This document shows, piece by piece, positions 1-64,000 of a DNA stretch of 64,000 nucleotides. The stretch spans positions 1 through 64,000 of the forward strand of contig CAMDKM010000013.1 of assembly GCA_945900965.1 (NCBI GenBank), read 5' to 3'. Within the stretch, counting starts at the first letter, position 1. The number at the start of each line of letters is the position of its first letter. The translations under genes were made by a program, and so were the position numbers. The DNA comes from Bordetella parapertussis (GTDB taxonomy: Bacteria; Pseudomonadota; Gammaproteobacteria; Burkholderiales; JACQAP01). A model generated the notes under the pieces. It ran no database searches and was not told the origin of the DNA. It worked only from the letters and a program-made list of their open reading frames with translations.

Positions 1-716
1 AGATGTTCGAAAGCGAAACGGTGGGAGGGCGAGGACAGATTTTGACGATTTCGACGCGCATATCGGGAATATGTAAGGAGAAAGCGGCGAAATATGGACC
101 GCTCTCCCGGCGTTGCAGCCGAATCATTCTAAGTCCGACAGGCTGCTAGCTTCCTTGTTTGTCGTTTCGGCCGTTCGTGTTCTACGGGGAGCGTTTTCCG
201 CACTACGAGGCCCCTCGTCCAGAACTACCTTTCCACGGCAGATGGAAAGCAGCAAGACGATTCCTCCTGTTTAGGCATGCAAACTCTAGAGCCATCGACT
301 GCAAGACACATCGAATCTCTGACCCAGGGCAGCGCCTGATCGATTCTGTCGTCTGTCGGTTAGTCGCGAAGCGAGCCCGACTGTTCTGGCATTCGAGATC
401 AGCGTCCCTACAACGCGAGGTGTTGATACCCCCGCTAAAGTGAGGCCGCTTCCCTGAATCCGTAAGACCCGAACAGACGTATCTTGAATCATCGAATTCT
501 GTTCTGTCTGGCTCTCGCTCCAATGGCTGATGATCCCACCCCAGGGTTTTTCTGGTTCGTTGGTCGTCCGGCAGGCCGAACATTTCCCGCAAAATCCTCC
601 CCGTTGGGGTGACCGAGGAGATGCACATTGAGTAAATTAAACTTCACGTTGCGGAACCGCGAAGCCCCGTTCCAATTGACAAATGCCCCTCGACCCAGAG
701 CGGATACGGGCATAAA
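1..716. other. Left-edge region with no supportable gene
   Basis: No reading frame here has a convincing ribosome site, a recognisable domain or a plausible codon pattern; the short open frames on both strands overlap each other and look like chance. Near the right end, TTGACA at 676-681 resembles a -35 box. A dyad ATGCCC (683-688) / GGGCAT (708-713) lies just before the first gene of the copper-efflux cluster and could be a control site for it. I did not find a well-placed -10 box, so the promoter is a guess. A regulator gene for the efflux operon is not visible in this stretch. Confidence 0.4.
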
Positions 717-758
717 ATGGTCAGAACTTCGGGATATGCCCTATACCGGGTTGGATAC

Positions 759-1130
759 GTGATCCTTTCCAGAAAAACTCGCTTGTGGATTGCCTTGCTG
801 CTGACCGGCGGGCTGCTGTTCGCCCAGGCCGCGGGCATCGCGCGGGCCTGCATTTCGCCCAATGCCACGCCGGCCATGGCGTTTGCCGACGACATGAAAG
901 GCATGGACTGCGAGGGCATGGGTTCCAAAAATCTCTGTCTTCAACAATGCAATGCCGAGGACCAAAGCACCCATCCGGCCGAAGCCTCGGTGGCCCAGGC
1001 ACCGGTGCTTCCGGTACTGATCGTGCCAGTTGTGGCCGACCCCGTCGCGGTCACCATTCTTGCCCTCTGCAATATTGTCCACTCGCCCGATCCCCCGCCC
1101 GCGATACGTTTCTGTAGTTTTCAGATTTAG
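759..1130 (+). CDS. Small exported protein preceding the Cus efflux operon
   Basis: A protein of about 123 residues that I do not assign to a named family. From the GTG at 759 it begins with a short basic segment (RKTR) and then a hydrophobic run ending near AQAAGIARA, which looks like a cleavable signal peptide. The mature part holds Met- and Cys-containing stretches (DDMKGMDCEGMG, LCLQQC) that could bind soft metals. The C-terminus ends in SPDPPPAIRFCSFQI; from memory, similar short proteins with a final PP-x-RFCS-like motif sit ahead of CzcC/CusC genes. An ATG at 717 is in frame and would add 14 residues, but the GTG gives the cleaner signal peptide. It lies 90 bases ahead of cusC on the same strand. 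A periplasmic role in copper handling is an inference from position and residues. Confidence 0.6.
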   Translation: MILSRKTRLWIALLLTGGLLFAQAAGIARACISPNATPAMAFADDMKGMDCEGMGSKNLCLQQCNAEDQSTHPAEASVAQAPVLPVLIVPVVADPVAVTILALCNIVHSPDPPPAIRFCSFQI

Positions 1131-1220
1131 CCTTCGTCCGCACTGAATCTGCCGCCTAAGCGGCTGTTCGTGTCGTCGCTTGCCGCGCATGCGGGGGGTG
1201 ATTTTCTTGAAGGAGGCATC

Positions 1221-2522
1221 ATGAGTTTCTTGTTACTCAGACCAGGCGCGGTCCTTGCCATTTTGGCTAGTGCATTGGGCGGGAGCGCGATTGTCGCCGG
1301 CGCCGAGCCACTTACGCTAGAAGCGGCGCAGCGTCGTGCTGTCGCTCGCTCGCTGAGCATACCGGCCCAGGACGCCGCGGCCGCCGGGGCGCACGAGTTG
1401 GCGGTGGCAGCCGGGCAGTTGCCCGATCCCGTGCTCAATCTCGGCGTTGATAATCTCCCCATCGACGGCGTCGACCGGTTCAGCCTTGCGCGCGATTTTA
1501 TGACCATGCGCCGCATAGGTTTCATGCAGGAATTGACCCGTGCGGAAAAGCGTCACCTGCGCGCGCAGCGCTTCGAGCGCGAGGCGGAACAATCGCTTGC
1601 GCAAAAGAACGCCCTGATCGCCGCCACGCAGCGCGACACCGCGCTGGCCTGGCTTGATCGCTACTACACACAAACCATGATCGCCGTGGTCGGCGAACAG
1701 GCCGGCGCAGTGCAGCGCGAAATCCTCGCCGCCGAGAGCGCCTATCGCGCCGGGCGCGGCAGTCAAGCGGACATTTTTGCCGCACACGGGGCACTGGCTG
1801 GCCTGGAAGACCGCAAGAGCGAGCTTAAGCGCCGCGTCGCCACCGCGACCATCGCGCTTGCGCGCTGGATCGGCATGGACGCCGACGCACCGCTGGGGGA
1901 CAAACCTGTCATCGATACCCTGCGCCTGAATACCGGCGCGCTGGACCAGGAACTCGACCACCACCCGCAAATCGGCGTCCTCGCCAAGCAGATCGAAGTG
2001 GCGGAGGCGGAGGCTCGCCTCGCGCAGGCCGACAGGAAACCGGACTGGAGCGTCGAGTTGAGTTATGCCCAACGCGGCCCAGCGTACTCAAACATGGTAT
2101 CGCTGGGCATCTCCGTACCGCTGCAATGGGACCGCAAAAACCGCCAGGATCGCGAACTGGCCGCTCGGCTGGCGCAGGTCGAGCAGGCCCGGGCGCAGCG
2201 CGAGGACATGCGGCGCGCGCATATCGCCGAGGTGCAGGCCATGCTGCGGGAATGGGAGAACGGTCGCGAGCGCCTGGCGCGCTATCGCGGTGAAATTATC
2301 CCGCTGGCTGCCGAGCGCACGCGCGCGACCCTTTCCGCCTATCGCGGTGCGAAGGCCAGCCTGAACGAGTTCTTGCAGTCGTGTCGCAACGAGATTGACG
2401 TGCAAATTCAGGCGCTACAACTGGAGGCGGACACGGCGCGTCTGTGGGCACAACTGAGTTTCCTGCTGCCGCACGGCTCCGCCGCGCCTGCGGTGGGCGC
2501 AACGCAGGCAGGTGCCCAATGA
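1221..2522 (+). CDS. cusC: CusC/CzcC-like outer membrane efflux protein (TolC family)
   Basis: Outer-membrane channel subunit of a tripartite heavy-metal exporter, 433 residues. The start at 1221 follows a near-perfect ribosome site (AAGGAGG, 1210-1216); the frame is open further upstream but lacks such a site. The N-terminus (SFLLLRPGAVLAILASALGG) is a signal peptide. The body has the two long helical repeats of the OEP family, with PDPVLNLGVDNLP early and a second coiled region of the type AQREDMRRAHIAEVQAML. The stop codon overlaps the start of cusB (ATGA), so translation is probably coupled. CusC versus CzcC cannot be told from this subunit alone; the copper/silver call rests on CusB and CusA. 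Confidence 0.9.
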   Translation: MSFLLLRPGAVLAILASALGGSAIVAGAEPLTLEAAQRRAVARSLSIPAQDAAAAGAHELAVAAGQLPDPVLNLGVDNLPIDGVDRFSLARDFMTMRRIGFMQELTRAEKRHLRAQRFEREAEQSLAQKNALIAATQRDTALAWLDRYYTQTMIAVVGEQAGAVQREILAAESAYRAGRGSQADIFAAHGALAGLEDRKSELKRRVATATIALARWIGMDADAPLGDKPVIDTLRLNTGALDQELDHHPQIGVLAKQIEVAEAEARLAQADRKPDWSVELSYAQRGPAYSNMVSLGISVPLQWDRKNRQDRELAARLAQVEQARAQREDMRRAHIAEVQAMLREWENGRERLARYRGEIIPLAAERTRATLSAYRGAKASLNEFLQSCRNEIDVQIQALQLEADTARLWAQLSFLLPHGSAAPAVGATQAGAQ

Positions 2523-4075
2523 GCCCGCGCGCTTTCCTCCTCATCCCGGCTGCCACGCTCGCGCTCGGCGCCGCAGGTTATGGTCTCTACCACGCCGGCA
2601 TGTCCCGGGGCATCAGAGGTACCGATCACCCCGCAGCCGCTGCACAGCCGAACATGGCAGCCGGAAAACAAGTGCTCTACTGGCACGACCCCATGGTGCC
2701 GGGCCACAAATTCGACAAACCCGGCAAGTCGCCCTTCATGGATATGCCGCTGGTGCCGGTGTATGCCGACAGCGGAGGCGACGAGGGCGCGCTCCGCATT
2801 AGCCCGCGCATGCAGCAGAACCTGGGGGTGCGCACCGCGCCCGTGACCCGGGGTACGCTCAGTCAAACGGTGCAAGCCGTGGGCAGTGTCGCCTACAACG
2901 AGCGCGACGTGGCGCTGGTGCAGGCACGCGCGAACGGGTTCGTGGAAAAACTCCACGTGCGCGCATCGCTGGACCCGGTGCGCAAGCACCAGGCGCTTGC
3001 CGAAATTTACGTTCCCGAATGGGTTGCGGCCCAGGAAGAATTTCTTTCCGCCCAGCGCGTGGCAACCGGCGGTCTCGCGCCGCGCATGGAAAGCCTGGTG
3101 GACGGCGCCCGACAACGCATGAGATTGGCCGGCATGAGCGAAGCGCAAATCCGGCGGATCGAATCCTCAGGCAAGGTGTTGGCGCGCTTTACCGTGAACG
3201 CGCCCATCGGCGGTGTGATCACCGAACTCGCCGCGCGCGAAGGCATGACCGTTATGGCCGGAGCGCCGCTGTTTCGCATCAACGGACTGGGCACCGTCTG
3301 GATCCACGCCGAGGTGCCGGAAAACGTCGCGACGCAAGTTCTCCCCGGGAATGCCGTCACGGCGCGCTCCGCCGCCCTGCCCGGCGTGACGCTCAAGGGT
3401 CGCGTGAATGCCATCCTGCCCGAGATCGCGGTGGTCACTCGCACGCTGAAAGTTCGCATCGAGCTTGATAATGGCGAAGGCCGACTGGTGCCAGGCATGT
3501 TCGTCACCGTGGATTTAACGCCGGCCCAACGCCAGGACGTGTTGCTGGTGCCCAGCGAAGCCGTGATCCGCACCGGCAGCCGCAATGTCGTCATCGTGGC
3601 GCAGGAAGAAGGCGGGTTCGCGCCGGTCGAGGTGGAGATTGGCGGCGAAGGCGCCGATCAGACGGAAATTCGCGGCCGCCTCGAAGCCGGTCAGAGGGTT
3701 GTTGTCTCCGGCCAGTTTCTCATCGACTCCGAAGCAAGCCTGAAAGGCACCAGCATACGCATGAGCGACATGCCTGCCCCGGAGATGACCGAGGCCCCGA
3801 TTCACCATGGCGAGGGAAAAATCGAGAGCATCGCAGGGAACGAAATTACGCTGTCTCACGGGCCCATTCCGTCGCTGCAATGGGGCGCCATGACCATGGA
3901 TTTCCGTTTGCCGCCGACCGGGCTTCCCGACAATCTGACGGTGGGTGACGTTGTCGCGTTCGAGTTCCACCAGTCCGATGGCCGATTTCAAATCACGTCC
4001 ATTGCCGCGATCAAGCCTCTTGCCGGCAAGGACAGGAAAGGCGTGCGGGACGAAATGAAGGAGCCGGCGCAATGA
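2519..4075 (+). CDS. cusB: CusB-type membrane fusion protein with N-terminal metal-binding and C-terminal CusF domains
   Basis: Periplasmic adaptor, 518 residues, linking the RND pump to the outer-membrane channel. After one N-terminal hydrophobic anchor comes a heavy-metal-binding segment at about residues 54-85 (YWHDPMVPG...[10 protein letters not shown]). The lipoyl/beta-barrel MFP core follows. The last ~90 residues form a CusF-like domain: [18 protein letters not shown] has His, Trp, Met and Met spaced exactly as H36, W44, M47 and M49 of E. coli CusF, the Cu(I)/Ag(I) site with its cation-pi tryptophan. In E. coli CusF is a separate chaperone; here it is covalently attached. The start overlaps the cusC stop and the stop overlaps the cusA start, both as ATGA, so the three subunits are probably made in coupled fashion. 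Confidence 0.93.
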
Positions 4076-7000
4076 TCGCCGCTCTCATCCGCTGGTCCAT
4101 CGCCAACCGCTTTTTGGTTCTGCTCGGCACGCTGCTGCTTACAGGCTGGGGTCTGTGGGCGGCCTCCACCACGCCGCTTGATGCCATTCCGGATCTGTCG
4201 GACGTGCAGGTCATCATCCGCACCACTTATCCGGGCCAAGCGCCGCAGATCGTCGAGAACCAGGTGACCTATCCGCTCACCACGACGATGCTTTCGGTGC
4301 CCGGAGCGAAGACAGTGCGTGGCTATTCGTTCTTCGGCGATTCCTTCGTCTACATCTTGTTTGACGATGGCACCGACCCCTACTGGGCGCGCTCGCGCGT
4401 GCTCGAATACCTGAACCAGGTGCAGGCGCGTCTGCCGGCACAGGCAAAAACCGCGCTGGGTCCGGATGCCACCGGCGTGGGCTGGGTGTACGAATACGCG
4501 TTGGTTGATCGCAGCGGGAAAATGGATCTTTCCCAACTGCGCGCCCTGCAAGACTGGTTTCTCAAATATGAATTGAAGGCCGTGCCGAATGTTGCGGAAG
4601 TGGCGAGCATCGGCGGCATGGTGCGCCAGTACCAGATCGTGCTCGACCCCGCCCGGCTGCGGGCCTACAACATTACGCATGGCACGGTGATCGAAGCGGT
4701 CCGCGAGGCCAATCAGGAAAGCGGCGGTTCGGTGCTGGAGCTTGGCGAAGCGGAATATATGGTGCGGACTTCCGGTTACCTGAAAACGCTGGAGGATTTT
4801 CGCGCCATCCCTCTTGCCGCCACCGATGCCGGCGTATCGGTTCGTCTGGGTGATGTCGCACACATCCAGACCGGCCCGGAAATGCGCCGCGGCATCGCGG
4901 AACTCAACGGTGAAGGCGAAGTCGCGGGCGGTGTCATTGTGATGCGCTCGGGCAAAAACGCGCTGGAAACCATCGCCGCCGTCAAAGCCCGGCTCGCGCA
5001 GCTCAAACCCGCGCTGCCGCCTGGCGTGGAAATCATCCCGACTTACGATCGCTCCGGCCTGATCCAGCGCGCAGTCAACAATCTGACCGAAAAGCTGATC
5101 GAGGAATTCATTGTCGTGGCACTGGTTTGTCTGGCCTTTTTGTTTCACGTCCGCTCCGCCTTCGTGGCCATCGTCTCGTTGCCGCTGGGCGTGCTGGCCG
5201 CCTTCATCGTGATGCGTTATCAGGGCGTCAACGCCAACATCATGTCGCTGGGCGGAATCGCCATCGCCGTGGGCGCCATGGTCGATGCGGCCGTGGTCAT
5301 GATCGAAAACGCGCACAAGCACATGGAGACCTGGCATCACGAACATATCGGCGAAAAACTGCAAGGACCGGCTCATTGGAAAGTAATCGGTGAAGCCGCC
5401 ACCGAAGTCGGACCCGCCTTGTTTTTCTCGCTGCTCATCATCGTGCTGTCCTTCATTCCGGTATTCACCTTGGAAGCACAGGAAGGGCGGCTGTTTTCCC
5501 CGCTCGCGTTCACCAAGACCTATACCATGGCGGCGGCGGCGGGCCTAGCCGTCACTCTCATTCCAGTGCTTATGGGTTATCTCATCCGCGGGCGCATCCC
5601 CTCGGAAATGGCCAACCCGCTCAATCGCCTGCTGATTGCGCTCTACCGCCCGGTGCTGGACTTCGTACTGCGTTTCCCGCGCGCCACGCTCGTCACCGCC
5701 GTCATCGTGGCCGTGCTGACCCTTTGGCCCGCAAGCCGCCTGGGCGGCGAATTCATGCCGCCGCTCGACGAAGGCGATCTGCTCTACATGCCTTCCGCGT
5801 TGCCGGGCATTTCGGCCGGCAAGGTCGCGCAACTGCTGCAACAGACCGATCGCCTCATCAAGACCGTGCCGGAAGTCGCAAGCGTGTTTGGCAAGGCCGG
5901 CCGCGCCGAGACCGCCACCGATCCGGCGCCGCTGGAAATGTTCGAGACCACGATTCAATTCAAGCCGCGCAGCGAGTGGCGCCACGGCTTGACCACGGAC
6001 AAGCTGGTCGAAGAACTCGACCGCATCGTCAGCGTGCCGGGGCTCTCGAACATCTGGGTGCCACCCATCCGCAACCGCATCGACATGCTTGCCACCGGCA
6101 TCAAAAGTCCGGTCGGCGTAAAAGTCGCGGGTGCGAGTCTCGCGGAAATCGAGCGCATCACGGCCGCGATCGAGCGCGTTGTCAAACGCGTGCCGGGTGT
6201 GTCTTCCGCGCTGGCCGAGCGCTTGACCGGCGGGCGTTATGTGGATGTCAACATCGATCGTAATGCCGCCGCCCGTTATGGCATGAATATCGCAGATGTG
6301 CAAAGCGTGGTCTCCGCCGCCATCGGCGGCGACAACATCGGCGAGACGGTCGAGGGCCTGCAACGCTTCCCCATCAATCTGCGCTATCCGCGCGAGCTGC
6401 GCGACTCGGTGGAAAAACTGCGCCAGTTGCCGGTGCTCACCGAGCGTGGCGCGCAGATCCGGCTGGGCGATCTGGCCGCGATACAAATCACCGATGGTCC
6501 GCCCATGCTCAGAAGCGAAAATGCGCGCCTGTCGGGCTGGGTTTATATCGATATACGCGGACGCGACCTAAGCTCCGCCGTGCGTGAGATGCAGCAAGCG
6601 GTGGCCAAAGAGGTAGAACTGCCTGCCGGTTATTCGATCTCCTGGTCCGGTCAGTTCGAGTTTCTCGAACGTGCCAGCGCCAAACTCAAGATCGTCGTGC
6701 CTGCCACTTTGCTGATCGTATTCGTTCTGCTTTATGTCATTTTCAAGCGCCTTGACGAAGCGCTGCTCATCATGGCCGCGCTGCCCTTTGCGCTCGCTGG
6801 CGGCTTCGCGCTTTTGTGGCTGCTCGAACACAATCTCTCTGTGGCCAGCGCGGTGGGTTTTATCGCGCTCGCTGGCGTGGCGGCGGAGTTTGGCGTCATC
6901 ATGCTCCTATATCTGAAACATGCCTGGGAGGCTCGTCTCGCCGCAGGAAGGACCAGCGAAGCCGACCTGCTCGATGCCATCCGCGAAGGTGCCGTGCTGC

Positions 7001-7218
7001 GCGTGCGCCCGAAGGCCATGACGGTGGCCATCATCGTTGCCGGCCTCATACCGATCATGATTGGCACCGGCACCGGTTCAGAAGTCATGCAACGGATCGC
7101 CGCGCCCATGGTGGGCGGGATGATCACCGCGCCGCTGCTGTCGATGCTCGTGCTGCCGGCGGCGTATTACCTGATTCGCCGCAGGCAGGTGCTTGGGGGT
7201 AATTCCATCGAGTATTGA
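4072..7218 (+). CDS. cusA: CusA Cu(I)/Ag(I) RND efflux pump
   Basis: Inner-membrane RND transporter of 1048 residues, the usual length, driving copper/silver export by proton motive force. The call is more specific than heavy-metal RND: by translation, Met falls at 573 (LLYMPS), 623 (PLEMFE) and 672 (IDMLAT), the three methionines that bind Cu(I)/Ag(I) in E. coli CusA. The TM4 relay motif [13 protein letters not shown] puts Asp at 405 and Glu at 412, again matching CusA numbering. Twelve TM segments and two large periplasmic loops are apparent. It is the last gene of the cusCBA unit. A regulator (CusRS or CueR type) is not seen nearby. Confidence 0.96.
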
Positions 7219-7321
7219 TGGAGCGCGTTTGCGGTTTGCCCGCCTTATTCACCAATACGTGAATGGTCCCTTGAGGACATTTACTGAACGATTGCCGTGC
7301 ATATCAGCCAGCGAAGCAAAA

Positions 7322-8128
7322 TCAGGCGCAGCGGCGCGCCAAAAAATCCGCTAGCGTTTCAGCGCAGGCGCGGCCATGAGACAGCGGCAAGCCGTGTTTG
7401 GAATGGGCAAAGACCTGCAACTCAGCATCGGTAATTGCAGCACGCATCGCAACCATCACATCCGGCGGTATGAAGGGGCTGGACTGGGGGCTAAGCAATA
7501 GAGTCGGCAGCTTGATTTCCCCCAGGCGCGGGGTCAGGTCGGCTCCGAGCAGTAGATCGGCAAGCCCGAGTGTGGCCTCCATCGAACAGGTTTCATGCAA
7601 TCGGAGATACCAGACGTGTACCGCGACGTCGAGCGCGTCTGGGTGAAAACGTGAAGCCATCATCAGCTTGGCCCACCCTGCCTGTTTTTCCTGGGCGAGC
7701 ACATCCCGCCAGCCCTTGACGTTGCTGACCAGACCGCCGCGCGCGGCGGCATTGGATAACGTCAGGCTCAACAGTCTCTGCGGCGCGGAAAGTGCGCAGG
7801 CCAGTGCCACGGTTCCGCCGATGGATTCGCCCACCAGATGAAAGCGCTTTGCGCCCGCCGCGTCGGCGACTTTGAGCAGATCGTTCACCAGCCCCTCGAA
7901 GGACCAGCCATAGTCGCGCGGCGACGGCACCGATTGCCCAAAACCACGCATGTCGAACCGCACGATTCTGTAACGAGTGGCCAGCACCGGCATCCAGTCC
8001 GCCCAGATGTGAGTGTTGGCCGCGATGCCGTGATGGAAAATGATCGTTTTCGGATGCTCCACCCAGGCCGGGACGACATTGCAAACGTCGTAGTAAAGTT
8101 CACCGCTTCCGGTTTCGATCATCGGCAT
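7322..8128 (-). CDS. Alpha/beta-hydrolase fold protein
   Basis: 268 residues with a full alpha/beta-hydrolase core. Visible are the oxyanion motif HHGIAANTHIW, the strand motif VRFDMRGFGQS, the nucleophile elbow GESIGG and a late histidine in HSKHGLPLSHG. The sequence resembles the 3-oxoadipate enol-lactonase/haloperoxidase branch (PcaD-like), but substrate cannot be named. It is transcribed toward cusA and away from the repeat element at 8.2 kb. The MFS carrier upstream is on the same strand but separated by about 225 bases including that element, so joint transcription is uncertain. Confidence 0.85.
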   Translation of the reverse strand: MPMIETGSGELYYDVCNVVPAWVEHPKTIIFHHGIAANTHIWADWMPVLATRYRIVRFDMRGFGQSVPSPRDYGWSFEGLVNDLLKVADAAGAKRFHLVGESIGGTVALACALSAPQRLLSLTLSNAAARGGLVSNVKGWRDVLAQEKQAGWAKLMMASRFHPDALDVAVHVWYLRLHETCSMEATLGLADLLLGADLTPRLGEIKLPTLLLSPQSSPFIPPDVMVAMRAAITDAELQVFAHSKHGLPLSHGRACAETLADFLARRCA

Positions 8129-8200
8129 TTGAATTGGCTCCTTATAGTTCTGCGTGCGTCGGATTCTTTAGCGGCTGAAGAGAATCTACAATCTTGAAAA

Positions 8201-8340
8201 AACGCTTTCACCGCGGAGGACGCGGAGGAAAAGCCCAGGCAATGCAAGAACGCATATTTTTATCCGAAATTTACTACGCAAGTGTTGAGGGGACTCTTGT
8301 CTTCCTCCGCGTCCTCTGCGTCCTCCGCGGTGAGCGTCTT
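8201..8340. repeat. Inverted-repeat element with CACCGCGGAGGACGC arms
   Basis: Two arms about 30-40 bases long face each other across some 70 bases. The left arm (8201-8233) reads TTTCACCGCGGAGGACGCGG then AGGAAAAG. The right arm (8301-8340) in reverse complement reads CTCACCGCGGAGGACGCAGA then GGACGCGGAGGAAG. The right arm holds one additional 9-base unit of the GGACGCAGA type, so the arms differ by a tandem unit. The element sits 14 bases past the stop of the MFS gene and could also act as its terminator. It resembles REP-like dispersed palindromes found between genes in many proteobacteria. Confidence 0.75.
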
Positions 8341-8353
8341 TTGGTTTGGCACG

Positions 8354-9589
8354 CTAATCGTACACAGCAAGTGCCTTGCCACGCGTTTCGGGCAGCAAGG
8401 CCACCACTAGAATCACCACGGAGAACCCCACGATCGCCACCATGCCGATCGCCTTGCCCAGCGTGATAGTGCTGCTCAGGTACCCAACCAGCGGCGTGGC
8501 GAAGGCGCTCATTCCGCGCCCGAAGTTGTAGACGAAGCCCTGGCCCGACCCGCGCACGCGACTTGGGAAGAGTTCGGTCAGGAAGGGTCCGCATCCGCTG
8601 AAATTGCCGGATACAAAAAATCCGAGGGGGAATCCCAAAAACAGCATCATAGTGTCATTGATCGGAATTTGCGTGTACACGATCGCGATAAGCGCCGAAC
8701 CCGTGGCAAACAGAAAGAAGGTTTTCTTGCGCCCCAGAATATCTGAGGCGTAGGCCGCCGCGAGATAACCAATGAAGGAGCCGAAAATGATCACGAACGT
8801 GTACAAACCGGTATTAAGCACCGATAGCCCGCGCTCGTTCTTGAGGAAGGTCGGCAACCAGAAGAAGACGGCGAAGTAACCGGCCATCATGCCGGTAATC
8901 ATCAGGCTGGTGAGCACCGTAGTCTTCAACAAGGGCGGCGAGAAAATCTCCAAGAAGTAGCTGCCGCGCTCCTTCGCTTTGGCCTTGGTGGCGCTATAGA
9001 CTTCCGGCTCCTGCACGTTGCGACGGATATAAAGCACCAGCAGCGCCGGCAGAATGCCGGACCAGAACATCGCCCGCCAGGCGAGATGTTCGGGAAGCAC
9101 CGAATAGAGCAGCAGGAAAAGCAGATTCGCCACGCCCCAGCCGATCGCCCAACCGCTTTGCATCGTACCCACCGCCTTGCCGCGGTGCTGCGGGCGAATC
9201 ATTTCGCCGATCAGCACGGAGCCTACCGCCCATTCGCCGCCAAATCCCAGGCCCTGCAGAGAGCGCGTGACCAGTAGTTGTTCGAAGGAGTTGGTGAATC
9301 CGCAAAGAAAGGTAAAAAAAGCAAACCAGAGAATGGACAATTGCAGAATGCGGACGCGCCCATATCGATCTGCCAGCACACCCGCCAGCCAGCCGCCGAC
9401 CGCAGAACTAATGACTGTCGCAGTGGTTATCCAGCCGGCCTGGACTTTGGTCATGCTCCACACCGCCATCAATGTGGGAATGACGTAAACAAAAACCATC
9501 ACGTCGACCGAATCGGTCGCCCATCCACCGACGGCGGCAATCAGTGTCTTGCGCTCTTTGCCGTCCAGTTCCTTGAGCCATGCGAACAT
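8354..9589 (-). CDS. MFS transporter (metabolite:H+ symporter type)
   Basis: 411 residues from the ATG at 9589, chosen because GGGGAGG lies four bases upstream; an in-frame upstream codon would add seven residues. Twelve hydrophobic segments are visible. The loop 2-3 signature LADRYGRVRI and the MFS motif RSLQGLGFGGEWAVGSVLIGE (residues listed in two parts of one run near position 100) place it with the sugar/aromatic-acid/sialate-like porters. Substrate is probably an organic acid, but this is inference. It is divergent from the lipocalin-like gene, with a small dyad between them. Confidence 0.88.
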   Translation of the reverse strand: MFAWLKELDGKERKTLIAAVGGWATDSVDVMVFVYVIPTLMAVWSMTKVQAGWITTATVISSAVGGWLAGVLADRYGRVRILQLSILWFAFFTFLCGFTNSFEQLLVTRSLQGLGFGGEWAVGSVLIGEMIRPQHRGKAVGTMQSGWAIGWGVANLLFLLLYSVLPEHLAWRAMFWSGILPALLVLYIRRNVQEPEVYSATKAKAKERGSYFLEIFSPPLLKTTVLTSLMITGMMAGYFAVFFWLPTFLKNERGLSVLNTGLYTFVIIFGSFIGYLAAAYASDILGRKKTFFLFATGSALIAIVYTQIPINDTMMLFLGFPLGFFVSGNFSGCGPFLTELFPSRVRGSGQGFVYNFGRGMSAFATPLVGYLSSTITLGKAIGMVAIVGFSVVILVVALLPETRGKALAVYD

Positions 9590-9702
9590 CGGACCTCCCC
9601 AGTTAGCCAATTTTATGAGTTACGCGCGCTTTCATTGCGAAATGGATCAACCCATCCGGGCGCCCATCTTTGGTCATTTACGCGTTGACTCAGGATTATT
9701 TC

Positions 9703-9715
9703 GTATAGTGTATAC
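9703..9715. promoter_or_regulatory. GTATA-GTG-TATAC dyad between divergent genes
   Basis: A perfect 5-base inverted repeat with a 3-base centre lies in the 172-base gap between the MFS gene (minus) and the lipocalin-like gene (plus). A TTGACT box sits at 9685-9690, but spacing to any -10 box is poor (13 bases to TATAGT at 9704-9709). GTATAC-type dyads are typical of GntR-family operators, so this may be a shared operator. No such regulator is encoded in the window. Confidence 0.3.
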
Positions 9716-9761
9716 CTGCCGATGTGAAGGTTGAATTGCCGGCTCTTCAAGGAGAAACGAT

Positions 9762-10277
9762 ATGTCACAAAACAAACAGGCGCGATGGCTATGGATCGCC
9801 GGGCTGATGCTTGGACTGTTGCCCACCGCGCTGCACGCACAGTCCCTGCGGGACCGGTTGCTGGGAACCTGGGAGCTCGTGTCCTGGAATTACTTGACCA
9901 GCGGGGTCGAGGAGCCAGGTCCGCTGGGCAAGGATGTCACTGGCTATATCATGTACACGACTGACGGCCATATGTGCGCCAGCGCAATGATTCCAGACCG
10001 AAAGAAATTCGGCACGGCGGATTTCCGCGCAGCGTCCGACGAAGAAAAAGCCCGAGCCTTCGAAAGCTTCTTTGGTTATTGCGGTAAGTTTGAAGTCAAC
10101 GAATCGGACGTAACCGTCACCCATCTCGTCGAAGCCGGCTCCGTTCCGAATTGGACGGGTACCCGGCAGAAACGGTTCGTGAAAATCTCCGGCGAAGCCA
10201 TGACTCTGACGACACCCCTGCAAACGATCGGAGGGCGGGAGCTTGTCGGGGTCATTGCGTGGAAGCGGGCAAGGTGA
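9762..10277 (+). CDS. Secreted lipocalin-like domain protein
   Basis: 171 residues with an AAGGAG ribosome site at 9749-9754. A signal peptide (LWIAGLMLGLLPTALHAQ) leads to a domain beginning LLGTWELVSWNY, typical of the Lipocalin_5 family. Later marks of that family are the GYIMYTTDGHM strand and the closing ELVGVIAWKR. These proteins are predicted beta-barrels of unknown ligand and often sit near catabolic or transport genes. Here the neighbour downstream is a Bug-type binding protein about 150 bases away. Confidence 0.8.
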   Translation: MSQNKQARWLWIAGLMLGLLPTALHAQSLRDRLLGTWELVSWNYLTSGVEEPGPLGKDVTGYIMYTTDGHMCASAMIPDRKKFGTADFRAASDEEKARAFESFFGYCGKFEVNESDVTVTHLVEAGSVPNWTGTRQKRFVKISGEAMTLTTPLQTIGGRELVGVIAWKRAR

Positions 10278-10428
10278 CTCATCCGTTGGAAGGCAGCGAA
10301 AGCAGTTGATAAGGTCGGCGCAATCGGAAGGGCAAGGCCCTTAGTAGATATAAAGTATAGGCCTGACCCCGCCGGGCATTCAAAATCTGGTTAAACTTTC
10401 GACGCTTCCAGACACCGGGTTTCATCAA

Positions 10429-11406
10429 ATGCATCGCTTTCGGCAAATTCTGAAATTTGCAACCTTACTTGCGCTCCTGCTGCCCACGATTGCGCGGGGA
10501 GTCGATCCTTACCCGACAAAACCGATCCGGCTGGTGGTTGGCTACGCGGCGGGCGGATCGGCCGACGCAACCGCGCGGCACCTTGCCGACTGGGTAGGCA
10601 GGAAGATCGGGCAGCCGGTGTTGATCGAGAACAAGGGCGGCGCGGCGGGGTCGATCGCGGCGGCCAGTGTGGCGGCTGCGCCGGCTGATGGGTATACCTT
10701 GCTGTACTCGACCAGCGACCTGGTGATGTATCCGGCATTGCACCGGAATGTCTCATACCGTCCGCTGAAGGACTTCGCACCCATCACGGCGCTGCAAACC
10801 CGGGCACTGGTTTTGGTGACGCATCCTTCGCTCGGCGTAAAGACCGTGCAGGAACTGGTTGCATTGGCCAAGGCAAAACCGGGCCAGTTGAATTTCGAAT
10901 CATCGGGATTTGGCAGCGTGGAACATCTGGCGGCCGAGGTATTTCAGCATCAGACCGGAATCTCCATGGTCCACGTGCCTTACAAGGGCAGCGCGCCTGC
11001 CGTGGTCGATCTGGTCGCCGGTCGGGTTCAGGTGGGTTTCGAAGTTCCCCTCAATGTCGACGGCCACATCAGGAGTGGAAAACTGGTCCCTCTCATGAGC
11101 ACGGGGCGCGAACGTCTGGGCTCGCTGCCGAAAGTACCGAGCGCGCCCGAATCCGGACTGCCGGCCATGGTGCTGAACGTGCCCTGGGCCGGCGTTCTGG
11201 CGCCCGCCGGAACCCCCGCGGATCGTATCGCGCTGTTGAATTCCGTGTTTACCCAGGCAAGAAACGCGAAAGAAACCGTCTCCCATCCTGTGTTCGCGGA
11301 CGCTAATCCGATGACCGGTCCTCCGCAGGCATTCGGCGCATTCCTCTCCACGGAACTGGCGCGCTGGGCAAAGATAGTGAGCGACTCGGGAATCGAGCCG
11401 GAGTAA
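10429..11406 (+). CDS. Tripartite tricarboxylate transporter substrate-binding protein (Bug/TctC family)
   Basis: 325 residues, the usual Bug length. A signal peptide (LLALLLPTIARG) precedes the family's start of the mature protein, YPTKPIRLVVGYAAGGSADA. The ligand-clasping loops are present: YAAGGSADATAR, and FGSVEHLAAEVFQ followed by VPYKGSAPAVVDLVAGRV. Such proteins capture carboxylates in the periplasm. No TctA/TctB membrane partners are in the window, so it is an orphan receptor, as is common in betaproteobacteria that carry dozens of copies. No strong ribosome site is seen before the ATG. Confidence 0.93.
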   Translation: MHRFRQILKFATLLALLLPTIARGVDPYPTKPIRLVVGYAAGGSADATARHLADWVGRKIGQPVLIENKGGAAGSIAAASVAAAPADGYTLLYSTSDLVMYPALHRNVSYRPLKDFAPITALQTRALVLVTHPSLGVKTVQELVALAKAKPGQLNFESSGFGSVEHLAAEVFQHQTGISMVHVPYKGSAPAVVDLVAGRVQVGFEVPLNVDGHIRSGKLVPLMSTGRERLGSLPKVPSAPESGLPAMVLNVPWAGVLAPAGTPADRIALLNSVFTQARNAKETVSHPVFADANPMTGPPQAFGAFLSTELARWAKIVSDSGIEPE

Positions 11407-11411
11407 ACCCC

Positions 11412-11930
11412 TTGGATGTTTCAGTATTTCTTCTTCGTGCCGCGTTCTCAATCTGCGCTCTGATTTTCTGCGCATCGGCTGTTGCGCAATCGACAGCCCA
11501 TCCGGAAGACGCGGCAGATTTGGAAATGGCAGTCGAAGTCGGACAGTTGCTGGAAATCATCGTAAAAATTTCCGACTATCCCATGCCGCCATCGCTTCCC
11601 ACGATATTCGTGATTCCGCAGCATCAGCTGGAATCCAAACTCTGCGACCAGCCTTGTAATGCCACGGCGGCCTATTTTCCGCGCGAAGGAATTTATCTTG
11701 CCGGACATCTGGTTCCGTTGCGGGACACCTCAGCCCGGGCAGCCTTGGTCCACGAGCTGGTGCATTTTCTCCAACAGGGGCACACCAAATTCGCGCATAT
11801 TGCAGGCTGCCGGCGTGAAATGGAAAAAGAGCGGGAAGCTTTCGAGATCCAGAACGCCTACCTGGCCCACATGGGCAAGCAGGAAATGGTTATGTTTCTC
11901 GAAGGCATTTACGAATGTAGCGGTCGATAG
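11412..11930 (+). CDS. Exported protein with an HExxH-type zinc motif
   Basis: 172 residues from a TTG at 11412, five bases after the Bug gene stop; no in-frame ATG or GTG lies before the hydrophobic segment, so a TTG start is the best choice. An N-terminal signal (SICALIFCASAVA) is followed by a region with two cysteines (CDQPC) and HELVHFLQ, a zincin-like HExxH motif. A later CRREMEKEREAFEIQNAYL stretch could supply a third ligand. It resembles small uncharacterised DUF6647-like metalloprotein sequences. Whether it is an active protease is unknown. It converges with the kinase gene on the other strand. Confidence 0.65.
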   Translation: MDVSVFLLRAAFSICALIFCASAVAQSTAHPEDAADLEMAVEVGQLLEIIVKISDYPMPPSLPTIFVIPQHQLESKLCDQPCNATAAYFPREGIYLAGHLVPLRDTSARAALVHELVHFLQQGHTKFAHIAGCRREMEKEREAFEIQNAYLAHMGKQEMVMFLEGIYECSGR

Positions 11931-11948
11931 CGCCGCGCCGCCGTGCCC

Positions 11949-13853
11949 TCAGTCGAACCCGCGCCCCTGGGCGCTTCTGACGCCGTGCAGGATGGACTGC
12001 GCCACCACTGTTTTATCCACCTGGTCGACAAACTTGACCTGGTTCGCCTTGACCAGACTGGGCACTTGTTTATATTCGAGGTGACGTCGCAAAGCGGCAT
12101 GCACGTGGCCACGCATCATTTTGACGTTCAGCGGCTTGTTCAAGTAACGGAAAATCTGCGCATGGTTAATCAATTCGATCACTAGTTTCGAATCCGAAAC
12201 ATCGGTCACCACAATGGATAAAAGCTGCGGTATTTCCTGCTTCAGTAAATTGAGCATCGCGGTCAGCCGACTTCGGCCAATATCGACATCGGTGATCAAC
12301 GCGGCGATTTCTCTTTTCCGCATGACCTCCAGTGCCGCGTCGAGGTCTGACACATAGATGACCGGACACAGATCGCCAACCAGTTGACGCACTACTCGAA
12401 AGATTTCCTCGTCCTTATCGAGTACCAGCAGACCGGCGTCCATCTGTTGCGGCAAGTCAGCCACGCTGGATCTTGTGTCCGCCAGTTCCAGGGCGATAGT
12501 CGCCGCCTCGGCCACGACGACGCGGAGGTCCGCATTGTCCCAAGGCTTGCTGATAAAGCGATAGACTTCGCCGTCGTTGATCGATCCGACGATTGCCGCA
12601 AGATCCGAGTATCCGGTCAACAATACACGCACGCTGCGTGGCGAAATTTCGCGGGCCCGCCTGAGCAGCTCAACACCCAGCATGGCCGGCATGCGCTGAT
12701 CGCTGATAATCACATGCATGAAGTGCCTGCTTATGAAGTCGAGCGCCTTGTGACCATCGGTGGTGGTAAAGACGTGATATCGATCGCGAAACAGGGATTT
12801 GAGTGCGGTCAGGATTCGCTCTTCGTCGTCCACCAGCAGCAGGCGGACTTTTTTGACGCTGTCGTCGAGCTGGATGGCACTTTCTCCGGGAGCGGCAAGC
12901 CGGGATTCCGCGGCCGGCATTGTACTGGCGCGGGCGGTCGGTGCCGATTGAAGCAGCCTCGCCGCACTGAGCAGGGCAGCGCCGTTCGGTATCGCGCTTC
13001 CGGGTGCGGATTTCGAGCGATCGGGACTCAGCGACGCCTCGATCGCGTTGCGCAATGCTTCGGAGAATTCCCTCGCGCTTGGAAAACGGTCGGCTTTATT
13101 CTTCGCCATCGCAACTTGTAGCACACGGTCGATATGCGGTGACAACTTGGGATTGATGCTGGAAGGGTTTTCCGGCACCTTGTTCATGACGTACTGCATG
13201 AGTTCAACCGAGCCGCCAATGAAAGGTTTCCTGCCAACCAGCAGCTCGTAGGCGATTACGCCGATTGAATACAAGTCCGCCAGCGAGTCGACTTGGGCGC
13301 CTAGAAACTGCTCGGGCGACATGTAGTGCAGCGTGCCCAGCACGTCACCTATTTGGGTAAGCGCGGACGCCTCGGTCCTGGCGATACCGAAGTCGCCGAG
13401 TTTGATGCCTCCGTCCTTGTTTACCATGATATTCGACGGCTTGACGTCCCGGTGCACAACCCCTTCGCCGTGCGCATGGGCGACGGCATCGAGCAACTGA
13501 CGGATAATTTCCCAACCTTCGCGGACTCCGTACGCGCCACCCTGTGTAAGGTGCTCCTTCAGGGTTTTGCCATTGACCAGCTCCATGACGATGTAGGCGA
13601 TATTCTCGTCTTCGCCGTAGTCGTAAATTTGCACGATGCACGGATGCACCAGCCGGCCGGCGGCGCGGGCTTCATGCCGGAAGCGACCGACAATATGCTG
13701 GAGCTCCGAGGGATCAAGCTCCGACTTGACGATGACCTTGATCGCCACGCCGCGCTCAATCGCGGCATCGAACCCCTTGTACACCACCCCCATGGCTCCG
13801 CGCCCCAAAAAAGCCCGGATTTGGTATTTGCCGATCTTATCTGGCAGCGTCAT
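11949..13853 (-). CDS. Ser/Thr protein kinase fused to two receiver domains
   Basis: 634 residues. A Hanks-type kinase fills residues 8-270 with every key residue: K39 (VAIK), D136 (HRDVKPSN) and D154 (GDFG). A linker follows, then receiver 1 at 336-455 with DD at 342-343, phospho-acceptor D385, T413 and K436; its SDQRMPAM and RFISKPWD motifs are those of RpfG-type receivers. Receiver 2 (about 474-590) keeps D522/D524 and K573 but is more divergent. There is no DNA-binding or HD domain. The gene follows the histidine kinase by three bases, so the receivers are probably its targets. This would let a two-component phosphorelay steer a Ser/Thr kinase, which is inference. Confidence 0.93.
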   Translation of the reverse strand: MTLPDKIGKYQIRAFLGRGAMGVVYKGFDAAIERGVAIKVIVKSELDPSELQHIVGRFRHEARAAGRLVHPCIVQIYDYGEDENIAYIVMELVNGKTLKEHLTQGGAYGVREGWEIIRQLLDAVAHAHGEGVVHRDVKPSNIMVNKDGGIKLGDFGIARTEASALTQIGDVLGTLHYMSPEQFLGAQVDSLADLYSIGVIAYELLVGRKPFIGGSVELMQYVMNKVPENPSSINPKLSPHIDRVLQVAMAKNKADRFPSAREFSEALRNAIEASLSPDRSKSAPGSAIPNGAALLSAARLLQSAPTARASTMPAAESRLAAPGESAIQLDDSVKKVRLLLVDDEERILTALKSLFRDRYHVFTTTDGHKALDFISRHFMHVIISDQRMPAMLGVELLRRAREISPRSVRVLLTGYSDLAAIVGSINDGEVYRFISKPWDNADLRVVVAEAATIALELADTRSSVADLPQQMDAGLLVLDKDEEIFRVVRQLVGDLCPVIYVSDLDAALEVMRKREIAALITDVDIGRSRLTAMLNLLKQEIPQLLSIVVTDVSDSKLVIELINHAQIFRYLNKPLNVKMMRGHVHAALRRHLEYKQVPSLVKANQVKFVDQVDKTVVAQSILHGVRSAQGRGFD

Positions 13854-13856
13854 GAA

Positions 13857-15617
13857 TTAGCTCTCGATTTGTGCATCAGCCGGTGGTTTCATCGGTAGGT
13901 GAACACTAAACAAGCTGCCTTTGCCCGCGTGCGACCGCACCTCGATCCGACCGCCGTGCTGCTGAACAATCTTGTACGAAATCGACAGACCCAGGCCGGT
14001 TCCCTTGCCGATTTCCTTGGTGCTGAAAAATGGATCGAATATCTTCGGCAGCACATCGGGTGGAATGCCCCTGCCATTGTCCAGCACCTCGACGGTGACA
14101 CCGTCCTTATCGCTACGCGTCGTCAAGGTAATGGTGCCGCCGTCATTGTTCATGGCTTGTGCGGCGTTGGTAATCAGGTTGAGGAACACCTGGTTGATCT
14201 GTGAAGGCGAACACACGATATCGGGTATCGCCCCGAATTTCCTTTCTACCGTAACGGACTTCAGCAGATGCTTGGCAAGCAACAGAGTACTGGAAAGCCC
14301 GTCATTGAGATTGAAGGGCGTTACCTTGCTGCGGTCCAGCCGGCTGAAATCTTTGAGATTTCCGACAATGTCGGCCATCTGCCCGGTACCGTAAACGCCG
14401 TCGTTCACCAATGTGGACAACTCATTGACGACACCCTGACTTTTAAGCGAGCTAATCTGCCGCGAAACCACGGCAAACTGACGCGCCAGTTCCTCAGCGC
14501 TGCCGGCATCTCCGCCCTGCAACAAACTTAGCAGTCGCTCCGTGTCGTCGAGCGCGCTCCCCAGTTCGGGGAGTTTTTCCGCTACTGTCCCCAGACTGTT
14601 TTTAACGTAGGCCAGGGGCGTATTGATTTCGTGCGCCACGCCAGCAACCATCTGCCCGAGCGAGGCCATTTTCTCCGACTGAATCAGTTGCGTTTCCGAC
14701 TCCTTGAGGTGACGCAAGGCGTCCGAGAGCTCGCGAGTGCGCTCTCGCACGCGGTGTTCGAGGCCTACGTTGGCCGCGCGCAGTTTTGCACCCAGCCAAC
14801 CGAGAAGGATCAGCAACGCCCCCGCGTACGCAATCAGATAGACCCGGAACAATTCCTTGCCTTGCAGTGTGGTTTCCAGTTCGCGGTTAAAGGACAAAGT
14901 GAGTCCATCGAGCTGGGGCCCCGAGGTCAGGACCTCCAGGTGCCCTATGAGCTCTTGTTCGGCCAGCTTGCGCTTGAGTAGATTAATGCCGGCCTCGCGG
15001 GTTTTCTGTGCAGCGGCCAGCAATGGTTCTGGCATTGTCGCAATCGCGACTTCAAGTTCGCCCAACGCAGCTTCGAAATTACCTGACTGCGCCTCGCTCA
15101 CCAGCCAGAAATAAAGCGATGCCCCGCTCACCAGCCGGTTGATCAGCGCATCGAGCCCTGGCCGCCCTCCTTTGAGATTGGCCGCCTGAGCGCCGAGGTC
15201 CCGCGCGTTGCCGACCAGGTCGTTCAGGGCGGCTTTGGAGGCCGTATTTTCCCCTCTGAACTTTTCCACAAGCCGGGCCTTTTCCGTAATTGTCTTGTTC
15301 AGTTCCGGAAGGCTCTTGCTCAATGGCGTCCCAGGATTTGCCCGTGCCTCCAACTCCAGCGCACGCAGCGCCCTAAGTGCGATCGGGCGACGATCTATGG
15401 GAGGCGAGGACGCATTGTCCGGCTCCAGGCTCGCCCGCAATACATCGACATCCCAGCGCCCGTCGATTTCCTTCAGCTCGCGCAGCAGACCGAGGATTTC
15501 GTGTTCTCCGCGCAAATCCACAGCTTCGGTTTTGATGTACAAGAAAACCAGCAAGACAATCATCGCCACAGAGCCTGCGCCAAACAACACATTCTTGATG
15601 ATTTCTGGTCGGTTCAT
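13857..15617 (-). CDS. Sensor histidine kinase with DAHL-like periplasmic domain
   Basis: 586 residues. One TM near 10-28, an all-helical extracytoplasmic region 30-255 and a second TM at about 258-276 frame the sensor part. The sensor has the [18 protein letters not shown] and LVEKFRGEN motifs I associate with DAHL (double all-helical ligand-binding) domains. A coiled coil leads to HisKA with H329 ([14 protein letters not shown]). The HATPase domain has an N-box ([10 protein letters not shown]), DNGRGIP and GTGLGLS. It lies three bases ahead of the kinase/receiver gene and 85 bases behind a kinase/cNMP-binding gene, so all three may be one transcript. Confidence 0.93.
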
Positions 15618-15702
15618 AGGTCGGTAGTTGAATTTCCGGGATGGGCAATCACGATGCGGGACTCACGGTTCGCGCTTTGGGCAATTGTAAATTGGCGGGC
15701 TT

Positions 15703-16977
15703 TCAACGTCCAAGCTGGATCACTCGGGTGTTCGACATGGCCAGACGATCTGTCAAGGTACGTAGCAATGCATTGGCGAAGCGCGTCTGACAGCCTTGGC
15801 TGAATGTATCGAGGGAGCCGCGCTGAATTTCGACAACCAATACGTCGGTAGCGGCCACCACCGTGGCCTGACGCAGCGCCGGCAATGCCTGAACATAGGC
15901 CATTTCCGCAAAACATTCGCCTGCCCCGATCACATTGAGGAGTCGCCCGTCCCGGGTTACCTTGAGTTGACCCTCGGCCAACAGATACATGCTGGCGCCT
16001 TCGTCGCCTTCGTTCAGAATGGCAGTCTGTGCCGGATGGCGGGTCCATCTGCCGGCACGCAGCAATTCCCAGATTTCGGCATCGTTGAACTCGGCGAGAA
16101 ACTTCATGCGCCTTAGCGACTGGAATTTCTCGGTGTCGGGAACCCGATTGACAAAAACACTCAATCTTCCGGCATCAGCCAGCGCCAGCGCGAATTCGGC
16201 CCAGCCGGGAAATCGCCGTGCCGGATTTTTGGCGAGCGCACGAGTCACAATGGCATCGAATTGCGCCGGCAATTGGGGATTGATCCGACTCGGCGGTAGC
16301 GGCTCGTGACGCAGGATAAGGCTAAAAATTTCCGGGACACTGCCCGCCTTGAAAGGCTGAATGCCGGTGGACATTTCATACATCAGCACACCCAGCGAAA
16401 ACATGTCGCTTTGTTGGGTAGGCGACTGGCCGCTGACCTGCTCGGGGGATTCATATAGCGGCGTGCCAATGTTGGAAATCTGAGTAACGTTTGCCCGATG
16501 GAAATAGGCAGCCCCGAAATCGCTGACTTTTACCCCGCCATCATCGGTGATCATCACGTTGGCTGGCTTGATATCACGATGCACGATCCCGTGCCGCCCC
16601 GCGTATTCCAACGCACCGCAGCACTTGAAGGCGATTTCGATGATGTCGTCGAGAAGCATCGGAGTGCCGGGCACGAGCCTTTCGGACAATGTTCCGCCCG
16701 ACACATACTCCATGGCAATATAACCATGATCGGCGTCCACCGCGGCCTCAAGAATCTTGACGATGTGCGGGTGGTCGAGTTTGCCGGCCAGCGATGCCTC
16801 GTTCATGAACTGCCGCATGCCAATCGCGCCCAAATCCGGATCGTTAAGGACCTCCGAGTCGATAACTTTTAATGCCACCTCGCCGCCCGAAAACGTGTCG
16901 AGCGCCAGAAAAACCTTCCCGGATGCGCCCCTACCCAGCAGCCTGCGGATCTGATATTTGCCAAGTGTTTCGCGCAC
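15703..16977 (-). CDS. Ser/Thr kinase fused to a cyclic-nucleotide-binding domain (copy 1)
   Basis: 424 residues from the GTG at 16977, which has GGGAG eight bases upstream; a TTG just before it is also in frame. The numbers here count from that TTG. The kinase (about 7-270) is complete: K38, D136 in HRDIKPANV, D154 in SDFG. A conserved linker, VPDTEKFQSLRRMKFL, leads to a CAP_ED-type domain (about 292-400). Its phosphate-binding cassette region reads GECFAEMAYV...ALRQAT, keeping the Gly-Glu and an Arg. There is no membrane segment. Kinase-then-cNMP order is opposite to eukaryotic PKG. Two paralogues lie at 26.4 and 37.6 kb. Activation by cAMP is inferred from the domain and from the cyclase at 50.6 kb. 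Confidence 0.93.
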   Translation of the reverse strand: MRETLGKYQIRRLLGRGASGKVFLALDTFSGGEVALKVIDSEVLNDPDLGAIGMRQFMNEASLAGKLDHPHIVKILEAAVDADHGYIAMEYVSGGTLSERLVPGTPMLLDDIIEIAFKCCGALEYAGRHGIVHRDIKPANVMITDDGGVKVSDFGAAYFHRANVTQISNIGTPLYESPEQVSGQSPTQQSDMFSLGVLMYEMSTGIQPFKAGSVPEIFSLILRHEPLPPSRINPQLPAQFDAIVTRALAKNPARRFPGWAEFALALADAGRLSVFVNRVPDTEKFQSLRRMKFLAEFNDAEIWELLRAGRWTRHPAQTAILNEGDEGASMYLLAEGQLKVTRDGRLLNVIGAGECFAEMAYVQALPALRQATVVAATDVLVVEIQRGSLDTFSQGCQTRFANALLRTLTDRLAMSNTRVIQLGR

Positions 16978-17046
16978 CAAATTTCTCCCTCAAACCTGGC
17001 CTGCTTGTGCGGAGCCACGATTATGCGTTACCAGCAAGTTTACGGT

Positions 17047-18552
17047 TTAATCGGCGCCCTGCATTTCGGTTTCCAGTTCGGCCAATTGAGGCAGCGACAA
17101 TTCGATGCCAAGGAGGGTCCATGCCTTGATTTCCGATCGCAGCTCTGTCGCTGTAAGTGGATTCGCTTCCAGCCACCCCTGATCCAGCTCGATAACAAAA
17201 CTCGATTTTCTGCGCGAGGCATGAATTGACGGCAGGCGCGCATCGGTACGACTGCGGTTGAGCAGTACCGCCACGCGCATTGCCACCAGCAGGGACCAGT
17301 CGAATTCGTTGCGCACCAGCCCGCGCAGTTTGGACAGACCGCCGCGATGCGCCAGCACCAGCATGGCCAGGTGCTGTTGCTCCATTTTCGAGAATCCCGG
17401 CATGTCGGCGTTGGCAATGATGTAGGCGGAATGTTTGTGAAATCCGCTATGCGCCACCGACAAGCCGATTTCATGCAGCCGGGCGGCCCAGGACAACAAC
17501 ATTCGCGGAGATTCGATTTCTTCCCCTGGCAGGTTGGAAATATCCGAGTAGATTCTCAGCGCCAGTCGTTCCACCCTGTGGGCATGCATGGAGTCCACAT
17601 GGTAACGCTTCATAAATTGGCGCACCGTCTGCTCGCGCATGTCCCGGCGGTGGGCACGGCCAACCATGTCCCAAAGTATTCCCTGGCGCATTGCGCCATT
17701 GGCCAGCGCCATTTGTTCGACGCCAAGCTCCTCGAAAATGGCGTTCATGATGGCAAAGCCGCCTGGCAGTACGGCAACGCGGTCGTCGCGCAAACCGGGT
17801 AGTGCCACGCGGTCCAGATGCCCCGCCTTAATCAGGGAGGCGCGCAGCCGCTCCATTCCCTCTCGGTTAAGGTCGCCGGCACTCCAGCCGTTGGCGCCCA
17901 GGATATCGCCGATCGCGCGCGCCGTTCCGGAGGAGCCGATCGCCTGCTGCCATTGTTTGCGGGAGAACAGCTTCTTGATGGTTTCCAGCTCAATCCGCGC
18001 GGCAAGTTCGGCCTGCCGCAGATTGGCTTTCGAGAGCCGCCCGTCCTCGAAATACTTGAGGGTGTAGCTCACGCAGCCCATGTACAGGCTTTCCAGACGG
18101 TGTGGCTGATGGCCTGCACCAATAATGAATTCGGTGGAACCGCCACCGATATCCACCACCAGACGTTTTTCCTGGGTAACGGGCAAACTATGCGTTACAC
18201 CCAGATAGATCAGGCGCGCTTCTTCCCTGCCCGCCACCACTTCAATCGGGAACCCCAGCGCCGCCTCGAAGCGCGGAATAAATTCCCGGGCATTTTTTGC
18301 CACCCGCAGTGTATTGGTACCGACAGCCCTTACCGCGCCAGGTGGAAGCCCGCGCAAACGCTCGCCAAACCGTTGCAGACAATCTATGGCGCGCGCCTGC
18401 GCGATTTCATTCAGTAGTTTTTCGGGTGTCAGTCCGGCGGCGAGCCTGACCGGTTCGCGCAAGGAATCCAGCGGGTAAACCTGATCGTCATCGATACGAG
18501 CCATCTGCAGCCGGAAGGAATTGGACCCCAGATCGACGGCCGCAATCGTCAT
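17047..18552 (-). CDS. ppx: Exopolyphosphatase (Ppx/GppA family)
   Basis: About 501 residues from the ATG at 18552, preceded by GGAAAG; an ATG four codons earlier is possible. The actin-like ATPase fold is marked by DLGSNSFRLQMARI near the start and VDIGGGSTEFIIGAG further on. A C-terminal HD-like helical region (LLSWAARLHEIGLSVAHSGFH) is typical of long Ppx proteins. The enzyme removes phosphate from polyphosphate, or converts pppGpp to ppGpp. It follows phoU on the same strand, a common pairing that links polyphosphate to phosphate signalling. Confidence 0.93.
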   Translation of the reverse strand: MTIAAVDLGSNSFRLQMARIDDDQVYPLDSLREPVRLAAGLTPEKLLNEIAQARAIDCLQRFGERLRGLPPGAVRAVGTNTLRVAKNAREFIPRFEAALGFPIEVVAGREEARLIYLGVTHSLPVTQEKRLVVDIGGGSTEFIIGAGHQPHRLESLYMGCVSYTLKYFEDGRLSKANLRQAELAARIELETIKKLFSRKQWQQAIGSSGTARAIGDILGANGWSAGDLNREGMERLRASLIKAGHLDRVALPGLRDDRVAVLPGGFAIMNAIFEELGVEQMALANGAMRQGILWDMVGRAHRRDMREQTVRQFMKRYHVDSMHAHRVERLALRIYSDISNLPGEEIESPRMLLSWAARLHEIGLSVAHSGFHKHSAYIIANADMPGFSKMEQQHLAMLVLAHRGGLSKLRGLVRNEFDWSLLVAMRVAVLLNRSRTDARLPSIHASRRKSSFVIELDQGWLEANPLTATELRSEIKAWTLLGIELSLPQLAELETEMQGAD

Positions 18553-18726
18553 GAAACTTTCCATCGCGACATTGTGCCTGAATTCGGAGACTCAACGCGA
18601 TGCACATGCGGGAAAAACACGGGCCCGGGAGTCCTGTCCGAACATTCAGGGCTGCAATGGTGAATGGGGCTCCGAGATAGCTATCCGGCAGCAGTCGTAC
18701 GCCTCGGACCTTGTTCTGGCACGCCG

Positions 18727-19434
18727 CTATCCGAGTACTTCGCGCTCGATTTCTTCCAGCGTGGTATGGCGTACGTCCTTGCCCTTTACCATGTAAATGA
18801 CGTATTCGGAAATGTTCTTCGAATGGTCGCCGATGCGTTCGATCGCCTTGGCGATGAACAGAATTTCGATCGACATGGAGATCGTGCGCGGATCTTCCAT
18901 CATGAAGGTAATGAGCTGCCTGAGCACGCTGCGAAATTCATCGTCCACATGCCGGTCCTGGCGCACCACCTCGGCCGAGGCGCTAACGTCCAGGCGAGCA
19001 AAAGCATCCAGGGATTTTCGCAACATTTCCAGCGCCACCTGCGACATGCGGCGAATTTCGGCGGTGCGCGGCTGCTGCAGCCGATCGTTCGAATAGATCA
19101 GTTTGGCCATGCGCGCGATCTTGGCAGCCTCATCGCCGATACGCTCCAGATCGGTGATGGTCTTGACCACGGTCATCAGCATGCGCAGATCCCCCGCTGC
19201 CGGCTGGCGCCTGGCGATGATGGTGCTGCAGTCTTCGTCGATGCCGACTTCCTGCGCATTCACCAGGTGGTCGTTGTGTTCGACCTTGTCACACAATTCT
19301 AGATCTCCGGAGATCAAAGCCTCCAACGCCTGCTTGATCTGCTCCTCGACCATGCCGCCCATTTGCAGCACGCGACCTCGCAGTGCCTCGAGTTCTGCGT
19401 CGAATTGTTTGGAGGTATGTACCGAATTTGGCAT
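18727..19434 (-). CDS. phoU: Phosphate-signalling protein PhoU
   Basis: 235 residues, all helical, with the two three-helix PhoU repeats. The metal-binding E/DxxxD motifs are visible as DLERIGDEAAKIARMAK in the first half and KAIERIGDHSKNISEYV in the second. PhoU dampens the PhoR/PhoB response and controls the Pst transporter, neither of which is in the window. AGGA sits five bases before the ATG. A 174-base gap separates it from ppx, room for a separate ppx promoter. Confidence 0.96.
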   Translation of the reverse strand: MPNSVHTSKQFDAELEALRGRVLQMGGMVEEQIKQALEALISGDLELCDKVEHNDHLVNAQEVGIDEDCSTIIARRQPAAGDLRMLMTVVKTITDLERIGDEAAKIARMAKLIYSNDRLQQPRTAEIRRMSQVALEMLRKSLDAFARLDVSASAEVVRQDRHVDDEFRSVLRQLITFMMEDPRTISMSIEILFIAKAIERIGDHSKNISEYVIYMVKGKDVRHTTLEEIEREVLG

Positions 19435-19506
19435 TTGTTCCTGCTCCCCGAACCGGACTTCATAGGTAAATGGCTGATAGTAACTGCAATACGTGACAGC
19501 CAGGTT

Positions 19507-20166
19507 TCAGCCGCTCATTGTTTTGACGCCTGCCGAGGTTCCCAGCAGCAGCACATCGGCGCCGCGGCGCGCGAACAAACCGTTGGTAACGACCCCCACA
19601 ATCTGGTTGATCGTACCTTCCAATTCGACGGGGTTAAGGATTTTCAGCCCACGCACGTCCAGTATCAAGTTGCCGTTGTCCGTGGTAAATCCCTGCCTGA
19701 GTTCGGGATGGCCGCCAAGCTTTACCAATTCCCTCGCAACATGCGAGCGCGCCATGGGTATGACTTCCACCGGCAGCGGGAAATCGCCCAGCACATCCTT
19801 GAGCTTGGATTCATCGGCAATACAGATGAATTTTTTCGCCACGGCCGCGACAATTTTTTCCCGGGTCAGGGCTCCGCCGCCGCCCTTGATCATGTGCAGA
19901 TGCCGGGTGACTTCGTCGGCGCCATCCACATAGATTGGCAGGTCCGCCACCGAATTCAGATCGAGCACGCGGATGCCGACACTTTTGAGCCGGGCTGCGC
20001 TCGCCTCGGAACTCGCCACTGCGCCTTCGATCCGACCCTTGATGCGCGCCAGTTCGTCGATGAAGTAATTAGCCGTCGAACCGGTTCCCACCCCGACCAC
20101 ACAGTCGGGCGGAACATACCCTATCGCCTCGCGCGCCACCCGGGCTTTCAGCGTATTTTGGTCCAT
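19507..20166 (-). CDS. rpiA: Ribose-5-phosphate isomerase A
   Basis: 219 residues from the ATG at 20166, the same length as E. coli RpiA. It interconverts ribose-5-phosphate and ribulose-5-phosphate in the pentose phosphate pathway. Signature segments are [29 protein letters not shown] and [14 protein letters not shown], where the second Lys-Gly run lines the active site. The frame is open upstream but those residues do not look like RpiA. It is followed by phoU on the same strand, 72 bases away, and is divergent from slt. Confidence 0.96.
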
Positions 20167-20447
20167 TTGTTTCTTCGCCCCGTGATTCGCGCCGCTTTTT
20201 CGTTTGAGCGGCAACCTTTGCGCAAGGATAGCGACATCCGTCGCGGCGCACAAACCGCAATATCGGCCGAAGACGGGTTCTTGGCAAAGCGCAACCGGTG
20301 GATGAGTATTTCGTCGCGACAGGTAATAGGGCCGGCAAGAACAAGTCTGACCTGCCGCTACACGGCGGCCGAGCCCCTCCCTTGCCCGAATGGCTGCGGC
20401 GAAATTGCTCGTGGTTTATTTCTTGCATGGACCACGCTTGAAAGTGG

Positions 20448-20475
20448 TTCAAACCTGTATGCGGCCACATATAAT
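20448..20475 (+). promoter_or_regulatory. Sigma-70-type promoter for slt
   Basis: A consensus TATAAT lies at 20470-20475 with TTCAAA at 20448-20453, 16 bases apart. The start codon of slt is 41 bases after the -10 box. The -35 matches four of six consensus bases. It lies in the 350-base gap between the divergent rpiA and slt genes; nothing else in that gap has coding character. Confidence 0.5.
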
Positions 20476-20516
20476 GGCAAGCTGTAAATTTTTGCCGATT
20501 CACTCCGGTCCGGTCG

Positions 20517-22418
20517 ATGAAAAAGCTGATATCCCTGTTATTGCTCTTTGCTGGCGGCGCCTTCGCCGAGCCTCAGGACAACGTATTTCTGGAAGCGCGT
20601 GAAGCATTCCAGCGCGGCGACATCGCGCGCCTGGAGCGGCAGGCCGCCGAGCTGAAGGAAGACTACCCGCTTCGCTCTTATGTCCAGTACTGGTTGTTGC
20701 GTTCGCGGCTCAATGATTCCGACGAGGCGGAGATTGAAGAATTCCTCGACCAGCACAGGGGCGACCTGGTCGCCGAACGCTTACGCGCCGACTGGCTGCG
20801 CCAACTGGCTCTGCGCGGCAAATGGGACGATTTTTTGCGCCAATATTCCGAATTGGGGACACCGGATACCGAATTGGCCTGTCGCGCCGCCCAAGCCCGA
20901 ATGTTGAAGGGCGAGGCGGGTGCACTGACCCGGGCACGTTCCCAGTGGTTCACGGCCCAGGTTCTGCCCGATGACTGCCAGCCACTGTTCAAGGCCATGT
21001 TCGACCTGCAGATACTTTCCGCGGAAGATACATGGGCGCGCATCCGTTTGACGCTTGAGTCCGGTAATGTCGGCGCCGCCAAACGCCTGGTGGGATATCT
21101 TCCTGCCGATCAACGGGCCGAAGCGCGCGATTTTGCGGAAATCGGCCGTCGGCCATTGCGCTACCTGGACCGAACTCCCCTGCCTCTCAAAACCCAGGCG
21201 CAGAGGGAAATGGCGATTTATGCCCTATACCGGCACGCAGCAACCGCGCCGAAAAACGCGGTGGAGCGGCTGCGTGGCATTGCGCCACAGCTTTCCCAGG
21301 AAGAACAACACTATGCTTGGGCTCAAGTTGCAGCGATCGCCGCGCGCAACCTGCATCCCGAAGCCCATAACTGGTTCGCCGAACCCGCGCGGATGAACGA
21401 TCGCCAACTCACCTGGCAGGCCCGTTCGTCCTTGCGGGCGGGCGACTGGAGCGGAGTGTTATCCGCGATCGACGCCATGACGGCACCGGAACGCAAACTG
21501 CCCCAGTGGCGATACTGGAAAGCGCGGGCGCTGGCGGCGCTGTCCCGCCAGGACGAAGCCAACGAGCTGTTTGAGCCCTTGTCCAACGAGTTTAATTATT
21601 ACGGTCAGCTCGCGGCCGAGGAAGTCGGGACGGCAATGAGTTTTGCCCCCCAAACCTATCGCCCAGAACCCGAAGACGTCGAAGCAGTCGCCGGGGAGCC
21701 CGGCATCCGCAGGGCATTGCAGCTTTACCGGGCCGGCCTGCGCTATGAAGGCGCACTGGAATGGCAGTGGACCATCCGCGAATATGACGACAAACAATTA
21801 CTGGCAGCGGCCGAACTGGCAATGCGCAACGACTGGTTCGAACGCGCAATCGATACCGCGGAACGTACCGTTTTACTGCACGATTTTAGCCTTCGATACC
21901 CGACCCCTTATCGAACCTTGGTACAGTACAACGCCCAGCAGCTGGGGCTCGATGAAGCATGGATCTACGGCTTGGTTCGGCAGGAAAGCCGTTTTGTCCA
22001 TACTGCCCGTTCCTCGGCCGGTGCCAGCGGCTTGATGCAATTGATGCCTTCTACCGCCCGTTGGGCCGCCCGTCGATTGGGTCTGAATCGCCACCATGCG
22101 ACCCTGACCGAGACGGTGGACACCAATATCAGCATGGGCACTTTTTATCTCAAACAAGTGCTCGATTCCCTTGGCAACAATCTGGTGCTGGCCTCGGCGG
22201 GTTACAACGCCGGACCAGGACGCGCTCGCGAGTGGTTGGCCGATCGGCCATTGGAAGGCGCCATCTACGTCGAATCCATCCCCTTTCCGGAAACGCGGGA
22301 ATACATAAAACGGGTTATGAACAACGCGCTTTATTACTCGAGACTCTTCCGCGAACCCGGACCGGGTCTGCGCGAACGCCTGGGCACCGTGCCTGCACGG
22401 GAACTTCAGAGAAACTAA
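20517..22418 (+). CDS. slt: Soluble lytic murein transglycosylase (Slt70 family)
   Basis: 633 residues, near the length of E. coli Slt70. A signal peptide (KKLISLLLLFAGGAFA) exports it. A long alpha-superhelical region with many WYW/AR repeats forms the doughnut domain. The C-terminal catalytic part begins near YGLVRQESRF, whose Glu is the catalytic acid, then SSAGASGLMQLMPSTA and the closing LASAGYNAGPGRAREWL. It cleaves peptidoglycan glycan strands to 1,6-anhydro products. The start at 20517 has a weak ribosome site but the signal peptide fits it well. Confidence 0.95.
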   Translation: MKKLISLLLLFAGGAFAEPQDNVFLEAREAFQRGDIARLERQAAELKEDYPLRSYVQYWLLRSRLNDSDEAEIEEFLDQHRGDLVAERLRADWLRQLALRGKWDDFLRQYSELGTPDTELACRAAQARMLKGEAGALTRARSQWFTAQVLPDDCQPLFKAMFDLQILSAEDTWARIRLTLESGNVGAAKRLVGYLPADQRAEARDFAEIGRRPLRYLDRTPLPLKTQAQREMAIYALYRHAATAPKNAVERLRGIAPQLSQEEQHYAWAQVAAIAARNLHPEAHNWFAEPARMNDRQLTWQARSSLRAGDWSGVLSAIDAMTAPERKLPQWRYWKARALAALSRQDEANELFEPLSNEFNYYGQLAAEEVGTAMSFAPQTYRPEPEDVEAVAGEPGIRRALQLYRAGLRYEGALEWQWTIREYDDKQLLAAAELAMRNDWFERAIDTAERTVLLHDFSLRYPTPYRTLVQYNAQQLGLDEAWIYGLVRQESRFVHTARSSAGASGLMQLMPSTARWAARRLGLNRHHATLTETVDTNISMGTFYLKQVLDSLGNNLVLASAGYNAGPGRAREWLADRPLEGAIYVESIPFPETREYIKRVMNNALYYSRLFREPGPGLRERLGTVPARELQRN

Positions 22419-22592
22419 TCGTGCCCTAACCCCAGCCGTTTCCTGATCGCCATCGGGGAACACAACATTCCGCCCATTGTCCCGCCGACGGCAAACACCG
22501 CCGCACCGGCGTGACTTGCTCGAAAAATCCGCGCGGATTACTCTGTACAGAAGCTTCACTCCCAACTGCTTAAACAGCTTGAAACAGGATAA

Positions 22593-23543
22593 ATGAAAAT
22601 TCGCTCGGTCTGCGTAATCGGGGGTTCGGGTTTTCTGGGAAGCCACGTGGTTCGACAACTGGCGCAAAGGGGTATGCAGGTGCGAGTGCCGACCCGGCAT
22701 CGCGAGCGCGCCAAACATCTGATCGTTTTGCCGACCGCGGAAGTCGTGAACGCCGATGTTCACGACGTCCGAACCCTTGAGACCCTGATTTCCAATGTTG
22801 ATGCGGTCATTAATTTGGCAGGCATCCTGCATGAACGGCGCAAGGCTGAATTCACGCGCGCTCATGTCGACTTGCCGCGCAAGATTGCCGAAGCCGCTCG
22901 CAATCAAGGCACAAAGCGCCTGATTCATGTTTCGGCATTGAAGGCGTCCGAAAATGGCGCCAGCGCCTACCTTCGTTCCAAGGCCGCTGGCGAACGAGAA
23001 ATCCGCGAAGGCCAAAAGGCGGGCATCCGCACCACGATTTTCCGGCCGTCGATCATATTTGGCCAGGAAGATCGATTGCTGAATTTGTTTGCGGGGCTGC
23101 TGCGAATGTTTCCCCTCATGCCCCTGGCTTGTGCCTCGGCCCGGCTGCAACCCATTTGGGTTGAAGACGTTGCCCATGCGATTGTCGCCAGCCTGGAAAT
23201 GACCGAATGTTTCGACACGAGATTCGATCTGTGTGGTCCTCGCGTTTATTCCTTGCGGGGACTGGTCGAATACGTGGGCGCCGTGATAGGCAAAGATCCG
23301 CGCATTTTCGCGCTCAATCGGCCAATGTCCTATCTTCAGGCTTGGGCCATGGAAATGCTTCCGGGTCGGCTGATGACGCGCGATAACTATTGCTCGCTGC
23401 TAACCGACAACACCTGCAACGCTGATTTTCCGTCGATTTTTGGGCGCCAGCCCGCGACGATGGAATCGGTCGTGCCGCAATATTTGGCCGGGCGTACGTC
23501 AAGGGCGCGCTACCGGTGGTTTAGAAACCGGGCCGCCCGATAA
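22593..23543 (+). CDS. NAD(P)-binding atypical SDR protein (NDUFA9/YfcH-like)
   Basis: 316 residues. The N-terminus has the Rossmann motif CVIGGSGFLGSHVVRQL (GGxGFxG) and then DVHDVRTLETLISNVDAVINLAGI. It belongs to the atypical SDR group related to the complex I accessory subunit NDUFA9; the usual YxxxK is replaced by the looser AYLRSKAAGE. AGGA sits five bases before the ATG. Substrate is unknown. In betaproteobacteria this gene is often next to slt and cca, as here. Confidence 0.9.
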   Translation: MKIRSVCVIGGSGFLGSHVVRQLAQRGMQVRVPTRHRERAKHLIVLPTAEVVNADVHDVRTLETLISNVDAVINLAGILHERRKAEFTRAHVDLPRKIAEAARNQGTKRLIHVSALKASENGASAYLRSKAAGEREIREGQKAGIRTTIFRPSIIFGQEDRLLNLFAGLLRMFPLMPLACASARLQPIWVEDVAHAIVASLEMTECFDTRFDLCGPRVYSLRGLVEYVGAVIGKDPRIFALNRPMSYLQAWAMEMLPGRLMTRDNYCSLLTDNTCNADFPSIFGRQPATMESVVPQYLAGRTSRARYRWFRNRAAR

Positions 23544-23589
23544 GCTCGCGTGGCAATATTGCCCCGATCCCCCGGAAGACACAAAACCC

Positions 23590-24243
23590 ATGTCCAACCT
23601 CAAGCTGGTCATCGCCAATAAGGCCTATTCGTCGTGGTCGCTCAGGCCCTGGCTGTTGATGAAACAGGCCGGCATCGATTTCGAAGAAATTCGCATCCCT
23701 CTTCACCAGGCGGGCACGCGCAATGCGATCTTGAATTATTCGCCGGCCGGACGGGTTCCGGTGTTGCTCGATGACAATCTGACGATCTGGGACTCGCTGG
23801 CGATTGCCGAATATCTCGCCGAGAAGTTTCCACAAAAAAATCTCTGGCCGCGGGATGCGGCGATGCGTGCGCGCGCGCGTTCGATCGGCGCGGAAATGCA
23901 TTCGGGATTTTCGGCGCTGCGTACCAGCATGCAGATGAACGTGCGCAAGAAAATTCCCGGCCGAGTCCAAAGTGCCGAAGTAGCCGCCGACATCGCCCGC
24001 ATCGACGCAATGTGGACCGAATGTCGGGTTGCGCATGGGAATGGAGGGCCGTTTTTGTTTGGACAATTCTGCATTGCCGACGCCATGTATGCCCCGGTCG
24101 CTACTCGTTTTCGAACCTACTCGGTTGCCTTATCCCAGCCTGCACAGACTTACGCCGATCACATTTTGGGCATGCCGGCGATGCAGGCCTGGGTTCGCGA
24201 CGCGCAGACCGAAACCGAGGTGATTGCGCACTACGAAATATGA
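23590..24243 (+). CDS. Glutathione S-transferase family protein
   Basis: 217 residues from the ATG at 23590. The N-terminal thioredoxin-like domain (LKLVIANKAYSSWSLRPWLLMKQAG) has a Ser in the SSWSLR motif where the catalytic Ser/Tyr lies, and the conserved cis-Pro is in GRVPVLLDD. The all-helical domain follows, closing with MPAMQAWVRDAQTE. It resembles the zeta-like/YfcF group of GSTs. Its stop overlaps the cca start (ATGA), so the two genes are translationally coupled. Confidence 0.9.
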   Translation: MSNLKLVIANKAYSSWSLRPWLLMKQAGIDFEEIRIPLHQAGTRNAILNYSPAGRVPVLLDDNLTIWDSLAIAEYLAEKFPQKNLWPRDAAMRARARSIGAEMHSGFSALRTSMQMNVRKKIPGRVQSAEVAADIARIDAMWTECRVAHGNGGPFLFGQFCIADAMYAPVATRFRTYSVALSQPAQTYADHILGMPAMQAWVRDAQTETEVIAHYEI

Positions 24244-25463
24244 AAATCTACGAGGTCGGAGGCGCCGTACGCGACCGGCTGCTGGGAAGACAAGTCAGCG
24301 ATCGCGACTATGTGGTGGTGGGCGCCACGCCGGAGAAGATGGAGCGCCTCGGTTACCGCCCGGTAGGCAAGGATTTCCCGGTTTTCCTGCATCCACAAAC
24401 CCATCACGAATATGCGCTGGCGAGAACGGAACGCAAAACCGCTCGCGGCTACAAGGGATTTGAAATTCACGCCTCGCCGGAGGTAACGCTGGAGGAGGAC
24501 CTGGCGCGCCGCGACCTGACAATCAATGCCATCGCCCTCGATGCCGAGGGTCGTATTTTCGACCCTCATCAGGGCGTCGCCGATCTGAAGGCCGGAATCC
24601 TTCGCCACATCGGCCCGGCCTTTGTCGAAGACCCAGTGCGCATATTGAGGGTGGCTCGTTTTTGCGCACGCTTCGGTTTCCAGGTCGCGCCGGAGACAAT
24701 GGAACTGATGCGGGAAATGGTTCGCAACGCGGAAGTGGATCATCTGGTCGCCGAGCGGGTGTGGCAGGAAATTTCCCGCGGATTGATGGAGGCAACACCG
24801 TCGCGCATGCTGCAAACCCTGCGCGACTGCGGGGCGTTGTCGCGAATACTGCCCGAAGTGGATGCCTTGTTCGGCGTGCCACAGCCGGCAGCCCATCATC
24901 CCGAGATCGATACCGGAACCCATATCCAGCTGGTGATCGATTATGCGGCACGCCAGGATTATTCGCTGCCTGCGCGTTTTGCCGCGCTTACCCACGATCT
25001 GGGCAAGGGCGCAACACCCCGCGAACGCTGGCCGCAACACATAGGTCACGAAGAAAAAAGCGTCCAATTGCTGGAGACACTTTGCCAGCGACTACGGGTG
25101 CCGGCAGATTGCCGGGACTTGGGCATATTGGTGGCGCGCCATCACGGCACGGTCCACCGTGCGGCAGAACTGCGGCCCGGCACGGTATTAAACCTGCTCT
25201 CGGCAGTCGATGCTTTCCGGCGGCCTGAGCGTTTCGTGGCTTTTCTGGCGGCCTGTGCCGCTGATTATTTTGGCCGGGCCGGCGAGGCTCGGCCCGACTA
25301 TCCGTCCATCCGTTTGTTAGGCGCCGTAGCCGCTGCAGCCCGCGGAATCGACGCTGGCCTCATTGCCCGCGAAGCGGGTGACCCCACGGCCATCGCCGCT
25401 GCGATCGAGACAGCGCGACTCAAGGCAATTAGCGAGACCCTGGCCAATTTGCGTCGGCAATAG
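24240..25463 (+). CDS. cca: Multifunctional CCA tRNA nucleotidyltransferase
   Basis: 407 residues, near the 412 of E. coli. It adds or repairs the CCA end of tRNAs. The head domain shows GGAVRDRLLG, then RDYVVVG where Asp-x-Asp-like metal ligands sit, and the ERxxxD-like block RRDLTINAIALD. An HD phosphohydrolase domain (ALTHDLGKGATP) follows, as in the gamma/beta proteobacterial bifunctional type. It overlaps the GST stop by four bases. The tRNA-Thr at 31.7 kb in this same window lacks the final A of CCA, so the cell needs this activity. Confidence 0.95.
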   Translation: MKIYEVGGAVRDRLLGRQVSDRDYVVVGATPEKMERLGYRPVGKDFPVFLHPQTHHEYALARTERKTARGYKGFEIHASPEVTLEEDLARRDLTINAIALDAEGRIFDPHQGVADLKAGILRHIGPAFVEDPVRILRVARFCARFGFQVAPETMELMREMVRNAEVDHLVAERVWQEISRGLMEATPSRMLQTLRDCGALSRILPEVDALFGVPQPAAHHPEIDTGTHIQLVIDYAARQDYSLPARFAALTHDLGKGATPRERWPQHIGHEEKSVQLLETLCQRLRVPADCRDLGILVARHHGTVHRAAELRPGTVLNLLSAVDAFRRPERFVAFLAACAADYFGRAGEARPDYPSIRLLGAVAAAARGIDAGLIAREAGDPTAIAAAIETARLKAISETLANLRRQ

Positions 25464-25526
25464 GTCGGCGGGCGAGAAAAGTCTTTTAGACTGCGGAGCA
25501 AAAACTTGCCCCTAATGCTCGGATCT

Positions 25527-25724
25527 TTACCTCAGAAACCAGAAAATCAGGCTGGCGAGCAGCGACAGCATCAAAGTTGATCCAAACGGAAACGAATAAC
25601 GCTTTCCATTGCGTTCGATATCCAGATCGCCGAGCAATCTCCCAAGCCCAAATTTGCGCAGCCAGGGCGTCACTACCCCCATCACCAGCAGGGCAAGCAT
25701 CAGGGTCAGCACCCATTTGAACAT
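25527..25724 (-). CDS. DUF2905-family small membrane protein
   Basis: 65 residues with two hydrophobic segments (WVLTLMLALLVMGVV and LMLSLLASLIFWFL) around a polar loop, GDLDIERNGKRYSFPFGS. This two-TM layout with a GDI-R-G-..FPxGSS-like loop is typical of DUF2905. Function is not known. It is convergent with cca and sits in a gap between cca and the second GST. Confidence 0.8.
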   Translation of the reverse strand: MFKWVLTLMLALLVMGVVTPWLRKFGLGRLLGDLDIERNGKRYSFPFGSTLMLSLLASLIFWFLR

Positions 25725-25844
25725 GAGGGTTTGGCTTCAGCCGTTTCGGGCTTGGCATTCGAAAGTCGCTCGGATTATACGGGCGCGGCGATTGCTTTCA
25801 TTTAGAATTTGCTTCTGCAATTCAATCTCGCATCGGAGACCTCG

Positions 25845-26468
25845 TTGATCGATTTATATACGTGGAGCACACCCAACGGTCGCAAGGTTTCCATCATGCT
25901 CGAAGAGCTTGGTCTAGCCTACCAGGCCCATGCCATCAATATAGGCAAGGGCGACCAGTTCAAACCCGAATTCATGGCAATCAATCCGAACAGCAAAATT
26001 CCCGCGATTGTGGATCATGACGGGCCGCAGAAAAAACCCTTTGTGTTATTTGAATCGGGCGCGATTCTGCTCTACCTGGCGGAGAAACACGCTCGCTTTC
26101 TTCCAGAAGCAGGTGCTGCGCGTTATGAAGTTTTGCAGTGGCTGATGTTTCAGATGGGTGGTGTCGGACCGATGTTCGGTCAGACGCATCATTTCCTGCG
26201 TGCCGCACCGCAGCCCGTCGAGTATGCCATCCATCGTTACAGCACCGAAACCCGGCGCCTGTACGCAGTGCTCGACAAACATCTCTCGAAACGCGAATGG
26301 CTGGGCGCCGATTATTCGGTGGCCGATATTGCGACCTATCCCTGGATCGCGCGTCACGAATGGCACAAGGTCGATCTGGCGGATTTTCCCGCGGTCAAGC
26401 GCTGGTTCGAAACGATCGGTGCGCGCCCGGCGGTTCAACGAGGCATGAATGTGCCCCCCCCCCGCTGA
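25845..26468 (+). CDS. Glutathione S-transferase, YfcG/YghU type
   Basis: 207 residues from the TTG at 25845 (IDLYTWSTPNGRKVSIML), chosen because GGAG lies seven bases upstream and homologues begin exactly here; another TTG at 25809 is in frame. The motif TPNGRK is the thiol-binding turn of YfcG-type disulfide-bond oxidoreductases, followed by INPNSKIPAIVD and FESGAILLYLAEK. YfcG and YghU reduce disulfides with glutathione. The last codons are encoded in a run of ten C that also encodes the start of the kinase gene; see the overlap entry. Confidence 0.88.
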   Translation: MIDLYTWSTPNGRKVSIMLEELGLAYQAHAINIGKGDQFKPEFMAINPNSKIPAIVDHDGPQKKPFVLFESGAILLYLAEKHARFLPEAGAARYEVLQWLMFQMGGVGPMFGQTHHFLRAAPQPVEYAIHRYSTETRRLYAVLDKHLSKREWLGADYSVADIATYPWIARHEWHKVDLADFPAVKRWFETIGARPAVQRGMNVPPPR

Positions 26469-27774
26469 GCCGACGAAGCTCCCGCCCCTGGGCCTGGGCG
26501 TCCCGGCGAAAATCGGCAAATACCCGGTGATCAAGGAGGTCGGCCGCGGGGCGACCAGTCGGGTCTATCTTGGGCGCGATCCTTTTGCCAAGCGCGAGGT
26601 CGCCATCAAATTGATGAACCTCGATGATAATTCCGGAACCGACACGCTCAGACGTTATCACAAGGCATTTCTGAACGAAGCTTCGCTGGTTGGCAAGCTG
26701 AATCATCCGCATATCATGGCCATCTACGATGCCGATGCGACGGAAGAGTACAGCTATATCGTGATGGAGCATGTGAACGGATCCACCCTCGAAGATTACA
26801 CCGAGGTGGACAAATTGCTCCCGATCGAGCGCGTCGTGGAAATTGCCTTCAAATGCAGCCTCGCCCTGGAATACGCCTATCGCCACGGCGTCATTCATCG
26901 CGACATCAAGCCCGCCAATATCCTGATCAGTGCACAAGGTGATATCAAGATCAGCGATTTTGGCGTGGCATTGCAAAAAGGGGCGGAGCACACACACTTG
27001 CAAGGCGTTGGCTCGCCATCCTATATGTCGCCCGAACAGGTACAGGACAAGGAGTTGAATCAGCAGACCGACATCTATTCCCTGGGCGTGGTGATCTATC
27101 AGTTGCTCACCGGAAAACTGCCGTTCGTCGGTGCGAACAAGGCGAGCCTGCTCTATCAGATTCTGAATATCGATCCCCAACCGCCTTCCCTTCACCGTAC
27201 CGACATTCCCGCCGAACTCGACAAGGTTGTGATGCGTGCCCTGATCAAGGATCCGGCGGCGCGGTTCCAGGTCTGGACCGAATTCAGCCGTGGCCTGACG
27301 CAAACCTATCGGCATCTGGAAATGCCGCCGGATTCCATTTCCGACACCGAAAAATTCAACTCCATCAAGTCGCTGGCGTTTTTCCGCGGCTTTCGCGACG
27401 TGGAAGTCTGGGAAACCGTCCGCATCGCGACGTTCCGGCGCGTTCCGCCAGCCACGTCGGTTATCCGCGAAGGCGACGTGGGGGACAGCTTTTTTGTCAT
27501 CGTGTCGGGGGAAGCCCAGGTCAGCCAGGATGGCCACTCGCTCGACCAGCTCACGACAGGCGCTTGTTTCGGCGAGATGCTTTATTTCGAAGAGGCACAG
27601 AGCAAGCGCGGCACATCGATATCTTCGGTATCTGCACTGACGGTGGTGGAGATCAAGGCAGCGGCATTGCAGAAAGCCTCCGACACTTGCCAGAATCAGT
27701 TCAATCAGGCGTTTCTACGAGTCCTCATCAACCGCATGGCACGGGTGAATAGCCAGTTGTCGAAGCGTACTTGA
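26449..27774 (+). CDS. Ser/Thr kinase fused to a cyclic-nucleotide-binding domain (copy 2)
   Basis: 441 residues. The kinase has K54 (VAIK), D152 (HRDIKPANIL) and D170 (SDFG). The family linker ISDTEKFNSIKSLAFF joins it to a cNMP-binding domain whose cassette reads GACFGEMLYFEEAQSKRGTS. The closing LINRMARVNSQL matches the C-terminus of the other copies. The ATG at 26449 has GAGG five bases upstream but lies inside the GST gene, and the first codons read through ten C residues. A different run length would either break this frame or join it to the GST. Its protein begins with an atypical Pro-rich leader (CPPPAEPTKLPPLG). Confidence 0.92.
   Translation: MCPPPAEPTKLPPLGLGVPAKIGKYPVIKEVGRGATSRVYLGRDPFAKREVAIKLMNLDDNSGTDTLRRYHKAFLNEASLVGKLNHPHIMAIYDADATEEYSYIVMEHVNGSTLEDYTEVDKLLPIERVVEIAFKCSLALEYAYRHGVIHRDIKPANILISAQGDIKISDFGVALQKGAEHTHLQGVGSPSYMSPEQVQDKELNQQTDIYSLGVVIYQLLTGKLPFVGANKASLLYQILNIDPQPPSLHRTDIPAELDKVVMRALIKDPAARFQVWTEFSRGLTQTYRHLEMPPDSISDTEKFNSIKSLAFFRGFRDVEVWETVRIATFRRVPPATSVIREGDVGDSFFVIVSGEAQVSQDGHSLDQLTTGACFGEMLYFEEAQSKRGTSISSVSALTVVEIKAAALQKASDTCQNQFNQAFLRVLINRMARVNSQLSKRT
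26454..26463 (+). repeat. C10 homopolymer at the GST/kinase junction
   Basis: Ten consecutive C bases lie in the 20-base overlap of the two genes. With ten, the GST ends at 26468 and the kinase starts separately at 26449. With nine, the GST frame would run straight into the kinase frame, giving one GST-kinase-cNMP protein. The length is at the limit where polymerase slippage is frequent, and also where assembly errors occur. Confidence 0.8.
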
Positions 27775-27790
27775 ATTAGCGATTTTCCAA

Positions 27791-27982
27791 ATGGCCGGAT
27801 CCGAACAAAATTGCAGCCGATGTGGAGCCGAATTTCACTGCGGAATGGGCAAACCTGAGGAGTGCTGGTGCAGTGCGGATTTTGTTCCGCTGAAACGGGT
27901 GCCGGATAGAAATTCCAGTTGCCTGTGCCGACGGTGTCTGCAGAAGGAAATCGAGGCGCAGTTCGCTGGCGACGCTACTTGA
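27791..27982 (+). CDS. Cysteine-rich CWC-family small protein
   Basis: 63 residues with nine cysteines in zinc-ribbon-like spacing: CSRCGAEFHCG, CWC, then CLCRRC. This is the Cys_rich_CWC family, of unknown function, probably metal-binding. It follows the kinase copy 2 by 16 bases and overlaps the end of the convergent usp gene by eight bases. Confidence 0.8.
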   Translation: MAGSEQNCSRCGAEFHCGMGKPEECWCSADFVPLKRVPDRNSSCLCRRCLQKEIEAQFAGDAT

Positions 27983-28403
27983 CCAGCAGTACCGGCAACG
28001 GCGAAAGGTGGATCGTTTTGGCGGCCACCGACCCCATCAGCGCGCCGGCAAGACTGCCGCGGCCGTGTGTGCCCATGGCAATCAGCCGGCAATCCTTTTC
28101 TTTGGCGTAGCCCGTTATGACGGCAGCAGGCTCGCCAACGCCTATGTGATGCTGTATCGCCACGCCCGCGGCGGCGGCCAGGGCGCGCGCTTCCTTGAGG
28201 GCTGATTCGGCCTCATCCCGGTAGTAATCATTGAGTTGTTGCGCGCTGATAAACATCTTGACGGCGCCGGAGGCCACCGGCAACTGAACATTCAATAGAT
28301 GAAGTTCGATCGGTTCGCGATAATCGTGGCGGGCATCCAGCACATGGCGCAATGCTTTAAGCGAGTAGTCCGAACCGTCGATTGGCACCAGAATTTTTAT
28401 CAC
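27975..28403 (-). CDS. Universal stress protein (UspA family)
   Basis: 142 residues, one Usp domain. It starts IKILVPIDGSDYSLKAL and has the ATP-binding signature GTHGRGSLAGALMGSVA near the end (G2xG9xGS/T type), so it is probably the ATP-binding kind. It is 18 bases from terC on the same strand and convergent with the CWC gene. Confidence 0.93.
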   Translation of the reverse strand: MIKILVPIDGSDYSLKALRHVLDARHDYREPIELHLLNVQLPVASGAVKMFISAQQLNDYYRDEAESALKEARALAAAAGVAIQHHIGVGEPAAVITGYAKEKDCRLIAMGTHGRGSLAGALMGSVAAKTIHLSPLPVLLVK

Positions 28404-28421
28404 CCGCTCACCCCTTTCACC

Positions 28422-29147
28422 TCAATCGCCTTCCTTGTTGGCCAAATCCACCATGGGCTGGGTGGCCGGGAGACTTTTCGCCCGCGACGCAATCCATTTG
28501 CCCACGACGACAACCAGCAGCGCCCCGGCCGCCGGCGCCAGGTAATGCAAATATCCCGCGTTATCGTTGATCCAGCCGGATATCACCGCATCGCCGATCA
28601 CCATTTCTCCGGCAACAAGACCCAGCAGCGCGGCACCCAGGGTGATGATAACCGGGAAGCGGTCCATCAATTTCAGAATCAAGGTGCTGCCGAATATGAT
28701 CAGCGGAATGCTGATCGCCAGTCCGATGACGAGTAACGGAATACTTCCCTTCGCAGCGGCGGCCACCGCGATAACATTGTCCAGGCTCATGACCAGATCG
28801 GCAATCAGGATGGTCCGAATCGCCGCACCCATCCCACTCCCCGCCCTCTCGCCGTTGGCATCGTGTTCTTTTTCCGGCACCAGGAGCTTGATCCCGATCC
28901 ACAGCAACAACACGCTACCGACTATTTTTAACCAAGGCAGTGCCAAAACCTGCGCCGCCACAAGCGTCAGAATGACGCGCATGACAATGGCAGCCAGACT
29001 GCCGAAAACCACCGCCTTTTTTTGCTGCTCCGGTGGCAAAGAACGGGCGGCCAGCGCAATGACTACCGCGTTATCGCCGGACAGGACGATATTCACGCCG
29101 ATAATTTGGGCAAGCGCAGTCCAAAACAGAGGATCGGAAACAGACAT
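28422..29147 (-). CDS. TerC-family integral membrane protein (YjbE type)
   Basis: 241 residues with about seven hydrophobic segments. The family's acidic membrane motif appears twice: NIVLSGDNAVVIALA and DLVMSLDNVIAVAAA. TerC proteins are linked to metal-ion (manganese, tellurite) export. It follows sucD on the same strand by 47 bases, an arrangement seen in many betaproteobacteria. Confidence 0.92.
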   Translation of the reverse strand: MSVSDPLFWTALAQIIGVNIVLSGDNAVVIALAARSLPPEQQKKAVVFGSLAAIVMRVILTLVAAQVLALPWLKIVGSVLLLWIGIKLLVPEKEHDANGERAGSGMGAAIRTILIADLVMSLDNVIAVAAAAKGSIPLLVIGLAISIPLIIFGSTLILKLMDRFPVIITLGAALLGLVAGEMVIGDAVISGWINDNAGYLHYLAPAAGALLVVVVGKWIASRAKSLPATQPMVDLANKEGD

Positions 29148-29194
29148 GATTCAGAATATCGTAAGGTTGCTTGAAATTCGAAACAATGCGGCGC

Positions 29195-30076
29195 TCAAAG
29201 CGCCGACTTGAGCAGCCGCCCCATCTCGGCGGGATTGCGGGTGATCTTGATGCCACAGGCTTCCATGACCCCGAGCTTTTCCTCCGCCGTGCCCTTGCCA
29301 CCGGAGATGATTGCCCCTGCATGCCCCATGCGTTTGCCAGGCGGCGCGGTGACTCCCGCGATAAAACCGACCACTGGTTTTTTCATGTTTTCTTTCACCC
29401 ACAAAGCAGCGTTTTCCTCGTCATTGCCGCCGATCTCGCCAATCATCACCACCGCTTCGGTTTGTGGGTCGTCATTGAACATTTTCAGAACATCGAGATG
29501 TTTGAGGCCATTGACCGGGTCGCCGCCAATTCCGACTGCCGTGGATTGGCCAAGACCCAATTCGCTCAGTTGGCCCACTGCTTCGTACGTCAGGGTTCCG
29601 GAGCGCGATACCACGCCGATGGGTCCCTTGCGATGAATATGGCCGGGCATGATGCCGATCTTGATTTGTTCCGGCGTTATCACGCCGGGGCAATTGGGCC
29701 CCAGCAGAACGGTTTTGCGCCCTTGCGCCCGCATACGATCCCGCACTTCGATCATGTCCCGCACCGGAATGCCTTCGGTGATACAGATCACCAGGTCGAG
29801 ATCGGCCTCCACTGCCTCCCAAATCGCCGCCGCCGCACCGGACGGCGGAACATAAATCACGGAAGTATTGGCGCCGGTCTGTTGCTTCGCTTCGCGCGCC
29901 GTGGCAAAAATTGGAATACCTTCGAAATCCTGCCCCGCTTTGTTGGGGTGAACCCCGGCAACGAAACAGTTCTTGCCGTTGGCATAGTCCCGGCAGGTAC
30001 GCGTGTGAAATTGCCCGGTCTTGCCGGTAATGCCCTGGGTCATGACCCGTGTGTTTGCGTCGACCAGGATGGCCAT
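29195..30076 (-). CDS. sucD: Succinyl-CoA ligase alpha subunit
   Basis: 293 residues. It carries the CoA-binding domain ([15 protein letters not shown]) and the ligase domain with the phospho-histidine region ([18 protein letters not shown]). With SucC it converts succinyl-CoA to succinate with nucleotide triphosphate formation in the TCA cycle. The start overlaps the sucC stop by one base (TGATG). Confidence 0.97.
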
Positions 30077-31245
30077 CAGTGCCTGCCTTTCGCGGCGGCG
30101 ACGACTTTTTGTGCCGCCTCGGCCATGTTATCCGCGGAAATAATCGGCAGCCCCGAATTGGCCAGGATCTTCTTGCCGATATCCTCATTGGTGCCTTTCA
30201 TGCGCACCACCAGCGGCACACCGAGCTTGACCTGCTTCGCCGCTTCGACGACGCCGGTCGCAATGACATCGCACTTCATGATGCCCCCGAAAATATTAAC
30301 CAGAATCGCCCGCAACCCGGTATTGCTCAACATGATCTTGAAGGCTTCGGTAACTTTTTCGGTCGTCGCGCCGCCTCCGACATCGAGAAAATTTGCCGGT
30401 TCGCCGCCGAACAACTTGATGGTATCCATGGTCGCCATGGCCAAGCCCGCGCCGTTGACCAGACAGCCTATATTGCCGTCCAGGGAAATGTAAGTGAGGT
30501 CAAACTTCGAGGCTTGCACTTCGGCGGGGTCTTCTTCGTCGAAATCCCGCATCGCGACAAGATCTGGATGCCGGAACATCGCGTTGTCGTCGAAATTCAT
30601 TTTTGCGTCCAGCGCGATTACATCGCCGGAGCCGGTCAAGATCATCGGGTTGATTTCGGCCAGCGATGCATCGGTATCCCAGAAGGCCCGATACAGCCCC
30701 TGCAATACACCGCGCGCCTTGCTCACGCTGGCCTCCGGAATACCGATTTTTCTGGCTAACTCATCCGCCTCGGCGTTGGTCAGCCCGGCCTGCGGATCGA
30801 CGTAGAGCTTGTGGATTTTTTCCGGCGTGTGGGCCGCCACATCTTCGATGTCCATACCGCCTTCCGAAGAGGCCATGACACAAACCCGCTGCGTCGTCCT
30901 ATCCACCACCATGCCGAGGTAAAACTCCTTGCGAATATCGGCACCTTCTTCCAGCAGGATTCGGCGTACCTTCTGACCTTGCGGGCCGGTCTGGTGGGTC
31001 TTTAACTGCATGCCGAGAATTTTGCCAGCCCATTCGCGCACTTCGTCCGGGGATTTGACCACCTTGACGCCTCCCCCTTTGCCGCGGCCGCCGGCGTGAA
31101 TCTGGGCCTTGACCACCCACACCTTGCCTCCCAGTTTCTTCGCCGCTTCCAGCGCCTCATCGACGCCGAAACAGGGGACCCCCTTGGGAACCGGTACGCC
31201 GAATTTGCTCAACACTGCTTTTGCCTGATACTCGTGGATTTTCAT
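30076..31245 (-). CDS. sucC: Succinyl-CoA ligase beta subunit
   Basis: 389 residues with an ATP-grasp fold. Signature stretches are [20 protein letters not shown] at the start, [15 protein letters not shown], and [16 protein letters not shown] near the end. It catalyses the nucleotide-dependent half of the succinyl-CoA step. It is upstream of sucD and 51 bases after a coiled-coil exported protein. Confidence 0.97.
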
Positions 31246-31296
31246 TACCTGCCTTGTAGGGATTCACGGCCGGAAGACGTTGGAGATGCTGCCGGA

Positions 31297-31680
31297 CTAT
31301 TGCGCTTGTTTGCGGGCGCTTTCCATTTCCTGGTATACCGTCTTGAGTTGCTGGCGCGCTTCTTCGTAACGCGCGCGCGTCTGCGTGGCCTCGGTCTGGG
31401 CATCGCGTAATTGCTGGGTCGAGAGTTCGGCGCCGGCCTTTGCCTCGTCGTACGCGCGCTGTGCCTCTTCCAGGCGTTTTTGCGTGGTCTGCACTTGTTT
31501 GAAGGCCGTTTTATCTTGAGACTCGGCGGAACGTAGTTTCTGATCGGCCGCGTCCATTTTTTCCTTGGCAAAGCGGGCCCTGCCCTGCGCCTGTTCCAGC
31601 GACATTGGGGCAGAGTCGGCGCCAATCGCCATGACAGGAAACCACCCGGCTACGGCAAACAGCAATAAGCAACGTTTCAT
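31297..31680 (-). CDS. Exported coiled-coil protein
   Basis: 127 residues. A signal peptide (KRCLLLFAVAGWFPVMAIGA) precedes an almost continuous heptad pattern from residue 28 to the end, rich in Gln, Glu, Ala and Lys (AESQDKTAFKQVQTTQKRLE). AGGAGAG lies just before the ATG. It is periplasmic in prediction. No family is recognised. It lies between tRNA-Thr and sucC on the same strand. Confidence 0.75.
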   Translation of the reverse strand: MKRCLLLFAVAGWFPVMAIGADSAPMSLEQAQGRARFAKEKMDAADQKLRSAESQDKTAFKQVQTTQKRLEEAQRAYDEAKAGAELSTQQLRDAQTEATQTRARYEEARQQLKTVYQEMESARKQAQ

Positions 31681-31732
31681 TTATTCTCTCCTATGAGGGA
31701 AATCCGGAACGTCCGGTGGGCTTGAGATTCGG

Positions 31733-31805
31733 TGCCGGCAGCAGGAATCGAACCCGCGACCTTTTGATTACAAATCAACTGCTCTACCAACTGAGCTATG
31801 CCGGC
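31733..31805 (-). tRNA. tRNA-Thr (anticodon TGT)
   Basis: A full cloverleaf reads on the minus strand: acceptor GCCGGCA pairing with TGCCGGC, D-arm AGCTCAGTTGGTAGAGC, anticodon loop TTTGTAA within TTGAT/ATCAA stem bases, T-arm GGTTCGATTCC. The anticodon TGT reads ACA. The discriminator is A at 31733, followed by CCG, not CCA, so the terminal A must be added. It lies between sspB and a coiled-coil protein gene. Confidence 0.97.
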
Positions 31806-31814
31806 TTGCGGCGC

Positions 31815-31820
31815 ATTATA
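31815..31820 (-). promoter_or_regulatory. -10 box upstream of tRNA-Thr
   Basis: A consensus TATAAT on the minus strand ends ten bases before the tRNA start, the right place for a tRNA promoter. The -35 region is weak. Two direct repeats of GGAGAATCG-like sequence lie upstream, at the end of sspB. Confidence 0.5.
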
Positions 31821-31858
31821 GGCCGAAGTTTTTTCGCCGATTCTCCGTCCGGCGATTC

Positions 31859-32287
31859 TCACTTGATGACTTGCAGACGTGCGCGGCCGCCCTTGCCCGG
31901 GCCTTTGGGCGGGTCGTTGCCCGGCGGGCGCAATACGGGCTTGTCCGAAAGTTTTATCTCCGCATCGGCCGGCGATGGCGCAACCTGAAATGCCATGCCG
32001 TGGCCATTTTCCTTGGCAAAAACTCCGGCGATGGCATTGACCGGCACGGAGATTTCTCGCGACACACCGCCAAAACGGGCGGAGAACTGCACCAGATCGT
32101 TGCCGATTTTCAGATTACGCGTGGCATCGGCGCCAATGTTTAACACGATCTCGCCGTTTTTTACATATTCGACTGGCACCTTGGTGGTGGCGTCGGTCTT
32201 GACCGTAATGTACGGCGTCAGCCCGCTGTCGCAACACCACTCATAGAGCGCGCGAATCAGGTAGGGCGTGGTGGAAAGCTCTTTCAC
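31859..32287 (-). CDS. sspB: ClpXP protease specificity-enhancing factor SspB
   Basis: 142 residues from the GTG at 32287, which overlaps the sspA stop (GTGA). The frame is open further upstream, but homologues begin at KELSTTPYLIRALYEWC. The folded domain ends near residue 110; a flexible tail rich in Pro and Gly follows and closes with RARLQVIK, the ClpX-binding end. It delivers ssrA-tagged proteins to ClpXP. Confidence 0.95.
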   Translation of the reverse strand: MKELSTTPYLIRALYEWCCDSGLTPYITVKTDATTKVPVEYVKNGEIVLNIGADATRNLKIGNDLVQFSARFGGVSREISVPVNAIAGVFAKENGHGMAFQVAPSPADAEIKLSDKPVLRPPGNDPPKGPGKGGRARLQVIK

Positions 32288-32883
32288 TTGCGCATCACTT
32301 TTTCCGAAGCGGTTAGTGCCTCGATAAAGGCCGGGCGGCTGAACAGGCGCTCGGAATATTTCATCAGCGGCACGGCCTGCTTGGGCAACTGAATCCCGTA
32401 GAAATTCAGACGCCACAGCAGCGGCGCAATGGCCACGTCCAGCATGGAAAATTCCTCGCCCAGCATGTATTTTTGTTTCACGAATACCGGGGCGATCTGC
32501 GTCAGATTGTCCCGGATGGTCTGACGCGCCTTGTCCACCTGTTTTTGGGTGCCGGATTCGATGAATTCGATGTTGGAAAACAGTTCGTTCTCGAAGCGAA
32601 ACAGGAACAGACGCGCGCGCGCGCGCATGACCGGGTCGGCCGGCATCAGTTGCGGATGCGGGAATCGGTCATCGATGTATTCATTGATGATGTTCGATTC
32701 GTAGAGGATCAGATCCCGCTCCACCAGCACCGGGGTGCGGTTGTAGGGGTTCATGACGGCGAGATCTTCCGGCTTGTTGAACAGATCCACGTCGATGATC
32801 TGGAAGTCCATGCCTTTTTCGAAAAGCACGATCCGGCAGCGCTGGCTGAATGGGCAGGTGGTGCCCGAATAAAGGGTCATCAT
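32284..32883 (-). CDS. sspA: Stringent starvation protein A
   Basis: 199 residues with a GST-like fold: MMTLYSGTTCPFSQRCRIVL then PYNRTPVLVERDLILYES. SspA binds RNA polymerase in starvation. It lies 17 bases after petC and is coupled to sspB, the standard betaproteobacterial petABC-sspAB order. Confidence 0.96.
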   Translation of the reverse strand: MMTLYSGTTCPFSQRCRIVLFEKGMDFQIIDVDLFNKPEDLAVMNPYNRTPVLVERDLILYESNIINEYIDDRFPHPQLMPADPVMRARARLFLFRFENELFSNIEFIESGTQKQVDKARQTIRDNLTQIAPVFVKQKYMLGEEFSMLDVAIAPLLWRLNFYGIQLPKQAVPLMKYSERLFSRPAFIEALTASEKVMRK

Positions 32884-32900
32884 GATTATTTACCTAATGA

Positions 32901-33629
32901 TCAGTGCACGTCTTTCCAGTATTCCTTCTTCAGCAACCAGCTGAGCACAAAAAGGAAAAACAGAAAAATCAAAACAAAATAGCCGATTTGGGCGCGCTCG
33001 GCTTGTTCGGGCTCGCCCATGTACGACAGATAATTCACCAGATCCCGCGCAAGCTTGTCGTAGGCCATTGGCGACAACTCTCCCGGCGCCGACAAAACCA
33101 GTTTCCTGTGTTCGACCTTTTCACCGCCGTGTTCCTCGATTTCGGTCTTGAGGATTTGTGTACCCTGAAGCTGCCAAAACACATGTGGCATGCCAACGTT
33201 GGGAAACACCAGATTGTTCCAGCCGCTGGGTCGGGATTCGTCGCGGTAAAAAGTTCGCAGGTAGGTATAAAGCCAATCCGCCCCGCGCGAGCGCGCGATC
33301 ACCGATAGATCGGGGGGTTCGGCGCCAAACCATTTACGCTGCGCTTGCCTGCTGGCCGCAATGGTCATGGTGTCGCCAATCTTTGCGCCGGCGAACAACA
33401 GGTTGTCGATGATCTGTTGTTCCGTCAGCCCCAAATCCATCAGGCGGTTATAACGCATCGACGCGGCGGAATGACAGTTGAGGCAGTAATTCACAAACGT
33501 ATGCGCGCCACGCTGGATGGAAACCACATCGCTGGTATCGATATTGGCACGATCCAGAGGGTGGGCAACGTTCGCCGCCCAAACCAGCGCCGGCATCCAA
33601 GCCAGGAAAAGGAATATTTTTCTCAGCAT
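32901..33629 (-). CDS. petC: Cytochrome c1 of the bc1 complex
   Basis: 242 residues from the ATG at 33629; the frame is open further upstream within petB but the signal peptide (MLRKIFLFLAWMPALVWA) fits this start. The heme c motif is CLNCH in FVNYCLNCHSAASMRY. A C-terminal TM (FVLIFLFFLFVLSWLL) anchors it. It overlaps petB by seven bases. It passes electrons from Rieske to a soluble cytochrome. Confidence 0.96.
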   Translation of the reverse strand: MLRKIFLFLAWMPALVWAANVAHPLDRANIDTSDVVSIQRGAHTFVNYCLNCHSAASMRYNRLMDLGLTEQQIIDNLLFAGAKIGDTMTIAASRQAQRKWFGAEPPDLSVIARSRGADWLYTYLRTFYRDESRPSGWNNLVFPNVGMPHVFWQLQGTQILKTEIEEHGGEKVEHRKLVLSAPGELSPMAYDKLARDLVNYLSYMGEPEQAERAQIGYFVLIFLFFLFVLSWLLKKEYWKDVH

Positions 33630-34894
33630 GTCACGCGCTCCGGCTCGGGCTTGGTTTTGTCGATTCGGGTATACCAAGGCATTAGTATGAAAAACAGGAA
33701 ATAGACCACGGTGAGAATCCGCGCAACCACCGTCGCGCGTTCCGCGCCGCCAAGCCAGGCGCCGAACTGGCCCCATACGTTGGTCGGCGCGGTTCCAAGG
33801 TAACCGAGCACCAGAAAGGCCACCACGAATATTGCCAAAGCACTCTTGAAAATCCCGCCGCGATAACGAATCGACTTCACCTGGCCGCGATCCAGCCAGG
33901 GCAGAGCGAAAAACACCATGACCGACAGACCCATGGCCAAGACTCCTGGAAACTGCGATGCCATAACCGGCGGAACCGCGCGCAATATCGAATAAAACGG
34001 GGTGAAGTACCAAACCGGGGCGATGTGCTCGGGAGTTTTCAGGGGATCGGCGGGGACGAAATTATTGTGCTCCAGGAAGTACCCGCCCATCTCCGGCGCA
34101 AAAAACACGATGGCGCTGAATACCATCAGAAATACCACGACGCCCACCAGATCCTTGATGACGTAATAGGGGTAGAAGGGGATGCCGTCCAGGGGGATGC
34201 CGGTCTTGGGGTCCTTCTTGTTCTTGATCTCTATTCCGTCGGGATTGTTTGATCCCACCTCATGCAACGCCAGCAAATGAATGGCGACCAAGGCGAGAAG
34301 CGCCAGAGGTACGGCGATGACATGGAAGGCAAAAAAGCGGTTCAACGTGGCGTCGGAAACAACGTAATCGCCGCGAATCCACTCGGAGAGATCCGGGCCA
34401 ATAAAGGGAACGGCGGCGAACAGATTGACGATCACCTGCGCTCCCCAGTAGGACATCTGGCCCCACGGCAAAAGGTAACCGAAGAAAGCCTCGCCCATCA
34501 GACAGAGGTAAATCACCACGCCCACCACCCAGAGCAATTCCCGCGGCTTGCGATAGGAGCCATATAACAGACCGCGGAACATGTGCAGGTAGATCACGAC
34601 AAAAAACAGGGATGCCCCAGTCGAATGCATGTAACGGATCAACCAGCCCCAGGGTACTTCGCGCATGATGTACTCGACCGAGGCAAATGCCTGGGCCGCA
34701 TCCGGCTTGTAATGCATCGTCAGCAGGATTCCGGTGGCAATCTGCAACACCAGAATAAACATCGCCAACGATCCGAAGAAATACCAGAAATTGAAATTCT
34801 TCGGTGCGTAATACTCCGACAGATGTTCTTTCCAGGTCGAGGTGAGCGGAAGGCGCTCATCCACCCATAGCAACAATTTTTTCATTATTCCCAT
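33623..34894 (-). CDS. petB: Cytochrome b of the bc1 complex
   Basis: 423 residues from the ATG at 34894, with AAGGGAG about nine bases upstream; the ATG three codons on is also possible. It shows eight or so TMs, paired His ligands (e.g. RYMHSTGASLFFVVIYLHMF and FAFHVIAVPLALLALVAIHL) and the Qo-site PDW-like LKTPEHIAPVWYF region. It lies between petA and petC. Confidence 0.97.
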   Translation of the reverse strand: MGIMKKLLLWVDERLPLTSTWKEHLSEYYAPKNFNFWYFFGSLAMFILVLQIATGILLTMHYKPDAAQAFASVEYIMREVPWGWLIRYMHSTGASLFFVVIYLHMFRGLLYGSYRKPRELLWVVGVVIYLCLMGEAFFGYLLPWGQMSYWGAQVIVNLFAAVPFIGPDLSEWIRGDYVVSDATLNRFFAFHVIAVPLALLALVAIHLLALHEVGSNNPDGIEIKNKKDPKTGIPLDGIPFYPYYVIKDLVGVVVFLMVFSAIVFFAPEMGGYFLEHNNFVPADPLKTPEHIAPVWYFTPFYSILRAVPPVMASQFPGVLAMGLSVMVFFALPWLDRGQVKSIRYRGGIFKSALAIFVVAFLVLGYLGTAPTNVWGQFGAWLGGAERATVVARILTVVYFLFFILMPWYTRIDKTKPEPERVTC

Positions 34895-34898
34895 GTTT

Positions 34899-35495
34899 TC
34901 AGGCTCCCTTCCCGTCAGCGCCAATGAGCATGCGGGTGTCGCTCAAGTAGGTATACGGCGGAACCTGGAGATTGGCGGGCGCCGGCACCCCTTTGAAAAC
35001 TCGGCCCGCCAGATCGAATTTCGAGCCATGGCACGGGCAATAAAACCCGCCAGGCCAGTCGCCGCCCAGTCCGCTATCCGTGCCGGCCACCAATTTTTGG
35101 CTCGGAGAACAGCCCAGATGGGTGCATATGCCGACCAAGACCAAGTACTCGTCCTTGATCGCACGTCCGTGATCGCGCGCGTAGGCTGGCTGCATGGGCG
35201 ATTTCGATTGGGGATCGGCCAGCGATTGCTCGATTTTGGGCAAACTGTCAATCATTTCCTTGGTGCGATGGACGATCCATACCGGTTTGCCGCGCCATTC
35301 CACTGTAATCATCATCCCCAGCTCGATCTTATCGATGTCCACTTCGACCGGCGCCCCGGCCGCGCGCGCTTTGGCGCTTGGCTTCATACTCCACGCAAAT
35401 GGATAAGCGACCGCAGCCGCCGCGGCGCTACCGGCCACGCCGTTTGCCACCAGGAGAAAGCGCCGTTTTGAGTTGAGTTCCATGTTGTCCGCCAT
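34899..35495 (-). CDS. petA: Rieske iron-sulfur protein of the bc1 complex
   Basis: About 198 residues from the ATG at 35495 (ADNMELNSKRRFLL). GGAGAC precedes it; an ATG four codons earlier is possible. The Tat-like SKRRFLL run and hydrophobic GVAGSAAAAAVAYPF form the membrane anchor. The 2Fe-2S ligands are in CTHLGC and CPCHGS. First gene of petABC. A region of about 400 bases separates it from the divergent OsmC gene. Confidence 0.96.
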   Translation of the reverse strand: MADNMELNSKRRFLLVANGVAGSAAAAAVAYPFAWSMKPSAKARAAGAPVEVDIDKIELGMMITVEWRGKPVWIVHRTKEMIDSLPKIEQSLADPQSKSPMQPAYARDHGRAIKDEYLVLVGICTHLGCSPSQKLVAGTDSGLGGDWPGGFYCPCHGSKFDLAGRVFKGVPAPANLQVPPYTYLSDTRMLIGADGKGA

Positions 35496-35507
35496 GTCTC
35501 CGACCAT

Positions 35508-35906
35508 CGGCTGTGAAAAAGAACACGAGTTTACCGTAGCTCGCTGGAGAAATCATCCTTGGGGTAGCTTAATTGCTTGTAAAGTTGCGGGAAATTCTGT
35601 TTTTTCGGGCTCTCCTGTGGGTCTTGATTCAGGTGGTTTTGGACCTTCTCAGGTTTCTCGGGCATTGCCAAAGAGTTCGCCGCGCCCTCCTTCAGTCACG
35701 CGGATGCGCCTCGACTCCATCAGTTTCCTTGATTCGACTTGTTGCCGGTTTCTGCGCCTGACCCTCGTGCCCCCAGGAACCTGATTCCCGATATCGCAGG
35801 CTGGAGTCAAAGTCAGATTTTTTCTCTTACGAGCCCCTTGGCCTCGGCTGGTACCATTTGCGTATTGTGGCCGGACGGAAATGACTCCGCCGCCAGGAGG
35901 CGGCCA
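35508..35906. other. Gap of about 400 bases with no supportable gene
   Basis: This lies between divergent petA and the OsmC-like gene. Open frames on both strands are present, but none has a start with a ribosome site or a recognisable domain. It must hold the promoter of petABC-sspAB and that of the OsmC gene; no clear boxes were seen. Confidence 0.4.
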
Positions 35907-36323
35907 ATGAAAATCAAACTGGATTGGGTGGAAAATGTCGCCTTCAAGGCAGAAACCGAAAGTGGTCATACCCTGATCATGGACGGGGCGCCCGAGGGCG
36001 GGGGACGCAATCTCGGTCCTCGGCCGATGGAAACCGTGCTGGCGGGCACCGGCGGATGTACGGCCTACGACGTCGTGACCATATTGCGCAAATCGCGGCA
36101 GGACATCACTGGCTGCACTGTGAACATCGATGCCGATCGCGCCGAGACAGACCCGAAGGTGTTCACCAGTATCCATTTTCATTTCATCATCACTGGCCGC
36201 AACATCAAGCGCGAACAGGTCGAACGCGCCATTCATTTGTCCGCCGAAAAATACTGCTCCGCCTCCATCATGCTGGCAAAAACCGCCGCAATTTCCCACG
36301 ACTACGAAATCGTGGAGGCCTGA
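35907..36323 (+). CDS. OsmC-family peroxiredoxin-like protein
   Basis: 138 residues from the ATG at 35907, with AGGAGG eight bases upstream. The two family cysteines are in GTGGCTAYDV and AEKYCSASIML; OsmC/Ohr proteins use such a pair to reduce organic peroxides. Similar small proteins of the YhfA type are common in betaproteobacteria. It converges with coq7, three bases apart. Confidence 0.9.
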   Translation: MKIKLDWVENVAFKAETESGHTLIMDGAPEGGGRNLGPRPMETVLAGTGGCTAYDVVTILRKSRQDITGCTVNIDADRAETDPKVFTSIHFHFIITGRNIKREQVERAIHLSAEKYCSASIMLAKTAAISHDYEIVEA

Positions 36324-36326
36324 AAC

Positions 36327-36965
36327 TCAGATCCAGTAGGTTGTTCCCGTCATGATTCGGGAACAAAGTTTCATCGCTTGTTTGATGGGGGCAGGCAACT
36401 CATTACCGCCAAGGGATTGCGCAGTTCGCGCGTGGGCGGCTTCATCGTCCTTCATCCGGGTCAAAATGGCCCGGCTTCGAATATCCTCATTAGGCAAACG
36501 CGCTAAGTGGCGGCCCAGATGGCCCTCGACCTGGCGCTCGGTCTCGGCCAGGAATCCCAGATTGATCTTGTCGCCGAGCATGCCTGTCAGGCCACCGATG
36601 GCAAAAGACCCGAGATAAAAAAAGGAATTCAGCCGACTTGTCCGGCCGCCCAGCTCTTCGATGCGGTTAGCGGTCCAGGCCAAGTGCTCTGTTTCCTGTT
36701 TGGCCGCCAGTTCCAGCGCCCCCCTGGCCGACGGATCGCGCGCTGTCAACGCCTGCCCTTGGTAAAGCGCCTGTGCGCATATTTCCCCGGTGTGATTGAC
36801 CCGCATTAACGCGGCGGAATGCCGTTTGTCGTCTGCGCTCATGTCGGGCTCGGGCAACGCCGCGCCCGGCATCGGTCTCTCCGATACCGCCGGCCCACAA
36901 AGTGTGCGCAGCACTTTGTCGATACCTGCAATCAATTGGTCCTGTCTGCCCGATGATGTTTTCAT
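36327..36965 (-). CDS. coq7: 2-polyprenyl-3-methyl-6-methoxy-1,4-benzoquinone monooxygenase
   Basis: 212 residues from the ATG at 36965. The di-iron carboxylate ligands are in MRVNHTGEICA, KQETEHLAWT, and DDEAAHARTAQ (ExxH twice). The enzyme adds the last ring hydroxyl in ubiquinone synthesis. Its start overlaps the tusA stop (ATGA). The same frame is open through tusA and rhodanese, which is coincidence. Confidence 0.94.
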   Translation of the reverse strand: MKTSSGRQDQLIAGIDKVLRTLCGPAVSERPMPGAALPEPDMSADDKRHSAALMRVNHTGEICAQALYQGQALTARDPSARGALELAAKQETEHLAWTANRIEELGGRTSRLNSFFYLGSFAIGGLTGMLGDKINLGFLAETERQVEGHLGRHLARLPNEDIRSRAILTRMKDDEAAHARTAQSLGGNELPAPIKQAMKLCSRIMTGTTYWI

Positions 36966-37219
36966 TTCTTCCGCAGAAAAAAATGGAATTCTCCGCTGCT
37001 TTCCATCGAACGCAGCAAGATATTCCCGGATTGCCTTGCAAAAGCCTCGAAATCGCGCACCGAACCGGGGTCGGTGGCAAGAATCTTCAACATCTGCCCG
37101 GAAGACATGTCGTTCAGCATTTTCTTGGTTCTCAATATTGGCAGGGGACAATTGAGCCCGCGGGCATCCAACTCCCGATCGGCGGGAATTGGCGAGTCCG
37201 CTGAAGTTATTTGCGTCAT
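36962..37219 (-). CDS. tusA: TusA-family sulfur carrier protein
   Basis: 85 residues. The family motif is RELDARGLNCPLPILRTKK, whose Cys carries the persulfide. TusA relays sulfane sulfur to tRNA thiolation or, in sulfur oxidisers, to the Hdr/Dsr route. It sits between a rhodanese (six bases) and coq7 (overlapping). Confidence 0.93.
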   Translation of the reverse strand: MTQITSADSPIPADRELDARGLNCPLPILRTKKMLNDMSSGQMLKILATDPGSVRDFEAFARQSGNILLRSMESSGEFHFFLRKK

Positions 37220-37225
37220 GAATTT

Positions 37226-37555
37226 CTACTGTGCTTGAACCAGCGTTAATCCGGCGGCAAGCCATGCGCCCACACCGCCGGTCAAATTGTAGACTTCCTG
37301 CCACTCCGCATCGGCAAGAAAATTTCCCGCCAGCATGGACCGGGCACCGGATTGGCAATAAATCACCAGAGGCCGACTCCGGTCCAGCTCTCCCATTCGG
37401 GCCGGCAATTGTTGAAGGGGAATGTGCCGCGCACCGGCAATCATTCCGCGCCCGACCTCCTGTTCGGTCCGAACATCCAGAACCAGTGCGTGACGCTCTT
37501 GAATTAATTTCTGCAGGCGATCCGGATCGATGTTGACGACTGATTGTGTCTGCAC
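37226..37555 (-). CDS. Single-domain rhodanese-like protein
   Basis: 109 residues. The active-site loop CQSGARS has the catalytic Cys, with LVLDVRTEQEVGRGMIAGA in the CH2A region. It may transfer sulfane sulfur to TusA downstream, six bases away. No signal peptide. Confidence 0.92.
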   Translation of the reverse strand: MQTQSVVNIDPDRLQKLIQERHALVLDVRTEQEVGRGMIAGARHIPLQQLPARMGELDRSRPLVIYCQSGARSMLAGNFLADAEWQEVYNLTGGVGAWLAAGLTLVQAQ

Positions 37556-37574
37556 GCTGCACTCGAATTATGGG

Positions 37575-38879
37575 TTAGAAGATTGTGATCTTGCGATCAA
37601 GCAACAACTGCGACATGCGTGTGTTGGCCGCTTCCAGTCGACCGACCAGCAAGCCAAGAAATGCCGCGTTGAATGAATGCCGGCAGCCTTCCGTTGCTTC
37701 AGCGAGGGACTCGGCTCGCAATTCGATCAATGTAAGGTCACTGACCGCCGTAACACTAGCGGTGCGTTTGAACGGGCGCTTCCCCAGGGAAGACATTTCC
37801 CCGAAACATTCGCCAGTTCGCAGGACGTTCAGCAATTTATCCTGTTTGGAAATTTTTACCTCCCCTGTGACAATCACGAAGAATGAGGTGCCCACTTCCC
37901 CTTCGGTGAGCATCACGGTGCCAGCGGAAATACGCAGCCAGTTCGATATCCTCAACACCTGCCAAAGATCGACATCGGGAAACGGTTGGAAAAAATCCAA
38001 ATCCCGCAGGATTTTGAATTTCTCCGTCTCTGGAACGGCCTCCTCGGGCTTCTGGAGGGTGCTAAACGTATCGCCCAGTGCCTTGGCAAACTCATCCCAG
38101 GTCTGAAAGCGCTTTGACATTTCCTTTTCCAGCGCTTTCTTGGTGATATGGTCTATGATCGAGGGAATTTCCGGCCGCAGAACACTGGGCAAGGCCGGAT
38201 CGACGTTGATGATCTGGTAGACCATGCTGTAGTTGTTGGCCGCCTTGAAAGGCAGGGAACCGGTCAACAGTTGGTACATCACCACTCCCAATGAAAAGAT
38301 ATCGGTCTGATGATTGAGCGGCGACTCCTGCAATTGCTCGGGAGACATGTACGCCGGCGACCCGATACCCGATACCTGCGTGGTTTCGCTGGCGAGCGTC
38401 AAGGCTGCCCCAAAATCCGAAATCTTGATGTCGGCGTCTGCGGTGAGAAGAATATTGGCAGGCTTGATATCGCGATGAATGATGCCGTGCTGGTGGGCAT
38501 ATTCGAGCGCCTTGCAGCACTTGAAAATGATTTCGACGACACTTGACACCGGTAACAGATTCTCCGGCACGGTAAAGGGATCCAGCGTTCCTCCCTCTAC
38601 ATATTCCATCACCAGATAGCTGCCGTGTTCGTCGGATACGGCGTCGTAAATGGACGCGATATGCGGATGGGAAATTTTGCCCGCCAGAGATGCCTCCACA
38701 AGGAACAGTTTTCTGAACCGGCGCCCCTGTTTGCTATCTCCCAACGCATCCGCGCGAACCAGCTTGATCGCCACCATGCGGTCCGCAAAGGCATCATTGG
38801 CCAGGTAGACTTCGCTGGTCGCCCCCCTTCCAAGCTCCTTGATGATTTCGTATTTTCCGATGTTCTGCATCGTCGCCAT
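37575..38879 (-). CDS. Ser/Thr kinase fused to a cyclic-nucleotide-binding domain (copy 3)
   Basis: 434 residues from the ATG at 38879, with GGAA seven bases upstream; an upstream GTG and a downstream ATG are alternatives. The kinase has K39 (VAIK), HRDIKPANIL and SDFG. The linker VPETEKFKILRDLDFF leads to the cNMP domain with cassette GECFGEMSSLGKRPFKRTAS, the closest of the three copies to the classic GE..L......RTA pattern. The C-terminal VGRLEAANTRMSQLL matches the others. It ends 19 bases before the rhodanese gene on the same strand; whether they share a transcript is unclear. Confidence 0.93.
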   Translation of the reverse strand: MATMQNIGKYEIIKELGRGATSEVYLANDAFADRMVAIKLVRADALGDSKQGRRFRKLFLVEASLAGKISHPHIASIYDAVSDEHGSYLVMEYVEGGTLDPFTVPENLLPVSSVVEIIFKCCKALEYAHQHGIIHRDIKPANILLTADADIKISDFGAALTLASETTQVSGIGSPAYMSPEQLQESPLNHQTDIFSLGVVMYQLLTGSLPFKAANNYSMVYQIINVDPALPSVLRPEIPSIIDHITKKALEKEMSKRFQTWDEFAKALGDTFSTLQKPEEAVPETEKFKILRDLDFFQPFPDVDLWQVLRISNWLRISAGTVMLTEGEVGTSFFVIVTGEVKISKQDKLLNVLRTGECFGEMSSLGKRPFKRTASVTAVSDLTLIELRAESLAEATEGCRHSFNAAFLGLLVGRLEAANTRMSQLLLDRKITIF

Positions 38880-39038
38880 TGATGAATTCCGGGCAGCCAC
38901 GTCTTTGTCCGCAACTATGATAGGAAATTCGCCGAGGCAGCGCGAGGATTTCGGCTAAATAATCGGTCTATGGTCAGGGCTGGCTACGGCGGTCCAGCGC
39001 GGTAACATGCTAAAACATCGTCGATTATGCGGTGGGAT

Positions 39039-40469
39039 TCAAGGTTTGCGACGGTTGGCGCTATCTTTTGCCTTCAATTCCTTAATTCGCGCTTCGATAC
39101 CGGACTTCTCGTAAAAATCCCCGTCGTCCGCCTGTTCAGCAATTTGCAGTTGTTGAATGGCTGCCGGCAGATTGCCCTTCAGCACCTGGGCCTCCGCCTG
39201 GGCTCGGTGCTGCAGCATCCGCTTGCCCTGCGCCGAATAGGCTTTTGCCTCGATCTCGTGTAGCCGCGCATCGGTCGATCGGCGACCCGGCCGCGAGACC
39301 AGAAATCCAATTGCATCCGCCGGCTTATTGGCAGTGATCAAGGCATCGGCATAACCGTAAATCAGCATCCTGCGTTCGGGATGAGTGAGCAATGCTGCCC
39401 GGTAAGCCGCCAGTCCGCCCTCGATATCTCCGGTTGCCAGCAATGTCTGCGCCGATAACGCATCTATCATCGGGCTTTTTTGATTGAGTGCACCGAGCAT
39501 TTCGACCTGCGCGCGAGCACGCGAATGTTCGCCTGCCCGTTGCAGAGCAACGGCTAAACCATATCGCGCCGTTGCTTCGCTGGAAAATTTCTTATCGGCC
39601 AGCATCGACTGGAAATTGGCCGCGGTAACTGCCGCGTTTCCGTCCAATGCCGCCACGCGTGCCCTCACCAGCCCGAATTCCATGCTATCTGGCACCGGCC
39701 GATAAGGGATATCCTGAATTCGATTCTGGATATCCGCTATACGTTCGAAGGTCAAGGGGTGAGTCATCAAATAGGATGGCGCGCCACTTTCGTACACCCG
39801 CGATGATCGCTGCAATCGCTCGAAGAAAATCGGCATGGCATGCAGGTCAAAGCCGGCCCCATTCAGTATCTGTAGTCCGACGCGGTCGGCTTCGCGTTCG
39901 TGTTCTCGAGTGAAGTTGAGTTGCGATTGAATACTGCCGGCCTGCGCCGCCACGAGGGCGGCCTGCGAAACCTGGGCGTTGGAGCGTGCCGCAAGGATGG
40001 CGATGGCGATGGCAGCCATTGATGCCAGGCCTGCGCGTTCCTGGGCCGCGACCATCCTGGCCAGGTGTCGTTGTGAGACGTGGGCTATCTCATGTCCCAG
40101 GACGCTGGCCAACTCGGATTCGGTCTGGGCGGTGAGCAGCAAGCCCGAGTGGATACCGATGAAGCCGCCCGGCAAGGCAAAGGCGTTGACGGAACTGTCG
40201 GCGATCCCGAAAAATTCGTAGGCTCCCGCGGGATCGGGGCTGCCGGAGACCAGACGAAAGCCGAGCGTGTTCAGATAATCCGCGACCTCCGGATCGTCCA
40301 AATAGGCGGGGGCCGCGCGAATCTGCTCCATGATCTGCTCGCCCAGCTTTCGTTCAGCGGCCGGAGACATTGCGCTTTGGGAAGCATCCCCGAGGTCGGG
40401 TAAATCATTGCCGAAAGCCGGAAACCCCGCGACTATCGAGAAGAGCAGTACGACCAAGTATTTTTTCAC
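39039..40469 (-). CDS. bepA: Periplasmic M48 metalloprotease with TPR (BepA/YfgC-like)
   Basis: 476 residues. A signal peptide (KKYLVVLLFSIVAGFPAFG) precedes the M48 domain, with the zinc site in LGHEIAHVSQRH and a third ligand in EREADRVGL. TPR-like repeats fill the C-terminal half (AALDGNAAVTAANFQSMLA onward). BepA degrades misassembled outer-membrane proteins such as LptD. It is divergent from moaC. Confidence 0.92.
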   Translation of the reverse strand: MKKYLVVLLFSIVAGFPAFGNDLPDLGDASQSAMSPAAERKLGEQIMEQIRAAPAYLDDPEVADYLNTLGFRLVSGSPDPAGAYEFFGIADSSVNAFALPGGFIGIHSGLLLTAQTESELASVLGHEIAHVSQRHLARMVAAQERAGLASMAAIAIAILAARSNAQVSQAALVAAQAGSIQSQLNFTREHEREADRVGLQILNGAGFDLHAMPIFFERLQRSSRVYESGAPSYLMTHPLTFERIADIQNRIQDIPYRPVPDSMEFGLVRARVAALDGNAAVTAANFQSMLADKKFSSEATARYGLAVALQRAGEHSRARAQVEMLGALNQKSPMIDALSAQTLLATGDIEGGLAAYRAALLTHPERRMLIYGYADALITANKPADAIGFLVSRPGRRSTDARLHEIEAKAYSAQGKRMLQHRAQAEAQVLKGNLPAAIQQLQIAEQADDGDFYEKSGIEARIKELKAKDSANRRKP

Positions 40470-40546
40470 GATGTTATGATACCTTGAGCTGCATCGAGTT
40501 CCTTTTGCATGGCTTCCGATATCGTCAACCCTGAAAGAATCGCACC

Positions 40547-41032
40547 TTGAGCGAATTGACCCATTTCAACGCCGCCGGCGCAGCGCACATGGTAGACGTA
40601 GCGGCCAAACAGGAAACGCACCGCGTCGCGGTTGCCAGCGGCCGGATTTCGATGAAACCGGCAACGCTCGCCACAATCCTCGAAGGCAGTGCAAAAAAAG
40701 GCGATGTATTGGGCGTGGCGAGAATTGCCGCAATCCAGGGTGCGAAACACGCACACGAGTTGATCCCGCTTTGTCACCCGATCGCGCTAACCCGTGTGGA
40801 GATAGAGTTCGAAATTCTCAAACAGGAAAATGCCGTGGAATGTCGCGCCACTGCCGAAACTGTCGGCCGCACGGGCGTCGAAATGGAAGCGCTCGCCGCG
40901 GCCAGCACGGGATTGCTGACCATTTACGACATGTGCAAAGCAGTGGATCGGGGCATGCGGATTGACGGTATACGACTGCTTGAAAAACGCGGTGGAAAAT
41001 CCGGCCACTGGATCGCGGATCGCGATGGTTGA
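40547..41032 (+). CDS. moaC: Cyclic pyranopterin monophosphate synthase MoaC
   Basis: 161 residues from a TTG at 40547 ([17 protein letters not shown]). Marks include [28 protein letters not shown] (given as the conserved [12 protein letters not shown] site) and [20 protein letters not shown]. MoaC completes the first intermediate of molybdopterin synthesis. Sulfur-oxidising SoxCD needs molybdenum cofactor, but SoxCD is not here. It is about 50 bases ahead of soxX. Confidence 0.94.
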
Positions 41033-41083
41033 ACGAAGTCCGTCCCCACATAGTCTTGGCTTGTACACCGACGAAAATTCCGA

Positions 41084-41461
41084 ATGTTCCGACTAATAAA
41101 TCTCGCGACGTGCCTGACCTCCGCACTTTTCCTGGGAACGATGGGCCAAACACCGGCCGCCGACAAGACATCCCCCGGAGGCCGCTTGGCGCGCGACGTC
41201 AACAAAGGCAATTGCCTGGCCTGCCATCAAATTCCTCACGACCCTCTGGCCATAACTTCGGCCAATATTGGCCCGCCCCTTCTGGCGATGCGTAGTCGCT
41301 TCCCGGACCGTGCCGCACTTCAGGCTCAAATATGGGACGCGGCCAAGGCCAATCCCAATACGGTGATGCCTCCGTACGGCAAACACGACATTCTCACCAG
41401 CAACGAAATGGGGCAAATTGTCGAGTATCTGTATGCGCTCGACGAAGGTGCCACGCCATGA
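41084..41461 (+). CDS. soxX: Sulfur-oxidation c-type cytochrome SoxX
   Basis: 125 residues. A signal peptide (FRLINLATCLTSALFLGTMG) precedes a single heme motif, CLACH in KGNCLACHQIPH. The distal Met ligand is probably in NTVMPPYG. SoxX pairs with SoxA to load thiosulfate onto SoxY. Its stop overlaps soxY start (ATGA). Confidence 0.93.
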   Translation: MFRLINLATCLTSALFLGTMGQTPAADKTSPGGRLARDVNKGNCLACHQIPHDPLAITSANIGPPLLAMRSRFPDRAALQAQIWDAAKANPNTVMPPYGKHDILTSNEMGQIVEYLYALDEGATP

Positions 41462-41919
41462 TAAAAAGAAGAAGATTCTTGCAATCCCTTGCCATGACCT
41501 TTGCCGGAGTCGGTGCGGTCACGCTTGGATGGCTGTGTCCGGTTCGCGCCGCCGAGTGGAACAAATTGGCCTTCGAGTCGAAGGCGCTGGCCGACGCACT
41601 GACAAATATCAGCGCGAAAACCTTGGCGGAATCGGATCAGATTGTGCTGCGGGCGCCGGAAATCGCCGAAAACGGCGCGATCGTCCCGGTTGAAGTGGAA
41701 AGCAAGATACCGGGAACGCAATCGATCTACATCCTGGTCGACAAAAATCCCCAGCCGCTGGCGGCATCCTTCGATTTTTCCGAAACAATGGAGCCCTTTG
41801 TCGCGCTTCGCATCAAAATGAGTGAATCCTCCAACGTGCGGGTTGTGGTCAAAGTCGCCGGGGGATTTTTCGAGGCGGTAAAGGAGGTTAAGGTGACGAT
41901 AGGCGGATGCGGCGGCTGA
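41458..41919 (+). CDS. soxY: Sulfur carrier protein SoxY
   Basis: 153 residues. A twin-arginine signal (IKRRRFLQSLAMTFAG) exports it folded. The C-terminus is GGCGG, the swinging arm that carries thiosulfate on its Cys. It forms a heterodimer with SoxZ, 24 bases downstream. Confidence 0.96.
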   Translation: MIKRRRFLQSLAMTFAGVGAVTLGWLCPVRAAEWNKLAFESKALADALTNISAKTLAESDQIVLRAPEIAENGAIVPVEVESKIPGTQSIYILVDKNPQPLAASFDFSETMEPFVALRIKMSESSNVRVVVKVAGGFFEAVKEVKVTIGGCGG

Positions 41920-41943
41920 TGAAACAGGGAAGAGAAATTTAGC

Positions 41944-42258
41944 ATGACCGATGCAATGAAAATTCGTGCCCAACTTCGCGGCGAAGTCGCGGATATCAAA
42001 GTCTTGATGGCTCATCCCATGGAGACCGGGCTGCGCAAAGACCCCATCTCCGGCGAAGCCGTGCCGCTGCATTTTATCCAACGGGTGTTTGCCACGCTTA
42101 ACGGGAAAATTGTGATGGAAGCGCAGTGGAGTCAGGCGGTGAGCAGAAATCCTTTCCTGAATTTTCGCGTCCGCGGTGCCAAACCGGGTGACAAGATTGT
42201 CATTGGCTGGGAAGACAATAAGAACGAATCGGCCAACATTGAGGCGGTTTTGAATTGA
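41944..42258 (+). CDS. soxZ: Thiosulfate oxidation carrier complex protein SoxZ
   Basis: 104 residues, an Ig-like beta sandwich without a signal peptide, so it must be co-exported with SoxY. Family marks are LMAHPMETGLRKD and HFIQRVFATLNGK. The stop overlaps the soxA start (TTGA). Confidence 0.95.
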   Translation: MTDAMKIRAQLRGEVADIKVLMAHPMETGLRKDPISGEAVPLHFIQRVFATLNGKIVMEAQWSQAVSRNPFLNFRVRGAKPGDKIVIGWEDNKNESANIEAVLN

Positions 42259-43106
42259 ATCGACGGCTTGCCCCCGGCTTGCTTCGGCATTTGCTGCTGA
42301 CCGCCTTGGTCTGCGGAATCATGATTGCGCCCGCGTTGGCAGATCCGGAGTCCGACCGCTTGGCCATCCTTGCTTTATTCAAACAAAAATTTCCCGACAT
42401 TCCGCTGGAAGCTTATGTGGACGGCGCTCTGATGCTATCTGCCGATGCCAAATCTCAATTCGACAGCATCATGGAATTTCCGCCGTTCCAGGGCGACATT
42501 GACAAGGGCCGACACCTCTGGGAAAAACCCTTCGCCAACGGCCGCCGATTTGCCGATTGCTTCCCAAATGGCGGTCACCAGATCGCAGGAGACTACCCTC
42601 AATACGATGCCGTGGCAGACAAGGTCGTGACGTTTGAAATGGCGCTTAATCATTGCCTCAGCCAGAACGGCGAGGCCGAATTAAAGTATTCGGACAAGAC
42701 AACCATGGGAGTACTCACCGCCTATGCACGCTCACTTTCCGACGGCATGCGCATGAACGTCCGTGTCGAATTCCCCGGCGCGCGAACCAAATACGAAGAC
42801 GGTAAACGCCGTTACTACCAGCGCACCGGTCAATTCAATTTTGCCTGCGCTTCCTGCCACTTGGAAAACGCCGGCAAAATTCTGCGCACGGAAGTCCTCT
42901 CCCCCGTGCTGGGCCAGGCCACCCATTGGCCAGTGTTTCGCGGCGGCGACAATCTCAATACGCTACAGATGCGTTTCCGCCGCTGTCTGGAACAAATGCG
43001 GGCCACGCCATTGGCTCCTGGCAGTGAGGAATTGAACAATCTTGAATACTTTCATTCCTATTTGAGCAATGGCCTGCCAGTGCGCGCCTCAGTTTATCGA
43101 AAGTAA
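42255..43106 (+). CDS. soxA: Sulfur-oxidation c-type cytochrome SoxA (single-heme type)
   Basis: 283 residues from a TTG at 42255. A signal peptide (LLLTALVCGIMIAPALA) is followed by one CxxCH, in FACASCHLEN. The N-terminal position where diheme SoxA has its first motif reads ADCFPNGG, with a second Cys in NHCLSQNG; in single-heme SoxA such cysteines form a disulfide. The catalytic Cys is probably in RRCLEQMRATP. With SoxX it conjugates thiosulfate to SoxY. No soxB follows; the next gene runs the other way. Confidence 0.94.
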   Translation: MNRRLAPGLLRHLLLTALVCGIMIAPALADPESDRLAILALFKQKFPDIPLEAYVDGALMLSADAKSQFDSIMEFPPFQGDIDKGRHLWEKPFANGRRFADCFPNGGHQIAGDYPQYDAVADKVVTFEMALNHCLSQNGEAELKYSDKTTMGVLTAYARSLSDGMRMNVRVEFPGARTKYEDGKRRYYQRTGQFNFACASCHLENAGKILRTEVLSPVLGQATHWPVFRGGDNLNTLQMRFRRCLEQMRATPLAPGSEELNNLEYFHSYLSNGLPVRASVYRK

Positions 43107-43206
43107 AAGTGACGAAAATAACACCACAACTTGTAGTGCAATTGTTATGGCTCGCCGATGCTCGCCTGAGCGTCCTTGTAACCACTCCACCCTTTACAAT
43201 ACGAGA

Positions 43207-44658
43207 CTACCAATCGGAAAAATGGCCGTACTGCCAAAAATGCGGATTCCATCTCTCGAACTGATAAGGAATTTCTCTGGCGAGCGGAAGATATTCAATC
43301 GCCAGGACGCTGGTAACGCCGACTGCAGTTAATGTAACCGCGACCAATAAGAATTGCCCCTTTCCCGAGGCATCCGCCGAAGACACGGCCAGCACACGGG
43401 TGCCCAAGTTACGGCCGAGGATCCATCCAGTCAGCACACAAAAAACCATTTGCGCGTGGGGCATGATCAAGTTGCCGCTGAACATCGCGTCGGTCAAACC
43501 CATCGTCAATGCCCCAGCAAGACTCGCATCAATCATTTTCTGCGATGGCGTTTTCGATTGAAGGCATTTCAAGGCGAACCCCCACAGAATGAATCCAAGT
43601 GCGATTGCTGCCATTCCTGCCGGAATTCCATATTCGGATAGCAGTTGGAGCGGAACATTGTGGGGATGGGCGGGATTCAACTCGTAACTTTGCAGTCCGA
43701 ATTGCCCGGGACCTACGCCGGTAAATGGCCGCATATAAATACCGTTTACGGCAATGCGGGCAAGTTCGAGTCGTTCGTTAATGCTGCCTTGGTCGCGTTC
43801 GACTATCGATCGAACTCCGGGAACCGTCACCGCTCGAGGCAAGTGCTGCACCAACAGCGAAAAGATGAGAAATATCGCGCCGCCTGCAAATATTGGAACA
43901 GTTTGGAGCTTTAACCAACCGAACCGTTGCCGCCCTGACATTGCCATCACAGCAATAAGCGCGACAAACAGTCCCACCCACGCGGCACGAGTGCCAACCA
44001 TCCAGTGCATGGCCCAAAAGCAGGATGACAAGGCTAGGACCATCAATCGCATACCCTTCCGAAGTTCAAACAGCAAGGTCGGAAGGACCATTAACAGCAG
44101 GGTATAGGCCTGATATTGGCTAAAGAAGCGCACATTGGAAAAATCCAGGAACGGACTAATCCAGGGAAACGACTTGCGCTCAATTGCAAACGAGGTGAAC
44201 TGAACGGCAAATTTCAGAACGCACAACAAAGCCCCGGCAGTCACCGCAAGAGCCAAGAGGGGTTGGGCGTGATCGCCAATCTGCCTGACCAAAGCTGCCA
44301 CCAGCAAAATCAACAGAACGATCTGCATCATCAGCGCGAGTTCCAGTGCGCCAAGTTCTGGCTTATTGGAAACAACGGCGGATACAAATCCCGCCATGAA
44401 CAGAGTAATGAGAAGCGCGCGCGTGCGTCGCGACAAGTCCTCCCAAACCTCGACAACTACTGTATTGAGTGGCCCGCAACACATCAGAGCTAATATGGGA
44501 ACAAGGAAGGCAAGCTGCACATAGCGGGCGTCGTCAAACAAGCGCGGCGCCAAACCCGGATACCAAACCGGCGCCAGAACCAGATAGGCGCCAATGATCA
44601 TCAGTACGGTGGCTGGCAACTTGTCGACCGGGGCTGCGGAGACCGATTTCAAGTTCAT
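43207..44658 (-). CDS. O-antigen-ligase-like protein, probable pilin glycosyltransferase (TfpO/PglL type)
   Basis: About 483 residues from the ATG at 44658 (NLKSVSAAPVDKLPATV); ATGs at 44676 and 44694 are also possible. Ten or more TMs and the Wzy_C motif AHPHNVPLQLLSEYG with GVGPGQFG mark the WaaL/PglL superfamily. It directly follows pilA, so it likely attaches glycan to the pilin, as TfpO does in Pseudomonas and Acinetobacter. The pilin ends in Thr, a possible site. O-antigen ligase is the alternative. Confidence 0.85.
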   Translation of the reverse strand: MNLKSVSAAPVDKLPATVLMIIGAYLVLAPVWYPGLAPRLFDDARYVQLAFLVPILALMCCGPLNTVVVEVWEDLSRRTRALLITLFMAGFVSAVVSNKPELGALELALMMQIVLLILLVAALVRQIGDHAQPLLALAVTAGALLCVLKFAVQFTSFAIERKSFPWISPFLDFSNVRFFSQYQAYTLLLMVLPTLLFELRKGMRLMVLALSSCFWAMHWMVGTRAAWVGLFVALIAVMAMSGRQRFGWLKLQTVPIFAGGAIFLIFSLLVQHLPRAVTVPGVRSIVERDQGSINERLELARIAVNGIYMRPFTGVGPGQFGLQSYELNPAHPHNVPLQLLSEYGIPAGMAAIALGFILWGFALKCLQSKTPSQKMIDASLAGALTMGLTDAMFSGNLIMPHAQMVFCVLTGWILGRNLGTRVLAVSSADASGKGQFLLVAVTLTAVGVTSVLAIEYLPLAREIPYQFERWNPHFWQYGHFSDW

Positions 44659-44761
44659 GTTTTGCCATCTATCCATGGAGATGAGCGCCGCCACCGCTCG
44701 GGGTTACTCAGGCTTTTGGATCCGAAAATGACTCACTGCGCGGGACTCAAAAATGTCTGAA

Positions 44762-44797
44762 AGAAAAAAGGAAGGCGCCTTTGCAGGCGCCTTCCTT
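44762..44797 (-). terminator. Rho-independent terminator after pilA
   Basis: On the minus strand GGAAGGCGCC, loop TGCAAA, GGCGCCTTCC forms a perfect 10-base-pair stem, followed by TTTTTTC. It lies 60 bases past the pilA stop and separates it from the glycosyltransferase gene. Confidence 0.92.
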
Positions 44798-44854
44798 GTC
44801 TTTCGCGAACTGCCGGTCAAACTAAATCGCTCCGGCACTAGTGCGCTTTGCGTA

Positions 44855-45376
44855 TCAGGTGCCGGCCGCGTGACCACCAGTCGTCACGATCGTAGCGCGG
44901 CACGAGCCGGGCAGGTATTTATTGATGTCGTTCGCGTTGTTGGGATCCGGGCCGCAGTCCCAGCGAGCCACCGTATCACCCGCAGAACCGGCATTCGTGA
45001 CAGGAGTAGCGCCGGCCGAGTCTTCGAAAGGCCTCAGGATAATAGCCATGCCATCGGCGTTGCTGTTGATTCCGGTCACCAGGACACGAATTTCGCCATC
45101 CTGATTAGTCTGAATCGCGGTAACGTATTTCGAAGACTGGGTCCCCGTTACCGATTCACAGCCCCAGAGTCCGGAATTGGGCAAGGCACCGGAAGCCGAT
45201 TGTACGGTCTCGGTTACGCTGGTACGGCAGGCGGACGCCGCGAGGATACCTTCAGACATTTTCGCGCGGGCGGTGTAATCCTGGTACGCCGGCAGCGCGA
45301 CGGCCGCCAGAATACCGATGATCGCCACCACGATCATCAGTTCGATAAGTGTAAAACCTTTTTGCACGGCCTTCAT
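44855..45376 (-). CDS. pilA: Type IV major pilin PilA
   Basis: 173 residues. The class III signal is MKAVQKG^[12 protein letters not shown], cut after Gly by PilD with Glu5 of the mature protein in place. The body has Cys residues in SACRTS, WGCES, DCGPD and GSCRA, giving the disulfide loops usual for pilins. The ATG has AAGGAG six bases upstream and a sigma-54 promoter at 45443-45459. The C-terminus is GGHAAGT, whose Thr could be glycosylated by the neighbouring enzyme. A strong terminator follows. Confidence 0.96.
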
Positions 45377-45442
45377 GGATAACTCCTTGATCGTTGGTTA
45401 AAGAAACACACTTCCGAAAATATGTGTGTGTGGACAACCTGT

Positions 45443-45459
45443 TGCAAACCCTGTGCCAG
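45443..45459 (-). promoter_or_regulatory. Sigma-54 (RpoN) promoter of pilA
   Basis: On the minus strand CTGGCACAGGGTTTGCA has GG and GC exactly 12 apart, matching the -24/-12 consensus TGGCAC-N5-TTGC at every key base. It lies about 67 bases before the pilA ATG, so the leader is about 55 bases. A perfect palindrome GCCAG-CC-CTGGC (45455-45466) overlaps the -24 element. RpoN control, through PilR, is known for pilA in other bacteria. Confidence 0.85.
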
Positions 45460-45651
45460 CCCTGGCAAATTCCTGGGGAGGCCTTTGCCTCGCTCCAGTA
45501 TTAAGGACTTCTGAGTCAATGAATCAATGGGTTGCGTGTATATCTTAATGTTCCGTTGAAGTCAAGAAAAAATCCACGTCTTGGCAAGGCCCAAAGCGAT
45601 TTTCAGCGGGAATGTGGGGGGGGTTCCTCCGCGCTCCTGCGCATCGGGCAG

Positions 45652-47304
45652 TTAATGACGCAGTTTGTCAGAGCGGGCTATACCAAGCAGACGGGCCTCA
45701 TCGACCTGATCAATCTGCTCGGGATCGAGAAATTGTTGCGCGTATTTCAGATAAACCTTTTCACGCACAAAAATATCGAACAGGTCTGGGTCGATGTGCC
45801 CGTTGAGGCGGAAATTGCCCAAAATACGCAGCGATTCACTCAGCGTCTTGCCCTTCTTGTAGGGCCGGTCCTTGGCGGTCAATGCCTCGAATATGTCGGC
45901 AATGCCCATCACCCGCGCCTGTACCGACATCTGTTCACGTTTCAAACCTCTGGGATACCCCTTGCCGTCCATGCGTTCGTGATGGCCTCCGGCATATTCG
46001 GCGACATTTTTCAGATGTCTCGGCCAGGGCAAGGACTCCAACATCCTGATGGTCACCTCGATATGGTGATTGATGACCTGCCGCTCTTCCTGAGTCAGAG
46101 TACCGGACCGAATAGTCAGATTCTTCAGCTCGTCATCGCTGAGGAAATCCACCCGATTGCCGTCTACATCCCGCCATTGATAGCTGCGAGACATTTCTCG
46201 AACCCTCAGCAGATCCTCGTCTCGCATGGCTTCTGCCCCGAAATTACAGGCACGCAAGAATTGCCGGTCCTCGTCGATCTGCCGAATTCTGGCTAGGAAC
46301 GCCCGTTCGCTGCGCTCTCCCTCTCCATCAGCCTGACCCGAAGACTCGAGCCTTGCTTTGAGCATGGCGATCTCGGCGTCGCGCTTGAGTACCTCGAACC
46401 GGGTGTCGACCAGGCCGATGCGGTCAAAAATAGTCTGCAGCTTGGTCGCCTTGTCCACGACGTGAACCGGGGTGGTGATCTTGCCGCAGTCGTGAAGCAG
46501 TCCGGCGATTTTTAGTTCATAACGATCTTTATCGTTCATCGAAAAGCCGGCCAGCGGGCCAGCACGGGTGTTGGACACCGCATCGGCCAGCATCATGGTC
46601 AGCGCCGGAACCCGCTGGCAGTGTCCGCCGGTGTAGGGCGACTTGTCGTCGATGGCGGCATTGATCATATTGATAAACGACTCAAACAGGCTTTCCAGCT
46701 GATTGATCAGTTGTCGATTGGTCAGCGCCACGGCCGCCTGTGACGCCATGGATTCGACAAGGTGCTGGTCAGCCTCGGAGAACGCAACGATCTGGCCATT
46801 GGTGCGATCCTTGGCGTTGATCAACTGCAAGACGCCGATGATTTCGTCCTCATGATTCTTCATTGGAACGGTCAGAAAAGACTTCGATCGGTAACCGGTC
46901 TTCTGGTCGAAGTTTTTGGTTCCGCTGAAATCGAAGCCCTTTGCGACATAGGCATCGTCGATATTGACCGTTTCATCCTGCAGTACCGAATACGCCACCA
47001 CCATGGAATTGTTGGGTGCTCCGTTGTCGTCGTACAGACGTACCGGATAAAACGGCACATCCACACCGGTGGTGCCGCCCATCGCGGTATTCAGGGAATC
47101 GGTACGTAGAATTTCGAAGTAAACCAGTTTTTTCTCGGCATCTACCCGATAGAGTGTTCCGCCGTCGGAATTGGTGATTTTTTTGGCCGCCAGCAAAATA
47201 GCCTCAAGCAGACGATTGGTATCCTTTTCCCGGGACAGGGAAATGCCGATCGAGTTGAGTTCTTCGAGTCGGCGAAATAGCTCCGCCGCAGTGGAGTCGC
47301 TCAT
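45652..47304 (-). CDS. GAF-HD-GYP c-di-GMP phosphodiesterase
   Basis: 550 residues from the ATG at 47304; the frame is open upstream inside the previous gene. An N-terminal GAF domain has RSKSFLTVPMKNHEDEIIGV and LINAKDRTNGQIVAFSEAD. The HD-GYP domain shows LLHDCGKITTP (about residue 270) and GHHERMDGKGYPRGL (about 440), the full catalytic set for c-di-GMP hydrolysis. An extra insert of about 100 residues with charged helices lies between HD and GYP. It follows the PilB-like ATPase by 43 bases. Confidence 0.93.
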   Translation of the reverse strand: MSDSTAAELFRRLEELNSIGISLSREKDTNRLLEAILLAAKKITNSDGGTLYRVDAEKKLVYFEILRTDSLNTAMGGTTGVDVPFYPVRLYDDNGAPNNSMVVAYSVLQDETVNIDDAYVAKGFDFSGTKNFDQKTGYRSKSFLTVPMKNHEDEIIGVLQLINAKDRTNGQIVAFSEADQHLVESMASQAAVALTNRQLINQLESLFESFINMINAAIDDKSPYTGGHCQRVPALTMMLADAVSNTRAGPLAGFSMNDKDRYELKIAGLLHDCGKITTPVHVVDKATKLQTIFDRIGLVDTRFEVLKRDAEIAMLKARLESSGQADGEGERSERAFLARIRQIDEDRQFLRACNFGAEAMRDEDLLRVREMSRSYQWRDVDGNRVDFLSDDELKNLTIRSGTLTQEERQVINHHIEVTIRMLESLPWPRHLKNVAEYAGGHHERMDGKGYPRGLKREQMSVQARVMGIADIFEALTAKDRPYKKGKTLSESLRILGNFRLNGHIDPDLFDIFVREKVYLKYAQQFLDPEQIDQVDEARLLGIARSDKLRH

Positions 47305-47347
47305 AAGAGAAAAGTAGGCAGCCTTGACCGAATGATTCCTATGCCGA

Positions 47348-49732
47348 TTACTTGATACACACCGCACGAACCTGATGCATGTCGGTAATGCCTTGCAAGA
47401 CCTTCTCGATACCATCCTGTTTCAAGGTACGCATGCCCTCCGCAAGAGCGGTGGCGACGATCTCCGCCACTCGCGAGTGCTCCTGGATATGTTTCTTGAC
47501 GGCATCCGTACCGATCAACAGCTCATGGAGGCCGACTCGCCCCTTGTATCCCGTGCCACCGCAGGTATCACAGCCCACCGGGGTATAAAGCGTGAACTGC
47601 CCCTTGTCGTTGGCGAACAGCTTAGCCCATTCCTTGTAGACGGCCTCGTACGCCACTTTCGGGTCGCGTTTCCAATACTCGGTGTTTTTGAGTTCAACAC
47701 TGTATTCCTCGAGAATAGATTTCATCTCCTCCTGAGTGGCCGTGTGAGGCGCTTTGCATTTGGAGCAAAGGCGTTTGCCAAGACGTTGCGCAAGAATTCC
47801 CAGCAGCGCATCGGAAAAATTAAACGGATCCATCCCCATGTCCAGGAGCCGGATAATCGACTCCGGCGCGCTATTGGTGTGCAACGTGGCAAATACCAGG
47901 TGGCCGGTAAGTGATGCCTCGATGCCGGTCGAGGTGGTTTCCTTGTCGCGCATTTCGCCAACCATGATGATGTCAGGATCGGCCCGCAAAAAAGCTTTCA
48001 TTGCCACCGCGAAGGTCAGACCGGCCTTCGGATTCATCTGTACCTGGCGCAGGCCCTTTTGGGTAATTTCAACCGGGTCTTCGGCGGTCCAGATCTTGGT
48101 TTCCGGCGTGTTCAAGTGCCCCAGAACCGAGTGCAGCGTCGTGGTCTTACCGGATCCCGTCGGGCCGCAGACGAAAAATAATCCATAGGGCTTGCTGACC
48201 GTATCCTTGAGATTGCCAAGATTGCGCTGGGAAAGCCCCAGTTTCTCCAGAGGAATGGGCTCTCCGCCGGCCAGAATACGCATGACGATATCTTCGACGC
48301 CGCCGGCGGAAGGTATCGTCGCGACCCGCAGTTCGATATCCAGCGGCCCGAATTTCTTGAATTTGATTTTACCGTCTTGCGGCTTACGTTTTTCGGAGAT
48401 ATCCAGATCGCACATGATTTTCAGGCGTGCGACCATGGCATTGCGATAACTGGCGGGAACGGAAATGTAATTCTGCAGAGTACCGTCCTTGCGGAAACGC
48501 ACTTCGGTTTTTCCTTTTCCTGGATAAGGTTCGATGTGAATGTCCGAAGCGCCCTGATGATAGGCGTCGACGATAATCTTGTTCACGAGCTTTACCAGCT
48601 CGTTGTCCTGAGCAAGCGACACATCGTCGTTGCCCGCCGCTCCTTCTTCATCGTTGGCATCGTCAAGCCCGGACAGCAAATCGCCGATCGAAGAATTGTC
48701 GGCGGAGACGTCCGCGCCAAACAATTGGTCGAGAGTGGCGGTAAATTCCCGCCGTGTACAGACCCGGAATACCACCTTGTGTTTCGGAAAAATATTGCCG
48801 ACCACCTTGGAGGCCCGGACCTTTTCCGGGTCCGGGCTCAGGACAACAAGCCCTTCTTTGGCGTCTTCAGTAGGGACCCATAAGCTGCTTTCGATAAAGT
48901 CGCGCTTGAGGTTTTTCAGTAAATCCATCGGCTTGATTCGATCCGCCTTGTAAGGCTCGTAGGGCACTTGGAAAAATCGCGACAGCGCTTCCCCGAGAGC
49001 GGGCGTCTTGACCTGAAATTCGTCGATCAGCACATCTTCGATATTCAGGTTCTTGCGGCGTGCCGAACGGGTGGCGAGTTCCATTTCTTCGGGCGACAGT
49101 ACCGACGTCGCTACCAGATGATCGTACCTTCCGCGCAACACGGCCGCTGGCCGGCTACGCTGCTTCAAGGCAATAGCCAGTGTTTCGCCAAGGTGCGACA
49201 CGCCTTCCTCGGCGACCGTCGAAAAGGGTTGATTTTGTTTGGAATTGATAAGTTGAACGACGCCCACGATTTCCCCACCGGAGCCGTCGAGAATTGGAGC
49301 CACCAGCATCTGTTTGGTACGGAAACCCGTACGCTTGTCCACTTCCTTGAGAAATTTCAGACTAGCATGATGAGTTCGCAACTCGTTTTCATCATAAACG
49401 TCGCGAAGGTTGATTAGTTTTTTGGAAAGCGCGACAAATCCCGCAATACTTTGCTCATTGATCGGCAGCTTGAGATCCTTGAACGAAGACAGTCCGATTT
49501 TCACCTTGGATATGATTGAAGTCTTGTCGTCTGACACGACGTAGATTGTCAGGCGGTCAGCATCGAATAATGCGCAGATATCCTGTGACAACTCCAGCAT
49601 GATCTCGTCGATATTGCTGGTCGCGTGGATTTTGTTCGTGACCGCATGGAGTTTTTTCTGGAGCTCCAGTTTGTGGCCCAAATCAGCCATATTCTGATTT
49701 GCGTGTGGCTTCGCTTCGAATACTGTGCTCAT
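47348..49732 (-). CDS. GAF-domain PilB/GspE-type assembly ATPase
   Basis: 794 residues from the ATG at 49732, with AAAGGA about eight bases upstream. Three parts are visible: a GAF domain (about 30-190; RTKQMLVAPILDGSGGEIVG), an MshEN-like domain (about 200-310), and the secretion ATPase. The ATPase has Walker A GPTGSGKTT near residue 520, an Asp box (WTAEDPVEI), Walker B (PDIIMVGEMRD), a His box and a CxxC pair (CSKCKAP, CDTCGGTG) for zinc. Typical PilB is about 570 residues and lacks GAF, so this is an expanded form that likely powers pilus extension under ligand control. Confidence 0.92.
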   Translation of the reverse strand: MSTVFEAKPHANQNMADLGHKLELQKKLHAVTNKIHATSNIDEIMLELSQDICALFDADRLTIYVVSDDKTSIISKVKIGLSSFKDLKLPINEQSIAGFVALSKKLINLRDVYDENELRTHHASLKFLKEVDKRTGFRTKQMLVAPILDGSGGEIVGVVQLINSKQNQPFSTVAEEGVSHLGETLAIALKQRSRPAAVLRGRYDHLVATSVLSPEEMELATRSARRKNLNIEDVLIDEFQVKTPALGEALSRFFQVPYEPYKADRIKPMDLLKNLKRDFIESSLWVPTEDAKEGLVVLSPDPEKVRASKVVGNIFPKHKVVFRVCTRREFTATLDQLFGADVSADNSSIGDLLSGLDDANDEEGAAGNDDVSLAQDNELVKLVNKIIVDAYHQGASDIHIEPYPGKGKTEVRFRKDGTLQNYISVPASYRNAMVARLKIMCDLDISEKRKPQDGKIKFKKFGPLDIELRVATIPSAGGVEDIVMRILAGGEPIPLEKLGLSQRNLGNLKDTVSKPYGLFFVCGPTGSGKTTTLHSVLGHLNTPETKIWTAEDPVEITQKGLRQVQMNPKAGLTFAVAMKAFLRADPDIIMVGEMRDKETTSTGIEASLTGHLVFATLHTNSAPESIIRLLDMGMDPFNFSDALLGILAQRLGKRLCSKCKAPHTATQEEMKSILEEYSVELKNTEYWKRDPKVAYEAVYKEWAKLFANDKGQFTLYTPVGCDTCGGTGYKGRVGLHELLIGTDAVKKHIQEHSRVAEIVATALAEGMRTLKQDGIEKVLQGITDMHQVRAVCIK

Positions 49733-49822
49733 GGCATCCATCCTTTTCGCTTTACGCACTTGCCGCATCCGGGTATCAGCCGGGCAACGTCCCTGGGGCC
49801 AAAATCCCCCGTGCCACTCCGG

Positions 49823-50593
49823 TCAAAACTTGAATACATGGCCATTAGCCAACATCCGTGGACTGTATTTTTCCGCAGAGTCGCCGACTTCCTGCATGAT
49901 TTGTGTGCCGGCCCCAGGCTTCAGGTGAGTCACATAGACCCGTGCTTGGCGTTTGAGCTTCGCGAGCTCTTCGACAAGCAGGCTTGGGCACAGATGTTTT
50001 GAATCTGTCGCCAGTTTTCTTTCGTTGTTTGGAAATGCCGTCTCTATGATCAGGTAACGCAGATTCTCGATCTGGTTTATTGCAACCCACAACGCGTCGT
50101 TGGTGGTCGTATCGCCCGTAAACACCAGACTGGCAGTTCCACTATCCAGTTGAAAACCGACCGCCGGCACGACGTGATTGGCTGGCAATACCACGATTCG
50201 GCGCGATCCTAGAATAACGGCGTTCCCCACGGAGAATGGAGAAAACTGCATACACGCTTTTGACGGACTGGGTATCTCGGTGAAATCCGGCCATACTTTC
50301 CAGTTGAAAATATGGTCCTCTAGGATTTTCTGGGTGGCGTGGGTGCAATGAACCGTAATAGGTGCTTCGCGCATCCCTCCCACGGTATCCACGAGGAAGG
50401 GTAACGACGTTATGTGATCCAGATGGGAATGTGTCAAAAAGACATGATCAATTTTGAGTAGTTCGGAAAGGGTCAAATCTCCCACACCGGTACCCGCATC
50501 GATGAGCACATCACTGTCCAACAGCATGGCTGTGGTGCGCAGATTTCCGCCAATTCCACCACTGCAACCGAGCACCCGTATTTGCATTGTCAT
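49823..50593 (-). CDS. Metallo-beta-lactamase-fold class II cyclic-nucleotide phosphodiesterase
   Basis: 256 residues from the ATG at 50593, overlapping the cyclase stop (ATGA). The metal motif HSHLDHITSLPFLVDTV matches the class II cAMP phosphodiesterase signature (HxHLDH followed by S/G and LL). Other ligands are in ANHVVPAVGF, FTGDTTTND and VTHLKPG. The tight coupling to a cyclase suggests it clears the cyclase's product. Specificity for cAMP is inferred. A generic beta-lactamase-fold hydrolase is the alternative. Confidence 0.85.
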   Translation of the reverse strand: MTMQIRVLGCSGGIGGNLRTTAMLLDSDVLIDAGTGVGDLTLSELLKIDHVFLTHSHLDHITSLPFLVDTVGGMREAPITVHCTHATQKILEDHIFNWKVWPDFTEIPSPSKACMQFSPFSVGNAVILGSRRIVVLPANHVVPAVGFQLDSGTASLVFTGDTTTNDALWVAINQIENLRYLIIETAFPNNERKLATDSKHLCPSLLVEELAKLKRQARVYVTHLKPGAGTQIMQEVGDSAEKYSPRMLANGHVFKF

Positions 50594-52818
50594 TTGGTGT
50601 CGAATATCCACGATCCGTCCCAACCTGGTTCCGGAGCTTGGCGCCGGAATAAGCCGATACGATCGATGTAGAGTTTATAAACTCCGTTTTCCGGGTCCTG
50701 CTTTAGCAGGTTGATCAACTGGAGTTCCGCCATGTCCCAATCCTGCGCCCGATAATGTTTCAAGGCCTGGCCCCACAGTTTCATGGCATCCTGTTGAGAC
50801 TTGGTGATTTCCGCCACCTTGCCGATAGGCTCATAAATGGAGACGGGTTCGTCTTTTCCCTTGACCCTGACCTTGTCCAGTTCACGAAAAACGACTTCCG
50901 GCACCTGTTGCCGCGTGCTGTCGCCCACAATCATGTTCACGCCGTAATGTTTGGTGATACCTTCTATGCGGGAGGCGAGGTTTACCGCATCACCCATAAC
51001 GGTATAAGCCAGCCGGATTTCAGACCCCATGTTGCCCACGCTGACGCGCCCACTGTTGATTCCTACGCCGATTTTGATGGGTGGCCAATTGTTGGCTTTG
51101 AAGTGGGGTTGGAGCTTCTCCAGCGCGTCGTGCATTTCCAGCCCCGCCATGACTGCATTGTGCGCATGCCTCTGATCGCTCAGCGGAGCACCCCAGAAGG
51201 CCATAATGCAATCGCCCATGTATTTGTCGATGGTTCCTCGGTGCTTGTAAATGATGCGGGTCAGCGGTGTTAGAAACTCATTCATCAGTTTCGATAAAGC
51301 CTTCGGATCCAGTCCTTCCGAAATAGTCGTAAATCCGCGTACGTCGGTAAAAAGCACAGACACTTCACGGCTTTCGCCTTCCATGGAAAACGCCGCCGGA
51401 TCCCGGCTCATTTCATCCACCACCTCGGGCGGCGCATATTGGCCGAACAGTCCGGTTATCTGCCGTTTTGCGCGCGATTCCACAAAAAAACCATAGGACA
51501 TGTTCAGCGCAAACAACATAGATATCATCAGCAGGCCAGACGCCAGGGGCAAAACCAGATTGCCTTCCGTCCATACCAGGACGTTGACCGCAAATACCGA
51601 CAATAAGGCAACCGCGGTCAATATAGTGGCTCGCAGGGGAGTGAGCAGCGGCAGAAGAAATGCCATACCCGTCCCGGACAGAATAAGAAGCAAGAATTCT
51701 GCCCCCATGACATAGGGCGGGCGCTGTTTGATATTTCCGTCAAGCATTCCTGCAATCAGGTTTGCATGCACTTCAACCCCGGGATATACGCTCTGGACCG
51801 GTGCCGCGCGTAAGTCGAACAATCCCGGCGCCGTCGTGCCAATCAGGACAAACTTGTTCCTTAGATCAACAATCGGCGCCGATCCGCGAAGAACCTCGGT
51901 CGCAGATACGTATTTGAAACTGCCTTGTTTCCCCCGGTAGGGGACAAGGGCGCTCACGTCGCTGTCCACTGGAATGCGCACCGCGCCGATGTCGATCCAC
52001 TCCAGCCCGGGATATTCCTTGGCCCACCGCGTTTTCTCCGGAATGCCTGGCATGACAGGCGGCAGCCCAAGTCCCAGCCTGACCATCGCCATGGACAGCG
52101 GTTCGTAATATGCTCCCTCGTATTCGGCCAGCATGGGCACGCGCCTGGTCACGCCATCCTCGTCGGTCAAAGGGGTGAAATGTCCTGCCACCACCGCTGC
52201 GTCCTGAAAGGCCTGGAGGTTTGCGCCGTAACCGCTCCATCGGGTAACAGCGATGTTCGTGCCCTTAAACGTTCCCGGGGACAACACGGGTTTGGGCAAT
52301 GCGCCAATGGCACGCCCACTTCCGTGCTGGTCCTCTGCGTTGGAAAAATAGTATCCAAGCACGACCGCGCGGTTTCTCAGCTTTTCGGCGAAAAGCCGGT
52401 CGTATTGGAGCTGGGGAGCAATATTTTTAAGCACGGACTGGTAATGGTCGTTGGCCTTGAGTTCCCCTTCCGCCAGCCTGTTTAAAACACCAAGCCCCGA
52501 ACTCTCGTCCCGTTCGGCAAACACCACGTCGAACCCGACAATTCCGACCTGATAGTGATCGAATAACTGATCGACAAGCCGTCCGAGCTTGTTTCGCCCC
52601 CAAGGCCACCGACCCTCTGCTTCGAGACTTTGTTCGTCGATGTCGACGATAACTATCCGTGGATCTATGGTCTTCGACATCGTCAGACGCAGCCGCGCGT
52701 CGTAGACAATGTTTTCGAACCGATCTATGAAAGGTATTTTGTATAGCTGGACGGCATGGCCGATAAATAAGACAACTATGACCAGGCCCAACGCTATGCG
52801 CGCGAGATGTTTCTTCAT
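50590..52818 (-). CDS. CHASE2-domain class III adenylate cyclase
   Basis: 742 residues. A first TM (about 8-24), a periplasmic CHASE2 domain (30-360) and a cluster of TMs (about 370-445) precede the cyclase domain (480-680). Metal ligands are D492 (FTDVRGFT) and D536 (MGDCIMAFW); K532 and D610 are the adenine-selecting pair, and N613 and R617 are the transition-state residues (GDAVNLASR). All point to ATP as substrate. A C-terminal tail of about 60 residues with a TPR-like helix pair follows. Signal for CHASE2 is unknown. Confidence 0.94.
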   Translation of the reverse strand: MKKHLARIALGLVIVVLFIGHAVQLYKIPFIDRFENIVYDARLRLTMSKTIDPRIVIVDIDEQSLEAEGRWPWGRNKLGRLVDQLFDHYQVGIVGFDVVFAERDESSGLGVLNRLAEGELKANDHYQSVLKNIAPQLQYDRLFAEKLRNRAVVLGYYFSNAEDQHGSGRAIGALPKPVLSPGTFKGTNIAVTRWSGYGANLQAFQDAAVVAGHFTPLTDEDGVTRRVPMLAEYEGAYYEPLSMAMVRLGLGLPPVMPGIPEKTRWAKEYPGLEWIDIGAVRIPVDSDVSALVPYRGKQGSFKYVSATEVLRGSAPIVDLRNKFVLIGTTAPGLFDLRAAPVQSVYPGVEVHANLIAGMLDGNIKQRPPYVMGAEFLLLILSGTGMAFLLPLLTPLRATILTAVALLSVFAVNVLVWTEGNLVLPLASGLLMISMLFALNMSYGFFVESRAKRQITGLFGQYAPPEVVDEMSRDPAAFSMEGESREVSVLFTDVRGFTTISEGLDPKALSKLMNEFLTPLTRIIYKHRGTIDKYMGDCIMAFWGAPLSDQRHAHNAVMAGLEMHDALEKLQPHFKANNWPPIKIGVGINSGRVSVGNMGSEIRLAYTVMGDAVNLASRIEGITKHYGVNMIVGDSTRQQVPEVVFRELDKVRVKGKDEPVSIYEPIGKVAEITKSQQDAMKLWGQALKHYRAQDWDMAELQLINLLKQDPENGVYKLYIDRIGLFRRQAPEPGWDGSWIFDTK

Positions 52819-52898
52819 CGCAACTCCGATCCGTGGCCACGCGGTTCGCGCGGCACCATTAATCAGCCGGCATTGGGCTCAAGCAGATCGCTCGGCGA

Positions 52899-53687
52899 TC
52901 AGGGTTTGACGAAAAACTCCATTTTTACCCCCGCAAGTTCGATCACGTCGTGATCGTGGAGGGCACGCGCCTGAGCATCCAGTGCCTTACCGTTAACGAC
53001 CGGGAAATTGGCACCTTCGACGTGGGTGATAAAGTAACCTTGCGGTCGTTTGGCAATTACTGCCACCTGCACCCCTGGTTTTCCCAGGGTTGTCAGTGTT
53101 TTCGTGAGCGGCAACTCTTTGCCCGCGTTGGGGCCAGACAGAACCTGGATCGTTCCACCTGCATGGACCGCCGCCGCAGACGGGGGCGCCATATTCGGAG
53201 AGGTTGCTGAAAGGACTGCTTCCGCAGCCTTGGCCATCACCGCGCCAGATGAGGTCTCTCCCATTCCGGGTGGCGGGGGCATCATGTTGGTCTGAGTGGT
53301 CTGCGCGTCGGGCAATTTGACTTCGGGCTTTTTCGGCGCTGACGCAGGGGCCCGAAGCACCATGGTCTTTTCGAAGTCCGCCTGGCTCATATTGGCGTTT
53401 GCTTCGTTTACATATTTGAGTTTGTACTTGCCAATTTCGACTACATCGCTGTTCTGGAGAAAATGCTTTTTGACCGGCTGCCCGTTCACCAACGTGCCAT
53501 TGGTGCTCCCCAAATCCTCCAGAAAAGAGTCATTCAGAATGGTCATGACGATGGCGTGCTCTCCGCTCACCGCCAGATTGTCGATCTGGATGTCATTGTG
53601 GGGCTTGCGGCCGATGGTCGTGCGCTCCTTGTTGAGCGCAATTTCTTTGATGATTTGACCATCCAGACTAAGTATCAACTTCGCCAT
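52899..53687 (-). CDS. FHA-domain protein with a second degenerate FHA fold
   Basis: 262 residues. The first FHA domain (about 20-95) has the phosphothreonine-binding set TIGRKPHNDIQI, SGEHA and STNGTLVNG. Between the domains lies a Pro/Ala-rich linker starting with ADFEKTMVLRAP, whose Thr is a likely kinase target. The second half (about 170-262) folds like FHA but lacks the key Arg/Ser. It lies 12 bases after the PP2C gene and acts as phospho-reader for the kinases. Confidence 0.9.
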   Translation of the reverse strand: MAKLILSLDGQIIKEIALNKERTTIGRKPHNDIQIDNLAVSGEHAIVMTILNDSFLEDLGSTNGTLVNGQPVKKHFLQNSDVVEIGKYKLKYVNEANANMSQADFEKTMVLRAPASAPKKPEVKLPDAQTTQTNMMPPPPGMGETSSGAVMAKAAEAVLSATSPNMAPPSAAAVHAGGTIQVLSGPNAGKELPLTKTLTTLGKPGVQVAVIAKRPQGYFITHVEGANFPVVNGKALDAQARALHDHDVIELAGVKMEFFVKP

Positions 53688-53699
53688 ATCAGCTTCCTC

Positions 53700-54524
53700 T
53701 TATTTGAGCCACGAAAAGAGTTTCCCGAACCACTCTTTCCTGGCTGGAAACTCCTTCTTGATCTTGATCAGCACCACCGAGACATTATCGCGCCCGCCAT
53801 TGTCATTTGCCATCTGTACAAGTTGCTCGGCAGCGAGTTTGGGATTGGCGGCCAGTGACTCTAAGGTCAACTCGATATCGCCATCTTCGACCATGTCATT
53901 TAGGCCATCGGAACAAATCAGAAACACGTCGCCTTCCGAAACCGGGTACGTATGGATCTCGGCTTCTACATGAGGTTCGATGCCGAGTGCACGCGTCACC
54001 AGGTTCTTGTTTTGCGAGCGCCTCGCCGCCTCTTTGGTCAACATCCCGCTGTCAATCTGTTCCTGCAACAATGAGTGGTCTCGGGTGACCTGTTCCAGCC
54101 GTTTGTCGCGATAACGGTAACAGCGGGAGTCACCGATGTGCGCGAGGGTTATCTGGTTGTTGCAAAGCAACGCTGCCACCAGCGTTGTTCCCATGCCAGC
54201 ATACTGTGGCTGACTGTTGGCCGACTGATATATCGACGTATTGGCTTTGCCGATTATGTCCCTGAGCAGGCGCGCTGCCATCAAGGTACCGGTACCCGCA
54301 TCCAACTCGTGTGCCGGATATTTGAACAAGGCCTCGCGGGTTTCAGTGGCGATCAACGCCGTGGCAATGCCACTGGCTACCTCGCCTGCATTGTATCCAC
54401 CCATTCCATCGGCCAGCACCGCGAGTCCAATATCGGCATCAGTGGCAATGCTGTCCTCATTATGCGAACGCACCATTCCGGTGTGCGTCGCTTTAATCAT
54501 TTCAATTGCCTCGGCGAGACTCAT
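53700..54524 (-). CDS. PP2C-type Ser/Thr phosphatase
   Basis: About 274 residues from the ATG at 54524; the ATG eight codons further on is also plausible. PP2C motifs are present: GMVRSHNEDS, LADGMGGYNAGEVAS, GMGTTLVAA, AHIGDSRCYR, ICSDGLNDM and GGRDNVSVVL, all metal-binding Asp included. It sits between the CHASE2 kinase (13 bases) and the FHA gene (12 bases), the usual kinase/phosphatase/reader trio. Confidence 0.94.
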   Translation of the reverse strand: MSLAEAIEMIKATHTGMVRSHNEDSIATDADIGLAVLADGMGGYNAGEVASGIATALIATETREALFKYPAHELDAGTGTLMAARLLRDIIGKANTSIYQSANSQPQYAGMGTTLVAALLCNNQITLAHIGDSRCYRYRDKRLEQVTRDHSLLQEQIDSGMLTKEAARRSQNKNLVTRALGIEPHVEAEIHTYPVSEGDVFLICSDGLNDMVEDGDIELTLESLAANPKLAAEQLVQMANDNGGRDNVSVVLIKIKKEFPARKEWFGKLFSWLK

Positions 54525-54537
54525 ATGACGGTTCGGC

Positions 54538-57087
54538 TTAAAGTGAAAAATCGACAGCTTCGAGCTGTACGCCACACTGGCGAATGGCCTGCGCCATTTC
54601 TTCTCCCGTCCGGTAACGATGCGTCAATTCTTTTGCGAGCGACCTGTTGATGACACTTACCACGCTTTCCGGAATCGCCGGAAGCACGCTCAGAATGTCG
54701 ATCGGCGGTTCATTGGCTATTTTGAACATCAGTTGCGTCATCGATTCGCCCTTGAACGGCAAACTACCGCAAGCAAGCTGATAAAGGGTGACTCCTAGAG
54801 AAAACAAATCCGACTGCCCTTCGATTTTCTGACCGGCCAGTTGCTCGGGGGACATATAGGACGGGGTACCCAGCACCATGCCGGTTTTGGTTCTTGATGA
54901 GTCCGTGATACGGGCAATGCCGAAGTCCGTAACCTTTACCGAGTCCGAATCCATGTCGTACATGATGTTCGCGGGCTTGATATCCCTGTGGACCACGTTT
55001 TGCCGATGGGCGTAATCAAGGGCATCGGCCACTCGCGCAACAATCGACAAAACCTTCGACAGCGGAAGCAGGGCACCGGCCTTGGTTTGCGGCACCAGAT
55101 CCTTGCCTTTCAGAAATTCCATTGCGATATAAGCCAGATCGTGTTCCTCGCCGGCATCGTAGATGGTAACGATATTCGGGTGGTTCAGGCGTCCGGCCGT
55201 TTCGGCCTCACGGAAAAACCGCTGTTTGACCTCTTCGAGTTCGTCGGCCTCGAACTCCTGGGACAAGGCCATGGTTTTTATCGCAACCACGCGTCCTATC
55301 TTGGGATCCTTGCCCAGATAGACGACGCCCATCGCGCCCTTACCCAATTCTTTTTCAACCTGATAACGGCCTAGCATTGGCTTCTCGACCTGACCACCCT
55401 CCAATACCAGCGTACTGGCATTGGTACGACCCGACCCGCCACCCAACATGACGGTTTCAGACATCTGCTTCGCGCGACCGAGCTTTTGCTCCAGGTCCCG
55501 GAATTTCGGGTTAAATGTGCCCATGTACTCATAAACGGCCTGCGCTTTATTGAATTGGCGCTTGCGCTCGAAATCAAGCGCCAGGTTGTACATGTTGTCC
55601 ATGAGCGTATCGTCGAGCGGCACTTTCTTGAATTTGTCGAATGCCATGTCCAACTGGCCCTGCCCTTGAAAGGCCAGTCCCAGCATGCGATTCGATTCGG
55701 CCGAGTCCAAATCCGACCTGGCCTTGCCGCGTTCGGTGACCAGGAAACGCTTGGTGGTCAGCAATACATGCCCCACCAACAGCAACACCGCCGAGGACAT
55801 GAGCTGAATCCACATCAGCTTGGATGCCATCAGGCCAAAATGTGTGGACAACAAAATTACCAGCACTCCGAGGCTCACCGCAAACCCCATGCCGGCCTTC
55901 AGCTGCGGCAACAGCAAAATCAGGTACAGGGCGACGACCAGAAAGGCCAGTTTTTCCACCCAAACACCCCAGGTCGGCGCGATGAAAAAATCTTCTTCAA
56001 GAATACTGGAAACCGAATGCGCAAGAGTCACCACAGGAGGCATGGCCGGGGAAATCGGGGTCACCTGGTATGTCCCGACTCCGGCCGCGGTCGCGCCGAT
56101 GAGGACAATTTTGTCCCGATATTTATCGGCTGGAATCTTGTCGGAAATGACGTCGTAAAAAGAATCCAGCGGAAAGGCAGGGCGCCCCTCAAAATCCCGA
56201 TAGAAATAACTGTACATCTGAAGATAGGGGTCGGTGCGAATGCTCAAGTTCCCCAATTGCACCCCTTCGCCCAAGCGCAGTTCAATATCGCCTGCGCCGA
56301 GATTCAAGCTGGCGGCCGCCAGCCGCATCGACAGGGAGGGGAAATACTGATCGTAGTACCTGACCACCAGCGGCTCGGTGCGCGTGCTCCCGTCCGCGGC
56401 GTCTGGCAGCGCGTTCAAGTGCCCGATGCCCGCCGCCCCGGACGCAATGTCAGCCAACGGCACAGCGGCCTGCATCGTCGGCACCGGAAAGATGTTATTG
56501 CCAGCCGCTCCAACCCGATCGACAACCTTGGTAATTTGGTTCTTCGCCACATAGTCCGGCAAGGGCTGATCCGGATTGCCGCGGGGCTCGCCGAGGACAA
56601 ATAGCATGGGGAGCGACACATTGCCCGCTGCCTGGATGGACGCGGCAAGCTTGCGATCGCTGTTGAGCGCCTCATCCGCCTCGGCGATTACTGCAGCAAA
56701 ACTTTCCAACGCCGGTTGCTGGCTTGCCGGCAAAGCATGAAACATTTCGCCAAGTTTCTCGATGTAGGCCAGGCCGGGATCGATTTGCGGTTCAAAGAAA
56801 AAAGAGGTGTAACCGATAGCCTTGACGCCCGCCTGTTTGAGTTTTTCTATCATTTGGGCGTGCACTTCTCGCGACCACGGCCAGCGGCCGATGTTCGCCA
56901 CGCTTTGATCGTCGATGGCGATCACTGCGACCCGCGAGGACGGCGTGCGACTGGAGGCCTGGACGCCAAGGTCGTAGGCCTTGCGCTCCAGGCTTTGAAC
57001 CATATCGCTGCCCAACGTCAAAAATAGCGCCAAGGCCACGATCAGCCCGAGGAACCAGTCGGCCTTCCAAAAGGCCGTTTTGTTCAT
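54538..57087 (-). CDS. CHASE2-domain transmembrane Ser/Thr kinase
   Basis: 849 residues. The order is TM (12-28), periplasmic CHASE2 (about 35-345), three TMs (about 370-445), a TPR-like region (about 460-545) and a C-terminal kinase (571-849). The kinase has K604 (VAIK), D702 (HRDIKPANIM) and D721 (TDFG). The segment after the TPRs holds SETVMLGGG and STLVLEGG, Thr motifs similar to those that FHA domains read. It starts the seven-gene run down to 45.6 kb. The shared CHASE2 with the cyclase suggests both sense the same periplasmic signal. Confidence 0.94.
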   Translation of the reverse strand: MNKTAFWKADWFLGLIVALALFLTLGSDMVQSLERKAYDLGVQASSRTPSSRVAVIAIDDQSVANIGRWPWSREVHAQMIEKLKQAGVKAIGYTSFFFEPQIDPGLAYIEKLGEMFHALPASQQPALESFAAVIAEADEALNSDRKLAASIQAAGNVSLPMLFVLGEPRGNPDQPLPDYVAKNQITKVVDRVGAAGNNIFPVPTMQAAVPLADIASGAAGIGHLNALPDAADGSTRTEPLVVRYYDQYFPSLSMRLAAASLNLGAGDIELRLGEGVQLGNLSIRTDPYLQMYSYFYRDFEGRPAFPLDSFYDVISDKIPADKYRDKIVLIGATAAGVGTYQVTPISPAMPPVVTLAHSVSSILEEDFFIAPTWGVWVEKLAFLVVALYLILLLPQLKAGMGFAVSLGVLVILLSTHFGLMASKLMWIQLMSSAVLLLVGHVLLTTKRFLVTERGKARSDLDSAESNRMLGLAFQGQGQLDMAFDKFKKVPLDDTLMDNMYNLALDFERKRQFNKAQAVYEYMGTFNPKFRDLEQKLGRAKQMSETVMLGGGSGRTNASTLVLEGGQVEKPMLGRYQVEKELGKGAMGVVYLGKDPKIGRVVAIKTMALSQEFEADELEEVKQRFFREAETAGRLNHPNIVTIYDAGEEHDLAYIAMEFLKGKDLVPQTKAGALLPLSKVLSIVARVADALDYAHRQNVVHRDIKPANIMYDMDSDSVKVTDFGIARITDSSRTKTGMVLGTPSYMSPEQLAGQKIEGQSDLFSLGVTLYQLACGSLPFKGESMTQLMFKIANEPPIDILSVLPAIPESVVSVINRSLAKELTHRYRTGEEMAQAIRQCGVQLEAVDFSL

Positions 57088-57306
57088 CCCACGTACCCCA
57101 CTAGAATGCTCGAAGGCTTTGATTTCTTGTTGGTTAAAGGGAAACTTCTAGAGATTGTACGATAATTCGGTCAAAAGTATATGATTTTTTTGAAAGTGTC
57201 CCTGGAATATGGGCGGATTCTCGCGCTTATACCCCGGGGAGCACGACGCCTTTGACCTCCCCCTTCCGCAGCGAATAGCGGACAGCCAAAATAACCGCGA
57301 TGGGGC

Positions 57307-57690
57307 CTACCCCAGCCAGATCAGCAACCAAACCACAACAGCATTGACGAGAGCCGCCATAACGGCGGCACTTCCCATATCTTTGGCGCGCTTGGCAAGC
57401 CAGTGATTTTCGAGCGAGACACGGTCAACTGTTGCTTCTACAGCCGAATTCACCAATTCGACGATGAGAATCAACATGACCGAACCAATCATCAGCGCCT
57501 TTCCGGTGCCGGACACCGGGGACCATAATGCAAGCGGGATCAACACCACGGCCAGCCAGACTTCCTGGCGGAAGGCATCTTCATTCCGGTATGCCTCGCG
57601 AAATCCATAAAAGGAGTAAAACATTGCGTTCCAGATCCGGCGAAAGCCTGTTTTGCCTTTGTGCGGACTTTCTATTTTTCCATTATCCAT
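57307..57690 (-). CDS. dgkA: Diacylglycerol kinase DgkA
   Basis: 127 residues, three TMs. Family marks are FRRIWNAMFYSFYGFREAYRNE at the start, EDAFRQE and ELVNSAVEATVDRV. It recycles diacylglycerol in the inner membrane. It overlaps the gcvPB stop by 19 bases. Confidence 0.95.
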   Translation of the reverse strand: MDNGKIESPHKGKTGFRRIWNAMFYSFYGFREAYRNEDAFRQEVWLAVVLIPLALWSPVSGTGKALMIGSVMLILIVELVNSAVEATVDRVSLENHWLAKRAKDMGSAAVMAALVNAVVVWLLIWLG

Positions 57691-59120
57691 CGCAGATTCA
57701 GTTCCCTGGCTGCCTTGACGTCATCAAGGCGCTTCACAACGGTTGAATGCGGAGCGCCCTTGACAAGCGCCGGATTCGCGTAAGCTTCGGCGACGATTTC
57801 GCTCAAGGCCGTAACAAATGCGTCCAGCGTTTCCCGGGATTCCGTCTCGGTAGGCTCGATCAACAAACATTCCGGCACCATCAGCGGAAAATACGTGGTT
57901 GGCGCGTGGAAGCCCTTGTCCAGCAGCCGTTTGGCAACGTCCATCGCGCTCACACCTGTGTGGTCCTTGAGTTTTTTCAGTGTGACCAGGAATTCATGGC
58001 TGGCACGACGGTTGGGAAACGCCAGGTCAAAACCTGCGCGCTGGAGTTTCACCATCAAATAATTGGCGTTCAAGGTGGCAAATTCGGCCACCCTGCGCAT
58101 GCCTTCGCGCCCCAGCATGCGGGCATACACCAGCGCACGCAACAACACGCCGGCATTGCCCGCAAAGGCCGACAGTCGGCCAATCGATTCCGGGCAATCG
58201 CGTTCTTCCAGCAATCGATATTCTTCCTCCTGGCGCACCACCATCGGCACCGGTAAAAATGGCACCAGTCGGGGCGCCACTCCCACCGGCCCTGCGCCCG
58301 GTCCGCCACCTCCGTGGGGTGTCGCAAAGGTCTTGTGAAGATTCATGTGAATGACGTCGAACCCCATATCGCCGGGTTTGACCACGCCGAGAATCGCGTT
58401 AAGGTTGGCGCCGTCGTAGTACAGCAGCCCTCCGGCCTGATGAATAATTTGCCGAATGGTCTCGATACTGCGCTCGAACACGCCCAGCGTGGATGGATTG
58501 GTCAACATCAACCCCGCAGTGCGCTCGCTGACGGCCGCCGCCAGGGCATCCAGCACCACGTTGCCGTTCCCATCGGTAGGTACTTCCTTGACTTCATATC
58601 CACACATGCTGGCCGTGGCGGGATTGGTCCCATGCGCCGCGTCGGGTATGATAATTTCCCGTCTGGCAGTATCGCCGCGCTTGCGATGATATGCGGCGAT
58701 CATCGCCACGCCGGCGAACTCTCCCTGGGCGCCCGCCATGGGAGCCAGGCTCACGGCAGCCATCCCGGTCACTTCACGCAATATTTCCTGAAGTTCGAAC
58801 ATGCAAGCCAGAAAGCCTTGTCCGGTGTGTTCCGGCGCTAACGGATGACGCAGCAGGAACTCCGGCAGCATCGCCAGTTCATTGCAGATCCGCGGGTTGT
58901 ATTTCATTGTGCAGGAACCCAGCGGATAAAAATGCGTGTCGATGGAAAAGTTTCGTTGCGACAGCCGGGTGTAATGGCGAACCGCGTCCAGTTCCGAAAT
59001 TTCCGGAAGGTTTGGCGGTAAGTCGCGTAACAACGAGGCGGGCAAATCCGTCGCTTCCACGGGCGGAAATTGCGCGCAGGCGCGCCGGCCAGGACGCGAC
59101 AGCTCGAAGACCAGCGGCAT
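57672..59120 (-). CDS. gcvPB: Glycine dehydrogenase (decarboxylating) subunit 2
   Basis: 482 residues from the ATG at 59120, with AAGGAG six bases upstream. The PLP lysine is in HMNLHKTFATPHGGGGPG. Other marks are DTHFYPLGSCTMKYNPR and MLTNPSTLGVFE. It is the PLP-binding half of the P-protein in the glycine cleavage system; the P-protein is a single chain in E. coli but split here. Confidence 0.96.
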   Translation of the reverse strand: MPLVFELSRPGRRACAQFPPVEATDLPASLLRDLPPNLPEISELDAVRHYTRLSQRNFSIDTHFYPLGSCTMKYNPRICNELAMLPEFLLRHPLAPEHTGQGFLACMFELQEILREVTGMAAVSLAPMAGAQGEFAGVAMIAAYHRKRGDTARREIIIPDAAHGTNPATASMCGYEVKEVPTDGNGNVVLDALAAAVSERTAGLMLTNPSTLGVFERSIETIRQIIHQAGGLLYYDGANLNAILGVVKPGDMGFDVIHMNLHKTFATPHGGGGPGAGPVGVAPRLVPFLPVPMVVRQEEEYRLLEERDCPESIGRLSAFAGNAGVLLRALVYARMLGREGMRRVAEFATLNANYLMVKLQRAGFDLAFPNRRASHEFLVTLKKLKDHTGVSAMDVAKRLLDKGFHAPTTYFPLMVPECLLIEPTETESRETLDAFVTALSEIVAEAYANPALVKGAPHSTVVKRLDDVKAARELNLRWIMEK

Positions 59121-59156
59121 GTTGCTCTCCTTGGTTGTACGAGCGATAAGTGTCAT

Positions 59157-60512
59157 TCAATGTTTCAAGGCAAGTGCAAAAGCCTCACTACAGGTCTGCA
59201 AATCCTCCGCGGTTTTGGTCTCCGTCGCGCAGACCAGCAAGGCATTGCCCAATTCTGGATAGTCCGAAGAAAGGTCGTATCCACCCAGAATGCTTTGTTC
59301 ACGCATGCTTTCCAGTGCATCTGGCACTGCATGCGGCAGGCGCACGGCCGCTTCGTGGAAGACCGGCGCGTTAAAAACGCGCTCGATTCCGGAAATATTG
59401 TGCAGACACTCTAGTAATGAACTCAGGTTTGCATGACATCGGGTTGCAACGTTTCTCAGTCCCTGGGGACCGAGCATCGCCAGATAAATAGTCGCGGCAG
59501 TCACCGCCAAACCCTGGTTGGTACAAATATTCGACGTTGCCCTGGAGCGCCGAATATGCTGCTCGCGGGCCTGCAAGGTAAGCGTGAAGCCACGCCTGCC
59601 TTCCGTATCGACCGTGGCGCCGACAATTCGGCCCGGCATCTGCCTGACCAGCGCTTGTTTGCAAGCCATGAAGCCAAAGTACGGGCCACCGTTGGCGAGG
59701 GGTACGCCCAAAGGCTGACCTTCACCCACAGCAATGTCCGCCCCATTGCTTCCCCATTGGCCTGGCGGCTTCAACAGCCCAAGCGCTGTTGGATTGACAC
59801 AGCCGATTGCCAAGGCGCCGCGGGAATGGGCCCAATCCACGAGGGGATTCACGTCTTCCAGATTGCCGAAATAATTGGGCTGGGGAATGACCAGTGCGGC
59901 AAACTTATCCTTGCCCTCACGTTCCAGCCACTGCATATCCACTCGGCCGCTATCCAGCGAAAAATCGATTTCCTTTACGCCGATCTGCTGATGCGACACG
60001 ATGCTTTTCACTACCTTTCGGTAGCGCGGATGGACACTTCGGGGCATGAGCACGATGCGCGCGTCCTTGTGGGCACGGACGGCCATGAGTACCGCATCCG
60101 CCAACGCCGACGCCCCGTCGTAAAGACTTGCGTTGGCCACGTCCAGCGCAAGGAGCGAAGTTATCATGCTCTGAAATTCGTAGAGCAACTGCAATGTGCC
60201 TTGACTGGCCTCGGCTTGATAAGGCGTGTACGCGGAATAAAATTCTCCGCGGGTGGCAATTTGCCAAACTGCCGAGGGAATATGATGTTCGTAGGCGCCG
60301 GCGCCGATGAAATTCAAGTACAAGGGGTCGCGACGGGCTCGCTCGCGCATCAGGCGCCCCACAGCCATTTCGCCGATACCGGCCGGCACGGCTGCCATGA
60401 CGCTGCTTTTTAGCGTGCTCGGGATTTCATCGAAAAGGGTTTCCAGATCCGGCACGCCAATTTCGCGGCACATGGCGCGAATATCGTCTTGCGTGTGCGG
60501 GATGAAAGGCAT
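59157..60512 (-). CDS. gcvPA: Glycine dehydrogenase (decarboxylating) subunit 1
   Basis: 451 residues from the ATG at 60512 ([18 protein letters not shown]); the frame is open upstream in gcvH. Marks include [36 protein letters not shown] and SNICTNQGL. It forms the alpha part of the alpha2beta2 P-protein. Seven bases separate it from gcvH. Confidence 0.96.
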
Positions 60513-60519
60513 GCTGTAG

Positions 60520-60909
60520 TCAGCCGGCTCCGGATCCGACCAGCTTTCCATAGGCGCTTGCATCCAGCAGCCCGCTGAGGTCCGATTTATCTGTGGGTTT
60601 CATGCGAAACATCCAGGTTTCATGAGCAGCGGCATTGATTTTTTCCGGTGCCGAATCCAATTCTCCATTGACCGCCACCACTTCTCCCGACAGCGGCGCG
60701 TAGATATCGGAAGCCGCTTTGACGGATTCCACCACGCCGCAGGCCTCGCCCGCTTTCAGCATCCGGCCGAGCGAAGGGGGCTCGACGAAAACAATGTCGC
60801 CGAGCTGCTCCTGGGCATGGTCGGTAATGCCAACCGTGATGCTGCCATCGTTTTCGAGGCGTACCCACTCATGACTGCTGGTGAATTTCAGTGTGCTCGG
60901 TAATGACAT
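60520..60909 (-). CDS. gcvH: Glycine cleavage system H protein
   Basis: 129 residues. The lipoyl-lysine is K64 in [12 protein letters not shown]. It starts [15 protein letters not shown], a standard H-protein N-terminus. It shuttles the aminomethyl group among P, T and L proteins. The L protein gene is not in the window. Confidence 0.97.
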
Positions 60910-60934
60910 CGTTATCTCCTAGCGGCGCTGAAGA

Positions 60935-62023
60935 CTAGGTCAGGGTGACCAAGCTTCGCCCGTGACGAACGAAAGGGTATTTTACCGTTCGGGCCGCAGC
61001 CATCCGATCCCGAATTTTTACCGAGACCGCTTCGTCCTCGCCCGTCCCAAGCGGCAAGCGCGCCAACGCAATGGAGCGTTGCAGCGATGGCGAAAAAGTC
61101 CCGCTAGTTACGATTCCAGACCCGATTGACGACTGCACCTCCTGGTGAGCACGCAATACTCCGCGATCATGCAACACCAGGCCCCGCAGGCAGGTCCTGG
61201 CGGGCCTCGATTCCAATGCCTGCCGGCCGATGAATTCCCGGCTTCCGCGCAGATCGACAGTCCAACCAAGTCCGCTTTCCAGCGGCGTACCCGTTTCATC
61301 GATATCCTGGCCATATAGACACATGCCGGCCTCGAGCCGCAAGGTATCGCGCGCACCCAGCCCCGCCGGCGCCACGCCAACATCCAAGAGCCGATCCCAG
61401 ATAGCGACAGCTTGCTCGCCGGGGAAAATGATCTCGAATCCATCCTCGCCGGTATAGCCCGTACGGGCAATAAAAACTTCTCGCCACTGCACCACGTGGA
61501 ACACCTCCAGCGCGGCACTTGCGGGACGCCACTCCGGGAATGCCTGCCAGACTTTTTTGCGAGCAGTAGGCCCCTGTACGGCAATTATCGCCATATCGCG
61601 CCGCGGCCTGATCTCGGCCCCGGGAAAACGCCGGTCGCGCCACTCGGATATCCAGTCCAAGTCTTTCCCCGCCGTGCCGGCATTGACCACCATCCGAAAA
61701 CGCTCGTTGTCGAGAAAATACACAATCATGTCGTCCAGCACACAACCCTCGGAATTCAGCATGCAGGAATACAGCGCTTTGCCCGGGCTCCGCAAGCGGT
61801 CAACGTCGTTGGCAAGCAGGTAGCGCAGGAGGGCCCGGCTTGGCACGCCTTCGAAATCGACTGCCAGCATATGCGACACATCAAACATGCCGGCGTCGCC
61901 GCGTACGCTGAGGTGTTCCTCGATCTGTGAGCCATAATGCAGCGGCATTTCCCACCCGCCAAAATCGACGAGTTTTGCGCCAAGCCGGCGATGCACAGGG
62001 CTGAGAAACGTCTGCCGGGACAC
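60935..62023 (-). CDS. gcvT: Glycine cleavage system T protein (aminomethyltransferase)
   Basis: 362 residues from a GTG at 62023. Marks are VDFGGWEMPLHYGSQIEEH, GMFDVSHMLAVDFEG, and the GTG start follows an eight-base gap from the DUF3426 gene. It uses tetrahydrofolate to release ammonia. No glycine riboswitch is visible ahead of it, as there is no room; control must lie further upstream. Confidence 0.96.
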   Translation of the reverse strand: MSRQTFLSPVHRRLGAKLVDFGGWEMPLHYGSQIEEHLSVRGDAGMFDVSHMLAVDFEGVPSRALLRYLLANDVDRLRSPGKALYSCMLNSEGCVLDDMIVYFLDNERFRMVVNAGTAGKDLDWISEWRDRRFPGAEIRPRRDMAIIAVQGPTARKKVWQAFPEWRPASAALEVFHVVQWREVFIARTGYTGEDGFEIIFPGEQAVAIWDRLLDVGVAPAGLGARDTLRLEAGMCLYGQDIDETGTPLESGLGWTVDLRGSREFIGRQALESRPARTCLRGLVLHDRGVLRAHQEVQSSIGSGIVTSGTFSPSLQRSIALARLPLGTGEDEAVSVKIRDRMAAARTVKYPFVRHGRSLVTLT

Positions 62024-62031
62024 CGGAATGC

Positions 62032-62838
62032 TCAGGGATAAAAGAGGTATAGCCGATACCCGGCCGCACGCAGCCCGCCGGTTTCGAGAAATAACTGGAT
62101 CGGCAATTCGCGCCCTGCCTCAAACGCCGTTGCTGTGGTCGATTTCCCGAGATACTCCGCAGGTAGAAATATTCGCCGCGCCACGGTCTGGTCCCGGGAA
62201 TCGGTAAGCGTCAATTCGATAGCGGGAAACGCCACTGCCACCGCCGCGCGATTGCGGATGGCCAGCAACAATTCGATTTCGCTGGGTCGCTGAGGATCGG
62301 CCACTCTCAGGTCGGATGATTCAATGTGCAACACGCTGGCGATTGCCGGCAATTCCGCTCGGCAATCCAAAAAATCGCAAACTCTCTGGTATAGGCGGTT
62401 CGAGTCGGGCCAAAGAATAATGAGTTCATGCCGAAACGCAAATGCGGCCTGAGCTCCGAGTGCCAGCAACATGATTAATGACAGCACGAGCCACAGGCCG
62501 TTTCGTTTTGGGAGACTCGCAACGCGAAATTCCCACTCGTACAAACTGGCTGCGGTATCGGAGCGTGCCCACGTTTCAGGCTGGGCGGGCGACTCCGGTT
62601 GTGATTCCTGGAGTAATTTCCCTGGGGCGGACTGGCTGGTGCCTCGTACGATGGGAGCGGAAACACCCGCATTGGGCCCGCTGTATGCGACTTCCGATTC
62701 TTGAGAACTCAAGGTTGCGAAACCATCGAACACGGTCTGGCACTGTCCGCAACGCACTTGCCCGTTCGACGCTTGTAATTGCGACGTGCTTACTCTGAAA
62801 ACAGTCGCACATTGCGGGCAACGGGTGTACAGACTCAT
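62032..62838 (-). CDS. Zinc-ribbon (MJ0042) and DUF3426 membrane protein
   Basis: 268 residues. The N-terminus has the MJ0042 finger (TRCPQCATVFRV and VRCGQCQTVFDG). One TM (LWLVLSLIMLLALGAQAAFAF) splits it, then the DUF3426 domain with CDFLDCRAELP and NRAAVAVAFPAIELTLTD. Function unknown. It overlaps prmA by one base; this pair is common in betaproteobacteria. Confidence 0.92.
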   Translation of the reverse strand: MSLYTRCPQCATVFRVSTSQLQASNGQVRCGQCQTVFDGFATLSSQESEVAYSGPNAGVSAPIVRGTSQSAPGKLLQESQPESPAQPETWARSDTAASLYEWEFRVASLPKRNGLWLVLSLIMLLALGAQAAFAFRHELIILWPDSNRLYQRVCDFLDCRAELPAIASVLHIESSDLRVADPQRPSEIELLLAIRNRAAVAVAFPAIELTLTDSRDQTVARRIFLPAEYLGKSTTATAFEAGRELPIQLFLETGGLRAAGYRLYLFYP

Positions 62839-63704
62839 CAGGATGTGTTGCGTCGGCGACCGGTTAGCAGCGCCCAGCCTTCATCTTCCGCGATGGGGTT
62901 CATTTTGTACCACCGTTCATAGGTTGCCGCCACTTGCTTTGCCTGTGGAACCAGGATTCCCGACAGCACGATATCGCCACCGGGAAGAGTCAATTCGGCA
63001 AGCAGCGGAGCCAGAACCCGCAGGGGGTTGGCGAGAATGTTGGCCACAACAACCTCCGCCGCGATTGGCTTGGGCTGATCAGCGTCCCCAAAATCGACGA
63101 TTACATTATTCCGCGCGGCATTGTCGCGGCTGGTGTTGATCGCTTGCGGGTCGATATCCACACCGACCACCCGACCCGCCCCGAGTTTGGCCGCCGCGAT
63201 GGCAATGATGCCCGATCCGCAGCCGTAATCAATGAGGCTCTTGGGAGCCTGCGGACGGTTGTCCAGCCATGCCAGGCATAATCGCGTCGTAGGGTGAGTA
63301 CCGGTGCCAAATGCCAGGCCGGGGTCGAGAATAATGTTGACGGCATCGGGGTTGGGAATTTGATGCCAGCTCGGAACCACCCAGAGCCGCGGCGATATTC
63401 TCAGTGGGGTAAATTGACTCTGCGTCAATTGCACCCAGTCCCGATCGGCGATCTTTCTTATACGGATTGGCGGCACTGGATGGACGCCTGCCGCCGCGCA
63501 TGCCGCCACCAGCAAAGCGGCGGGCTCGGAAGATTCGTCGAAAGTCGCCTCCAGACAGTTGGATTTGAATGCCAGATCCGGCGAGGGCTCGTTGAATAGC
63601 GGAGATTCGTTGACCGTTCCTGCCAGCGCATCGGTAACGTCCACCGAAAGTGCGCCCAGTTCGATCAGCGCATCGGACAACGCCAGTGCCTGCGCAGCAT
63701 CCAC
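62838..63704 (-). CDS. prmA: Ribosomal protein L11 methyltransferase
   Basis: 288 residues from the GTG at 63704. The SAM fold shows LDPGLAFGTGTHPTTRLCL, DYGCGSGIIAIAAAKLG and VVANILANPL. PrmA methylates L11. The usual N-terminal strand (W-L-x-I-x-I) is encoded upstream of this GTG in the same frame (GWLAIEIRV) but has no ATG/GTG/TTG, so the true start may be a CTG at 63722 or another rare codon. Confidence 0.93.
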   Translation of the reverse strand: MDAAQALALSDALIELGALSVDVTDALAGTVNESPLFNEPSPDLAFKSNCLEATFDESSEPAALLVAACAAAGVHPVPPIRIRKIADRDWVQLTQSQFTPLRISPRLWVVPSWHQIPNPDAVNIILDPGLAFGTGTHPTTRLCLAWLDNRPQAPKSLIDYGCGSGIIAIAAAKLGAGRVVGVDIDPQAINTSRDNAARNNVIVDFGDADQPKPIAAEVVVANILANPLRVLAPLLAELTLPGGDIVLSGILVPQAKQVAATYERWYKMNPIAEDEGWALLTGRRRNTS

Positions 63705-63763
63705 TCTGATTTCAATCGCCAGCCAGCCGATGGCACACCCCCCGATCGCGCAAACAACCGACC

Positions 63764-64000
63764 TTATTTGTTGTACTTGGCGAGTTTCTCTTCCAGATAG
63801 TGAATGCTGGTACCTCCGCGCATGAACTCAGTGTCCAGCATTAGTTCCTGGTGCAGCGGCAGGTTGGTCTGGATTCCCTCAACGATCATCTCCGAGAGCG
63901 CAATCCGCATGCGCGCAATGGCTTGCTCGCGAGTATCTCCGAAGGCAATTACCTTGGCGATCAGAGAGTCGTAATAAGGAGGCACGAAATAGCCGTGGTA
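63764..64000 (-). CDS. accC: Biotin carboxylase, C-terminal end (cut by the window)
   Basis: The last ~78 residues of AccC: YHGYFVPPYYDSLIAKVIAFG, then ARMRIALSEMIVEGIQTNL, and the family end HYLEEKLAKYNK. The rest lies beyond 64000. It is the ATP-grasp subunit of acetyl-CoA carboxylase. Confidence 0.95.
   Translation of the reverse strand, partial: YHGYFVPPYYDSLIAKVIAFGDTREQAIARMRIALSEMIVEGIQTNLPLHQELMLDTEFMRGGTSIHYLEEKLAKYNK

Follow-up and report, generated by a model that had tools for sequence, protein, structure and literature searches.

In bacteria, the links between His-Asp and Hanks-type signalling usually consist of a Ser/Thr kinase that modifies a two-component protein. Fusions of Hanks kinases with receivers are also listed in domain databases. 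Described systems close to the locus reported here include the following three. In HsbR/CrsR, a receiver is combined with a PP2C phosphatase and a GHKL anti-sigma kinase (PMC6482189). Fungal Rim15 is a protein kinase with a C-terminal receiver, and the receivers are atypical in many members (PMC8510515). The cyanobacterial HstK, as it is cited in PMC1262709, unites a Ser/Thr kinase domain and a histidine kinase domain in a single polypeptide. A description of a bacterial Hanks kinase with receiver domains was not found in a literature search whose coverage of subscription journals was poor, which makes it weak evidence of novelty.

The locus was identified on the minus strand of a DNA stretch of 64,000 nucleotides (the window), with the transcription order ppx, kinase/cNMP gene, sensor histidine kinase (HK) gene and KRR gene (Table 1). 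The HK and KRR genes would probably encode a two-component system with Ser/Thr phosphorylation as its output, in which receiver 1 gates the Hanks kinase of KRR and receiver 2 serves as a pseudo-receiver. The kinase/cNMP gene is separated from HK by 85 bp on the same strand. HK and KRR are separate ORFs in the window and in the 53 relatives, and in most of the latter the intergenic distance ranges from about -4 to +37; larger apparent overlaps were an artefact of choosing the longest ORF start. A promoter scan at the locus gave matches no higher than the shuffled level, and a terminator scan gave 11 matches versus 8.0 (sd 2.8) in shuffled sequence.

Table 1. Positions in the window of the HK-KRR pair, its parts and its upstream neighbours
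Feature	Position	Strand	Basis	Details
KRR (kinase + receiver 1 + receiver 2)	11949-13853	minus	ORF + Pfam	634 aa
KRR layout	residues of 634 aa			kinase ~8-272, disordered linker ~273-335, receiver 1 ~336-450, receiver 2 ~474-592, then C-terminal tail
Receiver 2	12078-12434	minus	conservation	D522 54/54, T550 51/54, K573 49/54
Receiver 1	12504-12848	minus	conservation	D342, D343, D385, T413, K436, 54/54 each
Kinase domain	13038-13832	minus	conservation, Foldseek	K39, HRD D136, DFG D154
HK stop to KRR ATG gap	13854-13856	minus	ORF coordinates	3 bases
DAHL-domain sensor histidine kinase (HK)	13857-15617	minus	ORF + Pfam	586 aa
Ser/Thr kinase with C-terminal cNMP_binding	15703-16980	minus	ORF + Pfam	425 aa; TTG 16980, GTG 16977
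Ppx/GppA-family exopolyphosphatase gene (ppx)	17047-18564	minus	Pfam	

Three Pfam domains were revealed in HK, all scoring above their gathering scores: DAHL (2.7e-16, 60.4 bits against 38), HisKA (1.1e-6, 29.0 against 26.9) and HATPase_c (1.7e-29, 103 against 26.4). They are arranged as TM1, an extracytoplasmic helical DAHL region, TM2, a signalling helix, DHp and HATPase, and the structure model likewise placed a helical region between the first membrane helix, at the N-terminus, and the second. Across orthologues, no variation was seen at H329 or in the N/G-box residues. A fold search of the sensor for clues to its ligand gave no lead: the matches listed were histidine kinase cores, except for one low-ranked BceAB-S chain, and no solved chain resembling the DAHL region by sequence was found.

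KRR possesses one Pkinase domain (8.7e-51, residues 10-257) and two Response_reg stretches by Pfam. The Hanks-type catalytic set (VAIK Lys, HRD Asp and DFG Asp) is complete. Among 54 KRR sequences, namely the window and 53 orthologous loci, on which all residue conservation counts are based, K39 and D136 were kept in 54/54 and D154 in 53/54. The best fold match of the kinase was PknB (Foldseek 6i2p/5u94), while the PASTA-kinase equivalog (PknB/Stk1, NF033483) gave 301.5 bits, below the cut-off of 450, with the match confined to the kinase domain. The AlphaFold model (mean pLDDT 79) consists of a kinase and two receiver folds, with a low-confidence linker between them that falls below 50 at residues 297-333. 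Across the orthologues, receiver 1 is the best conserved domain, with a mean pairwise identity of 0.72; the kinase reaches 0.62 and receiver 2 reaches 0.56. Two orthologues (L044 8001-10166 and L070 7995-10163) are about 720 aa long versus the usual 630-640, possibly because of an expanded linker. The sequence-only reading had proposed a DAHL histidine kinase ending three bases before a gene for a full Hanks kinase with two receivers and no other output domain, and all of this was borne out by the ORF coordinates and Pfam.

Receiver 1 carries the full response-regulator set (DD, D, T/S, K) in 54/54 sequences. Its nearest class is the HD-GYP (RpfG/NosR-type) regulators, as had been suggested by the RpfG-like label given to it earlier; the match to the NCBIfam NosR family (E 5.4e-57, residues 338-452) stays under the cut-off of that model. 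In receiver 2, the full phosphorylation set is lacking across the 54 sequences, the acidic pair being degenerate. Position 480 corresponds to CheY Asp13, the residue that binds Mg directly; only 3/54 sequences have Asp there, the rest having P, S, K, Q, E or others. Mean entropy of the acidic loop was 0.08 bits in receiver 1 (DDE loop) versus 2.18 bits for its counterpart in receiver 2, whose alpha4 helix, in contrast, is conserved at 0.57 bits. Since the metal-binding acids of receiver 2 have decayed, receiver 1 is the likely switch, and receiver 2, which would have kept its interaction face, is probably a pseudo-receiver. Receiver 2 had earlier been called divergent with its Asp kept; the Asp is indeed invariant, but its use as a second phosphorylation site became less likely with the metal-binding acids unconserved.

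HK lies directly before KRR in 53/53 orthologous loci, all of them betaproteobacterial, so the adjacency is not due to chance, although among related genomes it partly reflects shared ancestry, which counts against the preferred reading. These loci comprise 43 with full-length KRR from a genome-contig scan and 10 from genome searches; a few of the latter may duplicate organisms of the contig loci (L009/L029 and L010/L039 share identical receiver 2 sequences). KRR was detected at E<=1e-100 in 41/300 sampled genomes of the order, belonging to 19/134 genera, and in 0/3 other genomes of the window's own genus, thus its distribution is patchy. Across the phylum, 398 sampled genomes (E<=1e-90) gave just two matches, in the genome of the window and in another member of its order. 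In the plasmid search no record held a full-length copy of KRR; 20 of its 45 records were listed, and the matches in these were kinase-only and REC-REC-only. Some genomes of family f13 have a second KRR gene about 2 kb from the first, possibly through tandem duplication of the pair. Three contigs titled Chitinophaga pinensis or Bordetella parapertussis (L030, L036 and L059) carry KRR genes that fall among betaproteobacterial MAG sequences, and they look like mislabelled metagenome bins.

A Liv-type ABC transporter was the recurrent neighbour of the pair, though it is absent from the window. The Liv operon (binding protein, two permeases and two ATPases) is located directly upstream in 26 of the 38 judgeable loci, which are those that show a Liv gene or extend about 2 kb or more upstream. 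The 43 contig loci divide into 26 with Liv, 12 without it despite enough upstream sequence and 5 too short to judge. The 12 loci lacking Liv, and the window itself, count against the preferred reading. The second Liv ATPase usually overlaps or nearly touches the HK start, often by 4 bases, and the Liv-linked pair faces hemF-purD-purH. The window's genome holds a Liv operon with hemF-purD on another contig (C10, L127 4675-9574), with no HK or KRR between them; its binding protein is 70% identical to that of L028. Between this operon and hemF-purD lies a putative FAD-type oxidoreductase ORF (L127 2992-4317). In the KRR tree (midpoint root), Liv-linked loci occur in both main parts, so the linkage may be old and later lost in some lines, a history that fits the tree. 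The window KRR groups with L029, L044 and L070, all Liv-unlinked (support 85/97). The presence or absence of a Liv binding protein was discarded as functional evidence, since 219/300 genomes of the order carry one (E<=1e-80) and co-occurrence therefore says little.

Proteins homologous to receivers 1 and 2 but without the kinase (REC-REC) were also identified beside an HK, in L072, L074, L075, L077 and L078 as well as on the Agrobacterium plasmid pAt3 and the Vitreoscilla plasmid pVF1. DAHL is likewise present in the HK on each of the two plasmids, and in L072 the sensor is dCache. In several of these relatives the Asp of receiver 2 is replaced. On the Agrobacterium and Vitreoscilla plasmids (L128 2172-5996 and L129 2916-6804), an annotated cytochrome c peroxidase gene is located upstream of the DAHL HK and the receiver protein, the three standing in a row, which may hint that DAHL sensors respond to a redox-related signal. 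Judging from the kinase-free relatives of the same module, the Hanks kinase seems to be an output joined to an older HK/REC-REC system, and the likeliest history is that such a module gained its N-terminal Hanks kinase in betaproteobacteria. The opposite history, a loss of the Hanks kinase, is a less likely alternative. Together with the invariant adjacency and the intact residues of HK, receiver 1 and the kinase, the kinase-free modules give good support to HK and KRR as a unit, a predicted His-Asp system that would feed a Ser/Thr kinase.

The sequence-only reading had further proposed that His-Asp and cAMP control of Ser/Thr phosphorylation meet in one locus, through the kinase/cNMP gene upstream. 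The His-Asp part remains a supported prediction, given the conserved pairing, the catalytic residues and the kinase-free modules. The kinase/cNMP gene is indeed upstream in the window; however, neither this gene nor ppx was found beside the pair in the 53 orthologous loci, though in several of these, among them the ten short loci L009-L018, the sequence does not reach far enough upstream to show the neighbour. The protein itself combines Pkinase (2.2e-48) with cNMP_binding (2.8e-15) by Pfam, and as its cNMP domain retains the Glu and the Arg of the cassette, it may bind a cyclic nucleotide. These residues, the 85-bp same-strand gap to HK and a CHASE2-adenylate/guanylate cyclase gene in the window (50590-52818) all speak for HK, KRR and the kinase/cNMP protein integrating cAMP and His-Asp signals together. 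This is very improbable, as the window holds two further kinase/cNMP paralogues (26449-27774 and 37575-38900, making three in 64 kb), related genomes carry up to four, and the flanking kinase/cNMP and ppx pair occurs beside HK only in the window. Cyclic AMP integration through this gene was therefore rejected as a conserved feature, and the gene, tied to HK by position in the window alone, is a local neighbour and no conserved part of the system. A ppx-kinase/cNMP unit was rejected as well: none of 14 further kinase/cNMP loci, each covered with flanks of about 1.5 kb, showed it. Elsewhere in the window, the CHASE2-cyclase gene lies close to a CHASE2-Ser/Thr kinase gene (54538-57087), one sensor type with two outputs. 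At 45652-49768, a GAF-MshEN-T2SSE ATPase gene overlaps a GAF/HD-GYP-type gene, which suggests second-messenger control over a secretion or pilus motor.

Signals could also run in reverse or both ways within the HK-KRR pair, with the Hanks kinase phosphorylating HK, the transporter or the receivers of KRR itself at Ser/Thr residues; docking to HK would then be the main role of the receivers. The constant pairing of the two proteins agrees with this, and Ser/Thr kinases acting on two-component proteins are known (review PMC12189002). It is nonetheless unlikely, because pure docking needs none of the phosphorylation machinery that is complete in receiver 1 of every orthologue, and the HK/REC-REC module also exists without a Hanks kinase. 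A related question concerns receiver 2, which might be a working second phosphorylation site, either a sink or a second input, so that the protein integrates two events. The invariance of D522 would fit such a site and is the main ground for caution about the pseudo-receiver; T550 and K573 are also largely kept, and as the equivalent Asp is often lost in kinase-free REC-REC proteins, its retention in KRR may be functional. But with the CheY Asp13 equivalent nearly always replaced and the acidic loop so much more variable than that of receiver 1, a working second site is rather improbable.

The preferred scheme, with receiver 1 as the switch and receiver 2 as a pseudo-receiver, starts from what can be read in the sequence: which domains are present, that the catalytic residues are intact, that HK and KRR are paired throughout, that the acidic pair of receiver 2 has decayed and that the Liv linkage recurs. 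Membrane-bound HK would sense an extracytoplasmic signal through its helical DAHL domain and autophosphorylate on His329, from which the phosphoryl group would pass to Asp385 of receiver 1. Phosphorylated receiver 1 would then alter the activity or accessibility of the Hanks kinase across the flexible linker. The autophosphorylation, the transfer and the gating of the kinase are drawn by analogy from known family behaviour; which way control runs, what receiver 2 does and which signal and substrates take part are also inferred. Receiver 2 would probably offer a docking or dimerisation surface by its conserved alpha4-beta5 face, in place of a second site of phosphorylation. A nutrient or ligand connected with the Liv-type ABC transporter, the apparent operon partner in many relatives, is the probable signal. 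As HK and the receiver-bearing kinase are inseparable in many betaproteobacteria, an outside signal would probably switch Ser/Thr phosphorylation directly instead of gene transcription. More tentative is the idea that a DAHL HK co-encoded with Liv gates the Ser/Thr kinase, through one working receiver and a pseudo-receiver, for post-translational control of transport or metabolism; the recurrent Liv neighbour offers a first hypothesis for both signal and target.

Compared with the known systems, the HD-GYP regulators (RpfG and the NosR family) share with KRR the class of receiver 1 and the pairing of HK and regulator genes, but their output is a C-terminal HD-GYP domain, whereas KRR has an N-terminal Hanks kinase and a second, degenerate receiver. 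HsbR/CrsR (PMC6482189) is alike in that a receiver targeted by His phosphotransfer controls Ser/Thr-type phosphorylation and dephosphorylation. There, however, a GHKL kinase and a phosphatase are employed and HsbR is fed via HptB, while KRR uses a Hanks kinase with the HK encoded next door, and neither a PP2C phosphatase nor a GHKL anti-sigma kinase was detected in it by Pfam. Rim15 has the same succession of a protein kinase and a C-terminal receiver, but it is a eukaryotic Greatwall-family kinase with a single receiver and no adjacent HK, and the two are assumed to be of unrelated origin. HstK, so far as PMC1262709 cites it, also links a Hanks kinase with His-Asp signalling, yet both kinases belong to one polypeptide, whereas in the window the link is made via receivers on the Ser/Thr kinase, in separate ORFs. 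None of HsbR/CrsR, Rim15 and HstK has the arrangement of an HK with a kinase-receiver-receiver protein. The pair suggests a wiring opposite to the usual bacterial one, in which an HK would have a dedicated Ser/Thr kinase as its response regulator. As a two-gene system conserved over a set of betaproteobacteria, it is simple enough for in vitro work. The pVF1 and pAt3 modules match the HK-KRR pair in the architecture of HK and carry homologues of both receivers, and differ from the pair in having no Hanks kinase, a cytochrome c peroxidase gene as neighbour and a replaced Asp in receiver 2. Such kinase-free HK/REC-REC relatives provide a natural before-and-after comparison for the capture of a Hanks kinase as an output.
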